Below are positions 1 to 64,000 of a stretch of DNA of 64,000 nt, piece after piece. Source of the DNA: Magnetospirillum moscoviense. Lineage in GTDB: Bacteria; Pseudomonadota; Alphaproteobacteria; Rhodospirillales; Magnetospirillaceae. A program made the translations under genes and the position numbers. The stretch is from assembly GCF_001650635.1 (NCBI RefSeq), contig NZ_LWQU01000130.1, positions 62,001 through 126,000 of the forward strand, given 5' to 3'. Within the stretch, counting starts at the first letter, position 1, and each line of letters opens with the position of its first letter. Below the pieces are notes generated by a model, which was given only the letters and a program-made list of their open reading frames with translations, was not told where the DNA came from and did no database searches.

Positions 1-87
1 CAGCACCGCCACGAACAGCGACTGGCGCTTGGAAGAGGCGGCGACGGTGGGCGCCTGAACCGCCAGGGAAACCGGGGAATGGGTCAT
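1..87 (-). CDS. livM: LivM-type branched-chain amino-acid ABC permease, N-terminal fragment
   Basis: Only the first 29 codons lie in the window; the gene continues beyond the left edge. The ATG (85-87) starts four bases after the livH stop, as expected for the last gene of a liv operon. The visible residues are a soluble N-terminal tail followed by the beginning of a hydrophobic helix (KRQSLFVAVL). Identification as LivM, the second membrane subunit of the importer, rests on position directly after livH and on that start, so the name is contextual. Confidence 0.7.
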   Translation of the reverse strand, partial: MTHSPVSLAVQAPTVAASSKRQSLFVAVL

Positions 88-91
88 GGCG

Positions 92-979
92 TCACGCTCC
101 CTTGCCGAACAGGCCGGCGGGCTTGATCAGCAGCACCACCACCATCACCATGAAGATGACCGTGCTGGCCGCTTCCGGGTAGATCACCTTGGTCAGGCCT
201 TCCAGCATGCCCAGCATGAAGCCGGTCACCACCGAGCCCAGGATCGAGCCCATGCCGCCGATCACCACCACGGCGAACACCACGATGATCAGGTTCGAGC
301 CCATCAGCGGGTTGACCGAATAGATGGGTGCTGCCAGCACGCCGGCGATGCCGGCCAGGGCCACGCCGAAGCCGTAGGTCAGGGTGATCATCACCGGCAC
401 GTTGATGCCGAAGGCCTGGACCAGGGCGGGGTTCTCGGTGGCGGCGCGCAAATAGGCGCCCAGCTTGGTCTTCTCGATCAGCAGCCAGGTGCCCAGGCAC
501 AGCACCAGCGAGGCCACCACCACCCAGGCGCGATAGATCGGCAGATACATGAATCCCAGATTCCAGCCGCCGGCCAGTTCCTTCGGCACCGCATAGGGCA
601 TGCCGGAAATGCCGTAAAGCTGGCGGAAGATGCCTTCGATGATCAGGGCCAGGCCGAAGGTCAGCAGCAGGCCGTACAGATGGTCCAGCTTGTAAAGCCT
701 GGAAAGCATGGTCCGTTCGAGGACGATGCCGAAGGCGGCCACCGCCACCGGCGCCAGCACCAGGGCGACCCAGTAATTGGCCCCCAGATAGGTCAGCGCC
801 AGCCAGGCGACGAAGGCTCCCATCATGTATTGGGCGCCGTGCGAGAAATTGATGATGTTGAGCAGGCCGAAAATCAGCGCCAACCCCAGGCTGAGCATGG
901 CGTAAAAGGCACCGTTGATCAGTCCGAGCAGCAATTGCCCGAACAAGGCGGCGGTGGGGATGCCGAACAGGGTCATCAT
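92..979 (-). CDS. livH: branched-chain amino-acid ABC transporter permease LivH
   Basis: A 295-residue integral membrane protein with about eight hydrophobic helices and no signal peptide, the normal LivH length. Family-typical stretches include the N-terminal LINGAFYAMLSLGLALIFG and the loop FGINVPVMITLTYGFGVALA. It forms one half of the inner-membrane channel for the HAAT family importer, with LivM as partner. Two ATG codons (979 and 976) are possible; a GAGG element lies about ten bases upstream. It follows livK after a 78-bp spacer containing a small hairpin, and livM starts four bases after its stop. Confidence 0.93.
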   Translation of the reverse strand: MMTLFGIPTAALFGQLLLGLINGAFYAMLSLGLALIFGLLNIINFSHGAQYMMGAFVAWLALTYLGANYWVALVLAPVAVAAFGIVLERTMLSRLYKLDHLYGLLLTFGLALIIEGIFRQLYGISGMPYAVPKELAGGWNLGFMYLPIYRAWVVVASLVLCLGTWLLIEKTKLGAYLRAATENPALVQAFGINVPVMITLTYGFGVALAGIAGVLAAPIYSVNPLMGSNLIIVVFAVVVIGGMGSILGSVVTGFMLGMLEGLTKVIYPEAASTVIFMVMVVVLLIKPAGLFGKGA

Positions 980-997
980 GGCTATCGGGCCTCGCTT

Positions 998-1012
998 GGG
1001 CGGGTTCCGCCC
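998..1012 (-). terminator. small GC hairpin between livK and livH
   Basis: A six-base-pair inverted repeat (GGGCGG/CCGCCC) with a three-base loop lies in the 78-bp gap after the livK stop. It has no T-tract, so it is more likely an mRNA 3'-end stabiliser or attenuator that lets the binding protein be made in excess over the permeases than a full terminator. This role is inferred from position. Confidence 0.35.
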
Positions 1013-1057
1013 GGGACGGTGCGCCTTGATCGCGCCCCGCCCCGGCCGGACGTCAAC

Positions 1058-2281
1058 TTACTTCTTCACCAGATCGCACTTGCTGTCGGCCAGCGGCTGA
1101 TAGGCCTCGTCGCCGGGGATGGTGCGGGTGATCTTGTAGTAATCCCAGGGGCCCTTCGATTCGGCCGGCTTCTTGACCTGGGCCAGATACATGTCGTGGA
1201 CCATGCGGCCGTCGGCGCGGATCTTGCCGTTCTTGGCGAAGCCGCTGGCATCCTTGATGGGCAGGGCGCGCATCTGGTCGGCGACCTTCATGCCGTCGTC
1301 GGTCTTGGCGGCGGCCAGACCCTTCAGGTAATGGATCACCGACGAATAGGTGCCGGCATGGACCATCGACGGCATCTTGCCGTCCATCTTGGCCGACCAG
1401 CGCTTGGACCAGGCGCGGGTCTCGTCGTCCATGTCCCAGTAATAGCCGGTGGTCATCATCATGCCCTGGGCGGTGTCCAGCCCCAGCGAGTGGATGTCGG
1501 TGATGAACACCAGCAGGCCGGCCAGCGACTGGCCGCCCTGGGTGATGCCGAATTCCTTGGCCTGCTTGATGGAATTGATGGTGTCGGCGCCGGCATTGGC
1601 CAGGCCGATGATCTGGGCACCCGAGCTTTGCGCCTGCAAAAGGAAGGACGAGAAATCCGAATTGGGGAAGGGATGGCGCACCGCGCCCTTGATCTCGCCG
1701 CCATTGGCCTTGACCACGCGCTCGGTCTGGGCCTGCAGATCGTGGCCGAAGGCGTAGTCGGCGGTCAGGAAGTACCACGACTTGCCGCCATTCTTGACCA
1801 CCGCGTTGGCGGTGCCGTTGGCCAGCGCCGCGGTGTCGTAGGTCCAGTGGAAGCCGGTGGGCGAGCACTTGGCGTTGGTCAGCGCGGTCGAGGCCGCCCC
1901 CGACACCAGGTCGATCTTGCCCTTTTCCTTCGACACCTCGCGCACCGCCACGGCGGCCGCGGTGGTCACCAGTTCGGCGATGGCATCGACCTGCTCGGTG
2001 TCATACCACTTGCGCGCGATGGACGAGGCGATGTCGGCCTTGTTCTGGTGATCGGCCGAGACGATCTCGACCGGCACGCCATTGACCTTGCCGCCGAAAT
2101 CCTCGATCGCCATCTGGGCGGCGATGATGGTTCCCTTGCCGGCCAGGTCGGAATAGGTGCCCGACAGGTCGGTCAGAATGCCGATCTTGATCTTGTTGTC
2201 GCTATAGGCCTGCTGGGCCTGGGCCTGGGCGACGGTCATGGCGGTCAGACAGGCCGCTCCGATCAAAGCTTTCTTCAACAT
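1058..2281 (-). CDS. ABC transporter periplasmic substrate-binding protein (LivK family)
   Basis: A 407-residue type I periplasmic binding protein of the HAAT family, matching the usual length. Residues 1-22 are a Sec signal peptide ending AQAQA. The mature protein begins with IKIGILTDLSGTYSDLAGKG, the standard first strand and ligand loop of the Peripla_BP_6 fold. The start ATG at 2281 has a GGGAG Shine-Dalgarno eight bases upstream. The gene lies inside the livG-F-K-H-M operon, so it delivers ligand to LivHM. The real ligand cannot be read from the sequence: family members bind branched-chain amino acids, amides, urea or aromatic acids. Confidence 0.92.
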   Translation of the reverse strand: MLKKALIGAACLTAMTVAQAQAQQAYSDNKIKIGILTDLSGTYSDLAGKGTIIAAQMAIEDFGGKVNGVPVEIVSADHQNKADIASSIARKWYDTEQVDAIAELVTTAAAVAVREVSKEKGKIDLVSGAASTALTNAKCSPTGFHWTYDTAALANGTANAVVKNGGKSWYFLTADYAFGHDLQAQTERVVKANGGEIKGAVRHPFPNSDFSSFLLQAQSSGAQIIGLANAGADTINSIKQAKEFGITQGGQSLAGLLVFITDIHSLGLDTAQGMMMTTGYYWDMDDETRAWSKRWSAKMDGKMPSMVHAGTYSSVIHYLKGLAAAKTDDGMKVADQMRALPIKDASGFAKNGKIRADGRMVHDMYLAQVKKPAESKGPWDYYKITRTIPGDEAYQPLADSKCDLVKK

Positions 2282-2314
2282 CGTCTCTACTCCCGTTTGG
2301 TTTTATCTTGTCCC

Positions 2315-2429
2315 TGGACCGGCTTCCGCTTGAGCCAAAACCGGTCCAGAGTCTTATGTATGGCCCGTAGCGGGCCGCTCAGGCGCCGCTCGGGCTCGCC
2401 CGCGTGTTCACGCTTGGCGTGAACACGCT

Positions 2430-2435
<6 letters not shown>
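2315..2435 (-). repeat. mosaic dispersed repeat, copy A
   Basis: About 120 bp that recurs at 30129-30248 with roughly 87% identity by hand count, including identical runs of about 25 and 35 bases. It is made of stem-loops: an 8-bp stem (2315-2322 with 2341-2348), a short GGCCCG/CGGGCC stem, and a perfect 12-bp stem GCGTGTTCACGC/GCGTGAACACGC (2402-2413 with 2417-2428). The right end overlaps the last codon and TAG stop of livF. It separates livF from livK and may act as an mRNA end stabiliser or attenuator. It resembles REP or RIME-like intergenic mosaic elements of alphaproteobacteria. Confidence 0.8.
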
Positions 2436-3132
<697 letters not shown>

Positions 3133-3140
<8 letters not shown>

Positions 3141-3897
3141 GGCTGCCCACTCCGTGTCCCATATAGGCCTCGATCACTTCCGGGTTCTGGGAAATCTCGC
3201 CGTAAGGCCCCTCGGCCAGCACCTTGCCCAGCTTGAGGACGGTGATGGTGTCGGACAGGTCGGCGACCACCGACAGATTGTGCTCGACCATCAACACCGT
3301 GCGGCTGGCCGACACGCGGCGGATCAATTGGGCGGTGCGGGCGACGTCCTCGCTGCCCATGCCGGCCATCGGCTCGTCCAGCAGCAGCATCTCGGGCTCG
3401 AGCGCCAAGGTGGTGGCGATCTCCAGCGCCCGCTTGCGGCCATAGGACAATTCACCGGCGGCGGTGTCGCGGTATTCCAGCATGCCGACATCGGCCAGCA
3501 ATTGCTCGGCCCGCTCGTTCAGGCTGTCCAGCGAGCGGTCGGACTGCCAGAAATGCATCGAATTGCCCTGCTTGCGCTGCAGCGCCACGCGAACGTTTTC
3601 CAGCGCGGTCAGATGGCCGAACACCGCCGAGATCTGGAAGCTGCGCACCATGCCCAAGCGGGCGATCGCCGCCGGCTCGGTCTTGGTGATGTCGCGGCCG
3701 TTCAACAAGATTTGCCCGCGCGACGGCTGCAGGAACTTGGTGATCAGGTTGAAGCAGGTGGTCTTGCCGGCGCCGTTGGGGCCGATCAGCGCGTGGATGG
3801 TGTGGCGGCGAACCCTGAGATTGACATCCGAGACCGCGACGAATCCCTTGAATTCCTTGGTCAGATTCTTCGTCTCGACGATGAAATCGTCACCCAT
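3133..3897 (-). CDS. livG: branched-chain amino-acid ABC transporter ATPase LivG
   Basis: A 254-residue ABC ATPase. Walker A is GPNGAGKTT, the signature region is LSYGRKRALEIA, and Walker B is LLLDEPMAGM, with the MAGM tail characteristic of LivG-type subunits. It is the first gene of the importer operon. The ATG at 3897 is preceded by GGAGG five bases upstream. It pairs with LivF, whose start overlaps its last codons. Upstream lies a 300-bp AT-rich promoter region with an operator-like palindrome. Confidence 0.95.
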
Positions 3898-4033
3898 TCC
3901 TGCCTCCCGCAGTCACACCGGCGCCTTGGTCGCTGCCAAAATTGCAGATTGGATTGCCATGTCGGAATTGCAACCCAGCCATCCAAATTTGCCGATGAAA
4001 ATTGTCATGCGGGACAGAAGAAGTCAAAGGTAT

Positions 4034-4051
4034 TATTGTTCACAAACAATA
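4034..4051. promoter_or_regulatory. operator-like palindrome upstream of liv operon
   Basis: Perfect 7-bp inverted repeat TATTGTT/AACAATA with a four-base spacer, about 140 bp upstream of the livG start in AT-rich DNA. Such symmetry is typical of a dimeric regulator site; the regulator is unknown. Confidence 0.4.
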
Positions 4052-4160
4052 GTGTTTTTGAAATGATTAGTATTATTTGCGTACAATTCGTTACATTTGA
4101 TGTAATGAGCCGACGACCAGCCCGGCCTAGTCTATAGACACAACCCAATCCAGAAACAGC

Positions 4161-4182
4161 GAAGGCGGCCGATGGGCCGCCT
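4161..4182 (-). terminator. GC hairpin after the phosphoramidate operon
   Basis: AAGGCGGCC/GGCCGCCTT, a nine-base-pair perfect stem with a four-base loop, lies 24 bp after the last stop of the minus-strand operon ending at 4207. There is no strong T-run after it, so termination strength is uncertain. Confidence 0.6.
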
Positions 4183-4206
4183 TGCGTGTGTTTGAGGATA
4201 AAGCCG

Positions 4207-4947
4207 TTACTCTGGCAGGCCGAAGCTTTTCGGTCGGGCCTGATAGACCGCCAGGTCGGTTTCGGCATCGACCTCGCCCCACGGGAAGGGGGCCGGGACG
4301 GCCTGGATCCTGGCACCTTGCTCCAGCAGCCGGCGCAGCATGCCGGTCATGTCCAACCGGTCGCGCTGGTCCGGGGGAAGGCTTTGCCGCAAATCCTGAA
4401 CCCTGCGCCAGCCGGCCGGGGTGAAGCGCAGCAGGCCCATATACTGGCCTTGGATCTCGTCCAGACTGGCGGCCCTGGCGCCGATCTCAAGCAGGAAGCC
4501 CTGATCGTCGCGGCGGAAGGTCTCGGCGTCGGCCAGCGGCTCGGCGAAACGGGCCTGCCACAGACCCAGCCAATGGGGATCGAAGGTGATGGCGATGTCG
4601 GCATCGGCGGCCAGCAGCGCCTGGACCGCCTGCGCCTGGTAGAAGATATCCGAGTACGACACCACCACCGGCCCGTCTTGCAGCCATTCCTCGGCGCAGG
4701 CCAGCGAGGCGACCATGTTGGTCTGGGCCCAGCGCGGATTGTGGAACAGGGTCAGCCCCCTGCCCTCGAGCGCGTCGGCCATATAGCCAGTGACGGCGCC
4801 GATGGGGCCGCAGCCGGCCCCGGTCAGGGCGGCCAATTGGTAATCCAGCAACGGCCGGCCGGCCAGTTCCACCAGCCCCTTGGGGCGGTCCTCGGTCAGG
4901 GCCAGCATGCGGCTGCCGCGCCCGGCGGCCAGGATCAGGGCCTTCAT
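4207..4947 (-). CDS. nucleotidyltransferase, probable CTP:phosphoglutamine cytidylyltransferase (Cj1416-like)
   Basis: A 246-residue NTP-transferase fold protein. The N-terminus MKALILAAGRGSRM and RPKGLVELAG are the nucleotide-binding signature of sugar-nucleotide pyrophosphorylases; VVSYSDIFY carries the metal-binding aspartate. Alone it would be called a sugar nucleotidyltransferase. As the last gene of an operon with an amidotransferase, a PEP-synthase-like kinase and a CysC-like kinase, it matches Cj1416 of Campylobacter, which transfers CMP to L-glutamine phosphate in MeOPN synthesis. The ATG at 4947 overlaps the upstream stop (TGATG), so it is translationally coupled. The enzyme family is clear; the substrate is inferred from context. 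Confidence 0.8.
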   Translation of the reverse strand: MKALILAAGRGSRMLALTEDRPKGLVELAGRPLLDYQLAALTGAGCGPIGAVTGYMADALEGRGLTLFHNPRWAQTNMVASLACAEEWLQDGPVVVSYSDIFYQAQAVQALLAADADIAITFDPHWLGLWQARFAEPLADAETFRRDDQGFLLEIGARAASLDEIQGQYMGLLRFTPAGWRRVQDLRQSLPPDQRDRLDMTGMLRRLLEQGARIQAVPAPFPWGEVDAETDLAVYQARPKSFGLPE

Positions 4948-5525
4948 CACAAACCTTTCAGCAGGGCGATATCGTCGGGATGGGGCTGTGCCTCGCGCTC
5001 GGGGTGCCACAAGATGGCGGTGCGGTTGCCCAGGCGAAAGGCCTCGATGCTGCCGTCGGCCGCCCGGGCCAGCACATCGGCGCCAGGCGGGGCCTGGGTG
5101 ATGGCCCAATCGTGGAAGCTGTTGACCTCGCGGCCCAGGGGCTCGACCCGGTGGCGGGTGCCGGCATGGCCGCCGACACGTTCCAGCTGCCCGCCGGCCA
5201 GATGGGCCAGATGCTGGGCGCCGCGACACACACCCAAGACCGGCAGCCGCTCCGCCGCCCAATCCAGCAAGGCCCGCTCGGTTTCGTCGCGTTCCGGCGC
5301 GTCGCCAGCCAGGGCGGCCAGATCGTTGCCGCCGGTCAGGATCAGCGCCGCCAGGCCGCAGGCCTGGGCCACCTGCAGCGCCGTTTCGGTATGGTTGGGC
5401 AAAGGCACGCCGGTCATGCCGCAGGCGGCCAGGAAGGGCATCCAGCGCTGGTCAAGCGCGTCGCGCCGCTCATTGGTGCGGGGATCGACCACCACCCGCT
5501 GGCTCAGTCCGACCAGGCGGGTCAT
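4947..5525 (-). CDS. class I glutamine amidotransferase-fold hydrolase, probable gamma-glutamyl-CDP-amidate hydrolase (Cj1417-like)
   Basis: A 192-residue peptidase C26 (PuuD-like) protein. The nucleophile elbow is LGVCRGAQHL (Cys near residue 97) and the His-Glu pair is in LWHPERE near the C-terminus, so the triad is intact. On its own it would be annotated gamma-glutamyl-GABA hydrolase. There is no putrescine pathway nearby; neighbours match the MeOPN set, where this enzyme removes glutamate from gamma-glutamyl-CDP-amidate to release cytidine diphosphoramidate. The ATG at 5525 overlaps the preceding stop by four bases and its own stop overlaps the next start. Confidence 0.8.
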   Translation of the reverse strand: MTRLVGLSQRVVVDPRTNERRDALDQRWMPFLAACGMTGVPLPNHTETALQVAQACGLAALILTGGNDLAALAGDAPERDETERALLDWAAERLPVLGVCRGAQHLAHLAGGQLERVGGHAGTRHRVEPLGREVNSFHDWAITQAPPGADVLARAADGSIEAFRLGNRTAILWHPEREAQPHPDDIALLKGL

Positions 5526-7831
5526 CTGACCACCTCGACCTTGCGGTTGGCGCAATCCAGATGCAGCACCGAAGCATTGGCCCAGCAGCTGTACTTGGTC
5601 AGACCGGCCCCGATCACCGCCGGAATGCCCAGCTCGGCGGCGCGGATGGCCATGTGCGAGTTGGTGCCGCCGAAGGCGGTGACCAGGCCGGCGATCCCAT
5701 GGGCGAAAATCCAGTCGAAGCCGGGATCGGCGCTTTCGATGCAGACGATGGCGCCGGCCAGGCTGGAATCGCCGGTGCGCCGGGCCGGGGCGGTGACCGA
5801 TTTCAAGGTGATGAAGTTGGGATCGGTGTCCAGGGTGGCGAACGACCACACGTCGCCGGGAACGGCGATCAAGGCCGGCAGCAGCAAGGCCTGGGTCAGG
5901 CGGTATTGCGCCCGGCCGCGGGCGATGGAGGCGGCCAACGTATCGGCGTCATCGGCGCAGGATGCCTGCCACTCGCGCACGACGGCGATATCGGCGAAGG
6001 CCATGTCGTCGCGGGCGAAGCCGGCGCTTTCGCCCAGTTCGGCCAGCAATTCCAGCGCGTCGGACAAAGCGCGGGTGAAGATGAACTTCGACTTCTCGCG
6101 CCCTTCGATCGCCGCCTGGAAGAAGTCGAACAGGCCGACCACGTCGTTGTCCAGGCCGTGCTGGGCCAGCAAGGATTCGATGGCGCGCATCTGCGGCAGC
6201 GACAGAGCGAAGCGCGGCCGCGGCGGCGGCTCGCCACCATGGCCGTCGCCGATGCCATACAGCTCGGGGGCACGGTCATAGCGGGGCGAGCGCAGATCAT
6301 AAGTACCGGGGCGCAGATGGCCGTATTTGGCCAGGAAGGCCGCCTTGTCCAGGCTCTTGGTGTCGTGCGCCAGTTCCGAGCCGACGGTGTTGAGCCCGCC
6401 CAGGAAGGCGTTCAGCTCCTCGGGCGCCAGCACGCCGGCCGCCACCAGCGAGCGCAGCATCTGCACGGCGACGAAGCCGGCCCGCGCCAGGCCGGCGAAG
6501 GGCAGCGTGCCATAGCGCTTGCAGTCCTCGAGCAGCCAATAGACCTTTTCTCGCGCCGACATCCGGCTGGTCTGGATCAACTGGCGGCGTTCTTCCAGCA
6601 CCCTGACCTTCTCGATGTCCGCCTGCCACAGGCCGGTCTTGCGATTGATGATGGTGTTGGTCAGCCGCCTAAGCGCATCGGCCAGGCCGGTGCACTCGTC
6701 TTCGGAAAAGCCGTGGGCGGCCAGGGTGTCCAGCCGCTGATCCATGTCGAAGGTGTAGGCCGACAAGACGATCTCGAACTCGACCTTGTCGTGCAGGCTG
6801 GGCCGGGCCAGCAGGCGCTCGATGTAATAATCGACCAGCTTTTCCGCCAGCTCGCCATCGACATCGCGCGGCACGAAGGAATTGAAGCTGACGCGGACGT
6901 CGATATAGGGCAGCCCGTGGAAATGGACCAGCAACGGGAAGCTTCTGAGGTTGCGATAGCCGTAATTGTGCCGCTGATAGGCCCAGATGCTGTCGGTGAC
7001 CAATTCGCGGTACAGCGACAAGGCCAGCGGACTGGGACGCACGCCGATGATCTCGGCCGGGTTCCAGTCGGGCATGATGCCGAACACCGTGCGCGCGCCC
7101 TTCAACAGCGGATGCGGGCACATCGCCTGGCCGACCTTGGCCATCACCTGACGGACGGCGCGGTCCAGTTCGGCATCCTCGACGCCGGTGGCCACCGCCA
7201 ACGGGCGAACCTGCAGCAGCCACAGGCGGCCACCCTGGTCGAAGGCGAACTCGATATCCAGCGCGTCGCGGCCGGTGATGGCGATCAGTTCGCGGGCCAG
7301 CAGCAGGATCGGGCGGATGCGGTCGTCTTGCGGTTCCGGGCCGAAGCGCCAATGGGTGCGGCACCAGGTGGCGCCGGCCTTGCCGCCGGTCACCACCGAG
7401 GTATCCGCGCCCTCGGCGCCGTTGACCACCAGATAGGGCGAGCCGGTCGAGGGATCGCGGGTGAAGGCCACGCCCGAGGCGGCGACGCCCGCCAGCATCG
7501 GCTGGATCAGCACGCGGTCCTTGGGATTGTCGCGGCCATAGGCGGCGGCCACCCGGTCGATCGCCGCCGGGGCCTCGGCCAATCCGACATCTTGCAGCGA
7601 CAGGAACTTGCCGGCCATGGAACAGCATTCGCCATCCTCGCCCTCGGCGCTGGAGCGCACGATCAGCGGGGCGCCGGCCCAATCCAGCCGGCCCAGGCGG
7701 GCCAGCACGCCGTTGCGGTCGGCTTTCCACTCGGCGGTACCGACATGGAACAAGGGCAGGACCGACGCCGATTGCAGGCGCCCGGCCAGCGCCTCGAGCG
7801 TTTCCGCCTTGCTGCGAAAGACGAAGCCCAT
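5522..7831 (-). CDS. PEP-synthase-like enzyme, probable L-glutamine kinase (Cj1418-like)
   Basis: A 769-residue protein with an N-terminal PPDK/PEP-synthase ATP-grasp domain (PLIVRSSAEGEDGECCSMAG near residues 57-76, and LDIEFAFDQGGRLWLLQVRP near 250-270). The C-terminal swivelling phosphohistidine domain reads AFGGTNSHMAIRAAELGIPA, with the catalytic His in NSHMA. The middle is unlike PEP synthase and the PEP/pyruvate barrel is absent, as in the Campylobacter L-glutamine kinase that starts phosphoramidate synthesis by making L-glutamine phosphate. The start ATG at 7831 lies two bases after the methyltransferase stop; a longer frame upstream overlaps that gene and is not needed. The function is inferred from architecture and operon. 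Confidence 0.82.
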   Translation of the reverse strand: MGFVFRSKAETLEALAGRLQSASVLPLFHVGTAEWKADRNGVLARLGRLDWAGAPLIVRSSAEGEDGECCSMAGKFLSLQDVGLAEAPAAIDRVAAAYGRDNPKDRVLIQPMLAGVAASGVAFTRDPSTGSPYLVVNGAEGADTSVVTGGKAGATWCRTHWRFGPEPQDDRIRPILLLARELIAITGRDALDIEFAFDQGGRLWLLQVRPLAVATGVEDAELDRAVRQVMAKVGQAMCPHPLLKGARTVFGIMPDWNPAEIIGVRPSPLALSLYRELVTDSIWAYQRHNYGYRNLRSFPLLVHFHGLPYIDVRVSFNSFVPRDVDGELAEKLVDYYIERLLARPSLHDKVEFEIVLSAYTFDMDQRLDTLAAHGFSEDECTGLADALRRLTNTIINRKTGLWQADIEKVRVLEERRQLIQTSRMSAREKVYWLLEDCKRYGTLPFAGLARAGFVAVQMLRSLVAAGVLAPEELNAFLGGLNTVGSELAHDTKSLDKAAFLAKYGHLRPGTYDLRSPRYDRAPELYGIGDGHGGEPPPRPRFALSLPQMRAIESLLAQHGLDNDVVGLFDFFQAAIEGREKSKFIFTRALSDALELLAELGESAGFARDDMAFADIAVVREWQASCADDADTLAASIARGRAQYRLTQALLLPALIAVPGDVWSFATLDTDPNFITLKSVTAPARRTGDSSLAGAIVCIESADPGFDWIFAHGIAGLVTAFGGTNSHMAIRAAELGIPAVIGAGLTKYSCWANASVLHLDCANRKVEVVR

Positions 7832-7833
7832 GT

Positions 7834-8610
7834 CTATCCTTTTCGCCTGGCCGTCCAGGTGCGGGTGCGGTAGGTGGTCTCGATGAAATCCATGTCCTTG
7901 ATGCGGGCCTCGGCCCGGTCCAGGAAGGCGGCGAAGCGCTCGGCCCCCAACTGGGCCTGCACGTCGTTGACCGAGCGCCAGGCCCCCAGATACTGGGCCG
8001 GGCTCTGGCGGGCGACATGCTCGCCTTCCAGATACAGCACGTCGTCGTAAAGCGGGTGGGCGCGCAAGGTGGCCGCCAAGGTCTCGGTCACGCCCGAACG
8101 TCCCGACGACACCCGCTTCAGATCGGGGCACAGCTCGGTCAGATAGGATTCGATCTCGACCAGCAGCGGATTGGCCTCGATCCAGCGCGGGTTCCACAGG
8201 GCGACGAAGCGCCCGCCGGGCCGCAGGACGCGGGCGAACTCGGCCAGCCCGGCGGCGGTGTCGACCCAGTGGAACGACGAGGCCATGCTGAGCCAATCGA
8301 CGCACGCATCGCCCAATCCGGTGGCATCGCCGGTGCCCTTGCGCCAGACGATGCCGGTGCCAGCGCTGTCGCGCTCGCCGTTGGCCCGCATGGAATCGTC
8401 GGGTTCGACCGCCACCACCGAACGCACCCCGGCGGCCGCCACCATTCGCGTCCAGATGCCGGTGCCGGCGCCGACATCGGCGCAATCGATGGCGCGCGAC
8501 GGATATAGCCCCAGCAGGGCCGACAGCACCGACGGGCAATAGCCGGGCCGATAGGCGGAATAATCGTCGGCCAGCCGCGAGAAATCACCGGGACGCAACG
8601 AGCTGGTCAT
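7834..8610 (-). CDS. class I SAM-dependent methyltransferase (phosphoramidate operon)
   Basis: A 258-residue Rossmann methyltransferase. Motif I is DVGAGTGIWT (about residues 44-53), followed by VVAVEPDDSMRANGE for the ribose-binding acid loop and SSFHWVD for motif IV. In Campylobacter two methyltransferases (Cj1419, Cj1420) accompany the phosphoramidate genes and are thought to supply the O-methyl group; here there is one. The ATG at 8610 overlaps the kinase stop by four bases. The methyltransferase fold is certain; the acceptor is inferred. Confidence 0.8.
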   Translation of the reverse strand: MTSSLRPGDFSRLADDYSAYRPGYCPSVLSALLGLYPSRAIDCADVGAGTGIWTRMVAAAGVRSVVAVEPDDSMRANGERDSAGTGIVWRKGTGDATGLGDACVDWLSMASSFHWVDTAAGLAEFARVLRPGGRFVALWNPRWIEANPLLVEIESYLTELCPDLKRVSSGRSGVTETLAATLRAHPLYDDVLYLEGEHVARQSPAQYLGAWRSVNDVQAQLGAERFAAFLDRAEARIKDMDFIETTYRTRTWTARRKG

Positions 8611-9122
8611 GACGGATGTCCTTTCAGATGGTCCAGAATAAGGTTCACGGCCTGATCGGGCGCCGTGGCGCCGAAATTGTCGATGACCAGATCGGGGGCC
8701 TCGGGCTCCTCGAACGGCAGATCCAGGCCTTGCATGTTCACCCCCTTGGCGTAAAGACCCTTGGGGTCGCGGCGCACCAGTTCGTCCAGCGGCACCTTCA
8801 GATAGATCTCGACATAACCGGGGATATGGTCGCGGTTCCACCGCCGGACCGCATGGAACATCGAGATGGTCGAGCACACCACGACGGCCCCTTGCTCGGC
8901 CAGCACCTTGCACATGCGGCCATAGGTGTGGGCCAGGGCCAGGCGCTGTTCCGGCCCATGGGCATCGACCGCGCCCAGCATCTCGCGCAGCACGTCGCCG
9001 TCGAGATACAGCGCCGGCTGGCCGGCCTCTTTAAGGGCGTTCCACAGCAGATGCCCCAACGTGCTTTTCCCCGCCCCCGAAAGGCCGGTGATCCAGATGA
9101 CGGCGCCAACCCGGTTCGGCAT
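8607..9122 (-). CDS. APS-kinase-like P-loop kinase, probable cytidine diphosphoramidate kinase (Cj1415-like)
   Basis: A 171-residue kinase of the CysC family. Walker A is GLSGAGKST near residues 13-21, LYLDGDVLREML carries the Asp-Gly-Asp substrate loop, and DLPFEEPEAPDLVID is the lid/C-terminal motif. No sulfate assimilation genes are present. In the MeOPN pathway the CysC-like Cj1415 phosphorylates the 3'-OH of cytidine diphosphoramidate. The ATG at 9122 is preceded by a G-rich Shine-Dalgarno-like stretch; a 37-residue upstream extension is possible but adds no conserved sequence. It is the first gene of the five-gene operon and overlaps the methyltransferase start (ATGA). Confidence 0.8.
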   Translation of the reverse strand: MPNRVGAVIWITGLSGAGKSTLGHLLWNALKEAGQPALYLDGDVLREMLGAVDAHGPEQRLALAHTYGRMCKVLAEQGAVVVCSTISMFHAVRRWNRDHIPGYVEIYLKVPLDELVRRDPKGLYAKGVNMQGLDLPFEEPEAPDLVIDNFGATAPDQAVNLILDHLKGHPS

Positions 9123-9220
9123 CCCCACGTCCCTACCCCTGTTCTGGGAGATAGAATCGGCGATCGCACTTAAAAAGCGGTTAGCGTAAGCCGAACCATT
9201 GGCGGGAGTCGCCCCCCCTC

Positions 9221-9263
9221 TTGACGGCGGCACGCCCTGCTGTCATTGTGAGTGAACGTTCAC
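9221..9263 (+). promoter_or_regulatory. TetR promoter and operator
   Basis: A TTGACG element (9221-9226) with a weak CATTGT about 17 bases downstream is followed by the perfect 12-bp palindrome GTGAACGTTCAC (9252-9263), 17 bases before the tetR start. The palindrome placed over the start region suggests autoregulation by the adjacent TetR protein. The opposite side could also influence the divergent phosphoramidate operon. Confidence 0.6.
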
Positions 9264-9280
9264 ATTAGGCAGGTAGGGTC

Positions 9281-9865
9281 ATGCGGGACGGACGAGCGAC
9301 CAAATTGCGCATTCACCAGGCGGCGCTGACGCTGTTCGTCGCCAAGGGCGTGACCGAGACCAGCGTGCGCGACCTGGCCCAGGCGGCCGGCATCGCCGAG
9401 GGCACCCTTTATCGCCACTACGCCTCGAAGGACGATCTGGTCGCCGACCTGTTCGCCAGCAACTACGCAGCCTTCGCCGATCGGCTGACCACGCTTGGGC
9501 GGCAGCAGGCCGGCTTTCGCGCCCGGCTGGCCGCACTGGTGGCCGAGGTGTTTCGCTTCCACGACAACAACCCGACCCTGTTCCGCTTCCTGCTGCTGGT
9601 GAGCCACCAGGCGCTGGCGCGCGTTCCCGACGATGCCGCCAACCCGGTTTCCGTGCTGCATTCCCTGGTCGAGCAAGGGGTGCAAGACGGCGAGATCACC
9701 CTGACCGACGCGGCACTGGGGACAGCCATGATCCTGGGGCTGATGCTGCAGCCGGCCACCGCCATCGTCTATGGCCGGCTGGAAGCCCCCCTGTCCCGTT
9801 TCACCGACGACATCGCCGCCGCCTGCTGGCGCGCGCTTAATCCCACGGAGGCCCCCCATGGCTGA
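9281..9865 (+). CDS. TetR/AcrR family transcriptional regulator
   Basis: A 194-residue TetR protein. The N-terminal helix-turn-helix reads ETSVRDLAQAAGIAEGTLYR followed by HYASKDDLVADLF, the classical TetR signature; the C-terminal two thirds are the ligand-binding helices. The stop overlaps the start of the following lipid-remodelling gene by eight bases, so the two form an operon. The 12-bp palindrome just upstream is its likely operator. The ligand is unknown, but the partner gene suggests an acyl or lysolipid-related signal. Confidence 0.93.
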   Translation: MRDGRATKLRIHQAALTLFVAKGVTETSVRDLAQAAGIAEGTLYRHYASKDDLVADLFASNYAAFADRLTTLGRQQAGFRARLAALVAEVFRFHDNNPTLFRFLLLVSHQALARVPDDAANPVSVLHSLVEQGVQDGEITLTDAALGTAMILGLMLQPATAIVYGRLEAPLSRFTDDIAAACWRALNPTEAPHG

Positions 9866-12800
9866 CAAAACCTTCCACCTGTTGGCGCGCCGCCGTTTCC
9901 TGCCGTTGTTCGTCAGCCAGTTCTTCGGCGCCGCCAACGACAATTTCTTCAAGAACGCGCTGGTGATCCTGGTGGTCTACCAATTGGGGGCGCGGGCCGG
10001 CATGGAGCCGCAGGTGCTGGCGACGGTGGCGGCGGGCTTGTTCATCTCGCCCTATTTCCTGTTCTCGGCCACCGCCGGCCAGATGGCCGACCGCTTCGAG
10101 AAATCCATGCTGATGAAGGGCTGGAAGGCGGCCGAAATCGCCATTTCCGCCCTGGGCGCCTGGGCGCTGGTGGCCGAGAACGTGCCCGGCATGCTGGTTG
10201 CGCTGTTCCTGCTGGGCCTGCAATCGACCTTCACCAGCCCGATCAAGTACGCCGTGCTGCCGGAATATCTGAAGGAAGACGAGTTGATCGGCGGCAATGC
10301 CCTGATCGAGGGCGGCACCTTCCTGGCCATCTTGCTGGGCACCATTGCCGGCGGGACCTTGGTGCTGGTCGAGAACGGCCTTTCCATCGTCGCCTGGTCG
10401 ATGGTGGCGCTGGCGACCTTAGGCTTCGCCGCCAGCCTGGCGCTGCCCCAGGCCCATGGGGCCAATCCCCAGGTCAAGGTCGGCCTGAATCTGGTGCGCG
10501 AGACCGCCACGCTTTACGGCCTGGTCAGGAAACAGCGCGACCTGTTCTTGTCGGTGATGGGCATTTCGTGGTTCTGGCTGGTGGGCGCGACCTATCTGTC
10601 GCAATTCCCCGCCTTCGCCAAGGACGTGCTGGTCGCCGACGAGCATGTGGTGACGCTGATGCTGACCATGTTCTCGATCGGCATCGGCGTGGGCTCGGTG
10701 CTGTGCGGCCGCATGCTGAACGGCGAGGTCTCGGCCCGCCACGTTCCCTTCGCCGCCCTGGGCATGACCCTGTTCGCGCTGGATCTGTGGTTCGCCGCCG
10801 GCCCTGCGGCGGGCGGACCGGGCCTGGCCGGCCTGTCCGAGTTCCTGGCCCGGCCGGAATGCTGGCGGGTACTGGCCGACCTGCTGGCCTTCTCGGTGTG
10901 CGGCGGCATCTATATCGTGCCGCTTTACGCCATCTTGCAGGCCCATTCCGACGAAGCGGTGCGCTCACGCGTGGTGGCCGCCAACAACCTGGTCAACGCC
11001 GCCTTCATCGTCGCCGCCGCCCTGGCCAGCGCCGGCATGCTGGCGGCCGGCTTCACCGCCACCGACATCTTCCTGACCCTGGGCCTGGCCAATCTGGGGG
11101 TGGCCATCTATATCTGCGGCCTGCTGCCCGATACCGTGCTGAAGGGCCTGTTCGCCTGGTTGTTCCGCCGGATGTACCGGGTCGAGGTGCGCGGCCTGGA
11201 AAACCTGCCCAAGGCTGGCCTGCCTGCGGTGATCGTGGTCAACCACACCTCGTTCCTCGACCCGGCGCTGCTGGCCGCCTTCTTCCCCCAAAAGCCGGTC
11301 TTCGCCATCAACACCTTGACCGCCAAGCAATGGTGGGTGAAGCCGTTCCTGCGGGTGGTCGAGGCCTTCCCGGTCGATCCCACCAACCCGATGTCGACCA
11401 AAAGCCTGATCCGCGTGGTGCAAGAGGGCAAAAGCCTGGTGATCTTCCCCGAGGGCCGCCTGACCGTCACCGGCGCGCTGATGAAGATCTACGAGGGGCC
11501 GGGCATGATCGCCGACCGCGCCGGCGCGCCCGTGGTGCCGATCCGCATCGACGGCGCCGAGTTCACCCCCTTCTCGCGCCTGAAGGGCAAGCTGCGCCTG
11601 AGGTGGTTTCCCACCATCACCATCACCGTGCTGCCGCCCCGGCGCTTCGACGTGCCGGACGAGATCAAGGGCCGCGTCCGCCGCCGCCGCATCGGAATCG
11701 CCCTTTACGACGTCATGTCGGCGATGATGTTCGAGACCGCGCACCGCGACCGCACCTTGTTCGGCGCCCTGCTGGACACCGCCCGCATTCATGGCGGCCA
11801 GGCGCTGGCGGTCGATGACGTCAACCGCAAGCCCCTGACCTATGACCGGCTGGTGGCCTCCAGCCTGGCCTTGGGCCGGGTTCTGTCGGGCGACACCCGC
11901 CCGGGCGAGGCGGTCGGCCTGTTGCTGCCCAACGCCGCCGCCACCGCTGCCGCCTTCTTCGCCCTGCAGGCCACGGCGCGGGTGCCGGCCATGCTGAATT
12001 TCTCGACCGGCGCCGGCAATGTGCTGGCGGCCTGCCAGGCCGCCCGCATCGCCACCATCGTCACCTCGCGCCGCTTCATCGACCAGGCCCGCCTGTCGGC
12101 CATGATCGAGGCGCTGGAGGCCAAGGTCCGGGTGTTGTACCTGGAAGACATCGGCGGCCGCATCGGGGCGGTCGACAAGATCCGCGCGCTGCTGGCCCGC
12201 CCCTTCGCCGCCACCCTCCATCGCCGCACCGGGGCCAAACCCGACGATCCGGCGGTGATCTTGTTCACCTCGGGCTCGGAAGGCACACCGAAGGGAGTGG
12301 TGCTATCGCACGCCAACATCTTGTCCAACTGCGCCCAGTTGGCCGCCCGCGTCGCCTTCAGCCCCACCGACATCGTGTTCAACGCCCTGCCGGTGTTCCA
12401 TTCCTTCGGGCTGACCGGTGGGCTGCTGCTGCCGGTGCTGGCCGGCATCAAGGTGTTCTTGTATCCCAGCCCGCTGCATTACCGCATCGTGCCCGAGTTG
12501 GTCTACGACACCAACGCCACCATCTTGTTCGGCACCGACACCTTCCTGTCGGGCTATGCCCGGGTCGCCAACCCCTACGACTTCTACAGCGTGCGCTATG
12601 TCTTCGCCGGCGCCGAGAAGGTCAAGGACGAGACAAGGCGGGTGTGGATGGACAAGTTCGGCCTGCGCATCCTGGAAGGATACGGCGCCACCGAGACGGC
12701 GCCGGTGCTGGCGGTCAACACGCCGATGCACTTCCAGGCCGGCAGCGTCGGCCGCCTGCTGCCGGGCATCTCGCACCGCCTGGAATCGATGCCCGGCATC

Positions 12801-13289
12801 GACGAAGGCGGCAGGCTGTGGGTGAAGGGCCCCAACGTCATGCTGGGTTATTACCGGGTGGAAAAGCCCGGCGAGCTGGAGCCGCCGCCCGAGGGCTGGT
12901 ACGACACCGGCGACATCGTCACCATCGATGATCTGGGCTTCGTGCGCATCGTCGGCCGGGCCAAGCGCTTCGCCAAGATCGCCGGCGAGATGGTGTCGTT
13001 GGGTAAGGTCGAGGCCGAGCTGGCCGCCCGCTGGCCCGAGGGCCAGCACGCGGTGGTCGCCCTGGCCGACGACAGGAAGGGCGAGCAATTGGTGATGCTG
13101 ACCGACCGCGCCGACGCGACGCGGGACGCGGTGCTGTCCCACTTCCGGGCCCAGGGCCTGGCCGAGCTTTTGATGCCGAAGGTGGTGCTGAAGGTCGACC
13201 GCATCCCGCTGCTGGGCACCGGCAAGACCGACTATGTCGGCGCCAAGGCGCTGGCGGAAGCATTGGTGCGGCCGGGGGGTGCCGGCTAG
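9858..13289 (+). CDS. MFS-PlsC-acyl-ACP synthetase fusion: lysophospholipid transporter/acyltransferase (LplT-Aas type)
   Basis: A 1143-residue three-domain protein. Residues about 1-410 are a 12-helix MFS module like the lysophospholipid flippase LplT (FGAANDNFFKNALVILVV). Residues about 430-630 are a PlsC acyltransferase with the NHTSFLDP (HX4D) and FPEGRLTVTG motifs. The rest is an AMP-forming acyl-ACP synthetase (ILFTSGSEGTPKGVVLSH; YDTGDIV). Such proteins flip lysophospholipids inward and reacylate them at the inner membrane. The ATG at 9858 was chosen because it starts the MFS domain and overlaps tetR, giving coupled expression. Confidence 0.92.
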   Translation: MADKTFHLLARRRFLPLFVSQFFGAANDNFFKNALVILVVYQLGARAGMEPQVLATVAAGLFISPYFLFSATAGQMADRFEKSMLMKGWKAAEIAISALGAWALVAENVPGMLVALFLLGLQSTFTSPIKYAVLPEYLKEDELIGGNALIEGGTFLAILLGTIAGGTLVLVENGLSIVAWSMVALATLGFAASLALPQAHGANPQVKVGLNLVRETATLYGLVRKQRDLFLSVMGISWFWLVGATYLSQFPAFAKDVLVADEHVVTLMLTMFSIGIGVGSVLCGRMLNGEVSARHVPFAALGMTLFALDLWFAAGPAAGGPGLAGLSEFLARPECWRVLADLLAFSVCGGIYIVPLYAILQAHSDEAVRSRVVAANNLVNAAFIVAAALASAGMLAAGFTATDIFLTLGLANLGVAIYICGLLPDTVLKGLFAWLFRRMYRVEVRGLENLPKAGLPAVIVVNHTSFLDPALLAAFFPQKPVFAINTLTAKQWWVKPFLRVVEAFPVDPTNPMSTKSLIRVVQEGKSLVIFPEGRLTVTGALMKIYEGPGMIADRAGAPVVPIRIDGAEFTPFSRLKGKLRLRWFPTITITVLPPRRFDVPDEIKGRVRRRRIGIALYDVMSAMMFETAHRDRTLFGALLDTARIHGGQALAVDDVNRKPLTYDRLVASSLALGRVLSGDTRPGEAVGLLLPNAAATAAAFFALQATARVPAMLNFSTGAGNVLAACQAARIATIVTSRRFIDQARLSAMIEALEAKVRVLYLEDIGGRIGAVDKIRALLARPFAATLHRRTGAKPDDPAVILFTSGSEGTPKGVVLSHANILSNCAQLAARVAFSPTDIVFNALPVFHSFGLTGGLLLPVLAGIKVFLYPSPLHYRIVPELVYDTNATILFGTDTFLSGYARVANPYDFYSVRYVFAGAEKVKDETRRVWMDKFGLRILEGYGATETAPVLAVNTPMHFQAGSVGRLLPGISHRLESMPGIDEGGRLWVKGPNVMLGYYRVEKPGELEPPPEGWYDTGDIVTIDDLGFVRIVGRAKRFAKIAGEMVSLGKVEAELAARWPEGQHAVVALADDRKGEQLVMLTDRADATRDAVLSHFRAQGLAELLMPKVVLKVDRIPLLGTGKTDYVGAKALAEALVRPGGAG

Positions 13290-13359
13290 AGAGTCGCGTT
13301 CGCGGGCAAGAACCCGATCCGCGGACAAGAATGCACCATCAAATGCCGGAACTAAACAC

Positions 13360-14178
13360 CTAAGGATAGCAGGTGGCCATGAACATCAGACCGTCATGGA
13401 CCTTGACCCATTCCCGCCTGACCGCCAGCTTCCTGGTCTCGGGGTGGGTCCAGGTGTATTGCGCCCAGCCGCCGGCCGGAGATTGAGTGGCGGACTTGAT
13501 CATCTCCTCGACGACGAGAAGGCCATTGACGTCCTTCAGTTTGACCATCTCTGGGTTATCCACCAGCCGGAAATTCGGATGAACCTTGAAGAGGCCGTCC
13601 TTGGTGGCAACCGCACCGACTTGCGGGGCGTTGAACCAATCGGAATCCCGTCTCATGAAGTCTGCGAAGGCAAGGTCGCGCCCGACCCGCTGATAATGGG
13701 CGATCATCTTATCGACCTGCAATTGGGCGTCCTGGCAGGCGCCGGTGACCGGCGATCCCGCCGGGACGGCATTGGACTGGGCCGATGGAGTGACGGTTGC
13801 CGGTGGAGATGTGGTCGATCTCGCCGCGGTTTCGCCCCGGGGCGGATAAAGTCCTTGGACGGCGATGCAGACCGACAGGTACTGGCCGCCAGCCGACTTT
13901 TGCTCGCGCATGTCGGGCAGCGCGAAGGTCGACGAGCCGTTCCCGCCGAATCGTGACCCCAGCAGGGAATACAAGGCTTGGTGGGAGGAGATCGGCACTG
14001 TGCGCCCATCCGCCGGCAAATAGCCTTCCGGGCAATAGGTTCCAGCGAAACTGCAGATTTCCCCGATATACGGCTCCGGGCCGCAGGCCCGTGCTGGACT
14101 GGGCAGAAGAAAGCCGCCGGCCAGCACAACAAGGCCGGCAAGGCGGACAATAACGCCCTTGGTCTTCAATGCCGCCAC
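13360..14178 (-). CDS. secreted tail-collar/single-Cache fusion protein
   Basis: About 272 residues. A signal peptide (hydrophobic stretch LAGLVVLAGGFLLPSPARA) is followed by a phage tail-collar domain of the kind found in microcystin-dependent proteins (YIGEICSFAGTYCPEGYLPA, then SLLGSRFGGNGSSTFALPDM). After a Ser/Thr/Pro linker the C-terminal 120 residues look like a single Cache domain (FKVHPNFRLVDN, LKDVNGLLVVEEMI, GGWAQYTWTHP). Cache domains normally bind small ligands outside cells as sensors. The GTG at 14178 lies seven bases after a GGGGG stretch; a TTG two codons earlier is also possible. There is no phage context. Function unknown. Confidence 0.75.
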   Translation of the reverse strand: MAALKTKGVIVRLAGLVVLAGGFLLPSPARACGPEPYIGEICSFAGTYCPEGYLPADGRTVPISSHQALYSLLGSRFGGNGSSTFALPDMREQKSAGGQYLSVCIAVQGLYPPRGETAARSTTSPPATVTPSAQSNAVPAGSPVTGACQDAQLQVDKMIAHYQRVGRDLAFADFMRRDSDWFNAPQVGAVATKDGLFKVHPNFRLVDNPEMVKLKDVNGLLVVEEMIKSATQSPAGGWAQYTWTHPETRKLAVRREWVKVHDGLMFMATCYP

Positions 14179-14398
14179 CGTCAATCCCCCCTACCCCGCT
14201 GATGACACCAATCTAGCCCATCCCCGCCCCGCCCAGAAGAGCGAATGGAGCGAACCAGGTCCTGGTCGGTCCGCCCGATTTGCACGTTCGGCGATCCGGG
14301 AAAGACAGGGTAACATTCCGATTGGGCTTGCCGACGGGGGGCTGATCCAAACAGCCGCCCGCACGCCCCGACAAATTTCAATGGAAGGCGGAATGGGC

Positions 14399-14701
14399 AT
14401 GACCCAGCGACAATTGACCATCGCCGTGAACAAAATTCTACGTGAAGAGGCGCGCTATGCGACCGGGCTGGAGAAAGGTGGCGATTTCGGCCGGGCCAAA
14501 CTGGCCCATGCCGCCATCGAGGAGATCAAGCGTGCGGTCAGGATGGCTGCCGGTGCCGACGACGATTCCTATGCCGGCGCCTTGCGCGCAGCCCTGATCG
14601 AGCGCCGCGCCGAATATCGCCAGGACTGGAACGACGAGGACGGCGTCGGCACCTCGACCTTCTCCCGCGTGCTCGACTTGGTCGATGAGGATGGCGCGTG
14701 A
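14399..14701 (+). CDS. hypothetical protein, 100 residues
   Basis: A small soluble protein rich in charged residues and alanine, predicted mostly helical (ILREEARYATGLEKGGDFGR, AHAAIEEIKRAVRMA), ending in an acidic tail. I recognise no domain. The ATG at 14399 has a GGAAGG/GGCGGA purine stretch just upstream; ATGs at 14393 and 14381 are alternatives. It converges with the TPR gene, leaving only seven bases between the two stops. Codon usage is like the neighbours, so I consider it real but unassigned. Confidence 0.6.
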   Translation: MTQRQLTIAVNKILREEARYATGLEKGGDFGRAKLAHAAIEEIKRAVRMAAGADDDSYAGALRAALIERRAEYRQDWNDEDGVGTSTFSRVLDLVDEDGA

Positions 14702-14708
14702 CGAAGGA

Positions 14709-16049
14709 TCAAAAATCATCGGGAAGATCAAGGTCGTCCTTATAGCTCAGACAGCGCTTGTTGTAGCGATCGACCATGTCGTTATAGGCCTTGACCTGCC
14801 TTTTGTGATCGTCGATGGCGGCGTTCACCTCGCCCCTCAGCTTGTCCCGATCGGGGGCAAGGTCGAACGCCCGGAGCGTGGGAGTCTGATATCTCTGGCT
14901 GGTCTCTTGCTGTTGCTCGACCAGTCTGTTGAGGTTCTTCAGACGCTCCTTGTCGCTGTCGATGTCGTTCCTGAGCTGCTTGTACGACGCTTTCTGCCTG
15001 GCCATGGCGTCCACCAACTTCTGGCAGACTTCTATTTCCCGCTCTTCTCGCGCCTGCGCGGCCAGCCGGTCCTGCTCTTCCTTCAGCGCATTGGCCCGCC
15101 GGACCTCGTCCGCCTTGCGCCGGTCCTCGGCCTTGGCGGCCAGGACTTTTCCGACCGCCTCGTACTGGGACCGGCCGACCAAATCCTCGAGAAAGGCGGC
15201 GATTTCTGGCTTCTTGAGCCATTCCGCCATGTCGGACAGGTCGCCCAGTAGGTCCGGGCTGGCCAGGTCCATCCGCGCCAGATCCTTCAACGCGCCGCGC
15301 AGAGCGGCGCCATCGGTGCCGCGGGCAAGGGTTCGGGCGCGCTGGACGTAAATGTCCGGATAGGTGGGATCGGCAGCCTCGGCCTGTTCCAGCCGACGCA
15401 GCGGCTCGTCGCCGGAAAGGCCGCGCGCGGCCCCGACATGGTCCTGAGCGATGGTGCGAAGCGTCGGGGCGATCTTGTGCAGTTCGGCCTGGGCCAACTC
15501 GGCCTCGGCCCCGCCCGGCAGGGCGGCAATCAGCTGCCGCAGGACGCGGCCGGCATCGACGGGCGTCTTCAGGCGATTGGCATAAAGATCGGCCGCCTTC
15601 AGCCCAAGGTCCGGGCGGGCCCGCCCGGCCGCCCAGGCCCGCTCGTAGGCAAGCGCCGCCTTACCGATCAATCCGTCGGCCAGGGCGGCCGAAGCGGTCT
15701 TTTCGGCCTCCGCCTCGGTCTTGCGGATCGTCACCAGATCGCCCAGCTTTTCCGCGGCGACGCGCCCGCTTTCGGGGGCCAGGGCCAGGGCCTTGGCGGC
15801 GGCGACCTGGGCCTCTTCGAAACGACCAAGGCCCATCAGCGCCATGCCTTGATAGTAATGGCCCTTGAAGCCCGCCGGGTCGAGCTTGACCGCTTCGGCC
15901 GACGCGGCCAGGGCGCCCTCGACGCCGCCCCCTTCCAGAAGAAGGCGGGCCTGGGCGATCAACCCGTCATAATCGGCCGCGCCAGCATCGCCGCAGGCCA
16001 CCATTAGGGCGAACAGGGCAGCGCGCAGAACCTTGCCGGGGCGGATCAT
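14709..16049 (-). CDS. exported TPR/coiled-coil protein
   Basis: 446 residues with a Sec signal peptide (MIRPGKVLRAALFALMVACG...AGAA). Residues about 27-120 hold TPR-like repeats (ALAASAEAVKLDPAGFKGHY, GLGRFEEAQVAAAKALALAP). The C-terminal third is a long charged coiled coil (EEQDRLAAQAREEREIE, KLVDAMARQKASYKQLRNDI). It is the last of a three-gene minus-strand operon; its ATG overlaps the previous stop (ATGA). The architecture suggests a periplasmic scaffold. No catalytic residues are apparent. Confidence 0.75.
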   Translation of the reverse strand: MIRPGKVLRAALFALMVACGDAGAADYDGLIAQARLLLEGGGVEGALAASAEAVKLDPAGFKGHYYQGMALMGLGRFEEAQVAAAKALALAPESGRVAAEKLGDLVTIRKTEAEAEKTASAALADGLIGKAALAYERAWAAGRARPDLGLKAADLYANRLKTPVDAGRVLRQLIAALPGGAEAELAQAELHKIAPTLRTIAQDHVGAARGLSGDEPLRRLEQAEAADPTYPDIYVQRARTLARGTDGAALRGALKDLARMDLASPDLLGDLSDMAEWLKKPEIAAFLEDLVGRSQYEAVGKVLAAKAEDRRKADEVRRANALKEEQDRLAAQAREEREIEVCQKLVDAMARQKASYKQLRNDIDSDKERLKNLNRLVEQQQETSQRYQTPTLRAFDLAPDRDKLRGEVNAAIDDHKRQVKAYNDMVDRYNKRCLSYKDDLDLPDDF

Positions 16050-17230
16050 GGAATGGCTCTGGCGCCGACGGGAGGGGCGTAGCTGGTCAGATAGTGCGGG
16101 CTGGCGCTGAAGCGGTCGATGAAGACGCGGACATTGGGAAGCACGGCGACCTCGTGTTTCGGGTTGTGATCGCCCATGCGGTAGAAACCGCCCAACCCGC
16201 CCAACCCCACATCCGGGATCGGAGAAGCGTTGGCCCTGGACGCGATGAAGTGGGAAATCTCGCCGGAATGGATATAGCCGTTAAGCTCGTTCCTTTCGGA
16301 ATTGGCGGTCGCGGTGGCCCGCGCGCGGTCCTTCTCGTTGGCGAGACGGCGCCGGTCCCGCCGCTCGTCCAGTTCGGCCCGCATGGTCTTCCAGCTGTCC
16401 CAATCCCGGTTCAGTTCCTCGTCCTTGCGTTTGTCCTTGTTCCAAACTCTCTCGGACGAGATTTTGCGGAGCTGGCTGTCGATTTCCTCCAGCCGCGCCT
16501 TGTGGGCGACCTCGTCATCGTGATCGGCCAGGGCGAGCAGTTCGTATTCGAAGGTGACGGCCGTCCGCCATAGTCTTAGCCCGTGTTCAAGCTGATCCAG
16601 CGCCTCGTCGCGCTCGGCGATGGTCTGGGCCAGCTTGCTCCGCACCGCGTCGAGCTCGCGACGAAGCCGGTCGATGGGGGCTTGCAATTCCCGCTCCTTG
16701 GCCTCGATTTCTTCGGGCGTGGGCTGAACGATGCGCTGCCCCGGATGCGGGAAGGTCTCGCCCTTGGCGTGGATTTCCGAGCGCGTCAATCCGCACCCCG
16801 AGCAGAACAGCCCGCTGCGATATTCCTCCAACTTGATGTCCCTCTCGGCCATCAGGTCGGCGAGCTGGCGTTCAAGATCGGCCTTTCTCTGGGTCAGACG
16901 CTTGACCTCGGCGATCAGCCGAATGGCCTCGGAGGCGAGGCCCGCCATGGAGGCGACCACCGAGCTCGCCATCGAGCGGGCATAGCCCGGCGACGAGCGT
17001 TTGGGCCGCGCCTCGCCGTCGCCGGCCGTGGCGGATGGCAAGGTGGCCCTGACCCGGCTGCCGTCCAGCAGATCGTCGGGGGCCGCCCCCTTCGGCGCCT
17101 GGCCGCCCTTACCCAGTTTGGCGGGGTCGAGAAGATCGGATTGGGCCGCCGCCGGACCCAGCCGGGCAAAGGCGATCCCGCCGGTCAGCCAGGCCATCAC
17201 CCGGCGACGATCGGCCCGACCGTCCATCAT
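16046..17230 (-). CDS. exported coiled-coil protein with a CxxC motif
   Basis: 394 residues. The N-terminus has RADRRRVMAWLTGGIAFARL then GPAAAQS, which could be a Sec or Tat-like signal peptide. The central part (about residues 90-300) is strongly heptad-like and charged, interrupted by a small insert LFCSGCGLTRSEIHAKGE whose two cysteines might bind a metal or form a disulfide. The C-terminus is Gly/Pro-rich. The ATG at 17230 overlaps the upstream lipoprotein stop, and its own stop overlaps the TPR gene start, so the three are co-translated. I do not recognise the family. Confidence 0.7.
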   Translation of the reverse strand: MMDGRADRRRVMAWLTGGIAFARLGPAAAQSDLLDPAKLGKGGQAPKGAAPDDLLDGSRVRATLPSATAGDGEARPKRSSPGYARSMASSVVASMAGLASEAIRLIAEVKRLTQRKADLERQLADLMAERDIKLEEYRSGLFCSGCGLTRSEIHAKGETFPHPGQRIVQPTPEEIEAKERELQAPIDRLRRELDAVRSKLAQTIAERDEALDQLEHGLRLWRTAVTFEYELLALADHDDEVAHKARLEEIDSQLRKISSERVWNKDKRKDEELNRDWDSWKTMRAELDERRDRRRLANEKDRARATATANSERNELNGYIHSGEISHFIASRANASPIPDVGLGGLGGFYRMGDHNPKHEVAVLPNVRVFIDRFSASPHYLTSYAPPVGARAIP

Positions 17231-17820
17231 GAACCGGCTATACGGATCATCCGAACGCCCTCCCAATCATCGGGCTGGCGTTCCAGAATCGGCGCCAGAT
17301 CCTCGTAGAAGGCAAGAATCTGCTCGCGGGACAAGGGCTTCGGCGCGTTCCACCGATCGGCGCCGTCGCGCTTGAAACCGTGGGTGGACAGCAGTCCGGC
17401 ACATTGGGCGTCGCACTGCCCTTTGGGGCCGATATACCACGTCACCTCGCCGGACGGGGCGACACGCACGGGAACGTAGGTGGTGGCTTCCCCGGGCTTC
17501 TTCTCCACCGGCGTGCCGTTCTCGATGGCGTCGGTGGCCTGGAAGATGAAGAAACCGGGCGTCCTCAACGCCACGAATCCGCCGATCAAGGTGACGGGAC
17601 CGCTGTCATCGGGCTCGAAATGGAACTCGACATGATCGGGCCGATTGACGATGGATGCGAGCCTTGGGGTGCTCTCGTTGACGGCATAGCGACCGTCCGC
17701 CAACGCCTGGGAATACTCGCCGGCGGCGAAATGCCGCGTACCGCTTTCCAGGACGAGAGGCGTGCAGCCCGCCAAACAGAGAAGCAGCAGGGCAAAGCTT
17801 TGGCGCCAGCGCGTGATCAT
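17227..17820 (-). CDS. hypothetical lipoprotein, first gene of a three-gene operon
   Basis: 197 residues. The signal peptide ends in the lipobox LAGC (MITRWRQSFALLLLCLAGCT). The mature part begins with a short TPR-like stretch (FAAGEYSQALADGRYAVN) and continues as a beta-rich domain with four cysteines in pairs (GQCDAQCAGLLSTHGF). The ATG at 17820 was chosen because it starts the signal peptide; longer frames add no export signal. It heads the operon with the coiled-coil and TPR proteins. Function unknown; an envelope role is inferred from all three being exported. Confidence 0.72.
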   Translation of the reverse strand: MITRWRQSFALLLLCLAGCTPLVLESGTRHFAAGEYSQALADGRYAVNESTPRLASIVNRPDHVEFHFEPDDSGPVTLIGGFVALRTPGFFIFQATDAIENGTPVEKKPGEATTYVPVRVAPSGEVTWYIGPKGQCDAQCAGLLSTHGFKRDGADRWNAPKPLSREQILAFYEDLAPILERQPDDWEGVRMIRIAGS

Positions 17821-18034
17821 GGGAATTTCCAATCGCAAGGATTCCTGCGCAAACCGCGCCATCACAAGCACGGTATCTGGAATTTACGGCGCAGATTAGG
17901 CGAAATCCAGGATTTTGCGGGGCGGGTGCTCCTTCCCCTCGCCCTTGGTTTAATCTACGCTGACGGTTCCAGGTGGCCATCAAGGCGGTTCTCGGGGTGG
18001 GGGCGCGGCAGACCTGGATCATTGGGGGGGCAAT

Positions 18035-20869
18035 ATGCGCACATGGGTTACGGGCATCGTGCTTGCTTTGACGGTGCTGTCCCAGCCCGTCGCCGCGCAA
18101 ATGCAGACTCCGATCATCAGGGCGACCTCGGGCAAAGAGCCCATCGAGGTTTGCGGCATCTGGATCAAACCCCGCATCTATGCCCGCGTCGTCGTCACCG
18201 AGACCGAAATCTGCCTGGAAAATCCCAATTCCACCCCGCTGGAAGGCGCGCTGAGCTTTCCTTTGCGCGAGAACCAGACCATCACCAGCTTCTGGCTGTC
18301 GCCGGCGGCGGAAGGAGGCCCGGTGCTGCAGGCGGTGCCGGTGCCCAAGGCCAAGGGGACCTCGGTCTTCGAAGCGATCGAACGGGTCGCGGCCGACCCC
18401 GCCTTGATGGAAAAGGCCGAGGGGAACATCTATTCCCTGCGGGTCTATCCCCTGCTGCCGAAGATCAAGCGGGTAGTGACCTTCGTCACCACCGAACCGG
18501 TGATGCCCGACGCCAAGGGTGTGAACCGGTTCGATCCGACCCTGGCCTTCGCCGACATCCGGGGCGTCAAGAACACCGTGCTGTCGGTCGAGGGCGGCAC
18601 GACCGGCATTCCCAACGGGGTGGTTCAATTCGCCCCCAAGTACAAGAGCACGGGCTTCGTGCGCCCCTCGGCGACCGGCATCCAGTTTTCCGGGTTCCTG
18701 CCGCTGGATAAACGGCGCGACGGGCTTGGCATCACTTGGACCGCGCCCGGTGGCGATTCCGTCATCGGCTCGTGGTTCGAGCGGCATTCGTACTTCTATG
18801 CGGACGTCCCGGTCGCCGGGGGCTCGGTGCCCCGCCCCGCCCCGGCCGCATTGGCGCTGGTGTGGGACGCCTCGGGCTCGGGCGCCGCGCGCGACCATGA
18901 CCGCGAATTCGCCCTGCTCGACGCCTATTTCCGCAAGCTGGGCACGACCGAGGTGACGTTGGTGGTCGCCCGCGACCAGGCCGAGACGCCCCGGCAATTC
19001 ACCATCGCCAACGGCGATTGGTCGGCCCTGCGCGCGGTTCTCGAAACCGTTGCCTATGACGGCGCCACCAACCCGTCCGCCTGGTCGCTGCCCGAGGGAT
19101 TGACCGGCGACAAGACCCCGGCGCTGCTGTTCTCGGACGGTCTGGCCAATTGGGGGGCGCCGCAGCCGCGCGTCGCGGCGCCGCTGTTCGCGATCAATGC
19201 CTCGTCCCAGGCCGATGCCGGCCGCCTGCGTCACCTGGCCGAGACCTCGAAGGGCCAGTATCTCGACCTGATGGCGCTGTCGACCGGGCAGGCCCTGGCC
19301 GATCTGACCACCATCCGGCCCCGCCTTTCCGCCCTTAGCGGTGAAGGCGTCGACAATCTGGTCGCCGGCTCGATCTACCCGGAATCCGGCCGGCTGGTCC
19401 TGGCCGGCCGGGTGACCGGACCAAAGGCCGTGGTGACGGTCGAGACCATCGACGGGGCCGGCAAGACCAGCCGCAGGACGCTTGCGGTCCCGATGGACGA
19501 GGACCGCAACTCGGACGGATTCGCCGCCAAGCGCTGGGCCGATCTGCGGATCGCCCAACTGAAGAGCGACGGCAACCGCAATCGCGCCGAAATCCTGAGC
19601 CTGGGCGAGACCTTCGGCGTGATCTCGGACGAGACCTCGCTGTTGGCTTTGGAACGGCTGGAGGATTTCCTTCGCTACGACGTCATGCCGCCGCCGGGTA
19701 ACATGCGGGCCGAGTTCCTGGCCCGGAGACAGCCGAGCCGCCTGGACCCAAAGGCCGACAGCCAGCAAGTCGAGAATTTGGTGCGACGCTTCGACGCCCT
19801 GGCCGACTGGTGGAACCGCGACTTCCCCAAGGGGGAAAAGCCCAAACCCAAGCCCGAACCGGAATCACGGGACCGAGCGGTCTCTGCCGCCCCGGCCCCA
19901 GTCGCCGCCATGTCCGCCAGGCCGTCGTCGGGCGGAACCGGGCCCAGCTCGGCCAAGGGCCCCGAGATCGAGATCCGCCTGAAAAAGTGGGTTCCCAACG
20001 CCCCCTATCTGCGCAGCATCAAGGATGCGCCCGCCGATCAGCGCTATGGCGCCTATCTGGCCCAGCGCCCGGCCTATGCCAACAGCACCGCCTTCTACAT
20101 CGATGCCGCCGACATCTTCTTCGAAGCGGGACAAGAGGATCTGGCGGTGCGGATCTTGTCCAACGTCGGCGAACTGGGCTGGAGCAACCGGTCGCTGCTG
20201 CGCATCCTGGCCTATCGCCTGATGCAGGCCGGAAAGGCCGACCTGGCCTTGACAGCGCTGACCCGCGTCCGCGACCTGGCTCCGGACGAGCCGCAATCGT
20301 GGCGCGACCTGGGGCTGGCCAATGCCGCCGCCGGAAACCCGCAAGAGGCGGTCAATTTCCTGTGGCATGTCGCGTCCCACCGCTGGGACAGCCGCTTCTC
20401 CGACATCGACCTGATCTCGCTGGGCGAGATGAACGCCATGGCCGCCCGCGCCAAGACCTTGGACCTGTCGAAGGTCGAGCCCCGGCTGCTGCGCAACCTG
20501 CCGGTCGATATGCGGGTGGTGCTGACCTGGGACACCGACAATTCCGACATGGATTTGTGGGTCATCGATCCGAACGGCGAGCGGGCCTTTTACGGCAACC
20601 GCCTGACCTATCAGGGCGGGCACATGTCGCGGGACTTCACCGGCGGCCTTGGCCCCGAGGAATTCATGCTGAAACGGGCAAAGCCCGGAACCTACGAGGT
20701 CAAGGCCCACTTCTATGGCCATCGCCAGCAGATCCTGTCGCCCTACACCACCTTGATGCTGAAATTCACCACCGGCTTCGGCACTGACGAGCAAAAGGAT
20801 CAGGACGTGGTGCTGCGGTTGTCGGGCCGGGGCGAAGAGGTCATGGTCGGTACGTTCGAGGTCAAGTAA
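18035..20869 (+). CDS. exported VIT-VWA-TPR-DUF2135 protein
   Basis: 944 residues. A signal peptide (ends SQPVAAQ) is followed by a VIT domain (about 25-190; CLENPNSTPLEGALSFPL) and a von Willebrand A-like domain near residue 275 with a MIDAS-like DASGSG. A Pro/Ala linker, a TPR region (about 690-800) and a C-terminal DUF2135 domain (about 815-935; VLTWDTDNSDMDLWVIDPNG) complete it. DUF2135 also occurs in YfaP, encoded near bacterial alpha-2-macroglobulin genes, but none is present here. VIT and VWA domains usually mediate metal-dependent protein contacts in secreted proteins. It is transcribed alone between divergent and convergent exported-protein operons. Confidence 0.85.
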   Translation: MRTWVTGIVLALTVLSQPVAAQMQTPIIRATSGKEPIEVCGIWIKPRIYARVVVTETEICLENPNSTPLEGALSFPLRENQTITSFWLSPAAEGGPVLQAVPVPKAKGTSVFEAIERVAADPALMEKAEGNIYSLRVYPLLPKIKRVVTFVTTEPVMPDAKGVNRFDPTLAFADIRGVKNTVLSVEGGTTGIPNGVVQFAPKYKSTGFVRPSATGIQFSGFLPLDKRRDGLGITWTAPGGDSVIGSWFERHSYFYADVPVAGGSVPRPAPAALALVWDASGSGAARDHDREFALLDAYFRKLGTTEVTLVVARDQAETPRQFTIANGDWSALRAVLETVAYDGATNPSAWSLPEGLTGDKTPALLFSDGLANWGAPQPRVAAPLFAINASSQADAGRLRHLAETSKGQYLDLMALSTGQALADLTTIRPRLSALSGEGVDNLVAGSIYPESGRLVLAGRVTGPKAVVTVETIDGAGKTSRRTLAVPMDEDRNSDGFAAKRWADLRIAQLKSDGNRNRAEILSLGETFGVISDETSLLALERLEDFLRYDVMPPPGNMRAEFLARRQPSRLDPKADSQQVENLVRRFDALADWWNRDFPKGEKPKPKPEPESRDRAVSAAPAPVAAMSARPSSGGTGPSSAKGPEIEIRLKKWVPNAPYLRSIKDAPADQRYGAYLAQRPAYANSTAFYIDAADIFFEAGQEDLAVRILSNVGELGWSNRSLLRILAYRLMQAGKADLALTALTRVRDLAPDEPQSWRDLGLANAAAGNPQEAVNFLWHVASHRWDSRFSDIDLISLGEMNAMAARAKTLDLSKVEPRLLRNLPVDMRVVLTWDTDNSDMDLWVIDPNGERAFYGNRLTYQGGHMSRDFTGGLGPEEFMLKRAKPGTYEVKAHFYGHRQQILSPYTTLMLKFTTGFGTDEQKDQDVVLRLSGRGEEVMVGTFEVK

Positions 20870-20887
20870 CCGCCCGACGCCGATCCG

Positions 20888-20910
20888 GGCCGCCACGTCC
20901 TCGGGCGGCC
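20888..20910. terminator. bidirectional hairpin between convergent genes
   Basis: GGCCGCC/GGCGGCC seven-base-pair stem in the 51-bp gap between the stops of the plus-strand VIT gene and the minus-strand secreted protein. Placement suggests a shared terminator, though flanking T-runs are weak. Confidence 0.55.
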
Positions 20911-20920
20911 AGGATTGCCG

Positions 20921-21661
20921 TCAGCATTTTGGGGTCGGCATGACGTCGAGTTCCAGCGTCACCGTGTCGGGGAACAATTGCCAGCCGTCGCGCTTCTGGA
21001 TGAAGACGATGCGTGTGCGCTGCCCCTGGGCCGAGGCCCAGAACAGGCCGTCCCCGTCGCGGGGTTCGGGCGGGCGGGACGGCAGCCATTTTCCCTCGCC
21101 GCCATAGGGGAGATGTTGCGCCTCGGCCACCTCCCAGCGATAGCCTTCGGGCAGGGGAATCTTCAGGCGGATCTGGAAGGTGCGATACTCGGCGACGCTG
21201 CCGGTGAATGTCGGCCCCTCGACGGTGAGCGTCGGCGGCGGCTCGGGCGGTTTGACCGTGACCGAGACCGGCACATCCTGGGGCTCGCCCCGCTTCGGGA
21301 CGTAGCGCACCGGTATCTTGGTGTCGCCTTCCGTCCTGCCCTGGACAGTGATCGTCAACCGGCCGTCGGTGAAGGGCTGGGCCGACCAGCCGGCAATCGC
21401 GTCCCCGCCCTGCCCGGCGCTGTCCCAGCGGTCACCCGGTTCAAAGGGGGGAAGCCGGAAGAAGCCGGATTCGCCCGCATGCAGCGAGCCGTCGACATAC
21501 CAGCGAAGCCAGCGTTCGCCGGTCGCGGTATTGGTGACGAGGAGCGGCCGGATCGCATGGCCATGGCCCAGATCCTTCGGGCCGCCGCCGCAGGCCCAGG
21601 CCGGCCCCGCGATCACGCCAAGCCCGAAGAGGGCAAGAAAGCTCCAGCTTGTCCGCACCAT
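20921..21661 (-). CDS. secreted protein of unknown function (third gene of the RHS operon)
   Basis: 246 residues with a Sec signal peptide (MVRTSWSFLALFGLGVIAGP, cleavage after AWA). The mature N-terminus CGGGPKDLGHGHA is Cys/Gly/His-rich. The remainder is beta-strand-like with a proline-rich hinge (TVKPPEPPPTLTVEGPTF), suggesting two beta-sandwich domains; the last residue is cysteine. No known family recognised. It follows the 163-residue gene by 37 bases. The ATG at 21661 starts the signal peptide; a longer frame lacks one. Confidence 0.7.
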   Translation of the reverse strand: MVRTSWSFLALFGLGVIAGPAWACGGGPKDLGHGHAIRPLLVTNTATGERWLRWYVDGSLHAGESGFFRLPPFEPGDRWDSAGQGGDAIAGWSAQPFTDGRLTITVQGRTEGDTKIPVRYVPKRGEPQDVPVSVTVKPPEPPPTLTVEGPTFTGSVAEYRTFQIRLKIPLPEGYRWEVAEAQHLPYGGEGKWLPSRPPEPRDGDGLFWASAQGQRTRIVFIQKRDGWQLFPDTVTLELDVMPTPKC

Positions 21662-21698
21662 GATCGCTTCACTCCTATCTCTGTCGGCGGATCGCCAT

Positions 21699-22190
21699 TC
21701 AGCGCAGCGGCGCCAGCCGATCCTGCCATTCCCGCTCGGAAATCGTGGCGGCATGCGCCGGAAAGGCCGGAATCAGGTCGAACTCCAGCCGGCTGTCGCC
21801 GTCGCGCCACGATCGCAGCGCCAGGACGGGGACGCGCAGCAAGCGGGCGGAATGGGGCAGCAAGATGGCGCCCGAGACGATCACCCTTCCATCCACTTCC
21901 AGCGCGAAGCATTGGTCCCACAGACCGGCCTTCGAACCGGTGGCGTCGTCGTCTGTGCCCAGCGCGACCTGCCCGTCCCGCCAGCGCACCACGGCCCGCG
22001 AGGTCAACCGGCGCGCCGCCGTGGAATGGGCGCCCAACGCCGTGGCGGCGTGGGCGGGACAATCGGACAGGCTTGCCGGCGATGACGGGGGCACGATCCA
22101 CAAACGCGCCTCGGAGGCCCGGGCGGCTTGGGGCGAAAGCAGTACCGCCCCGACGATGGCCAGGAATGAAAGGAAAGAACGCCTCATCAT
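21699..22190 (-). CDS. secreted protein of unknown function (second gene of the RHS operon)
   Basis: 163 residues with a signal peptide (MRRSFLSFLAIVGAVLLSPQ, cleavage near ARASEA). The mature part is beta-rich with two cysteines (SDCPAHAA and WDQCFAL) that may form a disulfide. Tandem ATG codons at 22190 and 22187 overlap the TGA of the RHS gene, so translation is coupled to it. I recognise no domain. Its obligate coupling suggests it works with the RHS-repeat protein. Confidence 0.68.
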   Translation of the reverse strand: MMRRSFLSFLAIVGAVLLSPQAARASEARLWIVPPSSPASLSDCPAHAATALGAHSTAARRLTSRAVVRWRDGQVALGTDDDATGSKAGLWDQCFALEVDGRVIVSGAILLPHSARLLRVPVLALRSWRDGDSRLEFDLIPAFPAHAATISEREWQDRLAPLR

Positions 22191-23638
22191 GGCGCGATCT
22201 TCAAATTGGCCGGCTTGACCAGTTCCAGCAGATTCTGGAAGGTCCGCGTCACCTTGAGCGCCATGGCCGCCCCTCCATCGCTTTGGACACTGGTGATCTC
22301 GCCCTTGCCGTCATACACCACATCGATGGTTCCCCCGCCTTTCAAACGGATGCGGGTGGGCTGGGAATCCCGGTTGTAGGTAAAGGACAACTGCGTCCCC
22401 TTCTCGGTGATCCAGGCGATCCGCCCTTGCGGGTCATGGCCCAGAGACACCTTGCGCCCCTCGCTGTTGGCGGCGCCATTCAGATTGCCCTGGGCGTCGT
22501 AGGTAAAGCGCGACCAGGAATGCCGGCCATCGGCCATGCGATCGATCCGCGCGACTTTCCCCGTCTGGGGATCATAGGCGATGTCGATGGCCTCGGCTGG
22601 CGTTTCCTTGTGGACGAGGCGGCCGGCCCGATCATAGCGAAAGCCGGCGCCCAGCCCATTGTCTTCCCGGATGGTCGCCACCAGCCCAAGGTCGTTGTAC
22701 TCGGTATCCTGGGTGCGCCCGTCCCGTTCCCGAAGCTCGCGCCACCTAACGCTCTGGCCGGACGAATCGGCGCGGTAAAGCCGGATGGTGCGGTCAAGGA
22801 TAAGGCCGTGGCGACCGGCATCCTCGGTCTCCTCCCACGATTCGGTCCACCCCTCGCCGTCACGGCGGCCGAAGCGGCGGACCCCGCCGTTCTCATCCAA
22901 GCGGGCCAGATTGCCGGCTTCATAGCGTGCCGTGACCTTGCCGCCGCCTGGCGCTTCCACCGCAGTCAACACGCCATCTTCGCCATAGGTGTAGCGATGC
23001 TCGCCGCCGTCGGGATCGATGGCGGCGATCATGCGGCCCTCGCCGTCGAAGCGGTAACGCGCCTCGCGGCCGACATCGTCACCGATGCGGACGATGCGCC
23101 CATCCGCGTCATAGGAAAGGGTCATGACCCGGCCGAAATTGTCCTCGATCCTGACGACGCGCCCTTGCTCGCGGTGAAGCGATACCCAATTGCCGTTGGA
23201 ATCGGCGACGCGCAGCAATCGCCCATCGGTATCGAACCGCTCGCTGCGGCCGTCGGCCATGTGGCGCTCGAACCCGCCGGGATTTGCCGTGATCGACTGG
23301 ACACCGCAGCCTCTCGCCTCCCACCGCCCGGCGTTTCCCGGGACCGGAACGAACAGCGTGGTCGCGGCGCATCCGCTCTCATGGGTCATCAAGCTCCCGT
23401 CGGCCTGTTTTTCGACGCGGGTTTCGTAGCGGCTGGACCAGCCGCGACCGAACAGGCCAGAATCCCTGGAATCCGAGCGGTAGACCCGTTCGAGGCTCGG
23501 TTCAAGCCCACCGGGAAAGGCGATATCCGTCTCGGTGATTCGAAGATTGCGGTCGCAGACTGAAAGTTCGGCCATGGCCGGGGCCGCTTGCAAAGACAAC
23601 GCGATCAGGGAGGCAGCGGCAAGCAGAGGACGTTTCAT
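22187..23638 (-). CDS. secreted RHS/YD-repeat protein, short form
   Basis: 483 residues. A signal peptide (MKRPLLAAASLIALSLQAAP, cleavage after AMA) precedes a DUF6531-like opening (DIAFPGGLEPSLERVYRSDS) and about a dozen YD repeats such as RYRFDGEGRMIAAID, FRYDRAGRLVHKE and LSYDADGRIVRIGDD. RHS proteins usually exceed 1000 residues and end in a variable toxin; this one ends soon after the repeats with no obvious effector domain. The ATG at 23638 follows AGGAG by seven bases. It is the first gene of a three-gene operon of exported proteins. Confidence 0.85.
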   Translation of the reverse strand: MKRPLLAAASLIALSLQAAPAMAELSVCDRNLRITETDIAFPGGLEPSLERVYRSDSRDSGLFGRGWSSRYETRVEKQADGSLMTHESGCAATTLFVPVPGNAGRWEARGCGVQSITANPGGFERHMADGRSERFDTDGRLLRVADSNGNWVSLHREQGRVVRIEDNFGRVMTLSYDADGRIVRIGDDVGREARYRFDGEGRMIAAIDPDGGEHRYTYGEDGVLTAVEAPGGGKVTARYEAGNLARLDENGGVRRFGRRDGEGWTESWEETEDAGRHGLILDRTIRLYRADSSGQSVRWRELRERDGRTQDTEYNDLGLVATIREDNGLGAGFRYDRAGRLVHKETPAEAIDIAYDPQTGKVARIDRMADGRHSWSRFTYDAQGNLNGAANSEGRKVSLGHDPQGRIAWITEKGTQLSFTYNRDSQPTRIRLKGGGTIDVVYDGKGEITSVQSDGGAAMALKVTRTFQNLLELVKPANLKIAP

Positions 23639-23954
23639 GATGGGCTCCTTGTGTCGGAGGCAACGATTCCAGCTTCCGAACCAGGCCAATCATGCGTGCG
23701 CATTATGACGCCAATAGGGCACCTTCCAGCGATTATACATCCCGATTACTTGCGGATCACCCCCTGATTTGGGCAAATTTGCGGCAATCAATAATAACTC
23801 CAATCACGCTTCACGAAGCGCAACTGATAACGCACCTGAAATAAATTGATTCCAGGTCAAAGCGCGTATTAAATTCTACGGATGCCATCGTTTCGACAAT
23901 ATCGAACAGAAAAATATCATCGTCGAACATATGGCTTGGGGAGGGGCGGATTTC
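23639..23954. promoter_or_regulatory. divergent AT-rich promoter region, 316 bp
   Basis: No gene is visible between the RHS operon (leftward) and the radical SAM operon (rightward). The stretch of about 23720-23900 is AT-rich. It holds a near-palindrome CCTGAAAT/ATTCCAGG with a six-base centre (about 23836-23857) and a small GCTTC/GAAGC hairpin just before it. It probably carries both promoters; no consensus could be assigned with confidence. Confidence 0.5.
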
Positions 23955-25103
23955 ATGGACAACCTTGCCAGGGATTTACCTGGGGCCAAGGGTGCGGACG
24001 CTGACGAAGCCGCCCTCGTCGCCCGGCTCGAGCGTTTCATCGATAACAAGGCACAGCTGGCGAGCGAACATCCCCTGCGCTACCTGTTCTGGGAATCCAC
24101 GCTTCGCTGCAATCTTGCCTGCCGCCATTGCGGCAGCGATTGCTTGCGCGACAACTCGACCCGCGACCGCGAACTGGCGCCCGATGCGGTCAAGCGTCAG
24201 TTGACCGCCATCGCCGACCGCTACGACCCGCGCTCGATCACCTTCGCCATCATCGGCGGCGAGCCGCTGATGCGCCACGACATCGAAGAGGTCGGCGCCT
24301 TCGCCGCCGGTCTGGGATATTCCTGGGGCATCACCACCAACGCCATGCTGCTGGATGCCGATCGCCTGGCCTCGGTGAAGGCGGCGGGCCTGTCCACCAT
24401 CTCGGTCAGCCTCGACGGCCTGGAAGCCGAGCACGATTCCCTGCGTCAGCATCCGGGCGCCTTTCGCCGGGTCTCGGACGCCCTGGCCCGGCTGGTCGCC
24501 GATCCGTTCACCCGCGCCTTCGATGTCATCTGCTGCGTCAGCACCCTCAATATCGACCGGCTTGCCCCCTTCGTCGATCATCTCGCCCGCTTGGGCGTGC
24601 CGCAGGTGCGCTTCACCCCGGTCTTCTCGCGCGGGCGGGCCGGGCGTCAGTCGGGGCTGATGCTGTCGGGCGACCAGTACCGGCAATTGCTGGCCTTCGT
24701 CGCCGAATCCCGCCAAAGCCGCCGCGACATCGTCGTCACCTTGTCCGAGGAAGGCTATTGGGGGCCGAACTGGGAATGCCGCGTCCGCGACGCCATGCAT
24801 TATTGCGGATCGGGTACGGTGATCGCCTCGATCCTGCATGACGGCGGCGTCATCGGCTGCCCCAGCGTGTCGCGCCGCTTCACCGAGGGCAACATCAAGG
24901 ATGCCGATTTCCTGACGCTGTGGGACGCGGGATTCGGGCGCTATCGCGCCGACCGCCGCGCCACCGCACCGGAACGCTGCGGCAGCTGCGATCACTGGGA
25001 TCTGTGCGAGGGCGGCGGCTTCCACCTGTTCGATCCGGAAGATCCCGGCTCGGCCCATTGCGGCCTGAACAAGATCGGGGAATCGGGGGTGTGCCATGAC
25101 TGA
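23955..25103 (+). CDS. radical SAM/SPASM protein, putative peptide or lipoprotein-modifying enzyme
   Basis: 382 residues. The radical SAM 4Fe-4S motif CNLACRHC (CX3CX2C) lies near residues 52-59, followed by IGGEPLM and the barrel strand ITTNAMLLD. The C-terminus carries a SPASM-type auxiliary cluster region: YCGSGTVIASILHDGGVIGC, then CGSCDHWDLC, with a final HCGL. SPASM enzymes typically modify peptides or proteins. The ATG at 23955 is preceded by GGGGAGGGG; an in-frame ATG at 23931 is possible. It overlaps the first Tat lipoprotein gene by eight bases, making that protein the obvious candidate substrate. Target and chemistry are unknown. Confidence 0.88.
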   Translation: MDNLARDLPGAKGADADEAALVARLERFIDNKAQLASEHPLRYLFWESTLRCNLACRHCGSDCLRDNSTRDRELAPDAVKRQLTAIADRYDPRSITFAIIGGEPLMRHDIEEVGAFAAGLGYSWGITTNAMLLDADRLASVKAAGLSTISVSLDGLEAEHDSLRQHPGAFRRVSDALARLVADPFTRAFDVICCVSTLNIDRLAPFVDHLARLGVPQVRFTPVFSRGRAGRQSGLMLSGDQYRQLLAFVAESRQSRRDIVVTLSEEGYWGPNWECRVRDAMHYCGSGTVIASILHDGGVIGCPSVSRRFTEGNIKDADFLTLWDAGFGRYRADRRATAPERCGSCDHWDLCEGGGFHLFDPEDPGSAHCGLNKIGESGVCHD

Positions 25104-25596
25104 CAGCCGACGCGACTTCCTTTTGCGCTTCGCCGCCACCGCGCTGGCGGCCGGCACCGCCGGGTGCCAGTCGGCGCCCGAGCATTCCGAGCTCTTCGGC
25201 GACAAAATCACCCCCCATGTGGTCTATGGCGTACCGCCCAATCCGCTCGGGGATTTCGTCAGCAGCGTCGGCGACAAGGTATATTTCGACACCGACCGCT
25301 CGCTGCTGCGCGCCGATTCCAAGGCGATCTTGGACCGCCAAGCGGAGTGGGCACGGCGCAATCCTGCCTTCACATTCACCGTCGAGGGCCATGCCGACGA
25401 GCGCGGCACCCGCGAGTACAATCTGGCCTTGGCCGAAAAACGCGCCCAGACCGTCAAGATGTATCTGGCCGCCAGGGGCGTCGATCACAAACGCATCACG
25501 GTGGTTTCGTATGGCAAGGAACGCCCCGCCGCCCTTGGTTCCAACGAAGCGGCCTGGGCGCAGAACCGCCGCGCCGTCACCATCCCCCATCCATAG
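25096..25596 (+). CDS. Tat-type lipoprotein with Pal/OmpA domain, paralog 1
   Basis: 166 residues. The N-terminus MTDSRRDFLLRFAATALAAG followed by TAGC reads as a twin-arginine signal with a lipobox. Residues about 41-50 contain VVYGVPPNP, a motif also found in the two downstream paralogs. The C-terminal Pal-like peptidoglycan-binding domain is complete (VYFDTDRSLLRADSKAILD, EGHADERGTREYNLALAE). It overlaps the radical SAM gene. Ordinary Pal proteins use Sec signals; the Tat signal suggests export after cytoplasmic modification, which fits the neighbouring enzyme (inference). Confidence 0.85.
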   Translation: MTDSRRDFLLRFAATALAAGTAGCQSAPEHSELFGDKITPHVVYGVPPNPLGDFVSSVGDKVYFDTDRSLLRADSKAILDRQAEWARRNPAFTFTVEGHADERGTREYNLALAEKRAQTVKMYLAARGVDHKRITVVSYGKERPAALGSNEAAWAQNRRAVTIPHP

Positions 25597-25605
25597 GAGA
25601 GGCCC

Positions 25606-26115
25606 GTGTCCGACACCCGCCGCGACTTCTTGATGCGTTTCGCCGCCGCCGCCCTGGCGACCACCGGCGCCGGCTGCGAGATGGCCGAAAAGACCGAGCC
25701 CCAACACCATGTCGTCTATGGCGCACCGCCGCCTCGCCCGTCATCGGCGCTCACCCCCGGATCGGTCGAGGATTTCGTCGCCAACGCAGGCGACCGCGTC
25801 TTCTTCGATGTGGACAAGGCCAGCCTGCGTGCCGACGCCAAGGCGACCTTGGGCAAGCAGGCCGCCTGGCTGAAGAGATACAGCGTTTACACCCTGACCA
25901 TCGAAGGCCATGCCGACGAGCGCGGCACCCGCGAATACAATCTGGCCCTGGGCAGCCAGCGGGCCGAGGCCATCAAGGCCTTTCTGGTTGCCAGCGGTGT
26001 CTCCTCCCATCGCATCAAGACCGTCTCTTACGGCAAGGAACGCCCGGTCGCCCTTGGCTCGAACGAAGCCGCCTGGAGCCAGAACCGCCGCGGCACGACC
26101 GCTCTGGACCGATAA
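25606..26115 (+). CDS. Tat-type lipoprotein with Pal/OmpA domain, paralog 2
   Basis: 169 residues from a GTG start preceded by AGGAGAG. The signal is SDTRRDFLMRFAAAALATTG ending in GAGC, again twin-arginine plus lipobox. The linker holds HHVVYGAPPPRP, matching the VYG-PP motif of paralog 1. The OmpA domain is complete (VFFDVDKASLRADAKATLG, EGHADERGTREYNLALGS, SYGKERPVALGSNEAAWSQN). It lies ten bases after paralog 1 and clearly arose by duplication. Confidence 0.85.
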   Translation: MSDTRRDFLMRFAAAALATTGAGCEMAEKTEPQHHVVYGAPPPRPSSALTPGSVEDFVANAGDRVFFDVDKASLRADAKATLGKQAAWLKRYSVYTLTIEGHADERGTREYNLALGSQRAEAIKAFLVASGVSSHRIKTVSYGKERPVALGSNEAAWSQNRRGTTALDR

Positions 26116-26126
26116 GGGACCTGACC

Positions 26127-26444
26127 GTGACCGACAGCCGACGCACCTTCCTTCAGCGTTTTTCCGTCACGGCCGTCGCCATGGGATCCTGCGGCGCGGC
26201 CGGGCTGCTGGTGGGCTGCGTCTATGGCCCGCCGCCGCCCCCGGACCGGCACGAATCCCCGTTCGCCCAGGACCTCGAGGCGTACCAGGCCAGTGTGGGA
26301 AGCCATCTGCCCTTCGGCCTCGACAGCATCGTGCTGGCGGGTGAACCCAAGGCCCAATTGGACCGTCAGATCGCCTGGCTGAAGGCGCACCCCGTCTTCG
26401 ATGTCCGGGTCGAGGTTCTGCCAAGGCTGCGATCGCACCCATGA
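26127..26444 (+). CDS. Tat-type lipoprotein paralog 3 with truncated OmpA domain
   Basis: 105 residues from a GTG start. The twin-arginine signal is TDSRRTFLQRFSVTAVAMGS with lipobox LLVGC; the mature protein starts CVYGPPPPP, so the VYG-PP motif sits at the lipidated cysteine. The OmpA domain stops after the first strand and helix (LPFGLDSIVLAGEPKAQLDR) and lacks the GHADERGT peptidoglycan-binding core of its paralogs. The stop overlaps the next start (ATGA), so the short form is integrated in the operon rather than a random pseudogene. Either it is a degenerate copy or a deliberate carrier of the N-terminal motif. Confidence 0.7.
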   Translation: MTDSRRTFLQRFSVTAVAMGSCGAAGLLVGCVYGPPPPPDRHESPFAQDLEAYQASVGSHLPFGLDSIVLAGEPKAQLDRQIAWLKAHPVFDVRVEVLPRLRSHP

Positions 26445-26746
26445 AGCGGATCATCAATGGCCGGATCTACGACACGGCCTCGGCAATCCCGGTGATGCGT
26501 TACGGTTACGCCAATGCCCGTGGACAGCTTGTCGATGCCACCTTTTACCAGGGCACGGGGCTGACGCTGTTCATCCTTCACCTCGATCCCGATGACCAGC
26601 CCTTGCTGGAACCGGTGACCGCCGCCGAGATCCACGCCATCGTCACCAGCAAGAGCGGCCGCTTTCGTGACGTGACGATCATGCACGAAGCGATCATCGC
26701 CCAGTTGATTGAAGACGCCATCGCGGTGCAAGGGGGGCTGGCATGA
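26441..26746 (+). CDS. hypothetical protein, 101 residues, radical SAM operon
   Basis: A small soluble protein without signal peptide. It begins MKRIINGRIYDTASAIPVMR, a strand-turn pattern seen in small phage-like or regulatory proteins, and ends with a helical segment (IMHEAIIAQLIEDAIAV). I recognise no family. It overlaps the genes on both sides by four bases, so it is co-translated with the lipoproteins and with the last gene. Being cytoplasmic, it could assist the radical SAM enzyme or bind its substrate (inference). Confidence 0.68.
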   Translation: MKRIINGRIYDTASAIPVMRYGYANARGQLVDATFYQGTGLTLFILHLDPDDQPLLEPVTAAEIHAIVTSKSGRFRDVTIMHEAIIAQLIEDAIAVQGGLA

Positions 26747-27333
26747 GCCACATCGATTCGTTTCGCCATGCCCAGGTGGGAAGCCTGGCCGGCATTTCCG
26801 TCTATCTTTCCCTGGAAGACATCGATGGCGACTTCCGCTGTCCATCCCACAGCCTGATCATCGGCGGCGGCAGCGGCGAGCATCCGGCCGCAACCTTGTC
26901 CGATCCATTGCGCGCCGTCGCCGTCTTCGTGGTTACGGAATTGCCGTCGCTGAAGCTTCGTCCCGCCGTGCGGGCTCAATGGACGCAAGCGTGCCAACTC
27001 TTCCTTACCCAGACGGACAAGCCCATCGTCACCTATTTCGACTGGTTGCCCGAAGACCACGACAATTTCCGCGCATCCTGCCGAAGCCCAATGCTGGAGA
27101 ATTCCTACGCCATCTGCGCGGACGACATGGAATTCGACGACTGGCTGGCCTTGGGTTTGGGCGAATTCATATTCTTCGCCATGCCAAAGCTTGCCGCCCC
27201 CTTGATGGCCCAACTGGAAGGCCTGCCATCGCATTTCCGCCACCTGCGCTACAGCAACATTCTGCTGCGCCCGCCCAATGTTCCGACCTATGCCAATGGC
27301 GGCAATGCGTTCGATATAATTGTCCGCTACTGA
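26743..27333 (+). CDS. hypothetical protein, 196 residues, last gene of radical SAM operon
   Basis: A soluble, tryptophan- and aromatic-rich protein (LTQTDKPIVTYFDWLPEDHD; CADDMEFDDWLALGLGEFIF) with no signal peptide or known domain. It starts within the previous stop codon (ATGA). It ends immediately at the strong hairpin 27333-27374. Absence of export signals suggests a cytoplasmic role alongside the radical SAM protein. I cannot assign a function. Confidence 0.68.
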   Translation: MSHIDSFRHAQVGSLAGISVYLSLEDIDGDFRCPSHSLIIGGGSGEHPAATLSDPLRAVAVFVVTELPSLKLRPAVRAQWTQACQLFLTQTDKPIVTYFDWLPEDHDNFRASCRSPMLENSYAICADDMEFDDWLALGLGEFIFFAMPKLAAPLMAQLEGLPSHFRHLRYSNILLRPPNVPTYANGGNAFDIIVRY

Positions 27334-27374
27334 CCCAGAGCCGTTTTTCCGATCGAACGGAATCGGCTCTGGGT
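27333..27374. terminator. strong bidirectional terminator hairpin
   Basis: Perfect 11-bp stem ACCCAGAGCCG/CGGCTCTGGGT around an inner TTCCG/CGGAA stem, placed between the converging 196-residue gene and the minus-strand lipoprotein at 27393. The inner TTTTCCG..CGGAA arrangement resembles the first hairpin of the dispersed repeat. Confidence 0.8.
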
Positions 27375-27392
27375 TTGTCTGCACGCCCTGGG

Positions 27393-27656
27393 TCAACGAT
27401 GCCCACGGCCATGATGCCCGTGGTGCGGCCGGTCATTGAAATAGACATTCCGAGGGGGCGGCGCCGGGGGAAAACTCAGGGACGGCGGCCGCTGATAGCC
27501 ATAGGAAGGGCCTCGATAGGCCGGCGCTCCATAGGAAGAATATCCATAGGAGGGCTCGGGCTGGTTCAAGGCGCTGCTCAGGGCGGCGGCATCGATCACA
27601 CAGCCGGACAGGCTCAGCGAGAGCAAGGCGGCGATGGCAATCAAACGGGTCTTCAC
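27393..27656 (-). CDS. small Tyr/Pro/His-rich lipoprotein
   Basis: 87 residues from a GTG start with AGGAG seven bases upstream. The signal peptide is VKTRLIAIAALLSLSLSGCV with lipobox LSGC. The mature part is low-complexity and rich in Tyr, Pro and Gly (YGYSSYGAPAYRGPSYGYQR) and ends in a His-rich tail (RPHHGHHGRGHR) that could bind metal. No catalytic domain. It is monocistronic, bounded by the hairpin at 27333-27374. Confidence 0.75.
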   Translation of the reverse strand: MKTRLIAIAALLSLSLSGCVIDAAALSSALNQPEPSYGYSSYGAPAYRGPSYGYQRPPSLSFPPAPPPRNVYFNDRPHHGHHGRGHR

Positions 27657-27893
27657 TGTCTTTCTCCTGTGCCCCACTTGGGGGTGACAAGAGATATGCT
27701 GCCTCGAACTGATGGCGAGAGATTGATGGAATTGAGGCAAACCCCGACTACAATGATTATTTTCCGCCGCAAACTCGGCTTATTTCGCGGGGAACCGGTC
27801 AGACATGGACGTGTCTGTATAAAATGCGCCATCGCCACCATAACACCAAGGCAGGCAATGGTGGCGACGGCCCCCTGCATTCGCCAACCTCGC
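27657..27893. promoter_or_regulatory. intergenic region upstream of the small lipoprotein
   Basis: 237 bp between the lipoprotein start and the HlyD stop, both genes on the minus strand. It is more AT-rich than the flanks and holds a short AGACA/TGTCT hairpin near 27804-27819. It presumably carries the lipoprotein promoter. No gene seen. Confidence 0.4.
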
Positions 27894-29210
27894 TCATCGT
27901 TCGCTGACCGCCCGATCAAGGTCGGCGAACAACGGCCCCATGAGCGCGGCCAACACCGTGCGTGTCCCGGTGATGATGGCGACCGATACCGGGACGCCTG
28001 GAACCAAGGGATAGATTTCGGCCGCATCGCCGGTGAATTCGGTGGCAGCCGGCGTGATCTCGACCAGATAGTGGAACTGGCCGGACCGATCGTCGGCGCT
28101 GCTGTCCGGGGCGATCTGCGAGACGATTCCCTCGAGCGGGCGCAAGCCGCCATCGGCCGGCAACAAGGTAATCCTGGTCGTCTGCCCGATGCGAACATGC
28201 CCCACCTCTCCCGCCGGCAGTTTCACCGCGATCACCCGCCGGGCATCGTCCGGGACGATCTCGACGGCGGCTTCGCCCGGTCGAAGCGTCGAACCGGGTC
28301 CGGTCACGGCAGCCGACTTGACGGTACCAGTCACCGGGGCGACGATCCGCATGTCCGACAGCCGTTTCTCCAGCTTCGGCCGTTGACTGGAATGGCTTTC
28401 CAGCTTGGCGTGTGCATCCTTCAGCGCCAGGGCGATGTCTTCTTGCCGGACGACATCGATCGAGCTCAGGCGATGGCGGGCCTTTTCCTCGTTGGCCCGC
28501 GCCTCTTGCAGGCGGCCGGCCAGTTCGGCCACTCGGGCCTCGTCCTCGTTGACCAGAAACGACGATGCCAGCCCCTTCTCGGACAGGCCGCGCCGGGCCT
28601 GCATGCGCAGGCGCAACGGCGCCAAGGCGGCGGTCAGGCCGATTACCACCGCCCTATTGGCGGTGATCTCGGCCTGCGCCACGCGCAAGTCCTCGGCATG
28701 CCGGTGTTGGCGGCTTTTGAACAGCGCCGTCTGTTGCGAGCCGATCGCCGCCGGCAGGCCGCCGAAATCGGGAACCTGACCCAGACGTTCGGCATCGAGG
28801 CGGAGAATATCGCCCGACAGCACCTCGCCTTCCGCCTTCAGTTGCGCCAGGTCGGCGCGGGCCGCGGTCGGGTCCAGGTCGATCAAGGCATCGCCGGCCG
28901 TCACGTGTTGGCCGGTTCGAACATGAAGGGCCGCCACCCGCCCGCCCTCGGCGTGCCCCAGAACCTGCACCCGTTCGGGCGGCACCACCCGGCCGTCGGC
29001 CACCGCCATGATGGCGACGCGGAAGCTGGCCGCCCAGACCAGGCCCAAGCCGAAGATCGCCAGGATGGCCATCGCCGATATCCTGGCCGCCCGGCCGGGA
29101 TTGTGTCGATCCTGGTCGATCGACGGTGACGGGGCCAAGGCGGCAACCGCCGAGGTTTGCGCGTGGTTTGCGGCGACGGTGTGCACCGGGTCCGAGACGA
29201 TGTGGTTCAT
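27894..29210 (-). CDS. HlyD-family type I secretion periplasmic adaptor
   Basis: 438 residues, the normal size. A cytoplasmic N-terminal tail is followed by one membrane helix (about 46-62; AMAILAIFGLGLVWAASF), a biotinyl-lipoyl half-domain (GHAEGGRVAALHVRTGQHVT), a long alpha-helical hairpin (about 100-290) and the beta-barrel (LPADGGLRPLEGIVSQIAPD). It bridges the inner-membrane ABC protein to a TolC-like channel. The ATG at 29210 overlaps the ABC gene stop. The likely cargo is the RTX protein encoded upstream; no TolC gene is in the window. Confidence 0.9.
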   Translation of the reverse strand: MNHIVSDPVHTVAANHAQTSAVAALAPSPSIDQDRHNPGRAARISAMAILAIFGLGLVWAASFRVAIMAVADGRVVPPERVQVLGHAEGGRVAALHVRTGQHVTAGDALIDLDPTAARADLAQLKAEGEVLSGDILRLDAERLGQVPDFGGLPAAIGSQQTALFKSRQHRHAEDLRVAQAEITANRAVVIGLTAALAPLRLRMQARRGLSEKGLASSFLVNEDEARVAELAGRLQEARANEEKARHRLSSIDVVRQEDIALALKDAHAKLESHSSQRPKLEKRLSDMRIVAPVTGTVKSAAVTGPGSTLRPGEAAVEIVPDDARRVIAVKLPAGEVGHVRIGQTTRITLLPADGGLRPLEGIVSQIAPDSSADDRSGQFHYLVEITPAATEFTGDAAEIYPLVPGVPVSVAIITGTRTVLAALMGPLFADLDRAVSER

Positions 29211-30076
29211 GACGCGCTCCCCTTCCCGCTTTGCAGGAAGCGGACCACCGCTTCCATGGCCGGCTGGCCTCGTTTCAGGTCGTTGAGCGTCCCGGCGGCC
29301 TTCAGGGCCGTCCCAATGGCGCGCGACGCGATCAATCCGATTCCGAACAAGGTCCCGGCCGACAGGGTGCCGTCCACCACCATGACCGCCCCCACCGCCA
29401 GGACAAAGGCATAGGCGGCGCTGTTGGCCGCCCCCATGGCGGTTTCGCGGACATTGGCGACGCGCGCCACCGCCGCGCCCTGATCCATCCAATGGACCAC
29501 GGCGGACAAGACCGTCCCGGCCTCGGTGGCCGAGAAGATTCCGCCCCGCGCGCCGTCGCGGCCGGCCCCGGCGACGGCGGCAATTCGCGACAGCGCCAGC
29601 TCGACCGCGATGGCCGCGACCATCGCCGCCGACACCGCGACCCCCACCGCCGGCGACAGCAGCCATAAGGCGGCCAGGTAAAGCACGACGGCGGCGACAT
29701 CCATGAAAGCGGCGATCTTGGCGGCGGAATAGGTGCCGGCGATCATCTCCAGCGCGCCGATGGCCGGCCCCCGTGCAGCCTCGCCGGTACGGGACAGGAT
29801 CTCGACGGACAAGGAATCGTCGGCCGACAGGCAGATGCCTTCCAGCAGGCGATGACGCAAGGTGCGCAAGCCCATCTCGGCCAGGATGGCCAGCACCAGA
29901 CCCAGCGACAAGGTGACAAGGGTCCCCATCTGGCCATGGGCGGTGAAACGACCCATCACCTGGGCGGCATAGACGCTGGGCATCAGGCCCAGGATGGCGA
30001 TCACGACGGACAGGGCGACGGCCAACCCGGCAAGAAGCGGCTGGGTGGCCAAACGGCGGGTAAGTTCCGAGAACAT
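29207..30076 (-). CDS. type I secretion ABC transmembrane domain lacking the ATPase domain
   Basis: 289 residues comprising only the six-helix ABC_membrane domain of PrtD-type exporters (LLAGLAVALSVVIAILGLMP, YAAQVMGRFTAHGQMGTL). Such exporters are normally about 560-720 residues with a C-terminal nucleotide-binding domain; here the frame ends FLQSGKGSAS just after the transmembrane domain, with no Walker or signature motif. The stop overlaps the HlyD start (ATGA), so the short form is embedded in a normal operon junction. No separate ATPase gene lies nearby. Either an ATPase is supplied elsewhere or the locus has lost energised export. Confidence 0.82.
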   Translation of the reverse strand: MFSELTRRLATQPLLAGLAVALSVVIAILGLMPSVYAAQVMGRFTAHGQMGTLVTLSLGLVLAILAEMGLRTLRHRLLEGICLSADDSLSVEILSRTGEAARGPAIGALEMIAGTYSAAKIAAFMDVAAVVLYLAALWLLSPAVGVAVSAAMVAAIAVELALSRIAAVAGAGRDGARGGIFSATEAGTVLSAVVHWMDQGAAVARVANVRETAMGAANSAAYAFVLAVGAVMVVDGTLSAGTLFGIGLIASRAIGTALKAAGTLNDLKRGQPAMEAVVRFLQSGKGSAS

Positions 30077-30128
30077 CTCGCGCTCCGATGGACGGACGGC
30101 GCCGGATCTTCCCGGCGCCGCATCGACC

Positions 30129-30248
30129 CAGACCGTTTTCCGCCCGAGCGGAAACCGGTCTAGAGTCTTAAGTTTGGCCCGTGCCGGGCCGCTCAGGCGC
30201 CGCTCGGGCTGGTCGCGTGTTCACGCTTGGCGTGAACACGCTCTAAAC
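30129..30248 (-). repeat. mosaic dispersed repeat, copy B
   Basis: Second copy of the 120-bp element at 2315-2435. It shows the same series of stems: GACCG..CGGTC around TTTTCCGC/GCGGAAA (30131-30160), GGCCCG/CGGGCC, and the perfect 12-bp GCGTGTTCACGC/GCGTGAACACGC (30215-30226 with 30230-30241). Its end supplies the final GTT codon and TAG stop of the RTX gene. It lies between the cargo gene and the ABC transporter gene. Confidence 0.8.
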
Positions 30249-33200
30249 CAGGTGGAACCAGTGGGCGGCCAAGGCATTGACCTCGATATCTTGCAGCGTG
30301 ACGTCGTGCCGGTCGGAAAGGTGCAGCACCGCATCGCCATCCGCATTGGCGGTGGCCCCTGACATCACGTCCAGCGCGGTCATCGCACTACCGCCCGTGC
30401 TGATCTCCAGCGTGTCGAAACCGGCCTTGAAGGCGATGACGGTGTCATGCGCCGCCGTACCCGTCTGAAACACGAAGGTGTCGGCCCCGGCTCCGCCCTT
30501 CATGATATTGGTCCCGGCCCATCCTTCGATCCGGGTGGTGCCCCCGGCCCCGAACAGGAAATCGTCGCCGCCGCCGCCTCGCAGCACATCGGTCCCGCTT
30601 CCACCGATCAGGATGCTGTCGCCGTTGCCGCTGACCAGGACGTTGTTTCCCGACAGGGCGGCCAGCAGGCCATGGGCGCTGGTGGCCTGGGTGGTCCCGC
30701 CGGTGCCGTAAAGGACCTCGGAATTTTGCAGATGATGTCCATCGGACAGGGTCGGCGTGATGTCCCAGGTCTGGGTCGCCGCATAGCCGGTCGCGCCCTT
30801 GATCAGGCCGGGAGTCTGGCTGGTGACGTAGGCATAGGCTGCCAGATCGTCGATGTCGTGGCTGGCGTCCCATTGGACCGCCAGCGCCGCCTTGGCGATG
30901 GCGGCATAACCGCCGCTGGCGTCATTGGGCGAGCCCGACATTTGGGTCGGCACCGCCTGCCCGCCATAGGTCGAGGCATAGACCTCGCCCCAGGTCTGGA
31001 ACAGCGCCACCCCCGGATCACCCGAGCCGGTGGGGGCGTAACGGGTCGTGTCCGCGGCGGGATCGGCGATGTTGATCCAATAGCCGGCCCCGTTCAGCGG
31101 ATTGTAGCCATCCTCGCCATGCAGGAAGCGGCCGGCGGTGAAATTGTTCTGCCAGGCCATGAATTCCTTGGCCCCGGCAAATCCCAGGTCGGCGGCATGG
31201 GCCATGGCCAGGGTCAGGAAATCCTGCTGCCACGGCGCGGTGATGGTGGCGTGGTACGAGTCGAACACATAGCCCTGCAACTGCCCTTGCGCGGCGCCCT
31301 TGGCGGTCCCGACATACTGGTCGATCAGGTTCTGGATGTTGTTCTCGAGCTTCTCGGTATAGTACGCCTTGAGCGGATCGCCATCGGCGGTGACATAGGC
31401 GGCGTCGGCCAGATCGCGGATGACCCAGGCAATCTCGCGGATTTCCCCCATGACGATGCCGGTGCTGCCGCCGCGATAGCCCGGGTTATAGGACAAGAGA
31501 TCGTAGTTGGCCTGGGCCTGGACCTGCCGGACATAGTAGTCGCTGCCCTGGGTCAGCGCCGCCATGTAGCCCAATTCGGGGATATGGGCGGTATCGAGAA
31601 CCCAGCCGGTAGCGCCTTGGATGCTGTCGAAATTGTTGGCAGGCTTGACGGTGCTTTGATTGCGGCCGTCCAGCCACAAGGTCGGGTGGCTGTCGATGGT
31701 GATCAGGCTGCCGTCGGCATTGACCGCATGGAACGGCGATGACCCGGCGGCATCGGCGCTGGCCAGCATCACCTGTTCGCCCGCCTGGTTTTGTGACACC
31801 AACCAGTTGGCGTTCCATTTGCTGGTGATGCCGATATCGCCCCGCCCCCCGGTCATCGGCTGATATTGCACCACCTGGGAATTGCCCAGCAGGCTGTGAT
31901 CGCCCTTGGCGATGGCGGCAAGATCGGCGTTGATGCTGTTGGCGGCTACTCCCACCGAGGTGTCGTAGCCCATCACCGCGCCGGTCTGTTCGAGATAGGC
32001 GACGTCATAGACCACGTGGCTTGCCGGCGCCGAGATCGCCGCCCGGGCATCGCTCCACACCTCTTTGTGCCATTCCTGCATGGCGACATGGCTCAGGCCG
32101 GCTTCGGCGAACTGAACCTGCCCGTGGCTGGAAATCGCCACGTCGTAATCGTAGGTCTTGGCATCGGCACTGAAGATTCGGTCGTTGCGGACCTGGACAT
32201 CGGTCAGGAAGGTCCCGTCGGCGTTGCCGCGGATATTCATCACCACATGCAGCGAGCCGTTGATCGCCGCATCGACCTGGACCTCGCCGGCCTGAGGACC
32301 GGACAGGACGGTCCTGGCGGTGCCGGCCGCCAGGGCATCGGACAGGACCTGGCCAGCATCGACGGTGCGCACGCTCGACGAGCCGTCGGCATTGTGGAAG
32401 GTCAGCGTGACCTGGGTGTCGTAGCCATGGCCGACGAAGCCGTGGGGATCGAGGGCCGAAGGCGTCGCCGCCGTGCCGCTTCCCCGGCCCAGCATGATGT
32501 CGATGGCGGAACCGGCGCCAATCGACGGGGCGGCCAGCGACAAAACCGCCTGCTGCACCGAACCGTCTTGGTGGTGGGTGCGAACATCGATCTGGACGGC
32601 GACGGGCTGGCCATCAACCATGGCGACCAGCGAGGTTCCGGCGGGCAGATCGCCCTTGGCGAAGACCTGTCCGAAACTGACCGTGCGCGCAGCCGACGCG
32701 GTGGACGTGTTGTTCTCGAGATGAACGGCGACGATGTCATTGGCCCCGGTGGCGGCCTGCACCGTCGGCGCGTGATGGACCACGCCGCTGTTGACCACCC
32801 CGCCGCTGGCGGGCACCACCGGCGCCGCGACCGGCGGCGTCGCATAGGTCCCGGTCGCCACATCATAGACCGCATTGGAAAAGGCGATCTTGCTGATGCC
32901 GTCCAGGTGGACCACCGTCCCGGTGGCGTGAATGTCGGTCACGTCAACGCTGCCGCCGGCATTCCTGGCGATCGAATACCAGGACGAGTAGTTGGCGAAG
33001 GCTGCGGTATCGAGCCCGCCATGTCCATCCACCAGTCGGGTGTTGGCCGTCACCTTCAAGATATCGTTGCCGGCGGTGCCGTCCACCGTGCCCAGCGTCG
33101 TGCCGTCGGCGAACTTCAGCACCTGGATGTGACTGGCGATCACACTACGCGTTGTGGCGACATCGACGACGGTGAAGGCGCCGCCTGCCCCGGAGGTCAC

Positions 33201-34229
33201 GGTATAGGCGCTTTGAACCTTGGCGAAGATGGCGGTATTGACCCCGGCGCCGCCATCGACCACCTGGGCGCCGGCCGCGACCTTCAAACTGTCGTCGCCG
33301 CCGGTGCCACGCTGAACCAACTTGGCCGAGGCGGCATCGTAGCGCAGGCCATCCTTGAAGGTCAGGGCGGCGATGCCGTCAAGATGAACGCGGGTGCCGG
33401 TCGCATGAATGTCGGTCACATCAAGGCCGCCGCCGGCACTTTTCTCGATCCGGTACCAGTTGCTGTAATTGGCGAAGGACGCCTCGTCCAACCCGCCCTT
33501 GCCGGTCACCAGCCGGGTCAGGCCGGTCACCTGCAATGTGTCGTTGCCGGCGGTTCCCTCTAGCAGGCCGACGCGACCGCCATCGGCAAACTTCAGCACC
33601 TGGACATTGCTGGCGATCGTGGTTTGCTGCGTGACCTTGTCAAGGATGGTGAAGCTGCCCGCCGCCCCCGACTTCACCTCATAGGCGCTTTGCGCCTTGG
33701 CGAAGACCACAGTGTTGGTGCCGCCGCCACCATCGATCACCTGGGCCGCGATATTGACCTTGAGGGTGTCATTGCCGGATGTCCCGAACTGGACCAGCTT
33801 CCCCTGGGACGGAACATAGGTCAGACCATCCGAGAATTTCAGCGCACTGATCCCGCTGATCACCGTGCCCTGCAGCGTTTGGTGAACACGATCGGTCACG
33901 GTCAGCGAACCGTTGGCGTTCCGCTCGATCAGGTAATTGTCATGGCTGTAGCCCAGCACGACGCTGTCGTTGGCGAATTTGCCCTGGATTGTCTTCAGAA
34001 GGCTGCCCGTATCGGGGATGAGGAAGGACTGATCCGCCGCCGTGGCGACGATCCCCCACTGGCGGCTGGCCGCCGCATAGGTCCAGTGATCGCTGAACGA
34101 GTAGGTGTTGGCCCCCAATAGCGGCACATCGGCAACGCCCGGGAGAGAGCAATGCAGCGCCGAACTTCCGTCGGAACGGGTGATGATGCTGTACATCGTA
34201 TGATCGAATTGCAGGGTGATGGCGGCCAT
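30243..34229 (-). CDS. RTX-type secreted protein with lyase-like (PcRGLX/YetA-like) domain
   Basis: 1328 residues, no Sec signal. Residues about 100-480 hold repeated beta units with RTX-like edges (GTSGNDTLKV, GTAGNDTLQV, GTGGDDSLKV, GTAGNDILKV). Residues about 510-1150 resemble the 773-residue secreted protein at 58894-61215 (shared WHK.VWSD, GGR.DIG, YRGGS.G, APWQQDF). The opening VSFGQVFAKGDLPAGTSLVA suits the RIFT-barrel start of exo-rhamnogalacturonan lyase-like proteins. The C-terminus has calcium-binding nonapeptides (GGSGTDVLRGGGGDD, GGAGADTF), the type I export signal. The ATG at 34229 follows AAAGGA. It is likely cargo of the downstream ABC/HlyD proteins. Confidence 0.85.
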   Translation of the reverse strand: MAAITLQFDHTMYSIITRSDGSSALHCSLPGVADVPLLGANTYSFSDHWTYAAASRQWGIVATAADQSFLIPDTGSLLKTIQGKFANDSVVLGYSHDNYLIERNANGSLTVTDRVHQTLQGTVISGISALKFSDGLTYVPSQGKLVQFGTSGNDTLKVNIAAQVIDGGGGTNTVVFAKAQSAYEVKSGAAGSFTILDKVTQQTTIASNVQVLKFADGGRVGLLEGTAGNDTLQVTGLTRLVTGKGGLDEASFANYSNWYRIEKSAGGGLDVTDIHATGTRVHLDGIAALTFKDGLRYDAASAKLVQRGTGGDDSLKVAAGAQVVDGGAGVNTAIFAKVQSAYTVTSGAGGAFTVVDVATTRSVIASHIQVLKFADGTTLGTVDGTAGNDILKVTANTRLVDGHGGLDTAAFANYSSWYSIARNAGGSVDVTDIHATGTVVHLDGISKIAFSNAVYDVATGTYATPPVAAPVVPASGGVVNSGVVHHAPTVQAATGANDIVAVHLENNTSTASAARTVSFGQVFAKGDLPAGTSLVAMVDGQPVAVQIDVRTHHQDGSVQQAVLSLAAPSIGAGSAIDIMLGRGSGTAATPSALDPHGFVGHGYDTQVTLTFHNADGSSSVRTVDAGQVLSDALAAGTARTVLSGPQAGEVQVDAAINGSLHVVMNIRGNADGTFLTDVQVRNDRIFSADAKTYDYDVAISSHGQVQFAEAGLSHVAMQEWHKEVWSDARAAISAPASHVVYDVAYLEQTGAVMGYDTSVGVAANSINADLAAIAKGDHSLLGNSQVVQYQPMTGGRGDIGITSKWNANWLVSQNQAGEQVMLASADAAGSSPFHAVNADGSLITIDSHPTLWLDGRNQSTVKPANNFDSIQGATGWVLDTAHIPELGYMAALTQGSDYYVRQVQAQANYDLLSYNPGYRGGSTGIVMGEIREIAWVIRDLADAAYVTADGDPLKAYYTEKLENNIQNLIDQYVGTAKGAAQGQLQGYVFDSYHATITAPWQQDFLTLAMAHAADLGFAGAKEFMAWQNNFTAGRFLHGEDGYNPLNGAGYWINIADPAADTTRYAPTGSGDPGVALFQTWGEVYASTYGGQAVPTQMSGSPNDASGGYAAIAKAALAVQWDASHDIDDLAAYAYVTSQTPGLIKGATGYAATQTWDITPTLSDGHHLQNSEVLYGTGGTTQATSAHGLLAALSGNNVLVSGNGDSILIGGSGTDVLRGGGGDDFLFGAGGTTRIEGWAGTNIMKGGAGADTFVFQTGTAAHDTVIAFKAGFDTLEISTGGSAMTALDVMSGATANADGDAVLHLSDRHDVTLQDIEVNALAAHWFHLV

Positions 34230-34784
34230 CTCAAGTCCTTTCCCCCGCCGCACCACAATCGGTACGGCAGAGCTCGTTGACATGCTCCATGTTCAGGAAC
34301 AGCAGCGACCGGCCCCACGGGAGCTGGAGGAAGGGATATTGCCGGGCTTCTGCTTATTCTTGCCAAGAAATCTGCAAAGATACTTGGCAGATCAATGCAT
34401 AGAAGCAATCGAAATCACAGTCAATACATTCTTAATATTATAAATTGTCGACAAATGTAATCATTTTTACGGGTTAATTGCCGACACACAAAACGCGCCA
34501 ACTATGAAACCATGGGTTTATGTTCGATGATTGCCGAATACAGCCAAAGCAACGCCTAAAAAAGCCAGGCTCACGCGACAATTCACATCCGAATGCCGAT
34601 ACAAATCAATATTTGTCGAAACTCAAAACAGCAAACATTAGTCATTATCACGCACATATATGTTTTTATTTTAAAAATGCGTACAATCCGAACCTTTCAC
34701 AATATATATTTAAAATGATAATCTTCACAGCACTTTGACACACACATCCCGTGTGCATCGAATATACACTTGGAGCCATTTCCC
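34230..34784. promoter_or_regulatory. AT-rich divergent intergenic region, 555 bp
   Basis: No convincing gene. From about 34390 to 34760 the DNA is strongly AT-rich. Near the RTX side there is an inverted repeat TGCCAAG/CTTGGCA (34361-34367 with 34383-34389) overlapped by ATCTGC/GCAGAT. Near the PRC-barrel gene a TTGACA (about 34736) is followed by CACAC/GTGTG and an AATATA stretch, a possible promoter for that gene. A 72-codon frame at 34520-34738 has no ribosome site or domain and was not called. Confidence 0.5.
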
Positions 34785-35153
34785 ATGACTGAGATGACAT
34801 CAATCACAACTGGTTCTCTTATTGCCGCCGACAAGGTGAATGGCACCGCCGTGTTCGACCTGACGGGCGACAAACTCGGCAGCGTTGAGAACATCATGAT
34901 CGACAAGGCCAGCGGCCGCGCCATCTATGCGGTGATGTCGTTCGGCGGCTTTCTGGGAGTGGGCGAGAAGCACCATCCGCTTCCCTGGGCCGCCTTGAAG
35001 TACGACGAAGGCAAGGTCGGCTACGTGATCAATATGGATAAGAAGCAGTTGGAAGGCGCGCCGAATTTCGATGGCGGCTCGGAATTCAACTGGACGCAGG
35101 ATTACGGCCGGTCAGTCGATGCCTTCTACAAGACGCACAGCTACTGGATGTAG
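34785..35153 (+). CDS. cytoplasmic PRC-barrel domain protein
   Basis: 122 residues without signal peptide. The PRC-barrel motif is VFDLTGDKLGSVENIMIDKA and AIYAVMSFGGFLGVGEKHHP, followed by an acidic/aromatic tail. Related small proteins in alphaproteobacteria are common in stress and photosynthesis contexts; no partner is evident. The ATG at 34785 has GGAG about ten bases upstream. Its last 13 bases overlap the end of the converging lytic transglycosylase gene. An exported paralog lies at 36115-36510. Confidence 0.88.
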   Translation: MTEMTSITTGSLIAADKVNGTAVFDLTGDKLGSVENIMIDKASGRAIYAVMSFGGFLGVGEKHHPLPWAALKYDEGKVGYVINMDKKQLEGAPNFDGGSEFNWTQDYGRSVDAFYKTHSYWM

Positions 35154-35698
35154 CCTTCCGAGGCCCGACCTTCGACGCCAATCTGGTCGTCGGGGTCGGC
35201 GCCGCGCGGGGACGCGATCAATTCCATGCCGCGATAGGATCGCGCCCAGCTGATGACGCGATCCACATAGCCGCGCGTGAAGGCATGGATGACGAACCGA
35301 CCATCGGCACTGCGCAGGTTTCCACCATTGTAGTGGGACAAGGCCAGTTCCCAATCCTGGCCGTAACGATCGAACAGCCGCTCGAGATAGGCGATGCCGA
35401 CCCGGACATTGTGCAGCGGATTCATCAAACTCTCTGGCGCGACCCCGAACTCGCCCATGGCGGTGCGCGGCGTTATTTGCATGACGCCGCGCGCCCCGGC
35501 GGCACTGACGGCGCCGGCACTGAAGTTCGACTCGACCTTGGCCACGGCCAGGGCGATGGAAACGGGGACGCGCCGATTACGGACGGCTTCATCGGAAACC
35601 ATCTGCATGACCTCGTCCCGACTGGCGGCGAAAGCCGGGGTTTTGCAGACCATCAAAACCAGGCCCAGTGCCAGAATCGACGCCCGCCGCCCCTTCAT
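35141..35698 (-). CDS. SLT-type lytic transglycosylase
   Basis: 185 residues with a signal peptide (MKGRRASILALGLVLMVCKT, cleavage near AFAA). The SLT domain shows the catalytic glutamate in LAVAKVESNFSA and the typical SAAGARGVMQITPRTA and ALSHYNGG motifs. It cleaves peptidoglycan glycan strands in the periplasm. It begins one base after the BON lipoprotein stop, so the two are co-transcribed. Its compact size suits a housekeeping or envelope-assembly enzyme rather than a phage endolysin. Confidence 0.92.
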   Translation of the reverse strand: MKGRRASILALGLVLMVCKTPAFAASRDEVMQMVSDEAVRNRRVPVSIALAVAKVESNFSAGAVSAAGARGVMQITPRTAMGEFGVAPESLMNPLHNVRVGIAYLERLFDRYGQDWELALSHYNGGNLRSADGRFVIHAFTRGYVDRVISWARSYRGMELIASPRGADPDDQIGVEGRASEGYIQ

Positions 35699-35699
35699 G

Positions 35700-36017
35700 T
35701 CAACGAACGATAAGATTGTTCTGCACCGCGTTGACGCCCTCGACGCCGCGAGCCACCTCGCCCGCCCGGCTCTTGACCTGCGCCGATTCGACGAAGCCGC
35801 TCAATTGAACGACATCTTGCATGGTTTCGACGCTGATCTGCTGCAGCTTCAGCATCGGATCGTTGAAGATCTGAGCCTTGACCTTGGTGGTGATGGCTGC
35901 GTCATCGACGTATTCGCCGGGCGTTTCGCGGCCGGTGACCGCGGCACAACCGGACAGCATGATCGTCACGGCAAAGGCCGCCGCGAACGTCTTCAGAAGA
36001 GATTTTGTGGTGAGCAT
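35700..36017 (-). CDS. BON-domain lipoprotein
   Basis: 105 residues. The signal peptide ends in the lipobox LSGC (FAVTIMLSGCAAV). The rest is one BON domain (AAITTKVKAQIFNDPMLKLQ, VVQLSGFVESAQVKSRAGEV), the fold in OsmY and related envelope proteins that contact phospholipid. GAGGA precedes the ATG at 36017. It is upstream of, and one base from, the lytic transglycosylase gene. A role in envelope maintenance under osmotic stress is the usual assignment. Confidence 0.9.
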   Translation of the reverse strand: MLTTKSLLKTFAAAFAVTIMLSGCAAVTGRETPGEYVDDAAITTKVKAQIFNDPMLKLQQISVETMQDVVQLSGFVESAQVKSRAGEVARGVEGVNAVQNNLIVR

Positions 36018-36055
36018 AGCGATGATCCTCGTGTCCTGCCCCGAAGTGTTGGGGA

Positions 36056-36073
36056 GCGGACTTTCAGGTCCGC
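36056..36073 (-). terminator. hairpin after the exported PRC-barrel gene
   Basis: GCGGAC/GTCCGC stem with a six-base loop, next to a CCCC/GGGG stem, in the 97-bp gap between the PRC-barrel stop and the BON gene start. It may separate the two transcription units. Confidence 0.45.
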
Positions 36074-36114
36074 CCCCGACACCGGCATCTTGAAAGCTGC
36101 CCCGATGTTACCGC

Positions 36115-36510
36115 CTACTTGGCGTAAACGAATTCGGGCAGGGCCTTCAGGCTGTCCTTGGTCGCGCCCGGCAGGGAAAAGCCCTTGTCATCCTTGGTCG
36201 GATGCAAATCTTCGTAGCGCACGGCGATCAGCTTGTCGCCGATCCCCAGATAGCCGCCGACCGAGATGATCGCGAACAGGGCGCGCTGGTCCTTCGAGAT
36301 GATCATGTCGTCGATCTTGCCGATGGTCTCGCCCTTGTCGTTGTTGATGCTGCTCCCGACAATCTTGGTGCCGCGATAGCCCATCGCCACCGACTTCACA
36401 TCCATGGCGCTGATCACCTGCGGCGCGCCTTGCGCGAAAGCCGGTGCGCTGACCGTGACGGAGGCAACGGTCATCATGAGGCCGATGGCAGTACTCGTGA
36501 GAATCTTCAT
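36115..36510 (-). CDS. exported PRC-barrel domain protein
   Basis: 131 residues with a Sec signal (MKILTSTAIGLMMTVASVTV, cleavage near AFAQ). The PRC-barrel follows: DKGETIGKIDDMIISKDQRA and ALFAIISVGGYLGIGDKLIA. It resembles the cytoplasmic paralog at 34785-35153 (shared GG.LG.G.K). The ATG at 36510 is preceded by GAGGG eight bases upstream. Role unknown; small exported PRC proteins are often stress-induced in this class. Confidence 0.88.
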   Translation of the reverse strand: MKILTSTAIGLMMTVASVTVSAPAFAQGAPQVISAMDVKSVAMGYRGTKIVGSSINNDKGETIGKIDDMIISKDQRALFAIISVGGYLGIGDKLIAVRYEDLHPTKDDKGFSLPGATKDSLKALPEFVYAK

Positions 36511-36622
36511 ATTATTGTCCCTCGATCCAAGCGATCAGCGATATGCATGACCGCGCACACCATAGAAGCGGACAGACAAGACAGAAACCGTCGGAAACTA
36601 CTCATCGCATTTCATCAAACAA

Positions 36623-39600
36623 TTACCCCATGATTACATGCAAATAGTGTGTCATGCCATCATCGATCAAACTAATATACAATGGACGCTGCTCCACGAC
36701 CGTAGAATCGAAGGTTGCGTAGGTAATTCCCGACTCGACGCCCGAAGGGTTCTCGACGGCGATCTCGATCCGCGCGGCACCGAAATTCAGCACCAGTTCA
36801 AAACCACCCCAGCCCTTGGGGATGCACGGTCCGAACCGCAGGATGTCGCCATGCAGGCAGGCCCCCAGGATGCTTTCGATCCCGGCGCGCTGCATCCAGC
36901 CGGCCGAACCGGTGTACCAGGTCCACCCGCCACGTCCGACATGGGGCGGCCTGGCATAGATGTCGGCCGCGACCACATAGGGCTCGACCTTGTAGCGCAG
37001 CAAGGCCGAGCGGGTTTTCGCGTGATTGATGGGGTTGAGCATGGAAAACAACGCCCCGGCCTTGTCGCCCTGGCCCTGCGCCGCAAAGGCCATCACCGAC
37101 CACAGGGCGGCATGGGTGTACTGTCCGCCATTCTCGCGGATGCCGGGGGGATAGCCCTTGACGTAGCCGGGTTCCAGAGTGGTCTTGTCGAAAGGGGGCG
37201 CGAACAGCAGGGCCACACCATCTTGCGGACGGATCAGGTCGCGCTCGACCGCCGCCATGGCTTGGCGGGCCCGTTCGGGGTCCGCCGCGCCCGACAGCAC
37301 GGCCCAGGACTGGGCGATGGCGTCGATCCGGCATTCCTGGCTGGTGGCCGATCCCAACGGCGTCCCGTCGTCGAAATAGCCCCGCCGGTACCAGGCGCCA
37401 TCCCAGCCCGCGCCCTCAAGGGCGGCCTGCAAGGCGACGGTGTGGGCCTTCCACCGGGCGGCGCGGACATCCTGGCCGCGAGCCTGGGCCAGCGGAACAA
37501 AGGCCATCAACGTCGCATAGAGCAGCCAACCCAGCCACACGCTCTCGCCTTGCCCGCCCTCGCCGACCCGATTCATGCCGTCGTTCCAGTCCCCCGTTCC
37601 CATCAACGGCAAACCGTGGCTCCCCAGCGACAAGCCAAGATCCAGACCGCGGGCGCAATGCTCGAACAACGAGGCGGCCTGATCGGAACGCCTGGGCAGA
37701 TAGAAGCTGTCATGCTCGCCCTCGGCCAGTTTCTCGCCTTCCAGGAACGGCACCGACTGGTCGAGAACCGCCTTGTCTCCGGTCGCGTCCACATAATGGG
37801 CGACGGCATGGCCCAGCCAGACCCGATCATCGGAAATGCGCGTGCGCACGCCCTGGCCGGAGTGGGGCAGCCACCAATGCTGGACGTCGCCTTCGATGAA
37901 CTGCCGCGACGCCGCCCGCAGCAGATGCGCGCGCGTCAGGTCGGGACGGCAGCCGACCAGCGCCATGCCGTCCTGGAGCTGATCGCGAAAGCCATAGGCG
38001 CCGCTGCCCTGATAGAACCCCGACCGCGCCCAGAACCGGCACACCAGCGTCTGATAGAGCAGCCAACCATTCAACATGAGATCCATGGAGCGATCGGGAG
38101 TCTTGACCGCCACCCGCCCCAACACGCCGGTCCAATGGCTGCGGACTTCGGCGAACACCGCGTCAAGATCGGCCGCCCGATAATGGGCGATCAGGCTTTG
38201 CGCCTCGTCGTCGCTGGCGGCTTGCCCCAGAAAGCAGACGATCTCGATCTCGCCGTCGGCCGGCAAGGTGAAGGCGGTGCGCATGACGCCGCATGGGTCC
38301 AGCCCCGCGCCGACCCGATTGGACAACCGCCCCGCCCCCACCCCCGCCCTGGCCCCAGCCAACGCCAAGGGAGAGGCCAGCGAACCGTTGCGGCCGATGA
38401 ATTCGCGGCGATCGCCGGTCCAGTCGGTCTGGCGCCCGCCCAGATCGAGGAAGGCCACCCGCGAACCGAACGCCGCGTTCCAGGGATTGCGGGCGAACAT
38501 CGCCCCGGTCTTGCCGTCGATGCCGGTGATGAGAAACGGGCAAGACAAGGCGCGGGCGGCGCCCAGTATCCACTCGACATAAGCGGTGGCGCTAAGATGG
38601 CGAACCCGGCCAGACCGATTGCGCAGCACCAGCCGCGAAATCTTCACCGACCCGTTCATCGGCACGAACTGCACCAAATCAGAGGCGATTCCGTGCGCCG
38701 TGTGCTCGAAGCGGCTATAGCCCCAGCCATGGCGGGCGACATAGGTCGCCGCCTCGTCGCGGATGGGCAGCGCCGTCGGGCTCCACACCGCTCGGGCGTC
38801 CCGGTCATACAGATAGAAGGCCTCGCCCGACCGATCCGAGACCGGGTCGTTGGACCAGGGGGTGATCTGGTTTTCGTGGCTGTTGACCGACCAGGTGAAA
38901 CCCCCGCCTTCCGTCGGAACCTGAAAGCCGAATTCCGGATTGGCGACGACGTTGACCCATGGCGCCGGCGTCGCCTGGCCCGGCCCGAGGATGGTGACGT
39001 ATTCGCGCCCATCCTCGGCGAAACCGCCCAGGCCGTTGAAGAATTCCAGCGGCAATGGTGGCGGCAACGGGGTGGACGGAGATTTCCGCCCGGGCCGCCT
39101 TGCCGCCGGCAGATCCTGGGTCCCGGCAAATCGCCCGCCCCAGTTCAACTGCTCCGACAAGGTCCCACGGTGCGCCACCAGCACGATCCTCGCCACGGCG
39201 GCAAGAAGGTGCTGAACCTCGTCCGGCACCAGCGCGGCTCGCAGCAGGAACACCCGCCCTTGCGGCCCATCGCCGCCACCCGCCGCCCGTGACTGGCTGG
39301 TCCTGACCAGGGTCTCGAGAGCGACGTGCAGGTCCTGGACATACGAGGATTGGTGTTCGTTCAAGATCACCAGATCGACCGCCAGGCACTTCAGGCGCCA
39401 ATATTCGTGGGCCTGCAGCAACTCGTGAACGATCTGCAGATATTCCAGGTCGGCAATGCGCAGGAACACGATGGGCAGATCCCCGGAAATCCCCAGCCCC
39501 CACAAGCCGGATTGCGGGCCGGCGCCCCGGCTGATGGTGTCCGAGATGGGGCGCACCAGCGGCGTGGCATGGATCACATGGCCGGCCAGACGCTGGAACA

Positions 39601-42600
39601 CCGCGGATTCCCCGGCGGAAATCCCCAGATGGTGCAATTGCACCTGCGCCTGGGTCCAGGCCAGCGTTGCCGCCCGGGCAAAGGCGGTGGCGCTGCGGTG
39701 GCGGTCGATGCTGTCCAGCAATCCGGTGCGGGTCGAGGCAAGCATGGTCCAAAAGGCGATCCGCACCACCGCGCCTGGCGCCACCCGCACTCTGCGGCGC
39801 AGGGCGAAGACCGGGTCGAGCACGGCGCCGACCGTCCCCGACAGTGGCCGCCCATCGACCATTGCCAACGGCGAGCGAACCCCGCGGCTGCGCCCCAGGA
39901 AGCGGGACCGGTCGGTTTCGATCTCGAGCGGGCCGATGACCTCGCCGTCAACCACGGACAGATGCGCCGCCCAGACCTCCGGTTCGGACGCCGAGCGCCG
40001 CCGCCGCGTCGCCACGATGGCGCCTTGGGCGGGCAGAAGCTCGGTCTCGACGAACAGTTTGTAGAAGGCCGGGTGCGCGATGTCGTTGCCCTGGGTGGTC
40101 AGCACCAGTTCCGCATACGAGGTAACCTCGATGACGCGGGGAAGAGGACCGGAATTGGAGATCGAGACGCGCCGGACCTCGGCATCGTCCTCGGGGGACA
40201 CCAGCACCTCCATCGAGGTGGTCAGCGTTCCGTCGCGTCGGGTGAATTCGGCCCGGTCCTCGTTGAAGGCGACATGATACTCGTCGGGTTCGATTGCGGT
40301 GGGCTGCAGACCCGCCGACCAGAATGCCCCGCTCTGGGTGTCGCACAGAAAGATCGCCGACCCGCTGTCGTCGCAGGTCGAATCCTCGCGCCAGCGGGTC
40401 ACCGCCATGTTGCCCCAGCGACTATAGCCGGACCCGGCCGTGGTCAGCATGGTGGCAAAACGTCCGTTCGACAGCAGAAGGACCGCCGGCGTGGCCTGGT
40501 TGGCCGAGCTGAAGCGCCGCCCGCCGGACGGTTCGACACCATCGGCCCGGGTGTCGGATTGCACTTCCGCCGCCCAGGCATGGGCCACCGACATGTCGCG
40601 CGGCACGCGTTCTTGCAGCAACAGCTCGGTGGCCTGGATCATCGGATCGGCGTGAAACCTGGCCCGCATGACACCATCGAACAGGGCGTTGGCGATGGCC
40701 ACGATGGTCATCCCCTGGTGGTGGGCCATGAAGGCCCGGACGATGGTGACGGTCTGGCCGGCCGGGACCCGGGCCGGGGTGTAGTCCAGGGCCTCGTAGA
40801 AGCCGTGGCGCCCGCGCCCGCCCGCCGCGGCCAGCCGGGTCAGATTGGCGGCGGCGGCGGCGGGATCGACCATGGTGGCCAGGGCGGTCGCATAGGGCGC
40901 GATGACCAGATTCTCGCCAAGCCCGCGCTTCAGACCAAGGCCGGGAACGCCGAAATTCGAGTATTGGTAGGTGAGTTCCAGATCGCGGGCGTTGAAGGCG
41001 GATTCGGAAATGCCCCACGGCAACGCCAAGCCGTCGGCATAATCGATCTGACGCCGCACCGCCAGACGGGCGGTCTGCTCGATCAGGCTGCCGGCCGGAG
41101 CCCGCATGACCAACGACGGCATCAGATACTCGAACATCGAGCCCGACCACGAAATCAGCGCCGCCCGGTGCGCGACCGGCGTGACCGAGCGGCCCAGGCG
41201 GAACCAGTGCCGGGCGGGAATATCGCCCTTGGCGATGGCGAAGAAACTGGCCAGCCTCGCCTCGGACGCCAGCAGATCGTAACAATTGCCGTCCTGGCTC
41301 GCCTCGGCGGGCAAATAGCCGATGGACAACAACATGCGCTCGCGGTCGAGCAGGAAGGCGAACTGCATGCCCACCGCCAAGCCCCGCGCCGTGCCGGCAA
41401 TGGCCTCGGCGCGGTTGTTGCGCGCCACGGCCAGGTTTTGCCCGAGATCGCGGCGCTGGCTGGCGATGGACGCCACGCAGGCCCCGGCCCAGAACAGCAT
41501 GTCGCCGGCGGCCGGGTCGTCGCGTTCCATGGCCAGGGCGCGCGCGATATCGACCATGATCTCGGCACTGGCGGCCAATTCCGACCAAAGCCGCGCGACC
41601 GGTTCCGGACCGATCGGCGTCTGGCCCGCCAACGCGGCCAATGCCGCCAGCGCGTCGTCCAGTTGGCCCAGGGTCACCGTCTGGGTCTGGCGGCCATCGC
41701 GCAAGTGGGCCACCTCGTCGCGGGTCAGGGCGATCGCATCAAGGAGTCCGGCCAGGACCTCCTGGGTTCCCCGCTCCCGGCCCTGCCATTCGCGGCACGC
41801 ATTGGCCAGGGCGATCAGATGCCCGGCCAGATTGCCGCTATCGACGGACGAGACGTATTTGGGCTCAAGCACCCGTAGATCGCGGGTGTCGTACCAATTG
41901 TAGAAATGACCGTTGAAGCGCTCCAGCCCGGCCATGGTGGCCAGCGTGGCCTCGATCCGGTCCATGGCCTCGTCGGTGCCGATCCACCCGAAATCGCGGG
42001 CGCTCACCACCGACAGCAGGTAAAGCCCGATATTGGTGGGCGAGGTTCGGTGAGCCAGGACCGGAACGGGATCTTCCTGGAAATTGTCCGGCGGCAGCAT
42101 ATGGTCGAGAGCGGTCACGGTGGTTTCGAAGTACCGCCAGGTTCGCCGTGCCGTCAGGCGCAGGATCGCCCTATCGGCGGCGGTCACCGGGATTCGCCCG
42201 GCGACAGCGGGCGACCGGCTGGCCCACCACGCCACCGCCGGAGCGATTGCCCACAGGGCGGCGAAAGCCAGGGCGACGATCCAGCTTCCCGGTTGGGCGG
42301 CGATCAAGGCCACCGCCACCGCCGGCACACCCAGCACCATCCCGCCGACCATCCTGCGGGTGAACCCGGCCGGGCCAAGCCGTGCCCCGTTGGCCGCCTG
42401 CGCCGCCGGCACCCATTCCAGCAGATGAATGCGGCTGACGAACAGCCGCCAAACCGTGCGGATGATCGCATCGCCCATGACCCAGGCGGTATGGGCCAGA
42501 AAGGTGATGATCAGTCCCGACAGCGAGGCGGCAAGGCCAAGATCGGCGGCCAGAGCCCGCAAATGGCTGATCAGGCTGACCTCGCGGCGGCACGGCGCAA

Positions 42601-45109
42601 TGGCGGCGACCACCGGAATCAGGGTCGGCAGGATGATGGTCGACAATATGAAGGCCGTCCAGATCAGGGCCTGGTCCAGCGGTAACGCCACGCCGGCGGC
42701 AAGGGCCATGATTGCGGTGGGGGCCGACAGGGTGCGGCGCAGATTGTCCACCATCTTCCAGCGGCCGATGGCGGGAACGCCGCCGCCGGCCCGACCGGCC
42801 CCGCGGCCGAAGATCCACGGCAGAAGCTGCCAATCGCCGCGCGCCCAGCGATGGCTGCGCAACGAGCAGACGTCGTAGCGGGCGGGAAATTCCTCGATCA
42901 CCTCTACATCGGTCGCCAGTCCGGCCCGGGCGAACACGCCTTCGAACAGATCGTGGCTGAGCAGCGAGCATTCCGGCACCCGGCCGGCAAGGGCGGCTTC
43001 GAAGGCATCGACGTCATAGATCCCCTTGCCGGCATAGGAGCCCTCGCCGAACAAATCCTGATAGACGTCGGAAACCGCCGAGGCATAAGGGTCGATCCCG
43101 CTCAGACTGGAGAAAATGCGCTGAAACAGCGACCCCTCGGTGCCGATGGGCAGCGACGGCGTGACGCGGGGTTGCAACACGGCATAGCCATCGATGACCC
43201 GGCCGCCCGCGCTGTCGAACCGGGGGTGGTTGAGCGGATGCGCCATCTTGCCGATCAGCCGGCGCACCGTGTCGCGCGGCAGACGGGAGTCGGAATCCAG
43301 GGTCACCACGTAGCGAACATCCGAAGGCACCATGCCGCCGATGAACGAGGTGTCGGTGGCGCCGCGCAGCAGACGGTTCAACTCGTGCAGCTTGCCGCGC
43401 TTGCGCTCCCAGCCGATCCACCGACCCTCGCCGGGATTCCACTGGCGGCGCCGGTGAAGCAGCAGGAATCGCGGGCGGCCGCCGGGAGCCGGACCGTAGC
43501 GGGCGTTCAGCCGATCGATTCCGTGGATTGCCGCGACAAGAAGCGCCTGGTCCCCGTCGACCTGCTCGGTCACCGCATCGGTCCAGTCCGACAGCAAGGC
43601 GAAATGGAGATGCCCGCCCAGGCTGGCGAGATGATGTACCTCCAGGCTCTCGACCTGTTGATCGATACCTTCCTTCGAGGTCAGCAACGTCGGAACCGCC
43701 ACCACCGTCCGCAACGAAGCCGGCACGCCGTCGCGCAGTTCCATGGCCGGCAACAGCGTCGCATGAAAACCCGCGGTGACCGCGCGATTGACCAGGGCCA
43801 CCGCCGCGTCGATGGCGGGGATCAGACCCAGCCCCGCCAGAAGTCCCAGTCCCCAGCCCCCCAGGCCGCCCATGAACAGGATCGTCAGCGGCAGCGCCAG
43901 AAGACACCCGGTGGTCAGCATGATGGCCAAGCCAAAACCGCCTATGCCGGGAGTTCCGACCAGGCGCCGCAGCCGAACCCGCACCGGTACGCGATATCCC
44001 AAGGTGGCCTCGAACGCCTCGCGGCCGGCGGACAAGAGATGGTAACCGGGGTCGACCTGGCGCGGATCGCTCCCCGACGACATGGCCGCCGCCGCCCGCA
44101 CCGCCAGTTGCGCCACCTCGATCTCGCCTCGCTTCGCCCCCAGGGCCAGATCCTCGACGGCGGTGCGATAGAGGTTGCGTGTGGGAAAGTCCATGTCGCT
44201 GAAGCCGGGGGCGCCGGCCAGCACCTCGTTAACCAGACTGATGCCCTCGAAGAACTCGGTCCAATCGACATCGGAAATCAGGCGCAGGCTGGTGATGATA
44301 TTGCGAACGGTCACGGTCGAGGCGCCCTGCTGCCGGTGCACTTCGCGAACCACCGCCTCGGCGTTGGTTCCCTGGGCGGCAAGACGCTCGTCGAGCATGG
44401 TCAGGGCCGGGGTGATCCGTGGGTCCTGATCACGCAGCCGGTGCAGCAATTGCACGGCGAACGGGTCGGAAAACGGCCGCCGCTTCTGGTCGGCCAGCAC
44501 CACCGGCAGCGGCTCGGCCGCCCCCAGCAATCGATCGGCCAATCCGTCGGCCTGCTGGCGGGCCAGGCGGTTGCGCATGATCGCATCGGCCAGGCGCCGC
44601 AAGTTCTCGATCAGCACCACCTTCAAGGTGATGCCCAGCGCCCACAATTCCCCGATGGTCAGCGGCTGGACCTGCTGATAGGCCAGAACATAGCGGCGCA
44701 GCATCAAGGAATCGAACCGGCTGTCGGTATGGGCGACGAATCCCCAGGCGATCCCGAACACCCGCGGATAGCCGGCGAACGGACCGACGGCCAGCTTGGG
44801 CAGTTGGCGATAGAATCCCGGCGGCAATTGGGCGCGGATATCGCTGATCTGCCGCTCGACCAGATGGTAATTGTCGATCAGCCACTCGGCAGCCGGCGTG
44901 ATGGCCGCGCCCGCGGAAATGGTCGTCACCAGAAGACGATAGGCCGCCAGCAGCACCGAGCCATTGTCGGCCAAACGGTCGGCCAACGGATGGCCCCTGA
45001 TCAGTTTGGGCGTCACCGTCTGCGCCTCGGCCAGGCTTCGGCCGTGTTCCTCCAGCCGCCCGACGCTGAACAATTCTTCGCGAATCGGCGGCAGGCAATC
45101 CAAGGACAT
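36623..45109 (-). CDS. ndvB: cyclic beta-1,2-glucan synthase NdvB
   Basis: About 2828 residues, the usual size for NdvB. The order is an N-terminal domain, membrane helices near residue 390 and again about 800-970, a GT84 glucosyltransferase between them (YVVTLDSDSRLP near 605, RWARGDWQLLPW), then two carbohydrate-binding repeats and a C-terminal GH94 phosphorylase-like domain (GTGDWNDGMNRVGEGGQGES near 2510) that sets chain length. It makes cyclic osmoregulated periplasmic glucans from UDP-glucose. The start is uncertain: the ATG at 45109 lacks a good ribosome site, while an AGGAGG lies upstream near 45160, six bases before an in-frame CTG. Confidence 0.95.
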   Translation of the reverse strand: MSLDCLPPIREELFSVGRLEEHGRSLAEAQTVTPKLIRGHPLADRLADNGSVLLAAYRLLVTTISAGAAITPAAEWLIDNYHLVERQISDIRAQLPPGFYRQLPKLAVGPFAGYPRVFGIAWGFVAHTDSRFDSLMLRRYVLAYQQVQPLTIGELWALGITLKVVLIENLRRLADAIMRNRLARQQADGLADRLLGAAEPLPVVLADQKRRPFSDPFAVQLLHRLRDQDPRITPALTMLDERLAAQGTNAEAVVREVHRQQGASTVTVRNIITSLRLISDVDWTEFFEGISLVNEVLAGAPGFSDMDFPTRNLYRTAVEDLALGAKRGEIEVAQLAVRAAAAMSSGSDPRQVDPGYHLLSAGREAFEATLGYRVPVRVRLRRLVGTPGIGGFGLAIMLTTGCLLALPLTILFMGGLGGWGLGLLAGLGLIPAIDAAVALVNRAVTAGFHATLLPAMELRDGVPASLRTVVAVPTLLTSKEGIDQQVESLEVHHLASLGGHLHFALLSDWTDAVTEQVDGDQALLVAAIHGIDRLNARYGPAPGGRPRFLLLHRRRQWNPGEGRWIGWERKRGKLHELNRLLRGATDTSFIGGMVPSDVRYVVTLDSDSRLPRDTVRRLIGKMAHPLNHPRFDSAGGRVIDGYAVLQPRVTPSLPIGTEGSLFQRIFSSLSGIDPYASAVSDVYQDLFGEGSYAGKGIYDVDAFEAALAGRVPECSLLSHDLFEGVFARAGLATDVEVIEEFPARYDVCSLRSHRWARGDWQLLPWIFGRGAGRAGGGVPAIGRWKMVDNLRRTLSAPTAIMALAAGVALPLDQALIWTAFILSTIILPTLIPVVAAIAPCRREVSLISHLRALAADLGLAASLSGLIITFLAHTAWVMGDAIIRTVWRLFVSRIHLLEWVPAAQAANGARLGPAGFTRRMVGGMVLGVPAVAVALIAAQPGSWIVALAFAALWAIAPAVAWWASRSPAVAGRIPVTAADRAILRLTARRTWRYFETTVTALDHMLPPDNFQEDPVPVLAHRTSPTNIGLYLLSVVSARDFGWIGTDEAMDRIEATLATMAGLERFNGHFYNWYDTRDLRVLEPKYVSSVDSGNLAGHLIALANACREWQGRERGTQEVLAGLLDAIALTRDEVAHLRDGRQTQTVTLGQLDDALAALAALAGQTPIGPEPVARLWSELAASAEIMVDIARALAMERDDPAAGDMLFWAGACVASIASQRRDLGQNLAVARNNRAEAIAGTARGLAVGMQFAFLLDRERMLLSIGYLPAEASQDGNCYDLLASEARLASFFAIAKGDIPARHWFRLGRSVTPVAHRAALISWSGSMFEYLMPSLVMRAPAGSLIEQTARLAVRRQIDYADGLALPWGISESAFNARDLELTYQYSNFGVPGLGLKRGLGENLVIAPYATALATMVDPAAAAANLTRLAAAGGRGRHGFYEALDYTPARVPAGQTVTIVRAFMAHHQGMTIVAIANALFDGVMRARFHADPMIQATELLLQERVPRDMSVAHAWAAEVQSDTRADGVEPSGGRRFSSANQATPAVLLLSNGRFATMLTTAGSGYSRWGNMAVTRWREDSTCDDSGSAIFLCDTQSGAFWSAGLQPTAIEPDEYHVAFNEDRAEFTRRDGTLTTSMEVLVSPEDDAEVRRVSISNSGPLPRVIEVTSYAELVLTTQGNDIAHPAFYKLFVETELLPAQGAIVATRRRRSASEPEVWAAHLSVVDGEVIGPLEIETDRSRFLGRSRGVRSPLAMVDGRPLSGTVGAVLDPVFALRRRVRVAPGAVVRIAFWTMLASTRTGLLDSIDRHRSATAFARAATLAWTQAQVQLHHLGISAGESAVFQRLAGHVIHATPLVRPISDTISRGAGPQSGLWGLGISGDLPIVFLRIADLEYLQIVHELLQAHEYWRLKCLAVDLVILNEHQSSYVQDLHVALETLVRTSQSRAAGGGDGPQGRVFLLRAALVPDEVQHLLAAVARIVLVAHRGTLSEQLNWGGRFAGTQDLPAARRPGRKSPSTPLPPPLPLEFFNGLGGFAEDGREYVTILGPGQATPAPWVNVVANPEFGFQVPTEGGGFTWSVNSHENQITPWSNDPVSDRSGEAFYLYDRDARAVWSPTALPIRDEAATYVARHGWGYSRFEHTAHGIASDLVQFVPMNGSVKISRLVLRNRSGRVRHLSATAYVEWILGAARALSCPFLITGIDGKTGAMFARNPWNAAFGSRVAFLDLGGRQTDWTGDRREFIGRNGSLASPLALAGARAGVGAGRLSNRVGAGLDPCGVMRTAFTLPADGEIEIVCFLGQAASDDEAQSLIAHYRAADLDAVFAEVRSHWTGVLGRVAVKTPDRSMDLMLNGWLLYQTLVCRFWARSGFYQGSGAYGFRDQLQDGMALVGCRPDLTRAHLLRAASRQFIEGDVQHWWLPHSGQGVRTRISDDRVWLGHAVAHYVDATGDKAVLDQSVPFLEGEKLAEGEHDSFYLPRRSDQAASLFEHCARGLDLGLSLGSHGLPLMGTGDWNDGMNRVGEGGQGESVWLGWLLYATLMAFVPLAQARGQDVRAARWKAHTVALQAALEGAGWDGAWYRRGYFDDGTPLGSATSQECRIDAIAQSWAVLSGAADPERARQAMAAVERDLIRPQDGVALLFAPPFDKTTLEPGYVKGYPPGIRENGGQYTHAALWSVMAFAAQGQGDKAGALFSMLNPINHAKTRSALLRYKVEPYVVAADIYARPPHVGRGGWTWYTGSAGWMQRAGIESILGACLHGDILRFGPCIPKGWGGFELVLNFGAARIEIAVENPSGVESGITYATFDSTVVEQRPLYISLIDDGMTHYLHVIMG

Positions 45110-45585
45110 GGGCCAACGTCGGCACCACAATGCCCGCCGCAGAAATCCGGCCAGACGATTCCTCCTGCATGATGAAAGCAACCTCGATCCCCCCTTGGTG
45201 AGAATGCCGCGATGTCATTGCTCTACAGAGCGACGACGGACGCGGGCACCCGATGGCGGGTCGGCGCGGTACGTGCGATGCCTGAAGAAGGAGAAATGAA
45301 CCGGGTTTACGCCCTAGCCACACAATAGCGGACCAGTGCGGGAGGAATGCAGGGTCGGAAAATACCGAAGTCGGGCATTCGCCACGCCGCGAACCGGCTC
45401 CGGCGGGTCCGATGCCGCCCGTGTGACGGGAGTAAATTCCGAACCTCCCAATGCTGCGCAGCACCAATGTAGTGTGCCGCGGTCGGCTGGGCCTGGGTAT
45501 CGACCGGCGCCTAGCGGCCCCTAACAAATGTAGGTCTGCCAGTAATTTGGGCCACCCGACAAAATAACCATGTTACAATTAATCG
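45110..45585. promoter_or_regulatory. divergent intergenic region, 476 bp
   Basis: Lies between ndvB (leftward) and the CheB/CheR-kinase fusion (rightward). The first 70 bp may encode an ndvB N-terminal extension. I see no convincing gene: short plus-strand frames near 45270-45330 and 45346-45470 have purine-rich leaders but no recognisable product. The end, from about 45530, is AT-richer and probably holds the promoter for the signalling gene. Confidence 0.45.
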
Positions 45586-48500
45586 ATGCGCGTTTCCGGG
45601 GCGCAAGCTGAGAGATACTCCCAAATGCAGAACCAAGAGATGCCGCCGTCCGGCGCACCGGAACCGCAGCACAGCCAGGAATGCTTTCCCGTTGTTGGCA
45701 TTGGCGCATCGGCCGGCGGACTTGACGCCTGCGAAAAACTTCTGTCCGCCATGCCAGATGCAATCGGCGCCGCCTTCATTCTGGTGCAGCACCTGGATCC
45801 GACCCACAAAAGCCTGATGGTCGACCTGCTGGCCAAGCATTCGGGCATGGTGGTAAGGCAGGCCGCCGACGGCATGGTGGTCGAGCCCAATTCCGTCTAT
45901 GTCATTCCGCCGGGAACCTACCTGTCCGTCGCCGACGGCACCCTGCGCCTGACGGCGCCGCAGGCGCGCCACGGCACCCGCCTGCCCTTCGATTTCCTGC
46001 TGCACTCGCTGGCCGATGAATATGGCGCACGGTCGGCCTGCGTCGTCCTTTCCGGCACCGGAAGCGACGGCAGCCTGGGACTGAGGTCGATCAAGGCCAG
46101 ATCGGGTCTGGTCATCGCACAAGATCCCGACCAGGCCGGCTATGACGGCATGCCCCGAAGCGCGATCTCCACCGGCGATGTCGATCAAGTGCTTTTGGTG
46201 GAAAGCATCCCTGCCGTTCTGGCGGATTTTTCCCACCGGCTGTCCCTCTCCCTTTCCGACGACCAGGATGCGAAGCCGGCCGATCGCGAGGACTGGCTGC
46301 CCGAGATCATCAGCCACCTGCGGGCCCAGACCTCGCACGACTTCACGCTTTACAAGCGCGGCACGCTGCAACGCCGTATCCTGCGGCGCATGGGGACCGA
46401 CACCATCAGCCCGGGCGATATGGCGCGCTACCTTGACCGCCTGCGGGCAGAACCGGACGAGGCCGAGCTTCTGGCCAAGGACCTGTTGATCAACGTCACC
46501 AGCTTCTTTCGCGATCAGAAGGTGTTCGAGTTCCTGTCGGAAAACATCATCCCCGACCTGATCGCCCGGCGACAGGCGGACAACACCCTGCGCGTCTGGA
46601 TCGCCGGGTGCAGCACCGGCGAGGAGGTCTATTCGCTCGCCATGCTTCTGCGCGAGCAGATCACGGTGACGGCCGGCAGCACCAAGGTGCAGATCTTCGC
46701 ATCCGACGCCGACCCCGATGCCGTGGCCGCCGCCCGCGAGGGTCTGTACCCGGAAACCATCGCCGCCGACGTTTCAGAGGCGCGACTGACCCGGTTCTTC
46801 ATCAAGGAAGGCCACAATTACCGGGTTACCCCCGAACTGCGCACCATGGCGGTTTTCACCGTGCATGACGTGTTGTGCGACCCGCCCTTCTCGCACCTGG
46901 ACCTGATTTCCTGCCGCAACCTGCTGATCTATTTGCGTCCCGAGGCGCAGGCCAAGGTGATTTCGCTGTTCCACTTCGCCTTGCGCGACGGCGGCATTCT
47001 CCTGCTCGGCAGTTCCGAAACCGTCGGGAGCAGCGAAAGCCGCTTCCGCGTCGTGTCGAAACCAGAGCGGATCTATCGACAGATCGGCCGCCACCGTCCC
47101 GGCGATCTGGGCCTGTCCCCGGCCTCGGCCCCGGGAATCCGCCCGGCCACACGGGTGGGGCAGTCCGCCGGTGCCTCGCGCCAGGCGGTGTTGGCCGAAC
47201 TGTGCCGCCGGATGGTGTTGGACGCCTTCGCGCCGGCAGCCATCCTGATCAACCGCAAGTTCGAGTGCCTTTATCTGCTGGGGCCGACCGACCGCTATCT
47301 GAGCGTCACGCCCGGCTATCCGACCCATGACCTGCTGTCGCTGGCGCGGCCCGACCTGCGCACCAAACTGAGATCGGCCATTCACAAGGCCAGCCAGGAC
47401 GGCGCCAGGACGGTGGTGGCCGGCGGCACGGTCAGCCATGACGGCTTCGATCATGCCTTCGCCATCGATGTGCAGCCGGTGGCCCATGAAGGCGAAGACC
47501 TGTTGCTGGTCTGCTTCATTGACGCCCCCCAGCAGACGGAGGCGACGCCAGCGGTCGCACCGGCGGATCGCACGCGCGTTGCCGAATTGGAATTGGAACT
47601 TGAAGCGACGCGGTCGGAATTGCTGGGCGCCATCCGCGATCTTGAATTGTCGAGTGAAGAGCAGAAAGTCATCAACGAGGAAGCCCTGTCTGTCAACGAA
47701 GAATATCAGTCAACAAACGAAGAAATACTGACGTCAAAAGAGGAACTTCAGTCGCTGAACGAGGAGCTTACCGCACTCAACAGTCAGCTTCAGGAAACCC
47801 TGGAGCAACAGCGCACGACAGCGAACGATCTGGAAAACATTCTATGCAGCACTGACCTTGCCACGATATTCCTAGACCTTGCATTCAACATCAGGTTCTT
47901 CACCCCAAGGACAAAGAATATCTTCAGCGTCATTCATTCCGATATCGGCCGCCCCCTGGCCGACCTGAGTTCGCTGGCCGAAGATCCCACCTTGCTGGAA
48001 GATGCGCAGACGGTGGCGCGCACCCTTGAGCCGCTGGAGCACGAAGTCGAAGCCCGCAACGGCAGTTGGTACCTGCGCCGCATCCTTCCCTATCGCACCA
48101 AGGAAAACGGGGTCGAAGGCGTGGTGATCACCTTCACCGACGTCACCGAGCGGCACAGGATCGCGGACGCCCTGGAGGCCGCCACGCAGCAGGCGCAAGG
48201 GGCCAACATCGCCAAGTCCCAGTTCCTGGCCGCCGCCAGCCACGATCTTCGCCAGCCGCTGCAGACCCTGACGCTTCTTCAGGGATTGCTGGAATCCACG
48301 GTGACCGGCGATACCGCCCGGGACCTGGTCGCCCGCTTCGACGAAACGCTGGGCGCCATGTCGGGTATGCTGAACACCTTGCTCGACATCAATCAGCTGG
48401 AGGTCGGCACCGTTCATCCCGAGCGGGTCGATTTCATGATCAACAAGATCCTGACCTCCCTTGCCTCCGAATTCAGCTATCATGCTCAGTCGCGCAATCT

Positions 48501-49992
48501 GACCCTTCGCGTGATGCCGTGCACCATGATCATCAACAGCGACCCGCGCCTGCTGGAGCAGATGATCCGAAATCTGCTGTCCAATGCGTTGAAGTACACC
48601 CAAACCGGCAAGGTGCTTCTGGGCTGCCGCCGCCGGGCCGGACGGCTGAGCATCGAGGTGTGGGACACCGGCATCGGCATTCCCGCAGACCAGATCGACG
48701 CGATTTTCAGCGAACATTATCAGATCGATAATCCGGCCCGGGAACGCGGCCGGGGGCTTGGCCTTGGCCTGTCCATAGTCCAGCGGCTTGGCACCTTGCT
48801 GGACCACCACATCCGGGTCGACTCAAGGCCGGGCCAGGGCTCGATGTTCGCCATCGAGGTGGGACCGATCGCGCCCGCGTCGCCTTGCTCCACCCAACGC
48901 CCGAGCCATGGTGTGACCTCGTGGGCCGCTCCCCGCAACGGCCAGATCCTGATCGTCGAGGACGACCCCGAGGTCCGCGACCTTCTTCAGCTCTATATCC
49001 GGGCCGAGGGTCTTCGCTCCGCCTCGGCCTATGACGGCATCGCGGCCATGGAGATGGTCACCGCCGGAGCCATCCACCCCGATTTGCTCCTGTCGGATTT
49101 CAACCTGCCCAACGGCATGGACGGCGCCCAGCTGGCGACCAATATCCGATCCCACCTTGGCCGCCAAATCCCGGCCATCATCCTGACCGGAGACATCTCG
49201 ACCGAGACGTCGCGGGCCATTTCACGGGCCAATTGCATCAAGATCAACAAACCGGTGCGATTGCAGGACCTGAAGCGGACCATCCTCATCCATCTTCCCA
49301 CGCTGCCACCCACTGCTCCCGCAGCGGCCCGTCCGACCGAGAAATCGGCCGAGCCGGCACACGACTCCCCCACGGTCCATGTGGTCGATGACGACGACCA
49401 GATTCGCGACACCATCCGCGAACTCCTGGAAGGAGTCGGGCTGGCGGTCGAGGATTATGCGTCCTCCGAGGCGTTTCTGGCCTCGTTCCGGCCCGGCCGC
49501 GAAGCCTGCCTGCTGATCGACGCCTATTTGCCGGGAATGAGCGGCATCGATCTGCTGCACCGTCTGAAGGATACCAACCAGAACCTGCCGTCCATCATGA
49601 TCACCGGCCACGGCGATGTTCCCGTCGCGGTCGAGGCGATGAAGGCCGGCGCCCTGGATTTCATCGAAAAGCCGGTCGGCCAGGCCAAATTGCTGGACTG
49701 CGTCAGGCATGCCATCGACCTGTCCCGAGACGCCGTCAAACTGACGAGCTGGCGGGAAACGGCCGCCAACCATCTGGCCAGCCTGACCCCCCGGCAACGC
49801 CAGATCATGGAACTGGTTCTGGCCGGCCACCCCAGCAAGAACATCGCCGCCGACCTGGGCATCAGTCAGCGCACGGTGGAAAACCACCGCGCCTCGATCA
49901 TGAAAAAGACGCGCGCCAAGTCGCTTCCCGCCCTTGCCCGTCTGGCCGTCGCCGCCGGCAAGGCCGGACAGGAAAGCCGACCCGACGAGTGA
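45586..49992 (+). CDS. CheB-CheR-PAS-histidine kinase-REC-REC-LuxR hybrid signalling protein
   Basis: 1468 residues. Domains: CheB methylesterase (about 38-215; GIGASAGGLDA, QHLDPTHKS), CheR methyltransferase (about 240-500; WIAGCSTGEEVYSLAML), a coiled coil (about 660-755; EEYQSTNEEILTSKEELQSL), PAS (755-858), HisKA (SHDLRQPLQTL near 883), HATPase (GRGLGLGLSIV near 1055), receiver 1 (near 1120; ILIVEDDPEVRDL), receiver 2 (near 1262; VHVVDDDDQIRDT) and a FixJ/LuxR DNA-binding domain (LTPRQRQIMELVLAGHPSKN). All steps from sensing to DNA binding lie in one chain. No membrane helices or chemoreceptors are near. The start may instead be the ATG at 45625. Confidence 0.93.
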   Translation: MRVSGAQAERYSQMQNQEMPPSGAPEPQHSQECFPVVGIGASAGGLDACEKLLSAMPDAIGAAFILVQHLDPTHKSLMVDLLAKHSGMVVRQAADGMVVEPNSVYVIPPGTYLSVADGTLRLTAPQARHGTRLPFDFLLHSLADEYGARSACVVLSGTGSDGSLGLRSIKARSGLVIAQDPDQAGYDGMPRSAISTGDVDQVLLVESIPAVLADFSHRLSLSLSDDQDAKPADREDWLPEIISHLRAQTSHDFTLYKRGTLQRRILRRMGTDTISPGDMARYLDRLRAEPDEAELLAKDLLINVTSFFRDQKVFEFLSENIIPDLIARRQADNTLRVWIAGCSTGEEVYSLAMLLREQITVTAGSTKVQIFASDADPDAVAAAREGLYPETIAADVSEARLTRFFIKEGHNYRVTPELRTMAVFTVHDVLCDPPFSHLDLISCRNLLIYLRPEAQAKVISLFHFALRDGGILLLGSSETVGSSESRFRVVSKPERIYRQIGRHRPGDLGLSPASAPGIRPATRVGQSAGASRQAVLAELCRRMVLDAFAPAAILINRKFECLYLLGPTDRYLSVTPGYPTHDLLSLARPDLRTKLRSAIHKASQDGARTVVAGGTVSHDGFDHAFAIDVQPVAHEGEDLLLVCFIDAPQQTEATPAVAPADRTRVAELELELEATRSELLGAIRDLELSSEEQKVINEEALSVNEEYQSTNEEILTSKEELQSLNEELTALNSQLQETLEQQRTTANDLENILCSTDLATIFLDLAFNIRFFTPRTKNIFSVIHSDIGRPLADLSSLAEDPTLLEDAQTVARTLEPLEHEVEARNGSWYLRRILPYRTKENGVEGVVITFTDVTERHRIADALEAATQQAQGANIAKSQFLAAASHDLRQPLQTLTLLQGLLESTVTGDTARDLVARFDETLGAMSGMLNTLLDINQLEVGTVHPERVDFMINKILTSLASEFSYHAQSRNLTLRVMPCTMIINSDPRLLEQMIRNLLSNALKYTQTGKVLLGCRRRAGRLSIEVWDTGIGIPADQIDAIFSEHYQIDNPARERGRGLGLGLSIVQRLGTLLDHHIRVDSRPGQGSMFAIEVGPIAPASPCSTQRPSHGVTSWAAPRNGQILIVEDDPEVRDLLQLYIRAEGLRSASAYDGIAAMEMVTAGAIHPDLLLSDFNLPNGMDGAQLATNIRSHLGRQIPAIILTGDISTETSRAISRANCIKINKPVRLQDLKRTILIHLPTLPPTAPAAARPTEKSAEPAHDSPTVHVVDDDDQIRDTIRELLEGVGLAVEDYASSEAFLASFRPGREACLLIDAYLPGMSGIDLLHRLKDTNQNLPSIMITGHGDVPVAVEAMKAGALDFIEKPVGQAKLLDCVRHAIDLSRDAVKLTSWRETAANHLASLTPRQRQIMELVLAGHPSKNIAADLGISQRTVENHRASIMKKTRAKSLPALARLAVAAGKAGQESRPDE

Positions 49993-50030
49993 TACCGGCC
50001 AACCTTTGATGTGACTCGTTGGCCGGTATC
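49991..50030 (+). terminator. terminator hairpin after the signalling fusion gene
   Basis: Perfect 13-bp stem GATACCGGCCAAC/GTTGGCCGGTATC with a 14-base loop; the left arm begins inside the TGA stop codon. Further GC hairpins follow immediately. Confidence 0.75.
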
Positions 50031-50320
50031 CTGCCGCCATTGCGGCGGCGGCCAAGCCCGCGGATGCGGGCGCCCGGCCGAGGGGCATTCACCAATCACG
50101 AACCGAATACAGACCCTGCAAAACGCTGCTGCCGATTGGCGGCAGGCGCCAGTCTTCGTGCGCACGAAGGTCAGGCATTATGTTGGTATATTCCACCCCT
50201 CCTCAAACCAACAACATTACAAGTATTATACATAGTACGTACATTTCAGATCGCGACATCACACATGCTCGCAATGCATCCAGTTCAACTGGATACATAC
50301 ATACCCAAGGAATTCATACG
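50031..50320. promoter_or_regulatory. hairpin-rich then AT-rich intergenic region
   Basis: No gene seen. It holds GCCGCC/GGCGGC, CCCGC/GCGGG and CTGCCG/CGGCAG stems, then a perfect 16-bp palindrome CTTCGTGCGCACGAAG (50154-50169). After 50170 the DNA becomes AT-rich and contains GTACGTAC and the palindrome ATCCAGTT-C-AACTGGAT (50278-50294) just upstream of the DUF3309 gene, presumably its promoter and operator. Confidence 0.5.
50278..50294. promoter_or_regulatory. operator-like palindrome before the DUF3309 gene
   Basis: Perfect 8-bp inverted repeat around a single base, 27 bases upstream of the start codon, overlapping where a promoter or leader would lie. Regulator unknown. Confidence 0.4.
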
Positions 50321-50479
50321 ATGAGCTTAGGAACAATTCTGCTGATCGTGCTGGTTCTATTCCTGATCGGGGCTCTTCCCCGCTGGCCGCATAGCGCCGG
50401 GTGGGGATACTACCCTAGCGGCGGACTCGGCCTGATTTTGTTGATCGTCGTCATCTTGCTACTCACCGGGCGACTATAG
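50321..50479 (+). CDS. DUF3309 small membrane protein
   Basis: 52 residues, nearly all in two membrane helices (MSLGTILLIVLVLFLIGALP and GLGLILLIVVILLLTGRL) joined by the conserved WGYYPSGG turn. This is the standard form of the DUF3309 family of alphaproteobacterial small membrane proteins, often stress-induced; molecular function unknown. AAGGAA lies about eight bases upstream of the ATG. It is monocistronic. Confidence 0.88.
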   Translation: MSLGTILLIVLVLFLIGALPRWPHSAGWGYYPSGGLGLILLIVVILLLTGRL

Positions 50480-50612
50480 CCAAATAACCTGGGTATTTTC
50501 CGACGCTGTACCAACAGCGACGCAAGGTAATACCCTGCACATCCGCAATAATGAGACAACTTCTTAATTTCCGGCAGACAATCTAGAGCCTCAGACGGTT
50601 TCCGCATGCCGC

Positions 50613-50630
50613 CTCATTATCGATGATGAG
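50613..50630. promoter_or_regulatory. near-palindrome upstream of the OmpA lipoprotein gene
   Basis: CTCATTATCGATGATGAG, an 18-base palindrome with one mismatched pair, 47 bases upstream of the start. A partial copy of its arm (ATAATGAGAC) occurs about 80 bases earlier. Possible operator. Confidence 0.35.
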
Positions 50631-50677
50631 ACATGCAAGATTATCTGTTTTTCCAAATGTATCCAAGGAGAACACAG

Positions 50678-51583
50678 ATGAAATCGTACGCGAAGCTCGC
50701 GGCGCCTTTGTTTCTTTTCAGCCTGGCCGCCTGTAACGGCACCCCGGCCAACGGCTGGATCCCCGGAAGCGTCTACCAGATCGAACAATTGTCCATGGCG
50801 ACCTTCAAGGGCTCGCCCTTCACCCAGGCCCTGGCCGCCAACTATCTGGCCCTCGCCCGGGCCGAAAAGGAAGAGTACGACTGGAATTCCCAGAAGACCT
50901 TCGCCTCCAAGGGCCTGATCGCCGCCAAAGGCACCGCCCCGCCGCCGGAGACGCTGGAATACTGGAACGTCTCGGACCGTGCCGCCGCCAAGGATCTGGG
51001 CATTGCCCGGGCGCGCCTGATGACCATGCTGGCCACCGACGCGCCGGCGCGGGTGCCGCAATGGGCCGCCAACGCCCAGACCAATTTCGACTGTTGGATT
51101 CAGGAACAGGAAGAAGGCTGGCAGTTCGACGAGATCGCCGCCTGCCGCACCGCCTTCATGACGACCATGGACCTGATCGCCGCGCCGCCAAAGCCGGTTG
51201 CCGCGGCAAGTCCTTCGGTGCCGCCCGCACAGCCGGCCGCCACCAAGCAGACCAACTTCCTGATGTTCTTCGACTTCGACCAGTCCGCTCTGACGTCCGA
51301 GGCGAGCAGGATCATCGCCAACGCCGTCAAGGCCATCGCCGCCGACAAGCCGGCGATCATCAAGATCATCGGCTACACCGACACCAGCGGCACCCCGGAA
51401 TACAACATGAAGCTGTCGCTGCGCCGCAGTCAGGCGGTCGAGAACGAACTGACCCGCAACGGGGTTGCGCCGTCGTCGATCCGCGTCGAGGGCGTCGGCG
51501 AAGGCAATCTGCTGACACAAACCGCCGACGGGGTGCGCGAGCCGCAGAACCGCCGCGCCACCATCGACCTCCTCGGGCGATAG
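50678..51583 (+). CDS. OmpA-family lipoprotein
   Basis: 301 residues. The signal peptide ends in LAAC (MKSYAKLAAPLFLFSLAACN). The N-terminal domain (about 25-170) is helical with an aromatic-rich segment (FDCWIQEQEEGWQFDEIAAC). A Pro/Ala linker leads to a C-terminal OmpA peptidoglycan-binding domain (FFDFDQSALTSEASRIIANA; GYTDTSGTPEYNMKLSLRRS). AAGGAG lies seven bases before the ATG at 50678. It starts a run of four lipoprotein genes that probably tether the outer membrane to the wall. Confidence 0.92.
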   Translation: MKSYAKLAAPLFLFSLAACNGTPANGWIPGSVYQIEQLSMATFKGSPFTQALAANYLALARAEKEEYDWNSQKTFASKGLIAAKGTAPPPETLEYWNVSDRAAAKDLGIARARLMTMLATDAPARVPQWAANAQTNFDCWIQEQEEGWQFDEIAACRTAFMTTMDLIAAPPKPVAAASPSVPPAQPAATKQTNFLMFFDFDQSALTSEASRIIANAVKAIAADKPAIIKIIGYTDTSGTPEYNMKLSLRRSQAVENELTRNGVAPSSIRVEGVGEGNLLTQTADGVREPQNRRATIDLLGR

Positions 51584-51646
51584 ACAACCCTGCCCGGGTG
51601 GCGCCGATCCCGGCGCCCGCTCGGCCCCTTTGAAGGAACGGACATC

Positions 51647-51889
51647 ATGAACCGCATCGCACTTGTTCTTGCCATGCTCGCCACGGCCGCCTCGCTCGCC
51701 GCCTGCGGGTCCTCGACCGGCGATCGCGCCATCAGCGGCGGCGGCATCGGTGCCGGCGTCGGTGCCCTGGGCGGCTTGCTCCTGGGTTCCCCCATCGAGG
51801 GAGCGCTGATCGGCGGCGCCGTCGGCGCCGGCGCCGGCGCGCTGACCAAGGAAAAGGACATCAATCTCGGCAAGCCGATCTGGCGCTAG
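51647..51889 (+). CDS. glycine-zipper lipoprotein
   Basis: 80 residues. The signal peptide ends in LAAC, followed by a glycine-zipper segment (GGGIGAGVGALGGLLLGSPI and GALIGGAVGAGAGALTKEKD) of the kind that packs in membranes. An AAGGAA precedes the ATG. It lies 63 bases after the OmpA lipoprotein gene and 32 before the next. Likely an outer-membrane-associated small lipoprotein. Confidence 0.85.
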   Translation: MNRIALVLAMLATAASLAACGSSTGDRAISGGGIGAGVGALGGLLLGSPIEGALIGGAVGAGAGALTKEKDINLGKPIWR

Positions 51890-51921
51890 AGCCGTTTCCG
51901 CGCCATTCCCAGGAGGTATCC

Positions 51922-52428
51922 ATGTCTTATTTCATCAAGATTTCCCGTTTTGCCGTCGCGACTTGCGCCGTGGCGCTGGTTTCCGCCTGCGCCGCTCCGG
52001 CGAAGGATCCGCAGGCGGCCTCCTCCAAGGCCTATGTCCCGCTGGCCGGCGAGCCGGAACTGGTCGGGGCCTGGTATCAGGTCTATTTCGACAGCAACAA
52101 GGCCGAAATCGACGACCGCGGCCAGATGATCGTCAAGAAGGTGGCCTATGTGGTGGCCAACACCACCGGGTCGCGGGTGACCGTGATCGGCAAGACAGAC
52201 CGTGCCGGCGACGCCTCCGCCAACATGGTCCTGTCGCAGAAGCGGGCCGACCAGGTCCGCGACGCCCTGATCGTCGCCGGCGTTCCTGCCGCCACCATCG
52301 ACACCAGCTGGACCGGCGAAACGAAGCAGGAAGTCTCGACCGTCAATGACATGGCGGAAAAGCGCAATCGCGTGGTCGATATCACCGTGGTCAAGGCGCC
52401 AAGCACCGCCTTCCGCCAGGGCAACTGA
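51922..52428 (+). CDS. OmpA-family lipoprotein, small
   Basis: 168 residues. The lipobox is VSAC after MSYFIKISRFAVATCAVAL. The OmpA domain reads VYFDSNKAEIDDRGQMIVKK, IGKTDRAGDASANMVLSQKR and AEKRNRVVDITVV. The canonical GHTD of the family is replaced by GKTD, while the following Arg-rich helix is intact. AGGAGG is placed five bases before the ATG. It belongs to the lipoprotein run 50678-53000. Confidence 0.9.
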   Translation: MSYFIKISRFAVATCAVALVSACAAPAKDPQAASSKAYVPLAGEPELVGAWYQVYFDSNKAEIDDRGQMIVKKVAYVVANTTGSRVTVIGKTDRAGDASANMVLSQKRADQVRDALIVAGVPAATIDTSWTGETKQEVSTVNDMAEKRNRVVDITVVKAPSTAFRQGN

Positions 52429-52499
52429 GAATTCGACCCCTTTTGCGGGCGGGTCCGAACGGCCCGCCCCTTCGCCGCCCCGTCTCGAAAGGACGTCCC

Positions 52500-53000
52500 A
52501 TGCTCAGCGATTCATTCGGCTATCGCCAACTGACCATTCTTTCGGCCCTGGCCCTGACCGGCCTGGCCCTGGTCGCCTGCGCCCCGCAATATCCGCCGCC
52601 CGAGCAGATCGGGTCCAGCAGCCCCAGGATCAGCTATAAGTACCATACCGACCAGGATCTGGTTCAGACCAACCAGACCGCGGCGAACTTCTGCAGCCAG
52701 TATCAATCGGTGGCCCGGACCATGACCTTCGCCAACGACCCCGACGGCAGCAAGTCCGTCTCGTATGAATGCGTCAGGCCGGCCCCGCAATATATGCCGC
52801 AGACGGTGGCCCAGCCGGCCCCGGCCCCCTATTACAACCCGAACATGGCCTATAGCTATCGATCGGAACAGGAATTGGCCGAAGCCACACGCAACGCCCA
52901 GGTCTATTGCATGAACAACGGGGCGCAGCAGGTCAGCTCGACCATTTCGACCAACATGGACGGCAGCAGAAGCGCACGCTTCTTCTGCTCTCCCCACTAA
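52500..53000 (+). CDS. lipoprotein with internal duplication
   Basis: 166 residues with lipobox LVAC (LALTGLALVACAPQ). Two similar units of about 43 residues follow: one around TDQDLVQTNQTAANFCSQYQ ending YECV, and one around SEQELAEATRNAQVYCMNNG ending FFCS, each with two cysteines in equivalent places and a central NxDGS(K/R)S. A Pro/Tyr-rich linker (PAPAPYYNPNMAYSY) joins them. The repeats probably form two small disulfide-bonded domains. No named family recognised. Followed by a terminator. Confidence 0.78.
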   Translation: MLSDSFGYRQLTILSALALTGLALVACAPQYPPPEQIGSSSPRISYKYHTDQDLVQTNQTAANFCSQYQSVARTMTFANDPDGSKSVSYECVRPAPQYMPQTVAQPAPAPYYNPNMAYSYRSEQELAEATRNAQVYCMNNGAQQVSSTISTNMDGSRSARFFCSPH

Positions 53001-53059
53001 TTACCGGCCGCGGTCCCTCCCGGCACCCCCTGGGGAGCGGATCGATCCGGTAATCGAAG

Positions 53060-53089
53060 GCAGAGCCGGGCTTGATGGCCCGGCTCTGC
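53060..53089. terminator. terminator hairpin between convergent genes
   Basis: Perfect 12-bp stem GCAGAGCCGGGC/GCCCGGCTCTGC with a six-base loop, between the last lipoprotein gene and the converging LpxR-like gene. Confidence 0.8.
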
Positions 53090-53103
53090 TGATTCCGGGT
53101 CGG

Positions 53104-54132
53104 TCACAGCGAGAATGAGATCGACGCCACCCCGATCACGTCGGCCTTGTCCTGGCCCTCGAATTCGCTGGTGCGACGAACCGCCCCCAGCATCATCTGC
53201 ACATCCCTGGACCAGAACAGCGACAGCCCCGCCTGGAAATCGGCCACCACCGGCATCTTGTCCACGCCCGGCCCATCCTGGACCAGACTGCCGTCCAGGA
53301 AGATGTTGTGGGCGACGAGCCGGCCTTGAAGCCCGGCGAAGACGGAATATCCCAGCTTGCCGTCCAGACGCGCGCCGTCGAAATAGTCGGTCCCGGACAG
53401 CCCCGGCCGCACCCTGGCTCCGCCGTAATCGACCTGAAGATTGCGGCCCCAGCGCAGCATCGCGCCAGCGCTGGCATAGGTGAACACGTTGCCGATTGTC
53501 GCCCCGGCTTGCGGAACGACATCGACACCGCCCCCGGGACCGCCCAGCAGGGCGAAACGCCACAGCCGCTCGTAGCTCAAGACGATGCCCGGCTCGTTGT
53601 CGAGTTCCTCGCCCCAGCCCCAGGCCTGCTTGATGCCGATGAATTGGTGATAGTCGTTCTGACTGGACCGCCCCATGGCGCCGGGGCCGACGATTCCGAC
53701 GGACAGCTCAAGGTTTTCCAGGCTGTTGCCGGCGCTTTCCTGCAGCAGGCTGGTGCCCAGATACAGCCAGCCGGCATAGGGGCGGTCGCGGCCGTCGGGC
53801 GACTTCCTGCTGACATCTTCGGGGGTGAACAGGCTTTGCCCGACGAAAACGGAATAGCGCCGCGAAACCGCCTGGCCGGAATCGGGCGGGGCGATCAGGG
53901 CGAACGGCTCGGCCCACGGGCTGTCGGCCTTGATCGCCCCGGTGAGAAGCGAAATGCGCAGGCCCTGGGTGTAGTGACGGTCCGAACCGGTATAAAGGGA
54001 ATCGTTTTCTTCCAACACACCCATGCGCGGGCTGTCTTCGGCAAGCGCGGGCCCGCACAGCGACAGCAACAGCCCGCAGGCCACAATCCCCTTGCGGGAA
54101 GGCGGCGATCGCCGCAGATCAAATGACGACAT
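53104..54132 (-). CDS. LpxR/DUF2219-family outer-membrane protein (lipid A deacylase-like)
   Basis: 342 residues with a signal peptide (VACGLLLSLCGPALAE). The mature start LEENDSLYTGSDRHYTQGLR is the family signature, where LpxR uses an Asn-Asp pair near the N-terminus; DYHQFIGIKQAWGWGEEL follows, and amphipathic strands run to the terminal aromatic SISFSL, as for a 12-strand barrel. Characterised LpxR removes the 3'-acyloxyacyl chain of lipid A. The ATG at 54132 has AAGGGGG seven bases upstream; a GTG two codons earlier is possible. Enzyme activity is inferred from family. Confidence 0.85.
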   Translation of the reverse strand: MSSFDLRRSPPSRKGIVACGLLLSLCGPALAEDSPRMGVLEENDSLYTGSDRHYTQGLRISLLTGAIKADSPWAEPFALIAPPDSGQAVSRRYSVFVGQSLFTPEDVSRKSPDGRDRPYAGWLYLGTSLLQESAGNSLENLELSVGIVGPGAMGRSSQNDYHQFIGIKQAWGWGEELDNEPGIVLSYERLWRFALLGGPGGGVDVVPQAGATIGNVFTYASAGAMLRWGRNLQVDYGGARVRPGLSGTDYFDGARLDGKLGYSVFAGLQGRLVAHNIFLDGSLVQDGPGVDKMPVVADFQAGLSLFWSRDVQMMLGAVRRTSEFEGQDKADVIGVASISFSL

Positions 54133-54188
54133 CGGCACACCCCCTTCATGGCCAGGTTCGGCAGCCGCGCCCCCCCCGAGAACCAGCC

Positions 54189-54479
54189 CTAATTGCCTTC
54201 GATGATCACCTGACCTTGCGGGGTCAGAACGATATTGACCGCGACGCCATTCCTGACCGCCGTCGCATGCCAGAAATTGTCGCAGCTTTTCTTCAGGCCG
54301 CTGATGTCAAGGAACCCTGCCGCTTCCATCTTCTTCTTCGCCGATTGGGCCGAGGACGCATCGATGATGTCGCCATCGAGGCATCCTTCCGCCTGGGCCG
54401 GGGAAGAAATCCACGGCCATCCGCCGATACCAAGCGACACGATCGTCACCACCACCATGGTCCATATCTTGATCAACAT
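54189..54479 (-). CDS. small exported PepSY-like protein
   Basis: 96 residues with a signal peptide (VVVTIVSLGIGGWPWISSPA, cleavage near AQAE). The mature part AAGFLDISGLKKSCDNFWHA then VRNGVAVNIVLTPQGQVIIE follows the one-helix-plus-hairpin pattern of PepSY-like proteins. Two cysteines (EGCLDG, KKSCDN) may pair. GAGG precedes the ATG at 54479. It lies 56 bases upstream of the LpxR-like gene on the same strand. Confidence 0.7.
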   Translation of the reverse strand: MLIKIWTMVVVTIVSLGIGGWPWISSPAQAEGCLDGDIIDASSAQSAKKKMEAAGFLDISGLKKSCDNFWHATAVRNGVAVNIVLTPQGQVIIEGN

Positions 54480-54613
54480 TGGCCACCTCAATTGTATATT
54501 ATTTTCTACGCCATGTTTTATTTTTATAAATCCGTTAAGTAGATTCCGATTCTTTCCACGAGCATGGCAACACATGACATTTGACCTGGTCACATGAGGA
54601 TCGGAGGTCAGGC

Positions 54614-54868
54614 ATGGTTGAGAGTCCGCTGCAGCCGAACAGGTCGATGCCTTTGCCCTTGGCGAAGTTGCGCGGCTATTCCACCCCGCTGCCGTCCGGT
54701 ACCGATCCGGCGCTGCTCCGCATCATTCAACGCTCGGTCACGGATGCCCGTGACGCCGGACTTGACCAGTGCGGGCAGACCCGCCAGGCCGCCGAGGCGG
54801 TTCAGCGCGTGAGACCGGACTTCGCCGCCGACGAGGCGCTGACCCTGGTCCAACGGACCCGGGACTGA
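54614..54868 (+). CDS. hypothetical protein, 84 residues
   Basis: A small soluble protein with a Pro-rich start (MVESPLQPNRSMPLPLAKLR) and a helical C-terminus (LLRIIQRSVTDARDAGLDQC). No domain recognised and no export signal. GGAGG lies six bases before the ATG at 54614, good support for a real gene. It converges with the two-helix membrane protein at 54886. Confidence 0.65.
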   Translation: MVESPLQPNRSMPLPLAKLRGYSTPLPSGTDPALLRIIQRSVTDARDAGLDQCGQTRQAAEAVQRVRPDFAADEALTLVQRTRD

Positions 54869-54885
54869 CACGGCGATCGCGCCCG

Positions 54886-55110
54886 TTATCGCCGGCGATA
54901 CAGTCCGCCCCCGATCATCAGCAGGCCCAGGGCCAGGACCGCGCCACTGGCCAGCGGCGGGATGGCATAGGATGTGGCTTCCTGCGTCTGCACCTTCAGG
55001 TCGCCGATGGTGGCGACATCGTGGGTCTGGCGCATGGAAAAGCTGGGAACCGCCAGGCCGATGCCGCCAAGCACCACCAGAAGCACGCCCAGGGACATCA
55101 GCATGTTCAT
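54886..55110 (-). CDS. small membrane protein with two helices
   Basis: 74 residues: helix 1 MNMLMSLGVLLVVLGGIGLA, an external loop with RQTHDVATIGDLKVQTQE, and helix 2 PPLASGAVLALGLLMIGGGL followed by YRRR. This layout resembles small DUF3185-type stress membrane proteins, though I cannot assign a family firmly. It lies among other small membrane protein genes. Confidence 0.65.
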   Translation of the reverse strand: MNMLMSLGVLLVVLGGIGLAVPSFSMRQTHDVATIGDLKVQTQEATSYAIPPLASGAVLALGLLMIGGGLYRRR

Positions 55111-55188
55111 GATCGAATTCTCCCTGCGTCGCCGACGATTCTTCGGGGGCCCGGTGCGGGACGGAGCCGGTTGGGTGCGCGGGCACAG

Positions 55189-55338
55189 CTACTTGAAGAG
55201 CTGCGGGTACAGTCCGACCACGCCCACGATGATCAGATAGATCGCGACGATGTAGTTCAGCAGCCGTGGCTGGACCAGAATCAGAATTCCGGCCACCAGG
55301 GCGATAATCGGCTCGAGCCGTAGCGATTGGAAATCCAT
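55189..55338 (-). CDS. DUF3096 small membrane protein
   Basis: 49 residues read on the minus strand, starting MDFQSLRLEPIIALVAGILI and containing QPRLLNYIVAIYLIIVGVVG. The LxPIxALxAGxLIL..PRLLNYIVAIYLI pattern is the DUF3096 signature of very short two-helix proteins. Function is unknown. It sits just upstream of the other minus-strand two-helix protein gene, and the two may be co-transcribed. Confidence 0.85.
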   Translation of the reverse strand: MDFQSLRLEPIIALVAGILILVQPRLLNYIVAIYLIIVGVVGLYPQLFK

Positions 55339-55479
55339 GTGCCTTACCCCAGTGCGAGTTGGCCGCCGCGACGAACGCCGCCCTGACCAACGCCAGGCGG
55401 GATTCGTCAGCGAAGATCCACCCCCGACAGTAGCGGCCCGGCCCGGTTGCCGGCAGGATCGGAAACTACCTGCGGTCGT

Positions 55480-56349
55480 TCACCGGACCAGTTGGGCGCG
55501 GACCGACAACAATTGCCGCCGCCGTTCGGCATCCGATTCCGGGGGCGTCATCTTCAGCCCCTCCAGCGTATCGACGATGATCTTCGACACGATCAGCCGG
55601 CTGGTTTGCTTGTCGTCGGCGGGTACCACGTACCACGGCGCCTCGCGGGTGCTGGTCGCTCCCAGGCAGGCCTCGTACGCCTCGATGTAGGCCGGCCAGA
55701 ACCGGCTTTCCTCGACGTCGGCGATGTTGAATTTCCAGTGCTTGCGCGGATCGTCGATGCGCTCGATGAAGCGCTTGCGTTGCTCGTCGCGCGAAAGGTG
55801 CAGGAAAATCTTGATGATCTTCGTCTGGTTCAAGTGCAGATGCGCTTCCAGATTGACGATCGAGCGATAGCGGTCGCGCCAGACCGAATTCTCGTTCTTG
55901 GGCAATCCGGGAATCCCTTCGCCCCGCAGGATTTCCGGGTGGACCCGCACGATCAGGACTTCCTCGTAATAGGACCGGTTGAAGATGCCGATCCGGCCGC
56001 GCTCGGGCAGATCGCGGGTGGTCCGCCACAAGAAATCGTGCTGCAACTCGGCCGGGCTGGGATGCTTGAAACTGAAGACCTGGCAGCCTTGCGGATTGAC
56101 GCCGGACATGACATGGCGGATGGCGCCATCCTTTCCGGCGGCGTCCATGGCCTGGAAGATCACCAGCACGGCATATCGGTTCGAGGCGAACAGAAGTTGC
56201 TGCAACGCGCTCAGATGCGCGACATGCCGGGCCAGACGCTTCTGGTAGTCACCGGTCGAAGCGCAGACCGGCGCGATGCGGGTCGGCCATTTCCCCAGAT
56301 CGACACGGGCGCCGGCATCGACACGGAAATCCGTGGTGCTGATCTTCAT
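55480..56349 (-). CDS. ppk2: polyphosphate kinase 2 family protein (PPK2)
   Basis: 289 residues with the PPK2 motifs: Walker [21 protein letters not shown], then [20 protein letters not shown], and Walker B/lid [22 protein letters not shown]2 enzymes transfer phosphate between polyphosphate and nucleoside mono- or diphosphates; which class applies here cannot be settled by eye. The ATG at 56349 has AAGGGG six bases upstream; earlier TTG and ATG codons are possible. It sits among small stress-type envelope genes. Confidence 0.93.
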
Positions 56350-56405
56350 CGCCATCCCCTTTCCGGACAAGGGGCGCCAAAGCGCCCCCTCCCAGCGTGA
56401 TCAGT

Positions 56406-56900
56406 CTATTTGTAGTCGTAGTGGCGGCGATGGTCCTTGTCGTGATGCTGGGCCATGATCAGGTCGGCCTGCTTCTTCTGCTCGGGGCTGAGAACCGCGT
56501 AAAGCGCTTCGACCTGAGGGACCAGTTGCTTCAGTCCGCTGGAATATTGTTCGAGCATGCCCTGCCTGAGCTTCAGGCTGTCCACCACGGTCATGGTCTT
56601 GCCGCGCGACATCATGTCGGCCCGGCCGGCCTGGAAGGTCTTGGCGTTGTCGCGCATGGTCTGGGCGACGTTGTTCCACAATTCCTCCTGCGCCGACGTG
56701 ATGCGCAGCTTGTCGTGAATTTCCTTGATCTTGCGCTCGCCATCGCCCGGATCACGCATAGCCTTGCCCGACGACATGGTCTTGGTCGGACTGTCGGACG
56801 GCTGGGCCCAGGAGTTCGACACCGGCAGGGTGGCAAGGGCGGCGCCGATAAACCCGGCCACGGCAATGGCCCGTCCCGAGTGAATGGTGAAAAGTTTCAT
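56406..56900 (-). CDS. Spy/CpxP-like periplasmic LTXXQ protein
   Basis: 164 residues with a signal peptide (AVAGFIGAALATLPVSNSWA). The mature protein is helical with two LTxxQ-type motifs (RITSAQEELWNN and LSPEQKKQADLIMAQHHDKD) and a His-rich C-terminus. Spy and CpxP are periplasmic chaperones or stress sensors of the Cpx type. The AGGA seven bases before the ATG at 56900 supports the start. The spacer to the PPK2 gene is 56 bases. Confidence 0.85.
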   Translation of the reverse strand: MKLFTIHSGRAIAVAGFIGAALATLPVSNSWAQPSDSPTKTMSSGKAMRDPGDGERKIKEIHDKLRITSAQEELWNNVAQTMRDNAKTFQAGRADMMSRGKTMTVVDSLKLRQGMLEQYSSGLKQLVPQVEALYAVLSPEQKKQADLIMAQHHDKDHRRHYDYK

Positions 56901-57023
56901 GATAAATCCTCGCAGGATTGGGCTTGAGCGGGAGAATCCCGCACAATCTCCACATCACACATTGAAACGCGCGCCAGACAATAGTATCGGCATGTACCTA
57001 CACATATAAACGCGCAGCCCATG

Positions 57024-57038
57024 CTCAATCAAATTGAG
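57024..57038. promoter_or_regulatory. inverted repeat in the divergent promoter region
   Basis: CTCAAT/ATTGAG with a three-base spacer in the AT-rich 219-bp region between the Spy-like gene (leftward) and the YqjD-like gene (rightward). Possible operator; unproven. Confidence 0.3.
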
Positions 57039-57119
57039 TAGTTTCCACAACTCTACGCCAGCCACTATTAGACCCATTCTCACTTTATTGATTAATATCC
57101 ATAATATGGAGAATCTTCC

Positions 57120-57440
57120 ATGGCCGACCTGACCACACCCGAGGCGATTGGCGCCAAGTCTCCGGATCTGCAATTGGTGATGGCCGATATCGCCACTCTG
57201 AAGCGCGATCTGGCCGCCCTGCTCACCACCATGTCCGGAATCGTCGCCAGCGACGTAGCCGGAGCCAAAGGCCTGGCCGTCCATCTGGGCGACGACATGC
57301 GCCAGGCCTATCACGACCTGGCGGCCCAGGGCGAACGCACGGTCAAGGCCATCGGCCACCAGGTCGAGGAACGGCCGGTGGTCTTCCTGTTGCTGGCCTT
57401 CGCCGCAGGCTTCCTCGGCAGTCGATTGCTTCCGCGCTAG
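57120..57440 (+). CDS. DUF883/YqjD-like membrane-anchored protein
   Basis: 106 residues. A helical soluble N-terminus (LQLVMADIATLKRDLAALLT) is followed by one C-terminal membrane helix (VVFLLLAFAAGFLGSRLL). This is the ElaB/YqjD layout; E. coli members anchor ribosomes to the inner membrane in stationary phase. GGAGA precedes the ATG at 57120. It is followed after 12 bases by a holin-like membrane protein gene, reminiscent of the yqjD-yqjE order. Confidence 0.85.
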   Translation: MADLTTPEAIGAKSPDLQLVMADIATLKRDLAALLTTMSGIVASDVAGAKGLAVHLGDDMRQAYHDLAAQGERTVKAIGHQVEERPVVFLLLAFAAGFLGSRLLPR

Positions 57441-57452
57441 GGCCGCCGAGCG

Positions 57453-57872
57453 ATGGAGCCCATCATCCGAGCGGTGGTTCTGTCCTTGGTTCAAGGCAGC
57501 GCGACCGGAAGTCGGCAATCGCCATCCAACAGCCTGGCCGCCGCCACCTTGTGGGCGGTGGCCAGCGCCGTGTTGGCCACCGCCGCCATCGCCGCCGCCG
57601 CCGTGGCGCTATGGCTGTGGCAAGCGGCCAGCATGGGGCCGATCGGCGCCACCCTTGTGGTGTCAGGGATGTTGCTGGCGGCCGCCCTGGCCGCCTGGGC
57701 CGCCCTGCGCCGTGCCCTGGTCCAGCCCAAGCATTCCCCCCCGGCATCGAGCGACGCCCTGGACCTGCTGCTGCGGGAATCGGGACGGCTGTTCCAGGAA
57801 AACAAGGGCGCGGCGCTGGCGGCGGCCTTCGCCGCCGGCTTGGCGGCAGAGCGCTATCAACGGGACAAATAG
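57453..57872 (+). CDS. YqjE/holin-superfamily-like membrane protein
   Basis: 139 residues with two hydrophobic helices (AVASAVLATAAIAAAAVALW and LVVSGMLLAAALAAWAALRR), flanked by a short N-terminal segment and a charged C-terminal helix. In many proteobacteria a YqjE-like gene follows yqjD, which is the arrangement here. No phage genes surround it, so a stress role is more likely than lysis. Its last 16 bases overlap the end of the converging acyltransferase gene. Confidence 0.7.
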   Translation: MEPIIRAVVLSLVQGSATGSRQSPSNSLAAATLWAVASAVLATAAIAAAAVALWLWQAASMGPIGATLVVSGMLLAAALAAWAALRRALVQPKHSPPASSDALDLLLRESGRLFQENKGAALAAAFAAGLAAERYQRDK

Positions 57873-58897
57873 CGGAACAGACGGCGGACCAGGCGCATCA
57901 GCGGATATTCCACCAGCCGCGACACCACGATGCCGCCGCCGATCCCGGCGACCACCAGGATTGCGTATCGCGCCCAGACCCACTCGCCCAGCCCGATGCG
58001 GTCCCACAGCTTGTCCGCCAGGCCGATAAAGGTCAGGTGGAACAGATAGATGGAATAGGACGCACGCCCCAGCCACGCCATCGCCGCTGCCGACCGGAAA
58101 TGGCCGCCACGTTCCCGCCCCACCAATCCGACGACGATCAAAGCCGAAGCCAGGCCATAGCTCCAGCGGGTCGAGGGGGCGTAACCATCGAACCAGCCGG
58201 CCACCTCGGCGGCGGCCAAGGCCGTGATGAGCGTCAGCCCCACCCAAAGAATGTCGCGGGAAAAGGCCACAGGGTCTTGCCGCACCCACCAGGCCGCGCC
58301 CATGCCCAGAAAGAATTCCAAATTATAGGCCGAAACGAAGACCGGCATCAGCCCGACCGGCTGCCCGGCAAGCGCGACGGCGATGGCGGCAAGCCACACG
58401 CCCAGCAGGGCCAGACCTGCGCCGCGATGAAGGATCAGGACGGCGAAAACCGCGTAGAAGATGATCTCGTGCTGCAAGGTCCAGGCGACGCCGACCAGCG
58501 GTTCCGCCCGCGTCGGCAACAGGGTTGCCGCCCATCCCACCTGGGCGGCAGTCGGCGCAGCAATCCGGCCCGACCAAAACGCAGCCGCCACGGTCAAGCC
58601 CAGGATGACCCAGTAGATGGGATAGATGCGGGTGAAGCGGCGGGCCGCGTAATGGCCCAGTCGCCGGGGCCGGCCCAGGTCGCCGCCATGGACATGCAAG
58701 ATGATGAAGCCGCTGATGACGAAGAAGAAATCCACCCCGGCATGACCGAACTGAAAGGCCTGCTTGCCCAGCGGAAAGCCGACATTCTTATCGAGATGAC
58801 GGGCGGCGTGATACAAAACGACGGCAATGGCGGCGACGGCTCGCGCCAACTCGACGGATTGCAGCTTGACGATGGCCGGGGCGGGACTGGCGGTCAC
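57857..58897 (-). CDS. acyltransferase 3 family membrane protein (O-acetylation)
   Basis: 346 residues with about ten membrane helices. The family signature begins LQSVELARAVAAIAVVLYHA (the His of RxxAxxxVxxxH), with HAGVDFFFVISGFIILHVHG and FTRIYPIYWV. Such proteins transfer acyl groups to surface sugars across the inner membrane. The GTG start at 58897 overlaps the TGA of the lyase-like gene (GTGA). The context of glycosyltransferase and sugar-modifying genes points to exopolysaccharide or O-antigen decoration. Confidence 0.9.
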   Translation of the reverse strand: MTASPAPAIVKLQSVELARAVAAIAVVLYHAARHLDKNVGFPLGKQAFQFGHAGVDFFFVISGFIILHVHGGDLGRPRRLGHYAARRFTRIYPIYWVILGLTVAAAFWSGRIAAPTAAQVGWAATLLPTRAEPLVGVAWTLQHEIIFYAVFAVLILHRGAGLALLGVWLAAIAVALAGQPVGLMPVFVSAYNLEFFLGMGAAWWVRQDPVAFSRDILWVGLTLITALAAAEVAGWFDGYAPSTRWSYGLASALIVVGLVGRERGGHFRSAAAMAWLGRASYSIYLFHLTFIGLADKLWDRIGLGEWVWARYAILVVAGIGGGIVVSRLVEYPLMRLVRRLFRYLSR

Positions 58898-61215
58898 CGC
58901 CGGATGCCGCGCGGCACGATGGCGAAGGTCGGGTTGGTCGGGAAGGCCCGCACCATGCCCGGGGCCTCGACCTGCAGCCGCCTGTACGCCATGGCCGCGC
59001 CGGCGATGTCGAAATCGGCGGCAATGGCCAGGACGGCGTTGGCGTTGGCGACATAACCCCCGGCACTGTCCGGTTCCCCGAAGGGAAAGGCCGGCGGGCA
59101 CACCTTGACGTCGGGCCAGTTCAACTCGAACAAGGCGCGCCAGGTGGGAAGGATGGGCCCGCCCCGCTCGCGGATCTTGATGTAATAGGCCGGCGCCATC
59201 TGGTGGCAGAACCCGTCGGCATCGGCGGCCCAGCGGCCAACCGAAAACCGCCCCAACCAGCGCAGCACCTCCTCGGCCCCGGGAACCCCCTGCTGGGCCA
59301 ATTGACCGAAGGCCATGAACAGGAAATCCTGCTGCCAGGGCGCCATCACCCCCGGATCGTCCGGCTTGGCGATGATCCCGAGCACCGAGCCTTGCGCCGG
59401 ATCGGCATTGCCGGCATATCGCTTGATGTACCAGGCGACATTGGCCGCCAAGCGGCTGTTGAAATAGCCCTTCATCGGATGGGAATCGGGCAGGATCAAC
59501 GCTGCCTCGCCCAAGGTTCGCAACGACCAGGCCTGGCCGCGCACCTCGTTGGCGAAGATCAGTCCGGCCGATCCGCCGCGATAGACCGGATCGACGCTGG
59601 CCAGCACCCAATTGGCCCAGAAGGCCACCTCTTCCAGATAGAACAGATCGCCCGACAGCAGATAGGGCAGATAGGACAAGGACGGATGATGGGCGATTTG
59701 TGCCGTCCACGGGCTGTCGCCGATGGTGACGGCCGGAAAGGCATCGCGAGGGCGCGCACGGCCCGGCCCCATGACCATGGTCGGGTGATCGTCAAGGCTG
59801 ATCGGCAAGTCGGTACGCTTGTCGCGGTAATGAAGCGGAACCCCGGCCCCGGCATCGGCGTTGGCGAACAAGATCGCCCGCGCCCCGGAATCCATGGTCA
59901 GCAGGGCGACCACCGCCCAACGCGGCAACAAGCCGATATCCGGCCGGCCGCCGGCGGTCGGCATATAGGTCATCACCTGGGCCGTCCCCAGCGGACCGGT
60001 GTCGCGCTTGGCGAAGGACGCCACGTCACGCTGAACGACGGCTGCCGGAATCACCAGGGTGGGGTCGAAATGCGGGACCGCCCCGGATTGCAGCAGATAG
60101 GGGATGTGCTGGGCGATCTCGGGCTCGGAGAATCCGTCGGACCACACCACCTTGTGCCAACGGGCGCGATGGGTATGGGAGACGTCCTCATGGTGATAGG
60201 CGACCACCCCATTGCGTCGGATGGCGATATCATAGGTGAAGTTCCGCGGGTCCGGCTCGGTGGCCCAGCCGTTCTCGAGGATCACGTCGGCGCGAACCGC
60301 CTTGGACTGGCCGTACCGGCGGACATGCAGCCGGGCCGATAGCTGCGGATGGACCTGGCCGGTGACGGGCGAGGTGAAGGGCACGACGATGGCCTGTTCA
60401 TCCGCCACCGGGCCGGCCAGCCACACCGCCCCCGCTGTTTTCGGCGGCAAAGCCGCCACCCACGTCGCGGGCGGCTCGACGGCCAGATAGGGCAACACCG
60501 ACACCCGCCCCGGCCCGTCATGATCCGCCGACACGACAAACGTCTCGCCGCGCCGGATGGTGGTGACCCACAATTTCTCATAGCCGTCATTGGCGCCGTT
60601 CCAGCGGGCGCCATAGCGGGTGCTTTGTCCGTTGATCACCGCAACGAAAGCCTGGGCGATCCGCATGAAAGGCGCCATGTCGCCCCCGGACATCGTCGGA
60701 CCGACCACCAGACTGAACCGCTCGTCGCCGATGGCCAGAGTGATGGTTTGGCCCACCCGGAACGGCACCCCCGGCGTGGTGCCCTTACGATCGCCGAATT
60801 TGACCACGCTGACCTGGCGCGAGAACACGGTGATCTCGACGCCAAGGTCGAAATCAGGCTTGGCCGGGACCGCGATGGCCGGGGCCTGACCGGGAAGAAT
60901 CGCCAAGGTCGTCGGGGAATGGGCCAGATCGGCGCTGATCACGGCGAAGCGCAAGGAGCCGTCGGGATGGGTGGCCCGAGCGTCCAACTGCAACGTCACC
61001 GGCGCGCCGCGATCGTCACGCCCGATCAAGGTGGCGCCGCCGGGCACGTCACCCGGCCTGAACGGTTGCCCAAAGGTGACCGGCAGCGCCCCACCCGCCC
61101 CGACCTGTCCGGTGACCCGCACACAGGTGACGGCATCGGCGGGGCAAGCCAACACATCTGCGGCAACAACAAGGCCCGCCACAAAGACGGATAACATCTT
61201 TACGAGCATCGTCAT
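58894..61215 (-). CDS. secreted lyase-like (PcRGLX/YetA-like RIFT-barrel) protein
   Basis: 773 residues with a signal peptide (MLVKMLSVFVAGLVVAADVL, cleavage near ACPA). The first domain starts LPVTFGQPFRPGDVPGGATL and HPDGSLRFAVISADLA, as in the N-terminal RIFT barrel of exo-rhamnogalacturonan lyase-like proteins. Later motifs (WHKVVWSDG, VYRGGSAGLIF, APWQQDFLFMAFG) recur in the RTX protein at 30243-34229, so the two share a large domain. It probably acts on an acidic or branched polysaccharide in the periplasm or outside. The ATG at 61215 lacks a clear ribosome site. It is coupled to the acyltransferase gene. Confidence 0.82.
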   Translation of the reverse strand: MTMLVKMLSVFVAGLVVAADVLACPADAVTCVRVTGQVGAGGALPVTFGQPFRPGDVPGGATLIGRDDRGAPVTLQLDARATHPDGSLRFAVISADLAHSPTTLAILPGQAPAIAVPAKPDFDLGVEITVFSRQVSVVKFGDRKGTTPGVPFRVGQTITLAIGDERFSLVVGPTMSGGDMAPFMRIAQAFVAVINGQSTRYGARWNGANDGYEKLWVTTIRRGETFVVSADHDGPGRVSVLPYLAVEPPATWVAALPPKTAGAVWLAGPVADEQAIVVPFTSPVTGQVHPQLSARLHVRRYGQSKAVRADVILENGWATEPDPRNFTYDIAIRRNGVVAYHHEDVSHTHRARWHKVVWSDGFSEPEIAQHIPYLLQSGAVPHFDPTLVIPAAVVQRDVASFAKRDTGPLGTAQVMTYMPTAGGRPDIGLLPRWAVVALLTMDSGARAILFANADAGAGVPLHYRDKRTDLPISLDDHPTMVMGPGRARPRDAFPAVTIGDSPWTAQIAHHPSLSYLPYLLSGDLFYLEEVAFWANWVLASVDPVYRGGSAGLIFANEVRGQAWSLRTLGEAALILPDSHPMKGYFNSRLAANVAWYIKRYAGNADPAQGSVLGIIAKPDDPGVMAPWQQDFLFMAFGQLAQQGVPGAEEVLRWLGRFSVGRWAADADGFCHQMAPAYYIKIRERGGPILPTWRALFELNWPDVKVCPPAFPFGEPDSAGGYVANANAVLAIAADFDIAGAAMAYRRLQVEAPGMVRAFPTNPTFAIVPRGIRR

Positions 61216-61340
61216 ATACAATCATAGTTTTTAATTCGAGAAATATCGAATATTTTTCACCGTGACATAGATTAAAGTCGCCGCCAATCCAAAACGTGCT
61301 AGCGTAGCAAGCTATTGAACTCACATTGATTGGAAGATAA
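61216..61340. promoter_or_regulatory. divergent promoter region with two palindromes
   Basis: An AT-rich 125-bp spacer between the lyase-like gene and the CelD-like gene. It contains ATTCGA/TCGAAT with a six-base centre (61234-61251) and TGCTA-GCG-TAGCA (61297-61309). It presumably serves both directions. Confidence 0.45.
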
Positions 61341-62381
61341 TTGTCTGAGTATTATCACTCACATACTTATTCACCATTTGATGTCTCCCTACAGGACCGC
61401 ACCCTGTGGGCCGATATCTGCGCGTCATCGCCGGATCTGGCCTCAGCGTTTCTGGCCTTTCCCTACATCCTGATGGCGGCGCAGGACTTTCCCGGCATCC
61501 GGATCTGCGCGATCAAACGCGAGGGCCGCACGATCGCCTTCCTGCCCTATCAATTCGCCAGCCGGACCCATCGATTGTTGGGCTTTGGCCAGCGGGTCGG
61601 CGGCGAGTTGAACGATTCCTTCGGCCTGGTGGCCGCCCCCGATTGCGAACTGTCCCCACTTCGGCTGTTGCGCCTGGCCGGGCTGAACGCGCTGTTGTTC
61701 ACCCATCTCGACCAGGGACAAGCGCGCTTCGGATTGGCGGGATCGCAGCCGCAGCCCGGCCTTCGCATCGATCTGTCCTTGGGCAGCGCCGCCTATTGGG
61801 AAGCGCTCAAGCGTCGGGACAAGCGTTTCGTCGCCGACACCGAACGGCGCGAGCGCAAGCTGATCGAGGCCCATGGCCCGCTTCGCCTGTCCTTTCACCA
61901 CGACAATTCCGACGCGGAACTGACCCGGCTGATCGCCCGAAAGCGCGAGCAATACGCCCGGACCGGGGTGGCCGACAGCCTGGCCGACGCCAAGACCCGG
62001 CAATTCCTGCGCCGACTGGTCAAAAGCGACGATCCGCTGTGCCGGGGGGTGATGAGCACGCTCCATGCCGGCAGTACCTGGGTGGCGTCGCATTTCGGCC
62101 TGATGCATCACGGCACGCTGCACTTCTGGTTCCCGGTCTACAATCCCGACCTGCAACCCTTCTCGCCCGGCCGCATCCTGGTGGCATCGCTGATCGGACA
62201 GGCCGATGCCCTGGGAATTCGCTGCATCGACCGGGGCGTCGGCGACAGTCAGGCCAAACGTGATTTCGCCAACGCCGAACACACCTTCACCCGCGGATTG
62301 TGGCATCGGCACACTGTCTCGGCGGGGCTGATCCGCGCCGGGCTTTCGCTGCGATGGCGGCTGGACGGGATGGGGGCTTAG
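61341..62381 (+). CDS. GNAT/FemAB-like acyltransferase (CelD/BcsL type)
   Basis: 346 residues, soluble. The sequence has the CelD-like layout: an N-terminal part with AFLPYQFASRTHRLLGFGQR, then a GNAT core including GSAAYWEALKRRDKRFVADT and STLHAGSTWVASHFGLMHHG. Relatives act in exopolysaccharide or cellulose modification. The start is a TTG at 61341 with GGAAG a few bases upstream; no ATG is suitably placed. It precedes the GT2 glycosyltransferase gene by four bases, so the two are an operon. Confidence 0.82.
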   Translation: MSEYYHSHTYSPFDVSLQDRTLWADICASSPDLASAFLAFPYILMAAQDFPGIRICAIKREGRTIAFLPYQFASRTHRLLGFGQRVGGELNDSFGLVAAPDCELSPLRLLRLAGLNALLFTHLDQGQARFGLAGSQPQPGLRIDLSLGSAAYWEALKRRDKRFVADTERRERKLIEAHGPLRLSFHHDNSDAELTRLIARKREQYARTGVADSLADAKTRQFLRRLVKSDDPLCRGVMSTLHAGSTWVASHFGLMHHGTLHFWFPVYNPDLQPFSPGRILVASLIGQADALGIRCIDRGVGDSQAKRDFANAEHTFTRGLWHRHTVSAGLIRAGLSLRWRLDGMGA

Positions 62382-62385
62382 AAGC

Positions 62386-63312
62386 ATGCCGCACGAACTG
62401 GTCAGCGTCGTCATCCCCGCCCATAATGCCGCCCGGACCCTTCACCGCGCCTTGGCGTCGGTGTTTATCCAAGACATCTCGCCGCTCGAGGTCATCGTCG
62501 TCGATGACGGCAGTTCGGACCGCAGCGCCGATCTGGCCGCCGACTTCGCCGGCGGCGTGGTGCGGGTGATCCGGCTGGACCAGTGCCGGGGCGCCGCCAA
62601 TGCCCGCAATCACGGCGTCGGCGCCGCACGCGGTGATCTGATCGCTTTTCTGGACGCCGACGACGAATGGATGCCAACCAAGCTGGCTCGTCAGACGGAT
62701 CTGCTGCGGGCCAATCCGGCCATGGATTTCGTGTCCTGCGGCGCCCGACTGATCGCGCCCGACGGCAGCGATTGCGGCAATCTCTATCCCGGCCGGCCGC
62801 CGGCCTGGGGGCGTGAGGCCTGGCGGGTCCTGCTGGCCTACAACTTCATCGCCACCCCCAGCGTCGTCGTCCGCCGCCAGGCCTTGAATAAGGCGGGGGC
62901 CTTCGACACGACGCTGAAGGTCGGCGAGGATCAGGATATGTGGATCCGCTTGGCCCTGGCCGGCGAACTGGGCTATGTCGATGCCATGCTGGTTCAGGTC
63001 CACGAGACGCCCAACAGCCTGTCCAATGGCAATTTCCAAGACCAGTTGGTCTATACCCTGCCGATGATCCGCCGCCATATCGCGGCCCAGCATGACCACC
63101 TGACCCCGCGCCAGGTCAACGCCATCATGGGCAACCGGCTGGGTCGGCTGGGCGGAGCGGCCCTGGGACGCGGCCTGCGCCGGGACGGCGCCGGCCTGAT
63201 CGTCCGCGCCATGGTTCGGGGAAATCGCCCCCTCAAGAACGCCTTGCTGCTGCTGCGCGCCGCCCTTCCGGTGGAATGGCTCAAGCGGGTTCTTCGGCGA
63301 CTTCATCGCTGA
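62386..63312 (+). CDS. family 2 glycosyltransferase
   Basis: 308 residues. The GT-A fold is clear: VSVVIPAHNAARTLHRALAS at the start, VIVVDDGSSDRSADLA for nucleotide-sugar binding, and LIAFLDADDEWMPTKLARQT with the DAD metal motif, then a later GEDQDMWIRLAL. It transfers a sugar to a surface polysaccharide or lipid-linked intermediate; donor and acceptor unknown. It is translated just after the CelD-like gene. Its 3' end overlaps the converging pyruvyltransferase-like gene by 32 bases. Confidence 0.93.
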   Translation: MPHELVSVVIPAHNAARTLHRALASVFIQDISPLEVIVVDDGSSDRSADLAADFAGGVVRVIRLDQCRGAANARNHGVGAARGDLIAFLDADDEWMPTKLARQTDLLRANPAMDFVSCGARLIAPDGSDCGNLYPGRPPAWGREAWRVLLAYNFIATPSVVVRRQALNKAGAFDTTLKVGEDQDMWIRLALAGELGYVDAMLVQVHETPNSLSNGNFQDQLVYTLPMIRRHIAAQHDHLTPRQVNAIMGNRLGRLGGAALGRGLRRDGAGLIVRAMVRGNRPLKNALLLLRAALPVEWLKRVLRRLHR

Positions 63313-64000
63313 CCGTTCCCACCACCCGGGCGAGGAACCCATCCATATCCGCCCGCAATTCCTCCTTGCGCCGCAAGATCGCCAGATTGAGGATGTCGCG
63401 CGTGCCGACCATCCTGGTCAGGTGCGCCACGATCTCGGCGGCATTGGCGGTCGCCGCCGGCACGATCTCGGTCAGCCCCATCAGCTCGTAGAAGGCCCAG
63501 TTCTTGGAATCATAAGCCAGGTTAAGGGTGGGCACGCCGACATTGGTGGCCAGGATGCAGGAATGCAGCATCTCGCATAGATGGATATCCAACAGGGCGT
63601 ACCACGACAGCATCTCCTCTGGCGGGACATCGACCACGGTCAGCGGAATGCCGGCGCCTTGCAACAGCCGGGGGATCAGCCTTTCGGCGTCGGAATGGAC
63701 GAAATAGAAGATGCGGCAATGGTGGGTGCGGCCAAGCGCCTGCAACACTTCGACCACCAGCGGAAACAGGCGCACCAGCAGCCGCGTCGAGGCCGGTCCG
63801 TGAAAGGCGAGGTTGAGCCCCAGCCACACCGTGCCGTCCGGCCTTTGCCGCGTCGGCACGATCTCCTTGCCGGTCAACAGCAGCGCCGGGTCGGGGATCA
63901 GGACGGGCATGCTGGCTCCGACCGCCAGGGCTTGGCGCGTCACCGCGTCGCGCACCGAGGTCAGGGTCAAGGTATCGACGAATTGTTCAAGCAACGCCGT
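63281..64000 (-). CDS. polysaccharide pyruvyl transferase family protein, C-terminal part
   Basis: About 239 residues are visible; the frame is open to the right edge, so the N-terminus lies outside. The visible start TLTLTSVRDAVTRQALAVGA and PVLIPDPALLLTG match the strand order of the PF04230 fold. Near the end, YALLDIHLCEMLHSCILATN and GVPTLNLAYDSKN match the conserved 'd..i..rlH..ilA...gvP...l.Y..K' motif. Family members add ketal pyruvate to surface sugars or act on related substrates. The codon at 63994 is probably not the true start. Confidence 0.75.
   Translation of the reverse strand, partial: TALLEQFVDTLTLTSVRDAVTRQALAVGASMPVLIPDPALLLTGKEIVPTRQRPDGTVWLGLNLAFHGPASTRLLVRLFPLVVEVLQALGRTHHCRIFYFVHSDAERLIPRLLQGAGIPLTVVDVPPEEMLSWYALLDIHLCEMLHSCILATNVGVPTLNLAYDSKNWAFYELMGLTEIVPAATANAAEIVAHLTRMVGTRDILNLAILRRKEELRADMDGFLARVVGTVSDEVAEEPA

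Follow-up and report, generated by a model that had tools for sequence, protein, structure and literature searches.

A single-chain CheB/CheR-type kinase with a FixJ-type DNA-binding end and its probable DNA target in Magnetospirillum moscoviense and its relatives

The output of CheB/CheR-type kinases is, to our knowledge, usually not known. A long gene of Magnetospirillum moscoviense raises the question of whether such a kinase can carry its own DNA-binding output in the same chain and, if so, which DNA it would act on. In the window, the whole 64,000-nucleotide stretch analysed, ORF translation gave a single open frame of 1468 codons plus a stop, in which CheB, CheR, PAS, HisKA/HATPase, two receivers and a FixJ/LuxR-type HTH follow one another, with domains called by Pfam above curated cut-offs:

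45586..49992, + strand: gene P0001, CheB-CheR-PAS-HK-REC-REC-FixJ, 1468 aa; the start may be 45625
45694..46218, + strand: CheB methylesterase domain, residues 37-211 (Pfam)
46303..47067, + strand: CheR_N and CheR methyltransferase, residues 240-494 (CheR_N 240-289, CheR 303-494; Pfam)
47830..48147, + strand: PAS_10 domain, residues 749-854 (Pfam)
48211..48858, + strand: HisKA (876-939) and HATPase_c (986-1091), NahK/ErcS-like (Pfam)
48937..49293, + strand: receiver 1, residues 1118-1236 (limits set by us), Asp1171
49375..49704, + strand: receiver 2, FixJ-type, residues 1264-1373 (best Response_reg stretch), Asp1312
49780..49947, + strand: GerE/LuxR HTH, FixJ-type, residues 1399-1454 (Pfam)

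The initial annotation had read this locus as one polypeptide that starts with CheB/CheR and finishes in a DNA-binding output of FixJ type, and the full Pfam domain order bears this out; no frameshift or stop was found between the receivers, either in the window or in 55 of the 80 best relatives. The fused reading is kept by relatives at 48-71% identity and therefore, judged from these sequences, is not chance. An alternative start at the ATG at 45625, giving 1455 aa, may be the true one: it was picked by a rough in-house gene caller and is favoured by L009, the closest relative among the matches listed, which has an ATG at the aligned place; against it, other relatives have possible starts nearer the first ATG of the frame. 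Ser42, His69 and Asp161 of the CheB domain, which we take to be its active-site residues, are retained in 55/56, 56/56 and 56/56, and His886 of HisKA (SHDLRQPL), Asp1171 of receiver 1 and Asp1312 of receiver 2 in 56/56 each. With HisKA, HATPase, receiver and HTH in one frame, the protein belongs to the single-chain (hybrid) two-component systems in the wide sense. One exception among the relatives is the MAG locus L083, where REC2-HTH has a frame of its own that overlaps the kinase frame at its end; this split may be real or may be an assembly error.

The architecture had also been regarded as unusual, a view that the architecture survey does not support, since the complete order in one frame is the usual form in the closest relatives (55 of the best 80 of at least 570 confirmed loci). 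The scan patterns were located in CheB/CheR, and HTH-bearing relatives without these domains are therefore under-sampled among the 80. Eight further loci were cut by contig ends and 17 had other forms: six still encode REC2-HTH, in a broken frame (L021, L064, L070, L076 and L083) or in a frame without CheB (L051), three stop after REC1 (L047, L054 and L065), and eight have other architectures. Across the order the fusion is patchy, being present in 13 of 248 genomes (E 1e-230). Some genomes were counted under two handles: G283, the genome of L078, shares coordinates with G057, and contigs of L019 and L053 are equal in length to contigs of G052 and G054. In viral contigs, five stretches matched a pattern and none was a relative.

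A kinase fused with a neighbouring fixJ-like gene had been proposed as a possible origin of the chain; the youngest joint visible lies elsewhere. In three genomes, relatives occur as two intact adjacent genes, CheB-CheR-PAS and PAS-HK-REC-REC-HTH. Because the break in these falls between PAS and kinase, the PAS/kinase joint is the youngest one visible, two-gene versions having been sought only in 7 and 8 chosen genomes; a counter-case is L083, which is broken between the receivers. An older kinase-fixJ fusion is likely on general grounds. In a tree of HK-REC1, which has few outgroups and many weak forks, five HTH-bearing proteins without CheB/CheR were sister to the fused ones, and the versions stopping after receiver 1 were placed among the fused ones, although the position of L065 is unsettled. 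From this placement, the latter look as if they had lost a FixJ end.

The DNA-binding end has the receiver, the GerE HTH and the phospho-acceptor Asp of NarL/FixJ response regulators. In sequence searches the solved FixJ structure 5xso matched REC2-HTH (E 4.7e-44), and REC2-HTH aligns with FixJ end to end. The NCBIfam FixJ model PRK09390 gave 241.6 bits for the whole fused protein, below its cut-off of 255 bits for FixJ proper. The best NCBIfam match was the NahK/ErcS model NF041832 over residues 873-1233, in HK-REC1, at 356 bits against a cut-off of 400, so the protein falls outside that family; it differs from these hybrid kinases by the second receiver and the HTH that follow. CheB-CheR-PAS proteins and kinases lacking a DNA-binding end share the first half and stop after PAS, kinase or receiver 1. 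In Bacteroides HTCS, membrane sensors according to PMC11253607, kinase and DNA-binding response regulator are likewise united in a single chain. The fused protein differs in its CheB-CheR-PAS input, its two receivers and its GerE/FixJ-type HTH. It is not an HTCS in the narrow sense, with CheB from residue 37 and no AraC domain, and Bacteroides HTCS carry an AraC-type HTH.

Which DNA would this end recognise? De novo motif discovery in 80 regions upstream of the gene (the window and 79 loci, L051 omitted and non-fused loci included) gave TGAGTAnTTTCCGAnnCT, the probable target of this end. The reverse complement agrees in 9 of 10 letters with the FixJ SELEX consensus GTAGTTTCCC, as given in PMC4999443. 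A score matrix was trained on 49 upstream sites and a strict pattern was derived from it. Sites scoring at least 19 occurred in 46/80 upstream regions on the strand of the gene, in 1/80 on the opposite strand and in none of the shuffles, and the window holds 8 copies at no more than one mismatch versus 0.06 expected. Among 193 sites from the 80 loci and the contig of the window, 188 lay outside called genes, at a coding fraction of 0.84. By the rough in-house gene caller, a gene began within 400 bp of 83 sites in the FixJ-like direction alone, and of 15 sites in the other direction alone.

The element was also observed to stand at a fixed distance from a -10-like box, which formed no part of the matrix or the strict pattern. 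TANNNT occurred at offsets 44, 45 and 46 in 14, 51 and 34 of 188 sites, and at all other offsets in no more than 7, save at the motif's own TA. A -10-like box stands at this spacing in about half of the sites, and the 188-site consensus has no -35 box. Judged by this consensus, the layout appears similar to that of class II activated promoters, in which an activator site over the -35 region is combined with a fixed -10 and no -35. One orientation and a fixed distance to a second element would also suit one half of a promoter used by a special sigma factor, and the -35 of EcfG-type sigma factors likewise contains GGAA. We regard this as very improbable: the conserved blocks lie 22-26 bp from the -10, too long for a -35, and on this spacing the sigma-factor promoter was rejected; moreover, the -10 is sigma-70-like. 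The match to the FixJ SELEX site (PMC4999443) speaks for an activator site as well.

The sites in the window and the genes around them are as follows:

36623-45181, - strand: GH94 gene, ndvB-like, divergent from the fused gene
45348..45373, + strand: FixJ-like site facing the divergent GH94 gene, score 25.0; candidate -10 TATTGT at 45322-45327
45424..45449, - strand: weaker FixJ-like site facing the fused gene, score 14.2; candidate -10 TAGTGT at 45470-45475
50485..50510, - strand: FixJ-like site facing an OmpA-family gene (50678-51583, +), score 28.4
36584..36609, + strand: FixJ-like site facing a PRC-barrel gene (36115-36510, -), score 25.6; candidate -10 TATGGT at 36559-36564
54531..54556, - strand: FixJ-like site facing a doubtful called gene at 54614 (+), score 25.2
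54189-54479, - strand: PepSY-like gene starting on the other side of the 54531 site (PepSY_2, 24.2 bits, cut-off 24.3)
34673..34698, - strand: FixJ-like site facing a PRC-barrel gene (34785-35153, +), score 19.3
55452..55477, + strand: FixJ-like site facing a DUF3096 gene (55189-55338, -), score 17.1; candidate -10 TACTGT at 55427-55432

Stress and envelope genes are the predicted targets, from a tally of 138 target genes of which a domain scan covered 116 (those from loci, at most 500 aa). The strong upstream site was rejected as a general means of autoregulation, as it reads away from the gene in 46 of 80 regions and towards it in 1 of 80; in the window the weaker site is kept as a candidate for autoregulation. 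The palindrome put forward at 50278-50294 as a target is real (exact at 50279-50295), and it was dropped as a regulatory site on finding it in 1 of 136 loci, that of the window itself.

The element co-occurs with the fusion. At least three strict sites were present in 11/13 genomes of the order with the fusion (E 1e-230) versus 7/235 others, and the reversed pattern, as a control, occurred in about 20/248 order genomes, once in each. The co-occurrence follows shared ancestry in part. In a second set of 24 genomes chosen by us, at least three strict sites were found in 6 of 14 fusion genomes and exactly one in five. In genome G000 the contig of the fused gene, 188.8 of 4164 kb, carries every one of the 7 strict sites. 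The fusion occurs without a strict site in G190 and in the genome to which L028 belongs, L028 having a looser one. Three of the seven fusion-less genomes with at least three sites (G034, G035 and G041) have HTH-bearing versions split into two genes, and in G048 (9 sites) and G130 (3) the matches are limited to REC-HTH, within frames of 495 aa and 613 aa. L047, with sites and no HTH in its locus, was dismissed as a counter-example on finding three further HTH-bearing copies in its genome. These comparisons across genomes suggest that the fused protein acts on DNA.

It is nevertheless conceivable, though unlikely, that the chain is real and the site is used by another FixJ/NarL-type regulator or a cascade, with the fused protein merely in the regulon. 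The window's own genome has further FixJ-like proteins with 48% and 43% identity to REC2-HTH, no HTH-bearing relative at E 1e-50 accompanies the sites of G002 (6) and G222 (3), and the upstream site mostly reads away from the fused gene. Against this, sites cluster around the fused gene, G037 has such a FixJ-like ORF (45%) yet 1 site, and there is no site in G267 and G268, where every version at E 1e-50 lacks the HTH. G267 is a 2.4 Mb MAG and possibly incomplete.

The reading we prefer, and hold to be likely on this comparative evidence, is that of a cytoplasmic single-chain two-component system activating TGAGTAnTTTCCGAnnCT promoters of stress and envelope genes. A signal into the CheB-CheR-PAS half would set the state of the kinase, His886 would be phosphorylated, and the phosphate would pass directly to Asp1312 of receiver 2, as in FixL-FixJ, with receiver 1 (Asp1171) possibly serving as a phosphate sink or brake. 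Phosphorylation of receiver 2 would free the HTH to bind TGAGTAnTTTCCGAnnCT at about -52 to -35 from the presumed transcription start, and there, activating rather than repressing, it would recruit RNA polymerase in its housekeeping form to promoters that have a -10 box and lack a -35 box. Its targets would be neighbouring stress and envelope genes, in its own genome also the ndvB-like gene, exopolysaccharide genes and a second CheB-CheR-PAS gene, and, through the weaker site, the fused gene itself.

A divergent gene for a one-domain receiver would be a target as well in some relatives, a possible FixT-like brake. Its homologue was looked for in the window's genome at E 1e-8 and none appeared, an empty search that alone says little; as a universal partner this receiver was rejected. 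The resemblance to FixL-FixJ thus extends to a predicted DNA site like those of FixJ (PMC4999443) and to a one-domain receiver recalling FixT (PMC7078487). The differences are the kinase-regulator fusion, the other input, and predicted targets that are stress and envelope genes and not fixK.

The phosphate may take a longer path. In a four-step relay, which we find possible but doubtful, it would run from His886 to receiver 1, a separate Hpt protein and receiver 2. NahK/ErcS kinases, whose model is the best NCBIfam match of HK-REC1, use outside Hpt proteins, and both receivers keep the Asp (56/56) and the Lys (56/56 and 53/56); on the other side, Pfam found no Hpt domain within the chain, and FixJ is phosphorylated directly by FixL. 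The CheB/CheR half could be an inert scaffold, as HTH-bearing L118 and L120, without CheB/CheR in frame, have sites just upstream (G041:C32:80559 and G034:C13:196327). We think this rather unlikely, the CheB Ser/His/Asp and the checked CheR loop residues being kept in 54-56 of 56. That the kinase adapts like a chemoreceptor, with CheR methylating and CheB demethylating either the coiled-coil/PAS segment of the same protein or a dedicated partner, seems to us less likely still. If true, the protein would be a transcription factor able by itself to adapt and to keep a short-term memory; it would travel together with its regulon, and in some hosts a one-domain receiver under its own control would serve as its brake.

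CheB/CheR-type kinases gain here a predicted output, comprising a DNA site, the layout of its promoters and a list of targets, testable in Roseiarcus fermentans, Caballeronia sordidicola, Dyella sp. S184 and Paraburkholderia humisilvae. It would be a stress/envelope regulon alongside EcfG in Alphaproteobacteria, and the role of CheB/CheR outside chemotaxis becomes measurable by a reporter gene. In the open literature, at the level of listings, no description of the fused protein family or the site was found, and among the matches listed for the exact motif strings no title concerned either. The window's own genome also holds several CheB-CheR-PAS proteins or kinases without a DNA-binding end (L002, L003 and L004).

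The initial annotation had described one chain running from CheB/CheR to a FixJ-type DNA-binding end, and this protein proved to be real, with an open frame and Pfam domains in order:

45586-49992, + strand, fused gene, an open frame of 1468 aa (alternative start maybe the ATG at 45625)

The domain order is CheB, CheR_N, CheR, PAS_10, HisKA, HATPase_c, two receivers and a GerE HTH. The kinase with receiver 1 is similar to the NahK/ErcS family and the second receiver with the HTH to FixJ, both scoring under the NCBIfam cut-off; the last 200 residues aligned end to end with the solved FixJ 5xso (E 4.7e-44). No other full copy was found in this genome. Relatives came from a scan covering one genome per species; among the best 80 loci all seven parts were in one frame in 55, with 8 cut by contig ends and 17 in other forms. 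Their hosts were mostly Alphaproteobacteria, others including Paraburkholderia, Caballeronia and Dyella. Matches at E 1e-230 or better occurred in 9 of 55 genomes of the family, this one counted in and two (G008 and G013) with the gene cut by contig ends, and, in a sample of 248 order genomes, in 13. The CheB Ser/His/Asp, HisKA His886, Asp1171, Asp1312 and the residues examined in the CheR loop were kept in 54-56 of 56 aligned sequences, and the receiver-2 Lys in 53 of 56. The frequency among relatives and the residue conservation support that the protein is real and that the architecture, previously considered unusual, is established rather than accidental.

As to its origin, fusion of a kinase with a neighbouring fixJ-like gene had been suggested. 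In three family genomes (G034, G035 and G041), two adjacent genes stand in place of the fused gene, the first encoding CheB-CheR-PAS (frames of 874-885 aa) and the second PAS-HK-REC-REC-HTH (778-795 aa); in G034 both share one reading frame, separated by a stop codon. Two split-version genomes also carry an HK-REC-REC-HTH gene (L118, L120; 802 or 846 aa) with no CheB/CheR in frame. In a quick HK-REC1 tree of 89 rows, with few outgroups and weak deeper forks, five HTH-bearing proteins lacking CheB/CheR form a group (support 97) next to the fused ones, and a clade with support 99 contains both. Three proteins ending after receiver 1 (L047, L054 and L065) fall among the fused proteins in a group of 79 rows (support 93), the position of L065 at its base not being settled. 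Other loci, however, run counter to the split-gene picture: stops lie at other places in L021 and L064, and in L083 the break sits between the receivers, either as a genuine two-gene form or as an assembly frameshift. At this last locus (L083:5174-9453), REC2-HTH is in a separate frame overlapping the end of the kinase frame. Our reading is that CheB-CheR-PAS was probably joined to an already complete kinase-FixJ chain, whose FixJ end may have been lost in a few lineages.

Word counts on 80 upstream regions (the window and 79 relatives) revealed one outstanding string, GAAACTAC, in 20 regions, with 0.2 expected. A matrix of this element found it in 49 of the 80, in 48 on the same strand. Its opposite reading is T[G/A][A/G]GTAnTTTCCGAnnCT; the FixJ SELEX consensus is GTAGTTTCCC and the fixK site TAAGTAATTTCCCTTA (PMC4999443). 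The strict pattern had 8 matches in the window at ≤1 mismatch, 3 of them perfect (mean in shuffles, 0.06), and the 7 strict sites of the genome were all on the contig of the fused gene. The palindrome at 50279-50295, corresponding to the region 50278-50294 suggested earlier for DNA-binding tests, was found in 1 of 136 loci and was discarded as the target. Its 17 bp are perfectly palindromic, and it precedes a DUF3309 gene (50321-50479).

Across the 80 loci and this contig, 188 of 193 sites were located outside called genes, while 84% of the DNA codes. Gene starts lay within 400 bp of 155 sites in the direction from TGAGTA to TTTCCGA and of 87 in the opposite direction; where a start was on one side only, the numbers were 83 vs 15. 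Distances to the gene start peaked at 60-140 bp. A second element, TANNNT, begins 44, 45 or 46 positions on in 14, 51 and 34 of 188 aligned sites, and at every other offset in ≤7, apart from the motif's own TA; the alignment showed no -35 box. In the window, TANNNT stands at offset 45 or 46 in six of the seven sites, all but 54531. If the -10 lies where it usually does, the site would span about -52 to -35, as at a class II activator; FixJ protection at fixK covers -69 to -44 and -57 to -31 (PMC4999443).

At least 3 strict sites were present in 11 of the 13 order genomes with the fusion (exceptions, G262 with 1 and G190 with 0) and in 7 of the 235 with no match at E 1e-230, while a reversed-pattern control matched about 20 of the 248, once each, as counted by eye. 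Of these 7, three have the two-gene version, G048 carries a REC-HTH protein, and in G130 a REC-HTH match of 51% identity begins at a distance of 231 bp from a site. In G002 (6 sites) and G222 (3 sites) no HTH-bearing relative was found at E 1e-50, and there the site may serve another regulator. In a second set, the 24 genomes behind named loci (control pattern, 1 of 24), at least 1 site was present in 13 of 14 fusion genomes (none for L028) and at least 3 in 6. No sites were found in six genomes with other CheB/CheR proteins (L089, L092, L093, L095, L097 and L098), nor in those of L054 and L065, in which the one version seen at E 1e-50 stops after receiver 1. The genome of L075 has 10 sites, along with two separate frames, of 951 and 553 aa, that bear an HTH. 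That of L047 (Caballeronia sordidicola, G266) has 49 strict sites, three further full-length HTH-bearing copies and two versions ending after receiver 1, a combination well suited to work on how paralogues differ in specificity. By association, this co-occurrence points to the FixJ-like end of the family as the binder of the element.

A signal would arrive at the CheB-CheR-PAS half, the protein would autophosphorylate at His886, the phosphate would pass to receiver 2, and DNA binding and then activation would follow. Only the protein parts and the DNA element are visible in the sequence; which way the phosphate flows, what receiver 1 does, what the input is and how CheB/CheR function are inference. 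Kinase and DNA-binding regulator are likewise united in one chain in the known HTCS of Bacteroides, and CheB and methyltransferase domains occur among histidine-kinase inputs in an Azospirillum survey (PMC4618731). Among the result entries of a literature search, we found no description of a CheB-CheR-to-FixJ chain or its site.

A divergent one-domain receiver gene was located upstream of the fused gene in 25 of the 80 loci (raw cluster, 30; L035, L049, L056, L080 and L082 set aside), among them L021, L023, L025, L026, L028, L029 and L031. No homologue was found in the genome under study at E 1e-8. The family is like FixT, a feedback brake on FixL (PMC7078487), in size and setting, and by analogy could act as such a brake.

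The predicted regulon is the part of the finding worth following. Domains in 116 proteins predicted as targets in relatives were receiver (18), ferritin-like (7), glycine-zipper (Rick_17kDa; 6), BON (5), OmpA (5), and DUF3309, CsbD, PhyR-type sigma-2 and YflT (3 each), which suggests largely a stress and envelope set. Predicted targets in the window are two PRC-barrel genes, an OmpA-family gene, DUF3096 and a GH94 gene; on the other side of the 54531 site there is a PepSY-like gene. Two of the genes predicted as targets in this genome are:

36623-45181, - strand, GH94/glucoamylase gene, very long (about 2830-2850 aa), an ndvB-like cyclic glucan synthase
G000:C130:129084-131609, outside the window, second CheB-CheR-PAS gene (L004), 841 aa, no kinase

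The GH94 gene is divergent from the fused gene and has a FixJ-like site in front. A FixJ-like site 57 bp in front of the L004 gene points towards it, and the protein might provide or alter the same signal. Further predicted targets beyond the window are an epimerase, a polysaccharide export gene, a phosphomannomutase and a sugar transferase (366 bp between gene and site), near exosortase and PEP-CTERM genes. The stretch at about 135-178 kb of the contig (L133-L135) encodes exosortase and a PEP-CTERM ice-binding-like protein beside exopolysaccharide genes, and FixJ-like sites precede several of the genes there.
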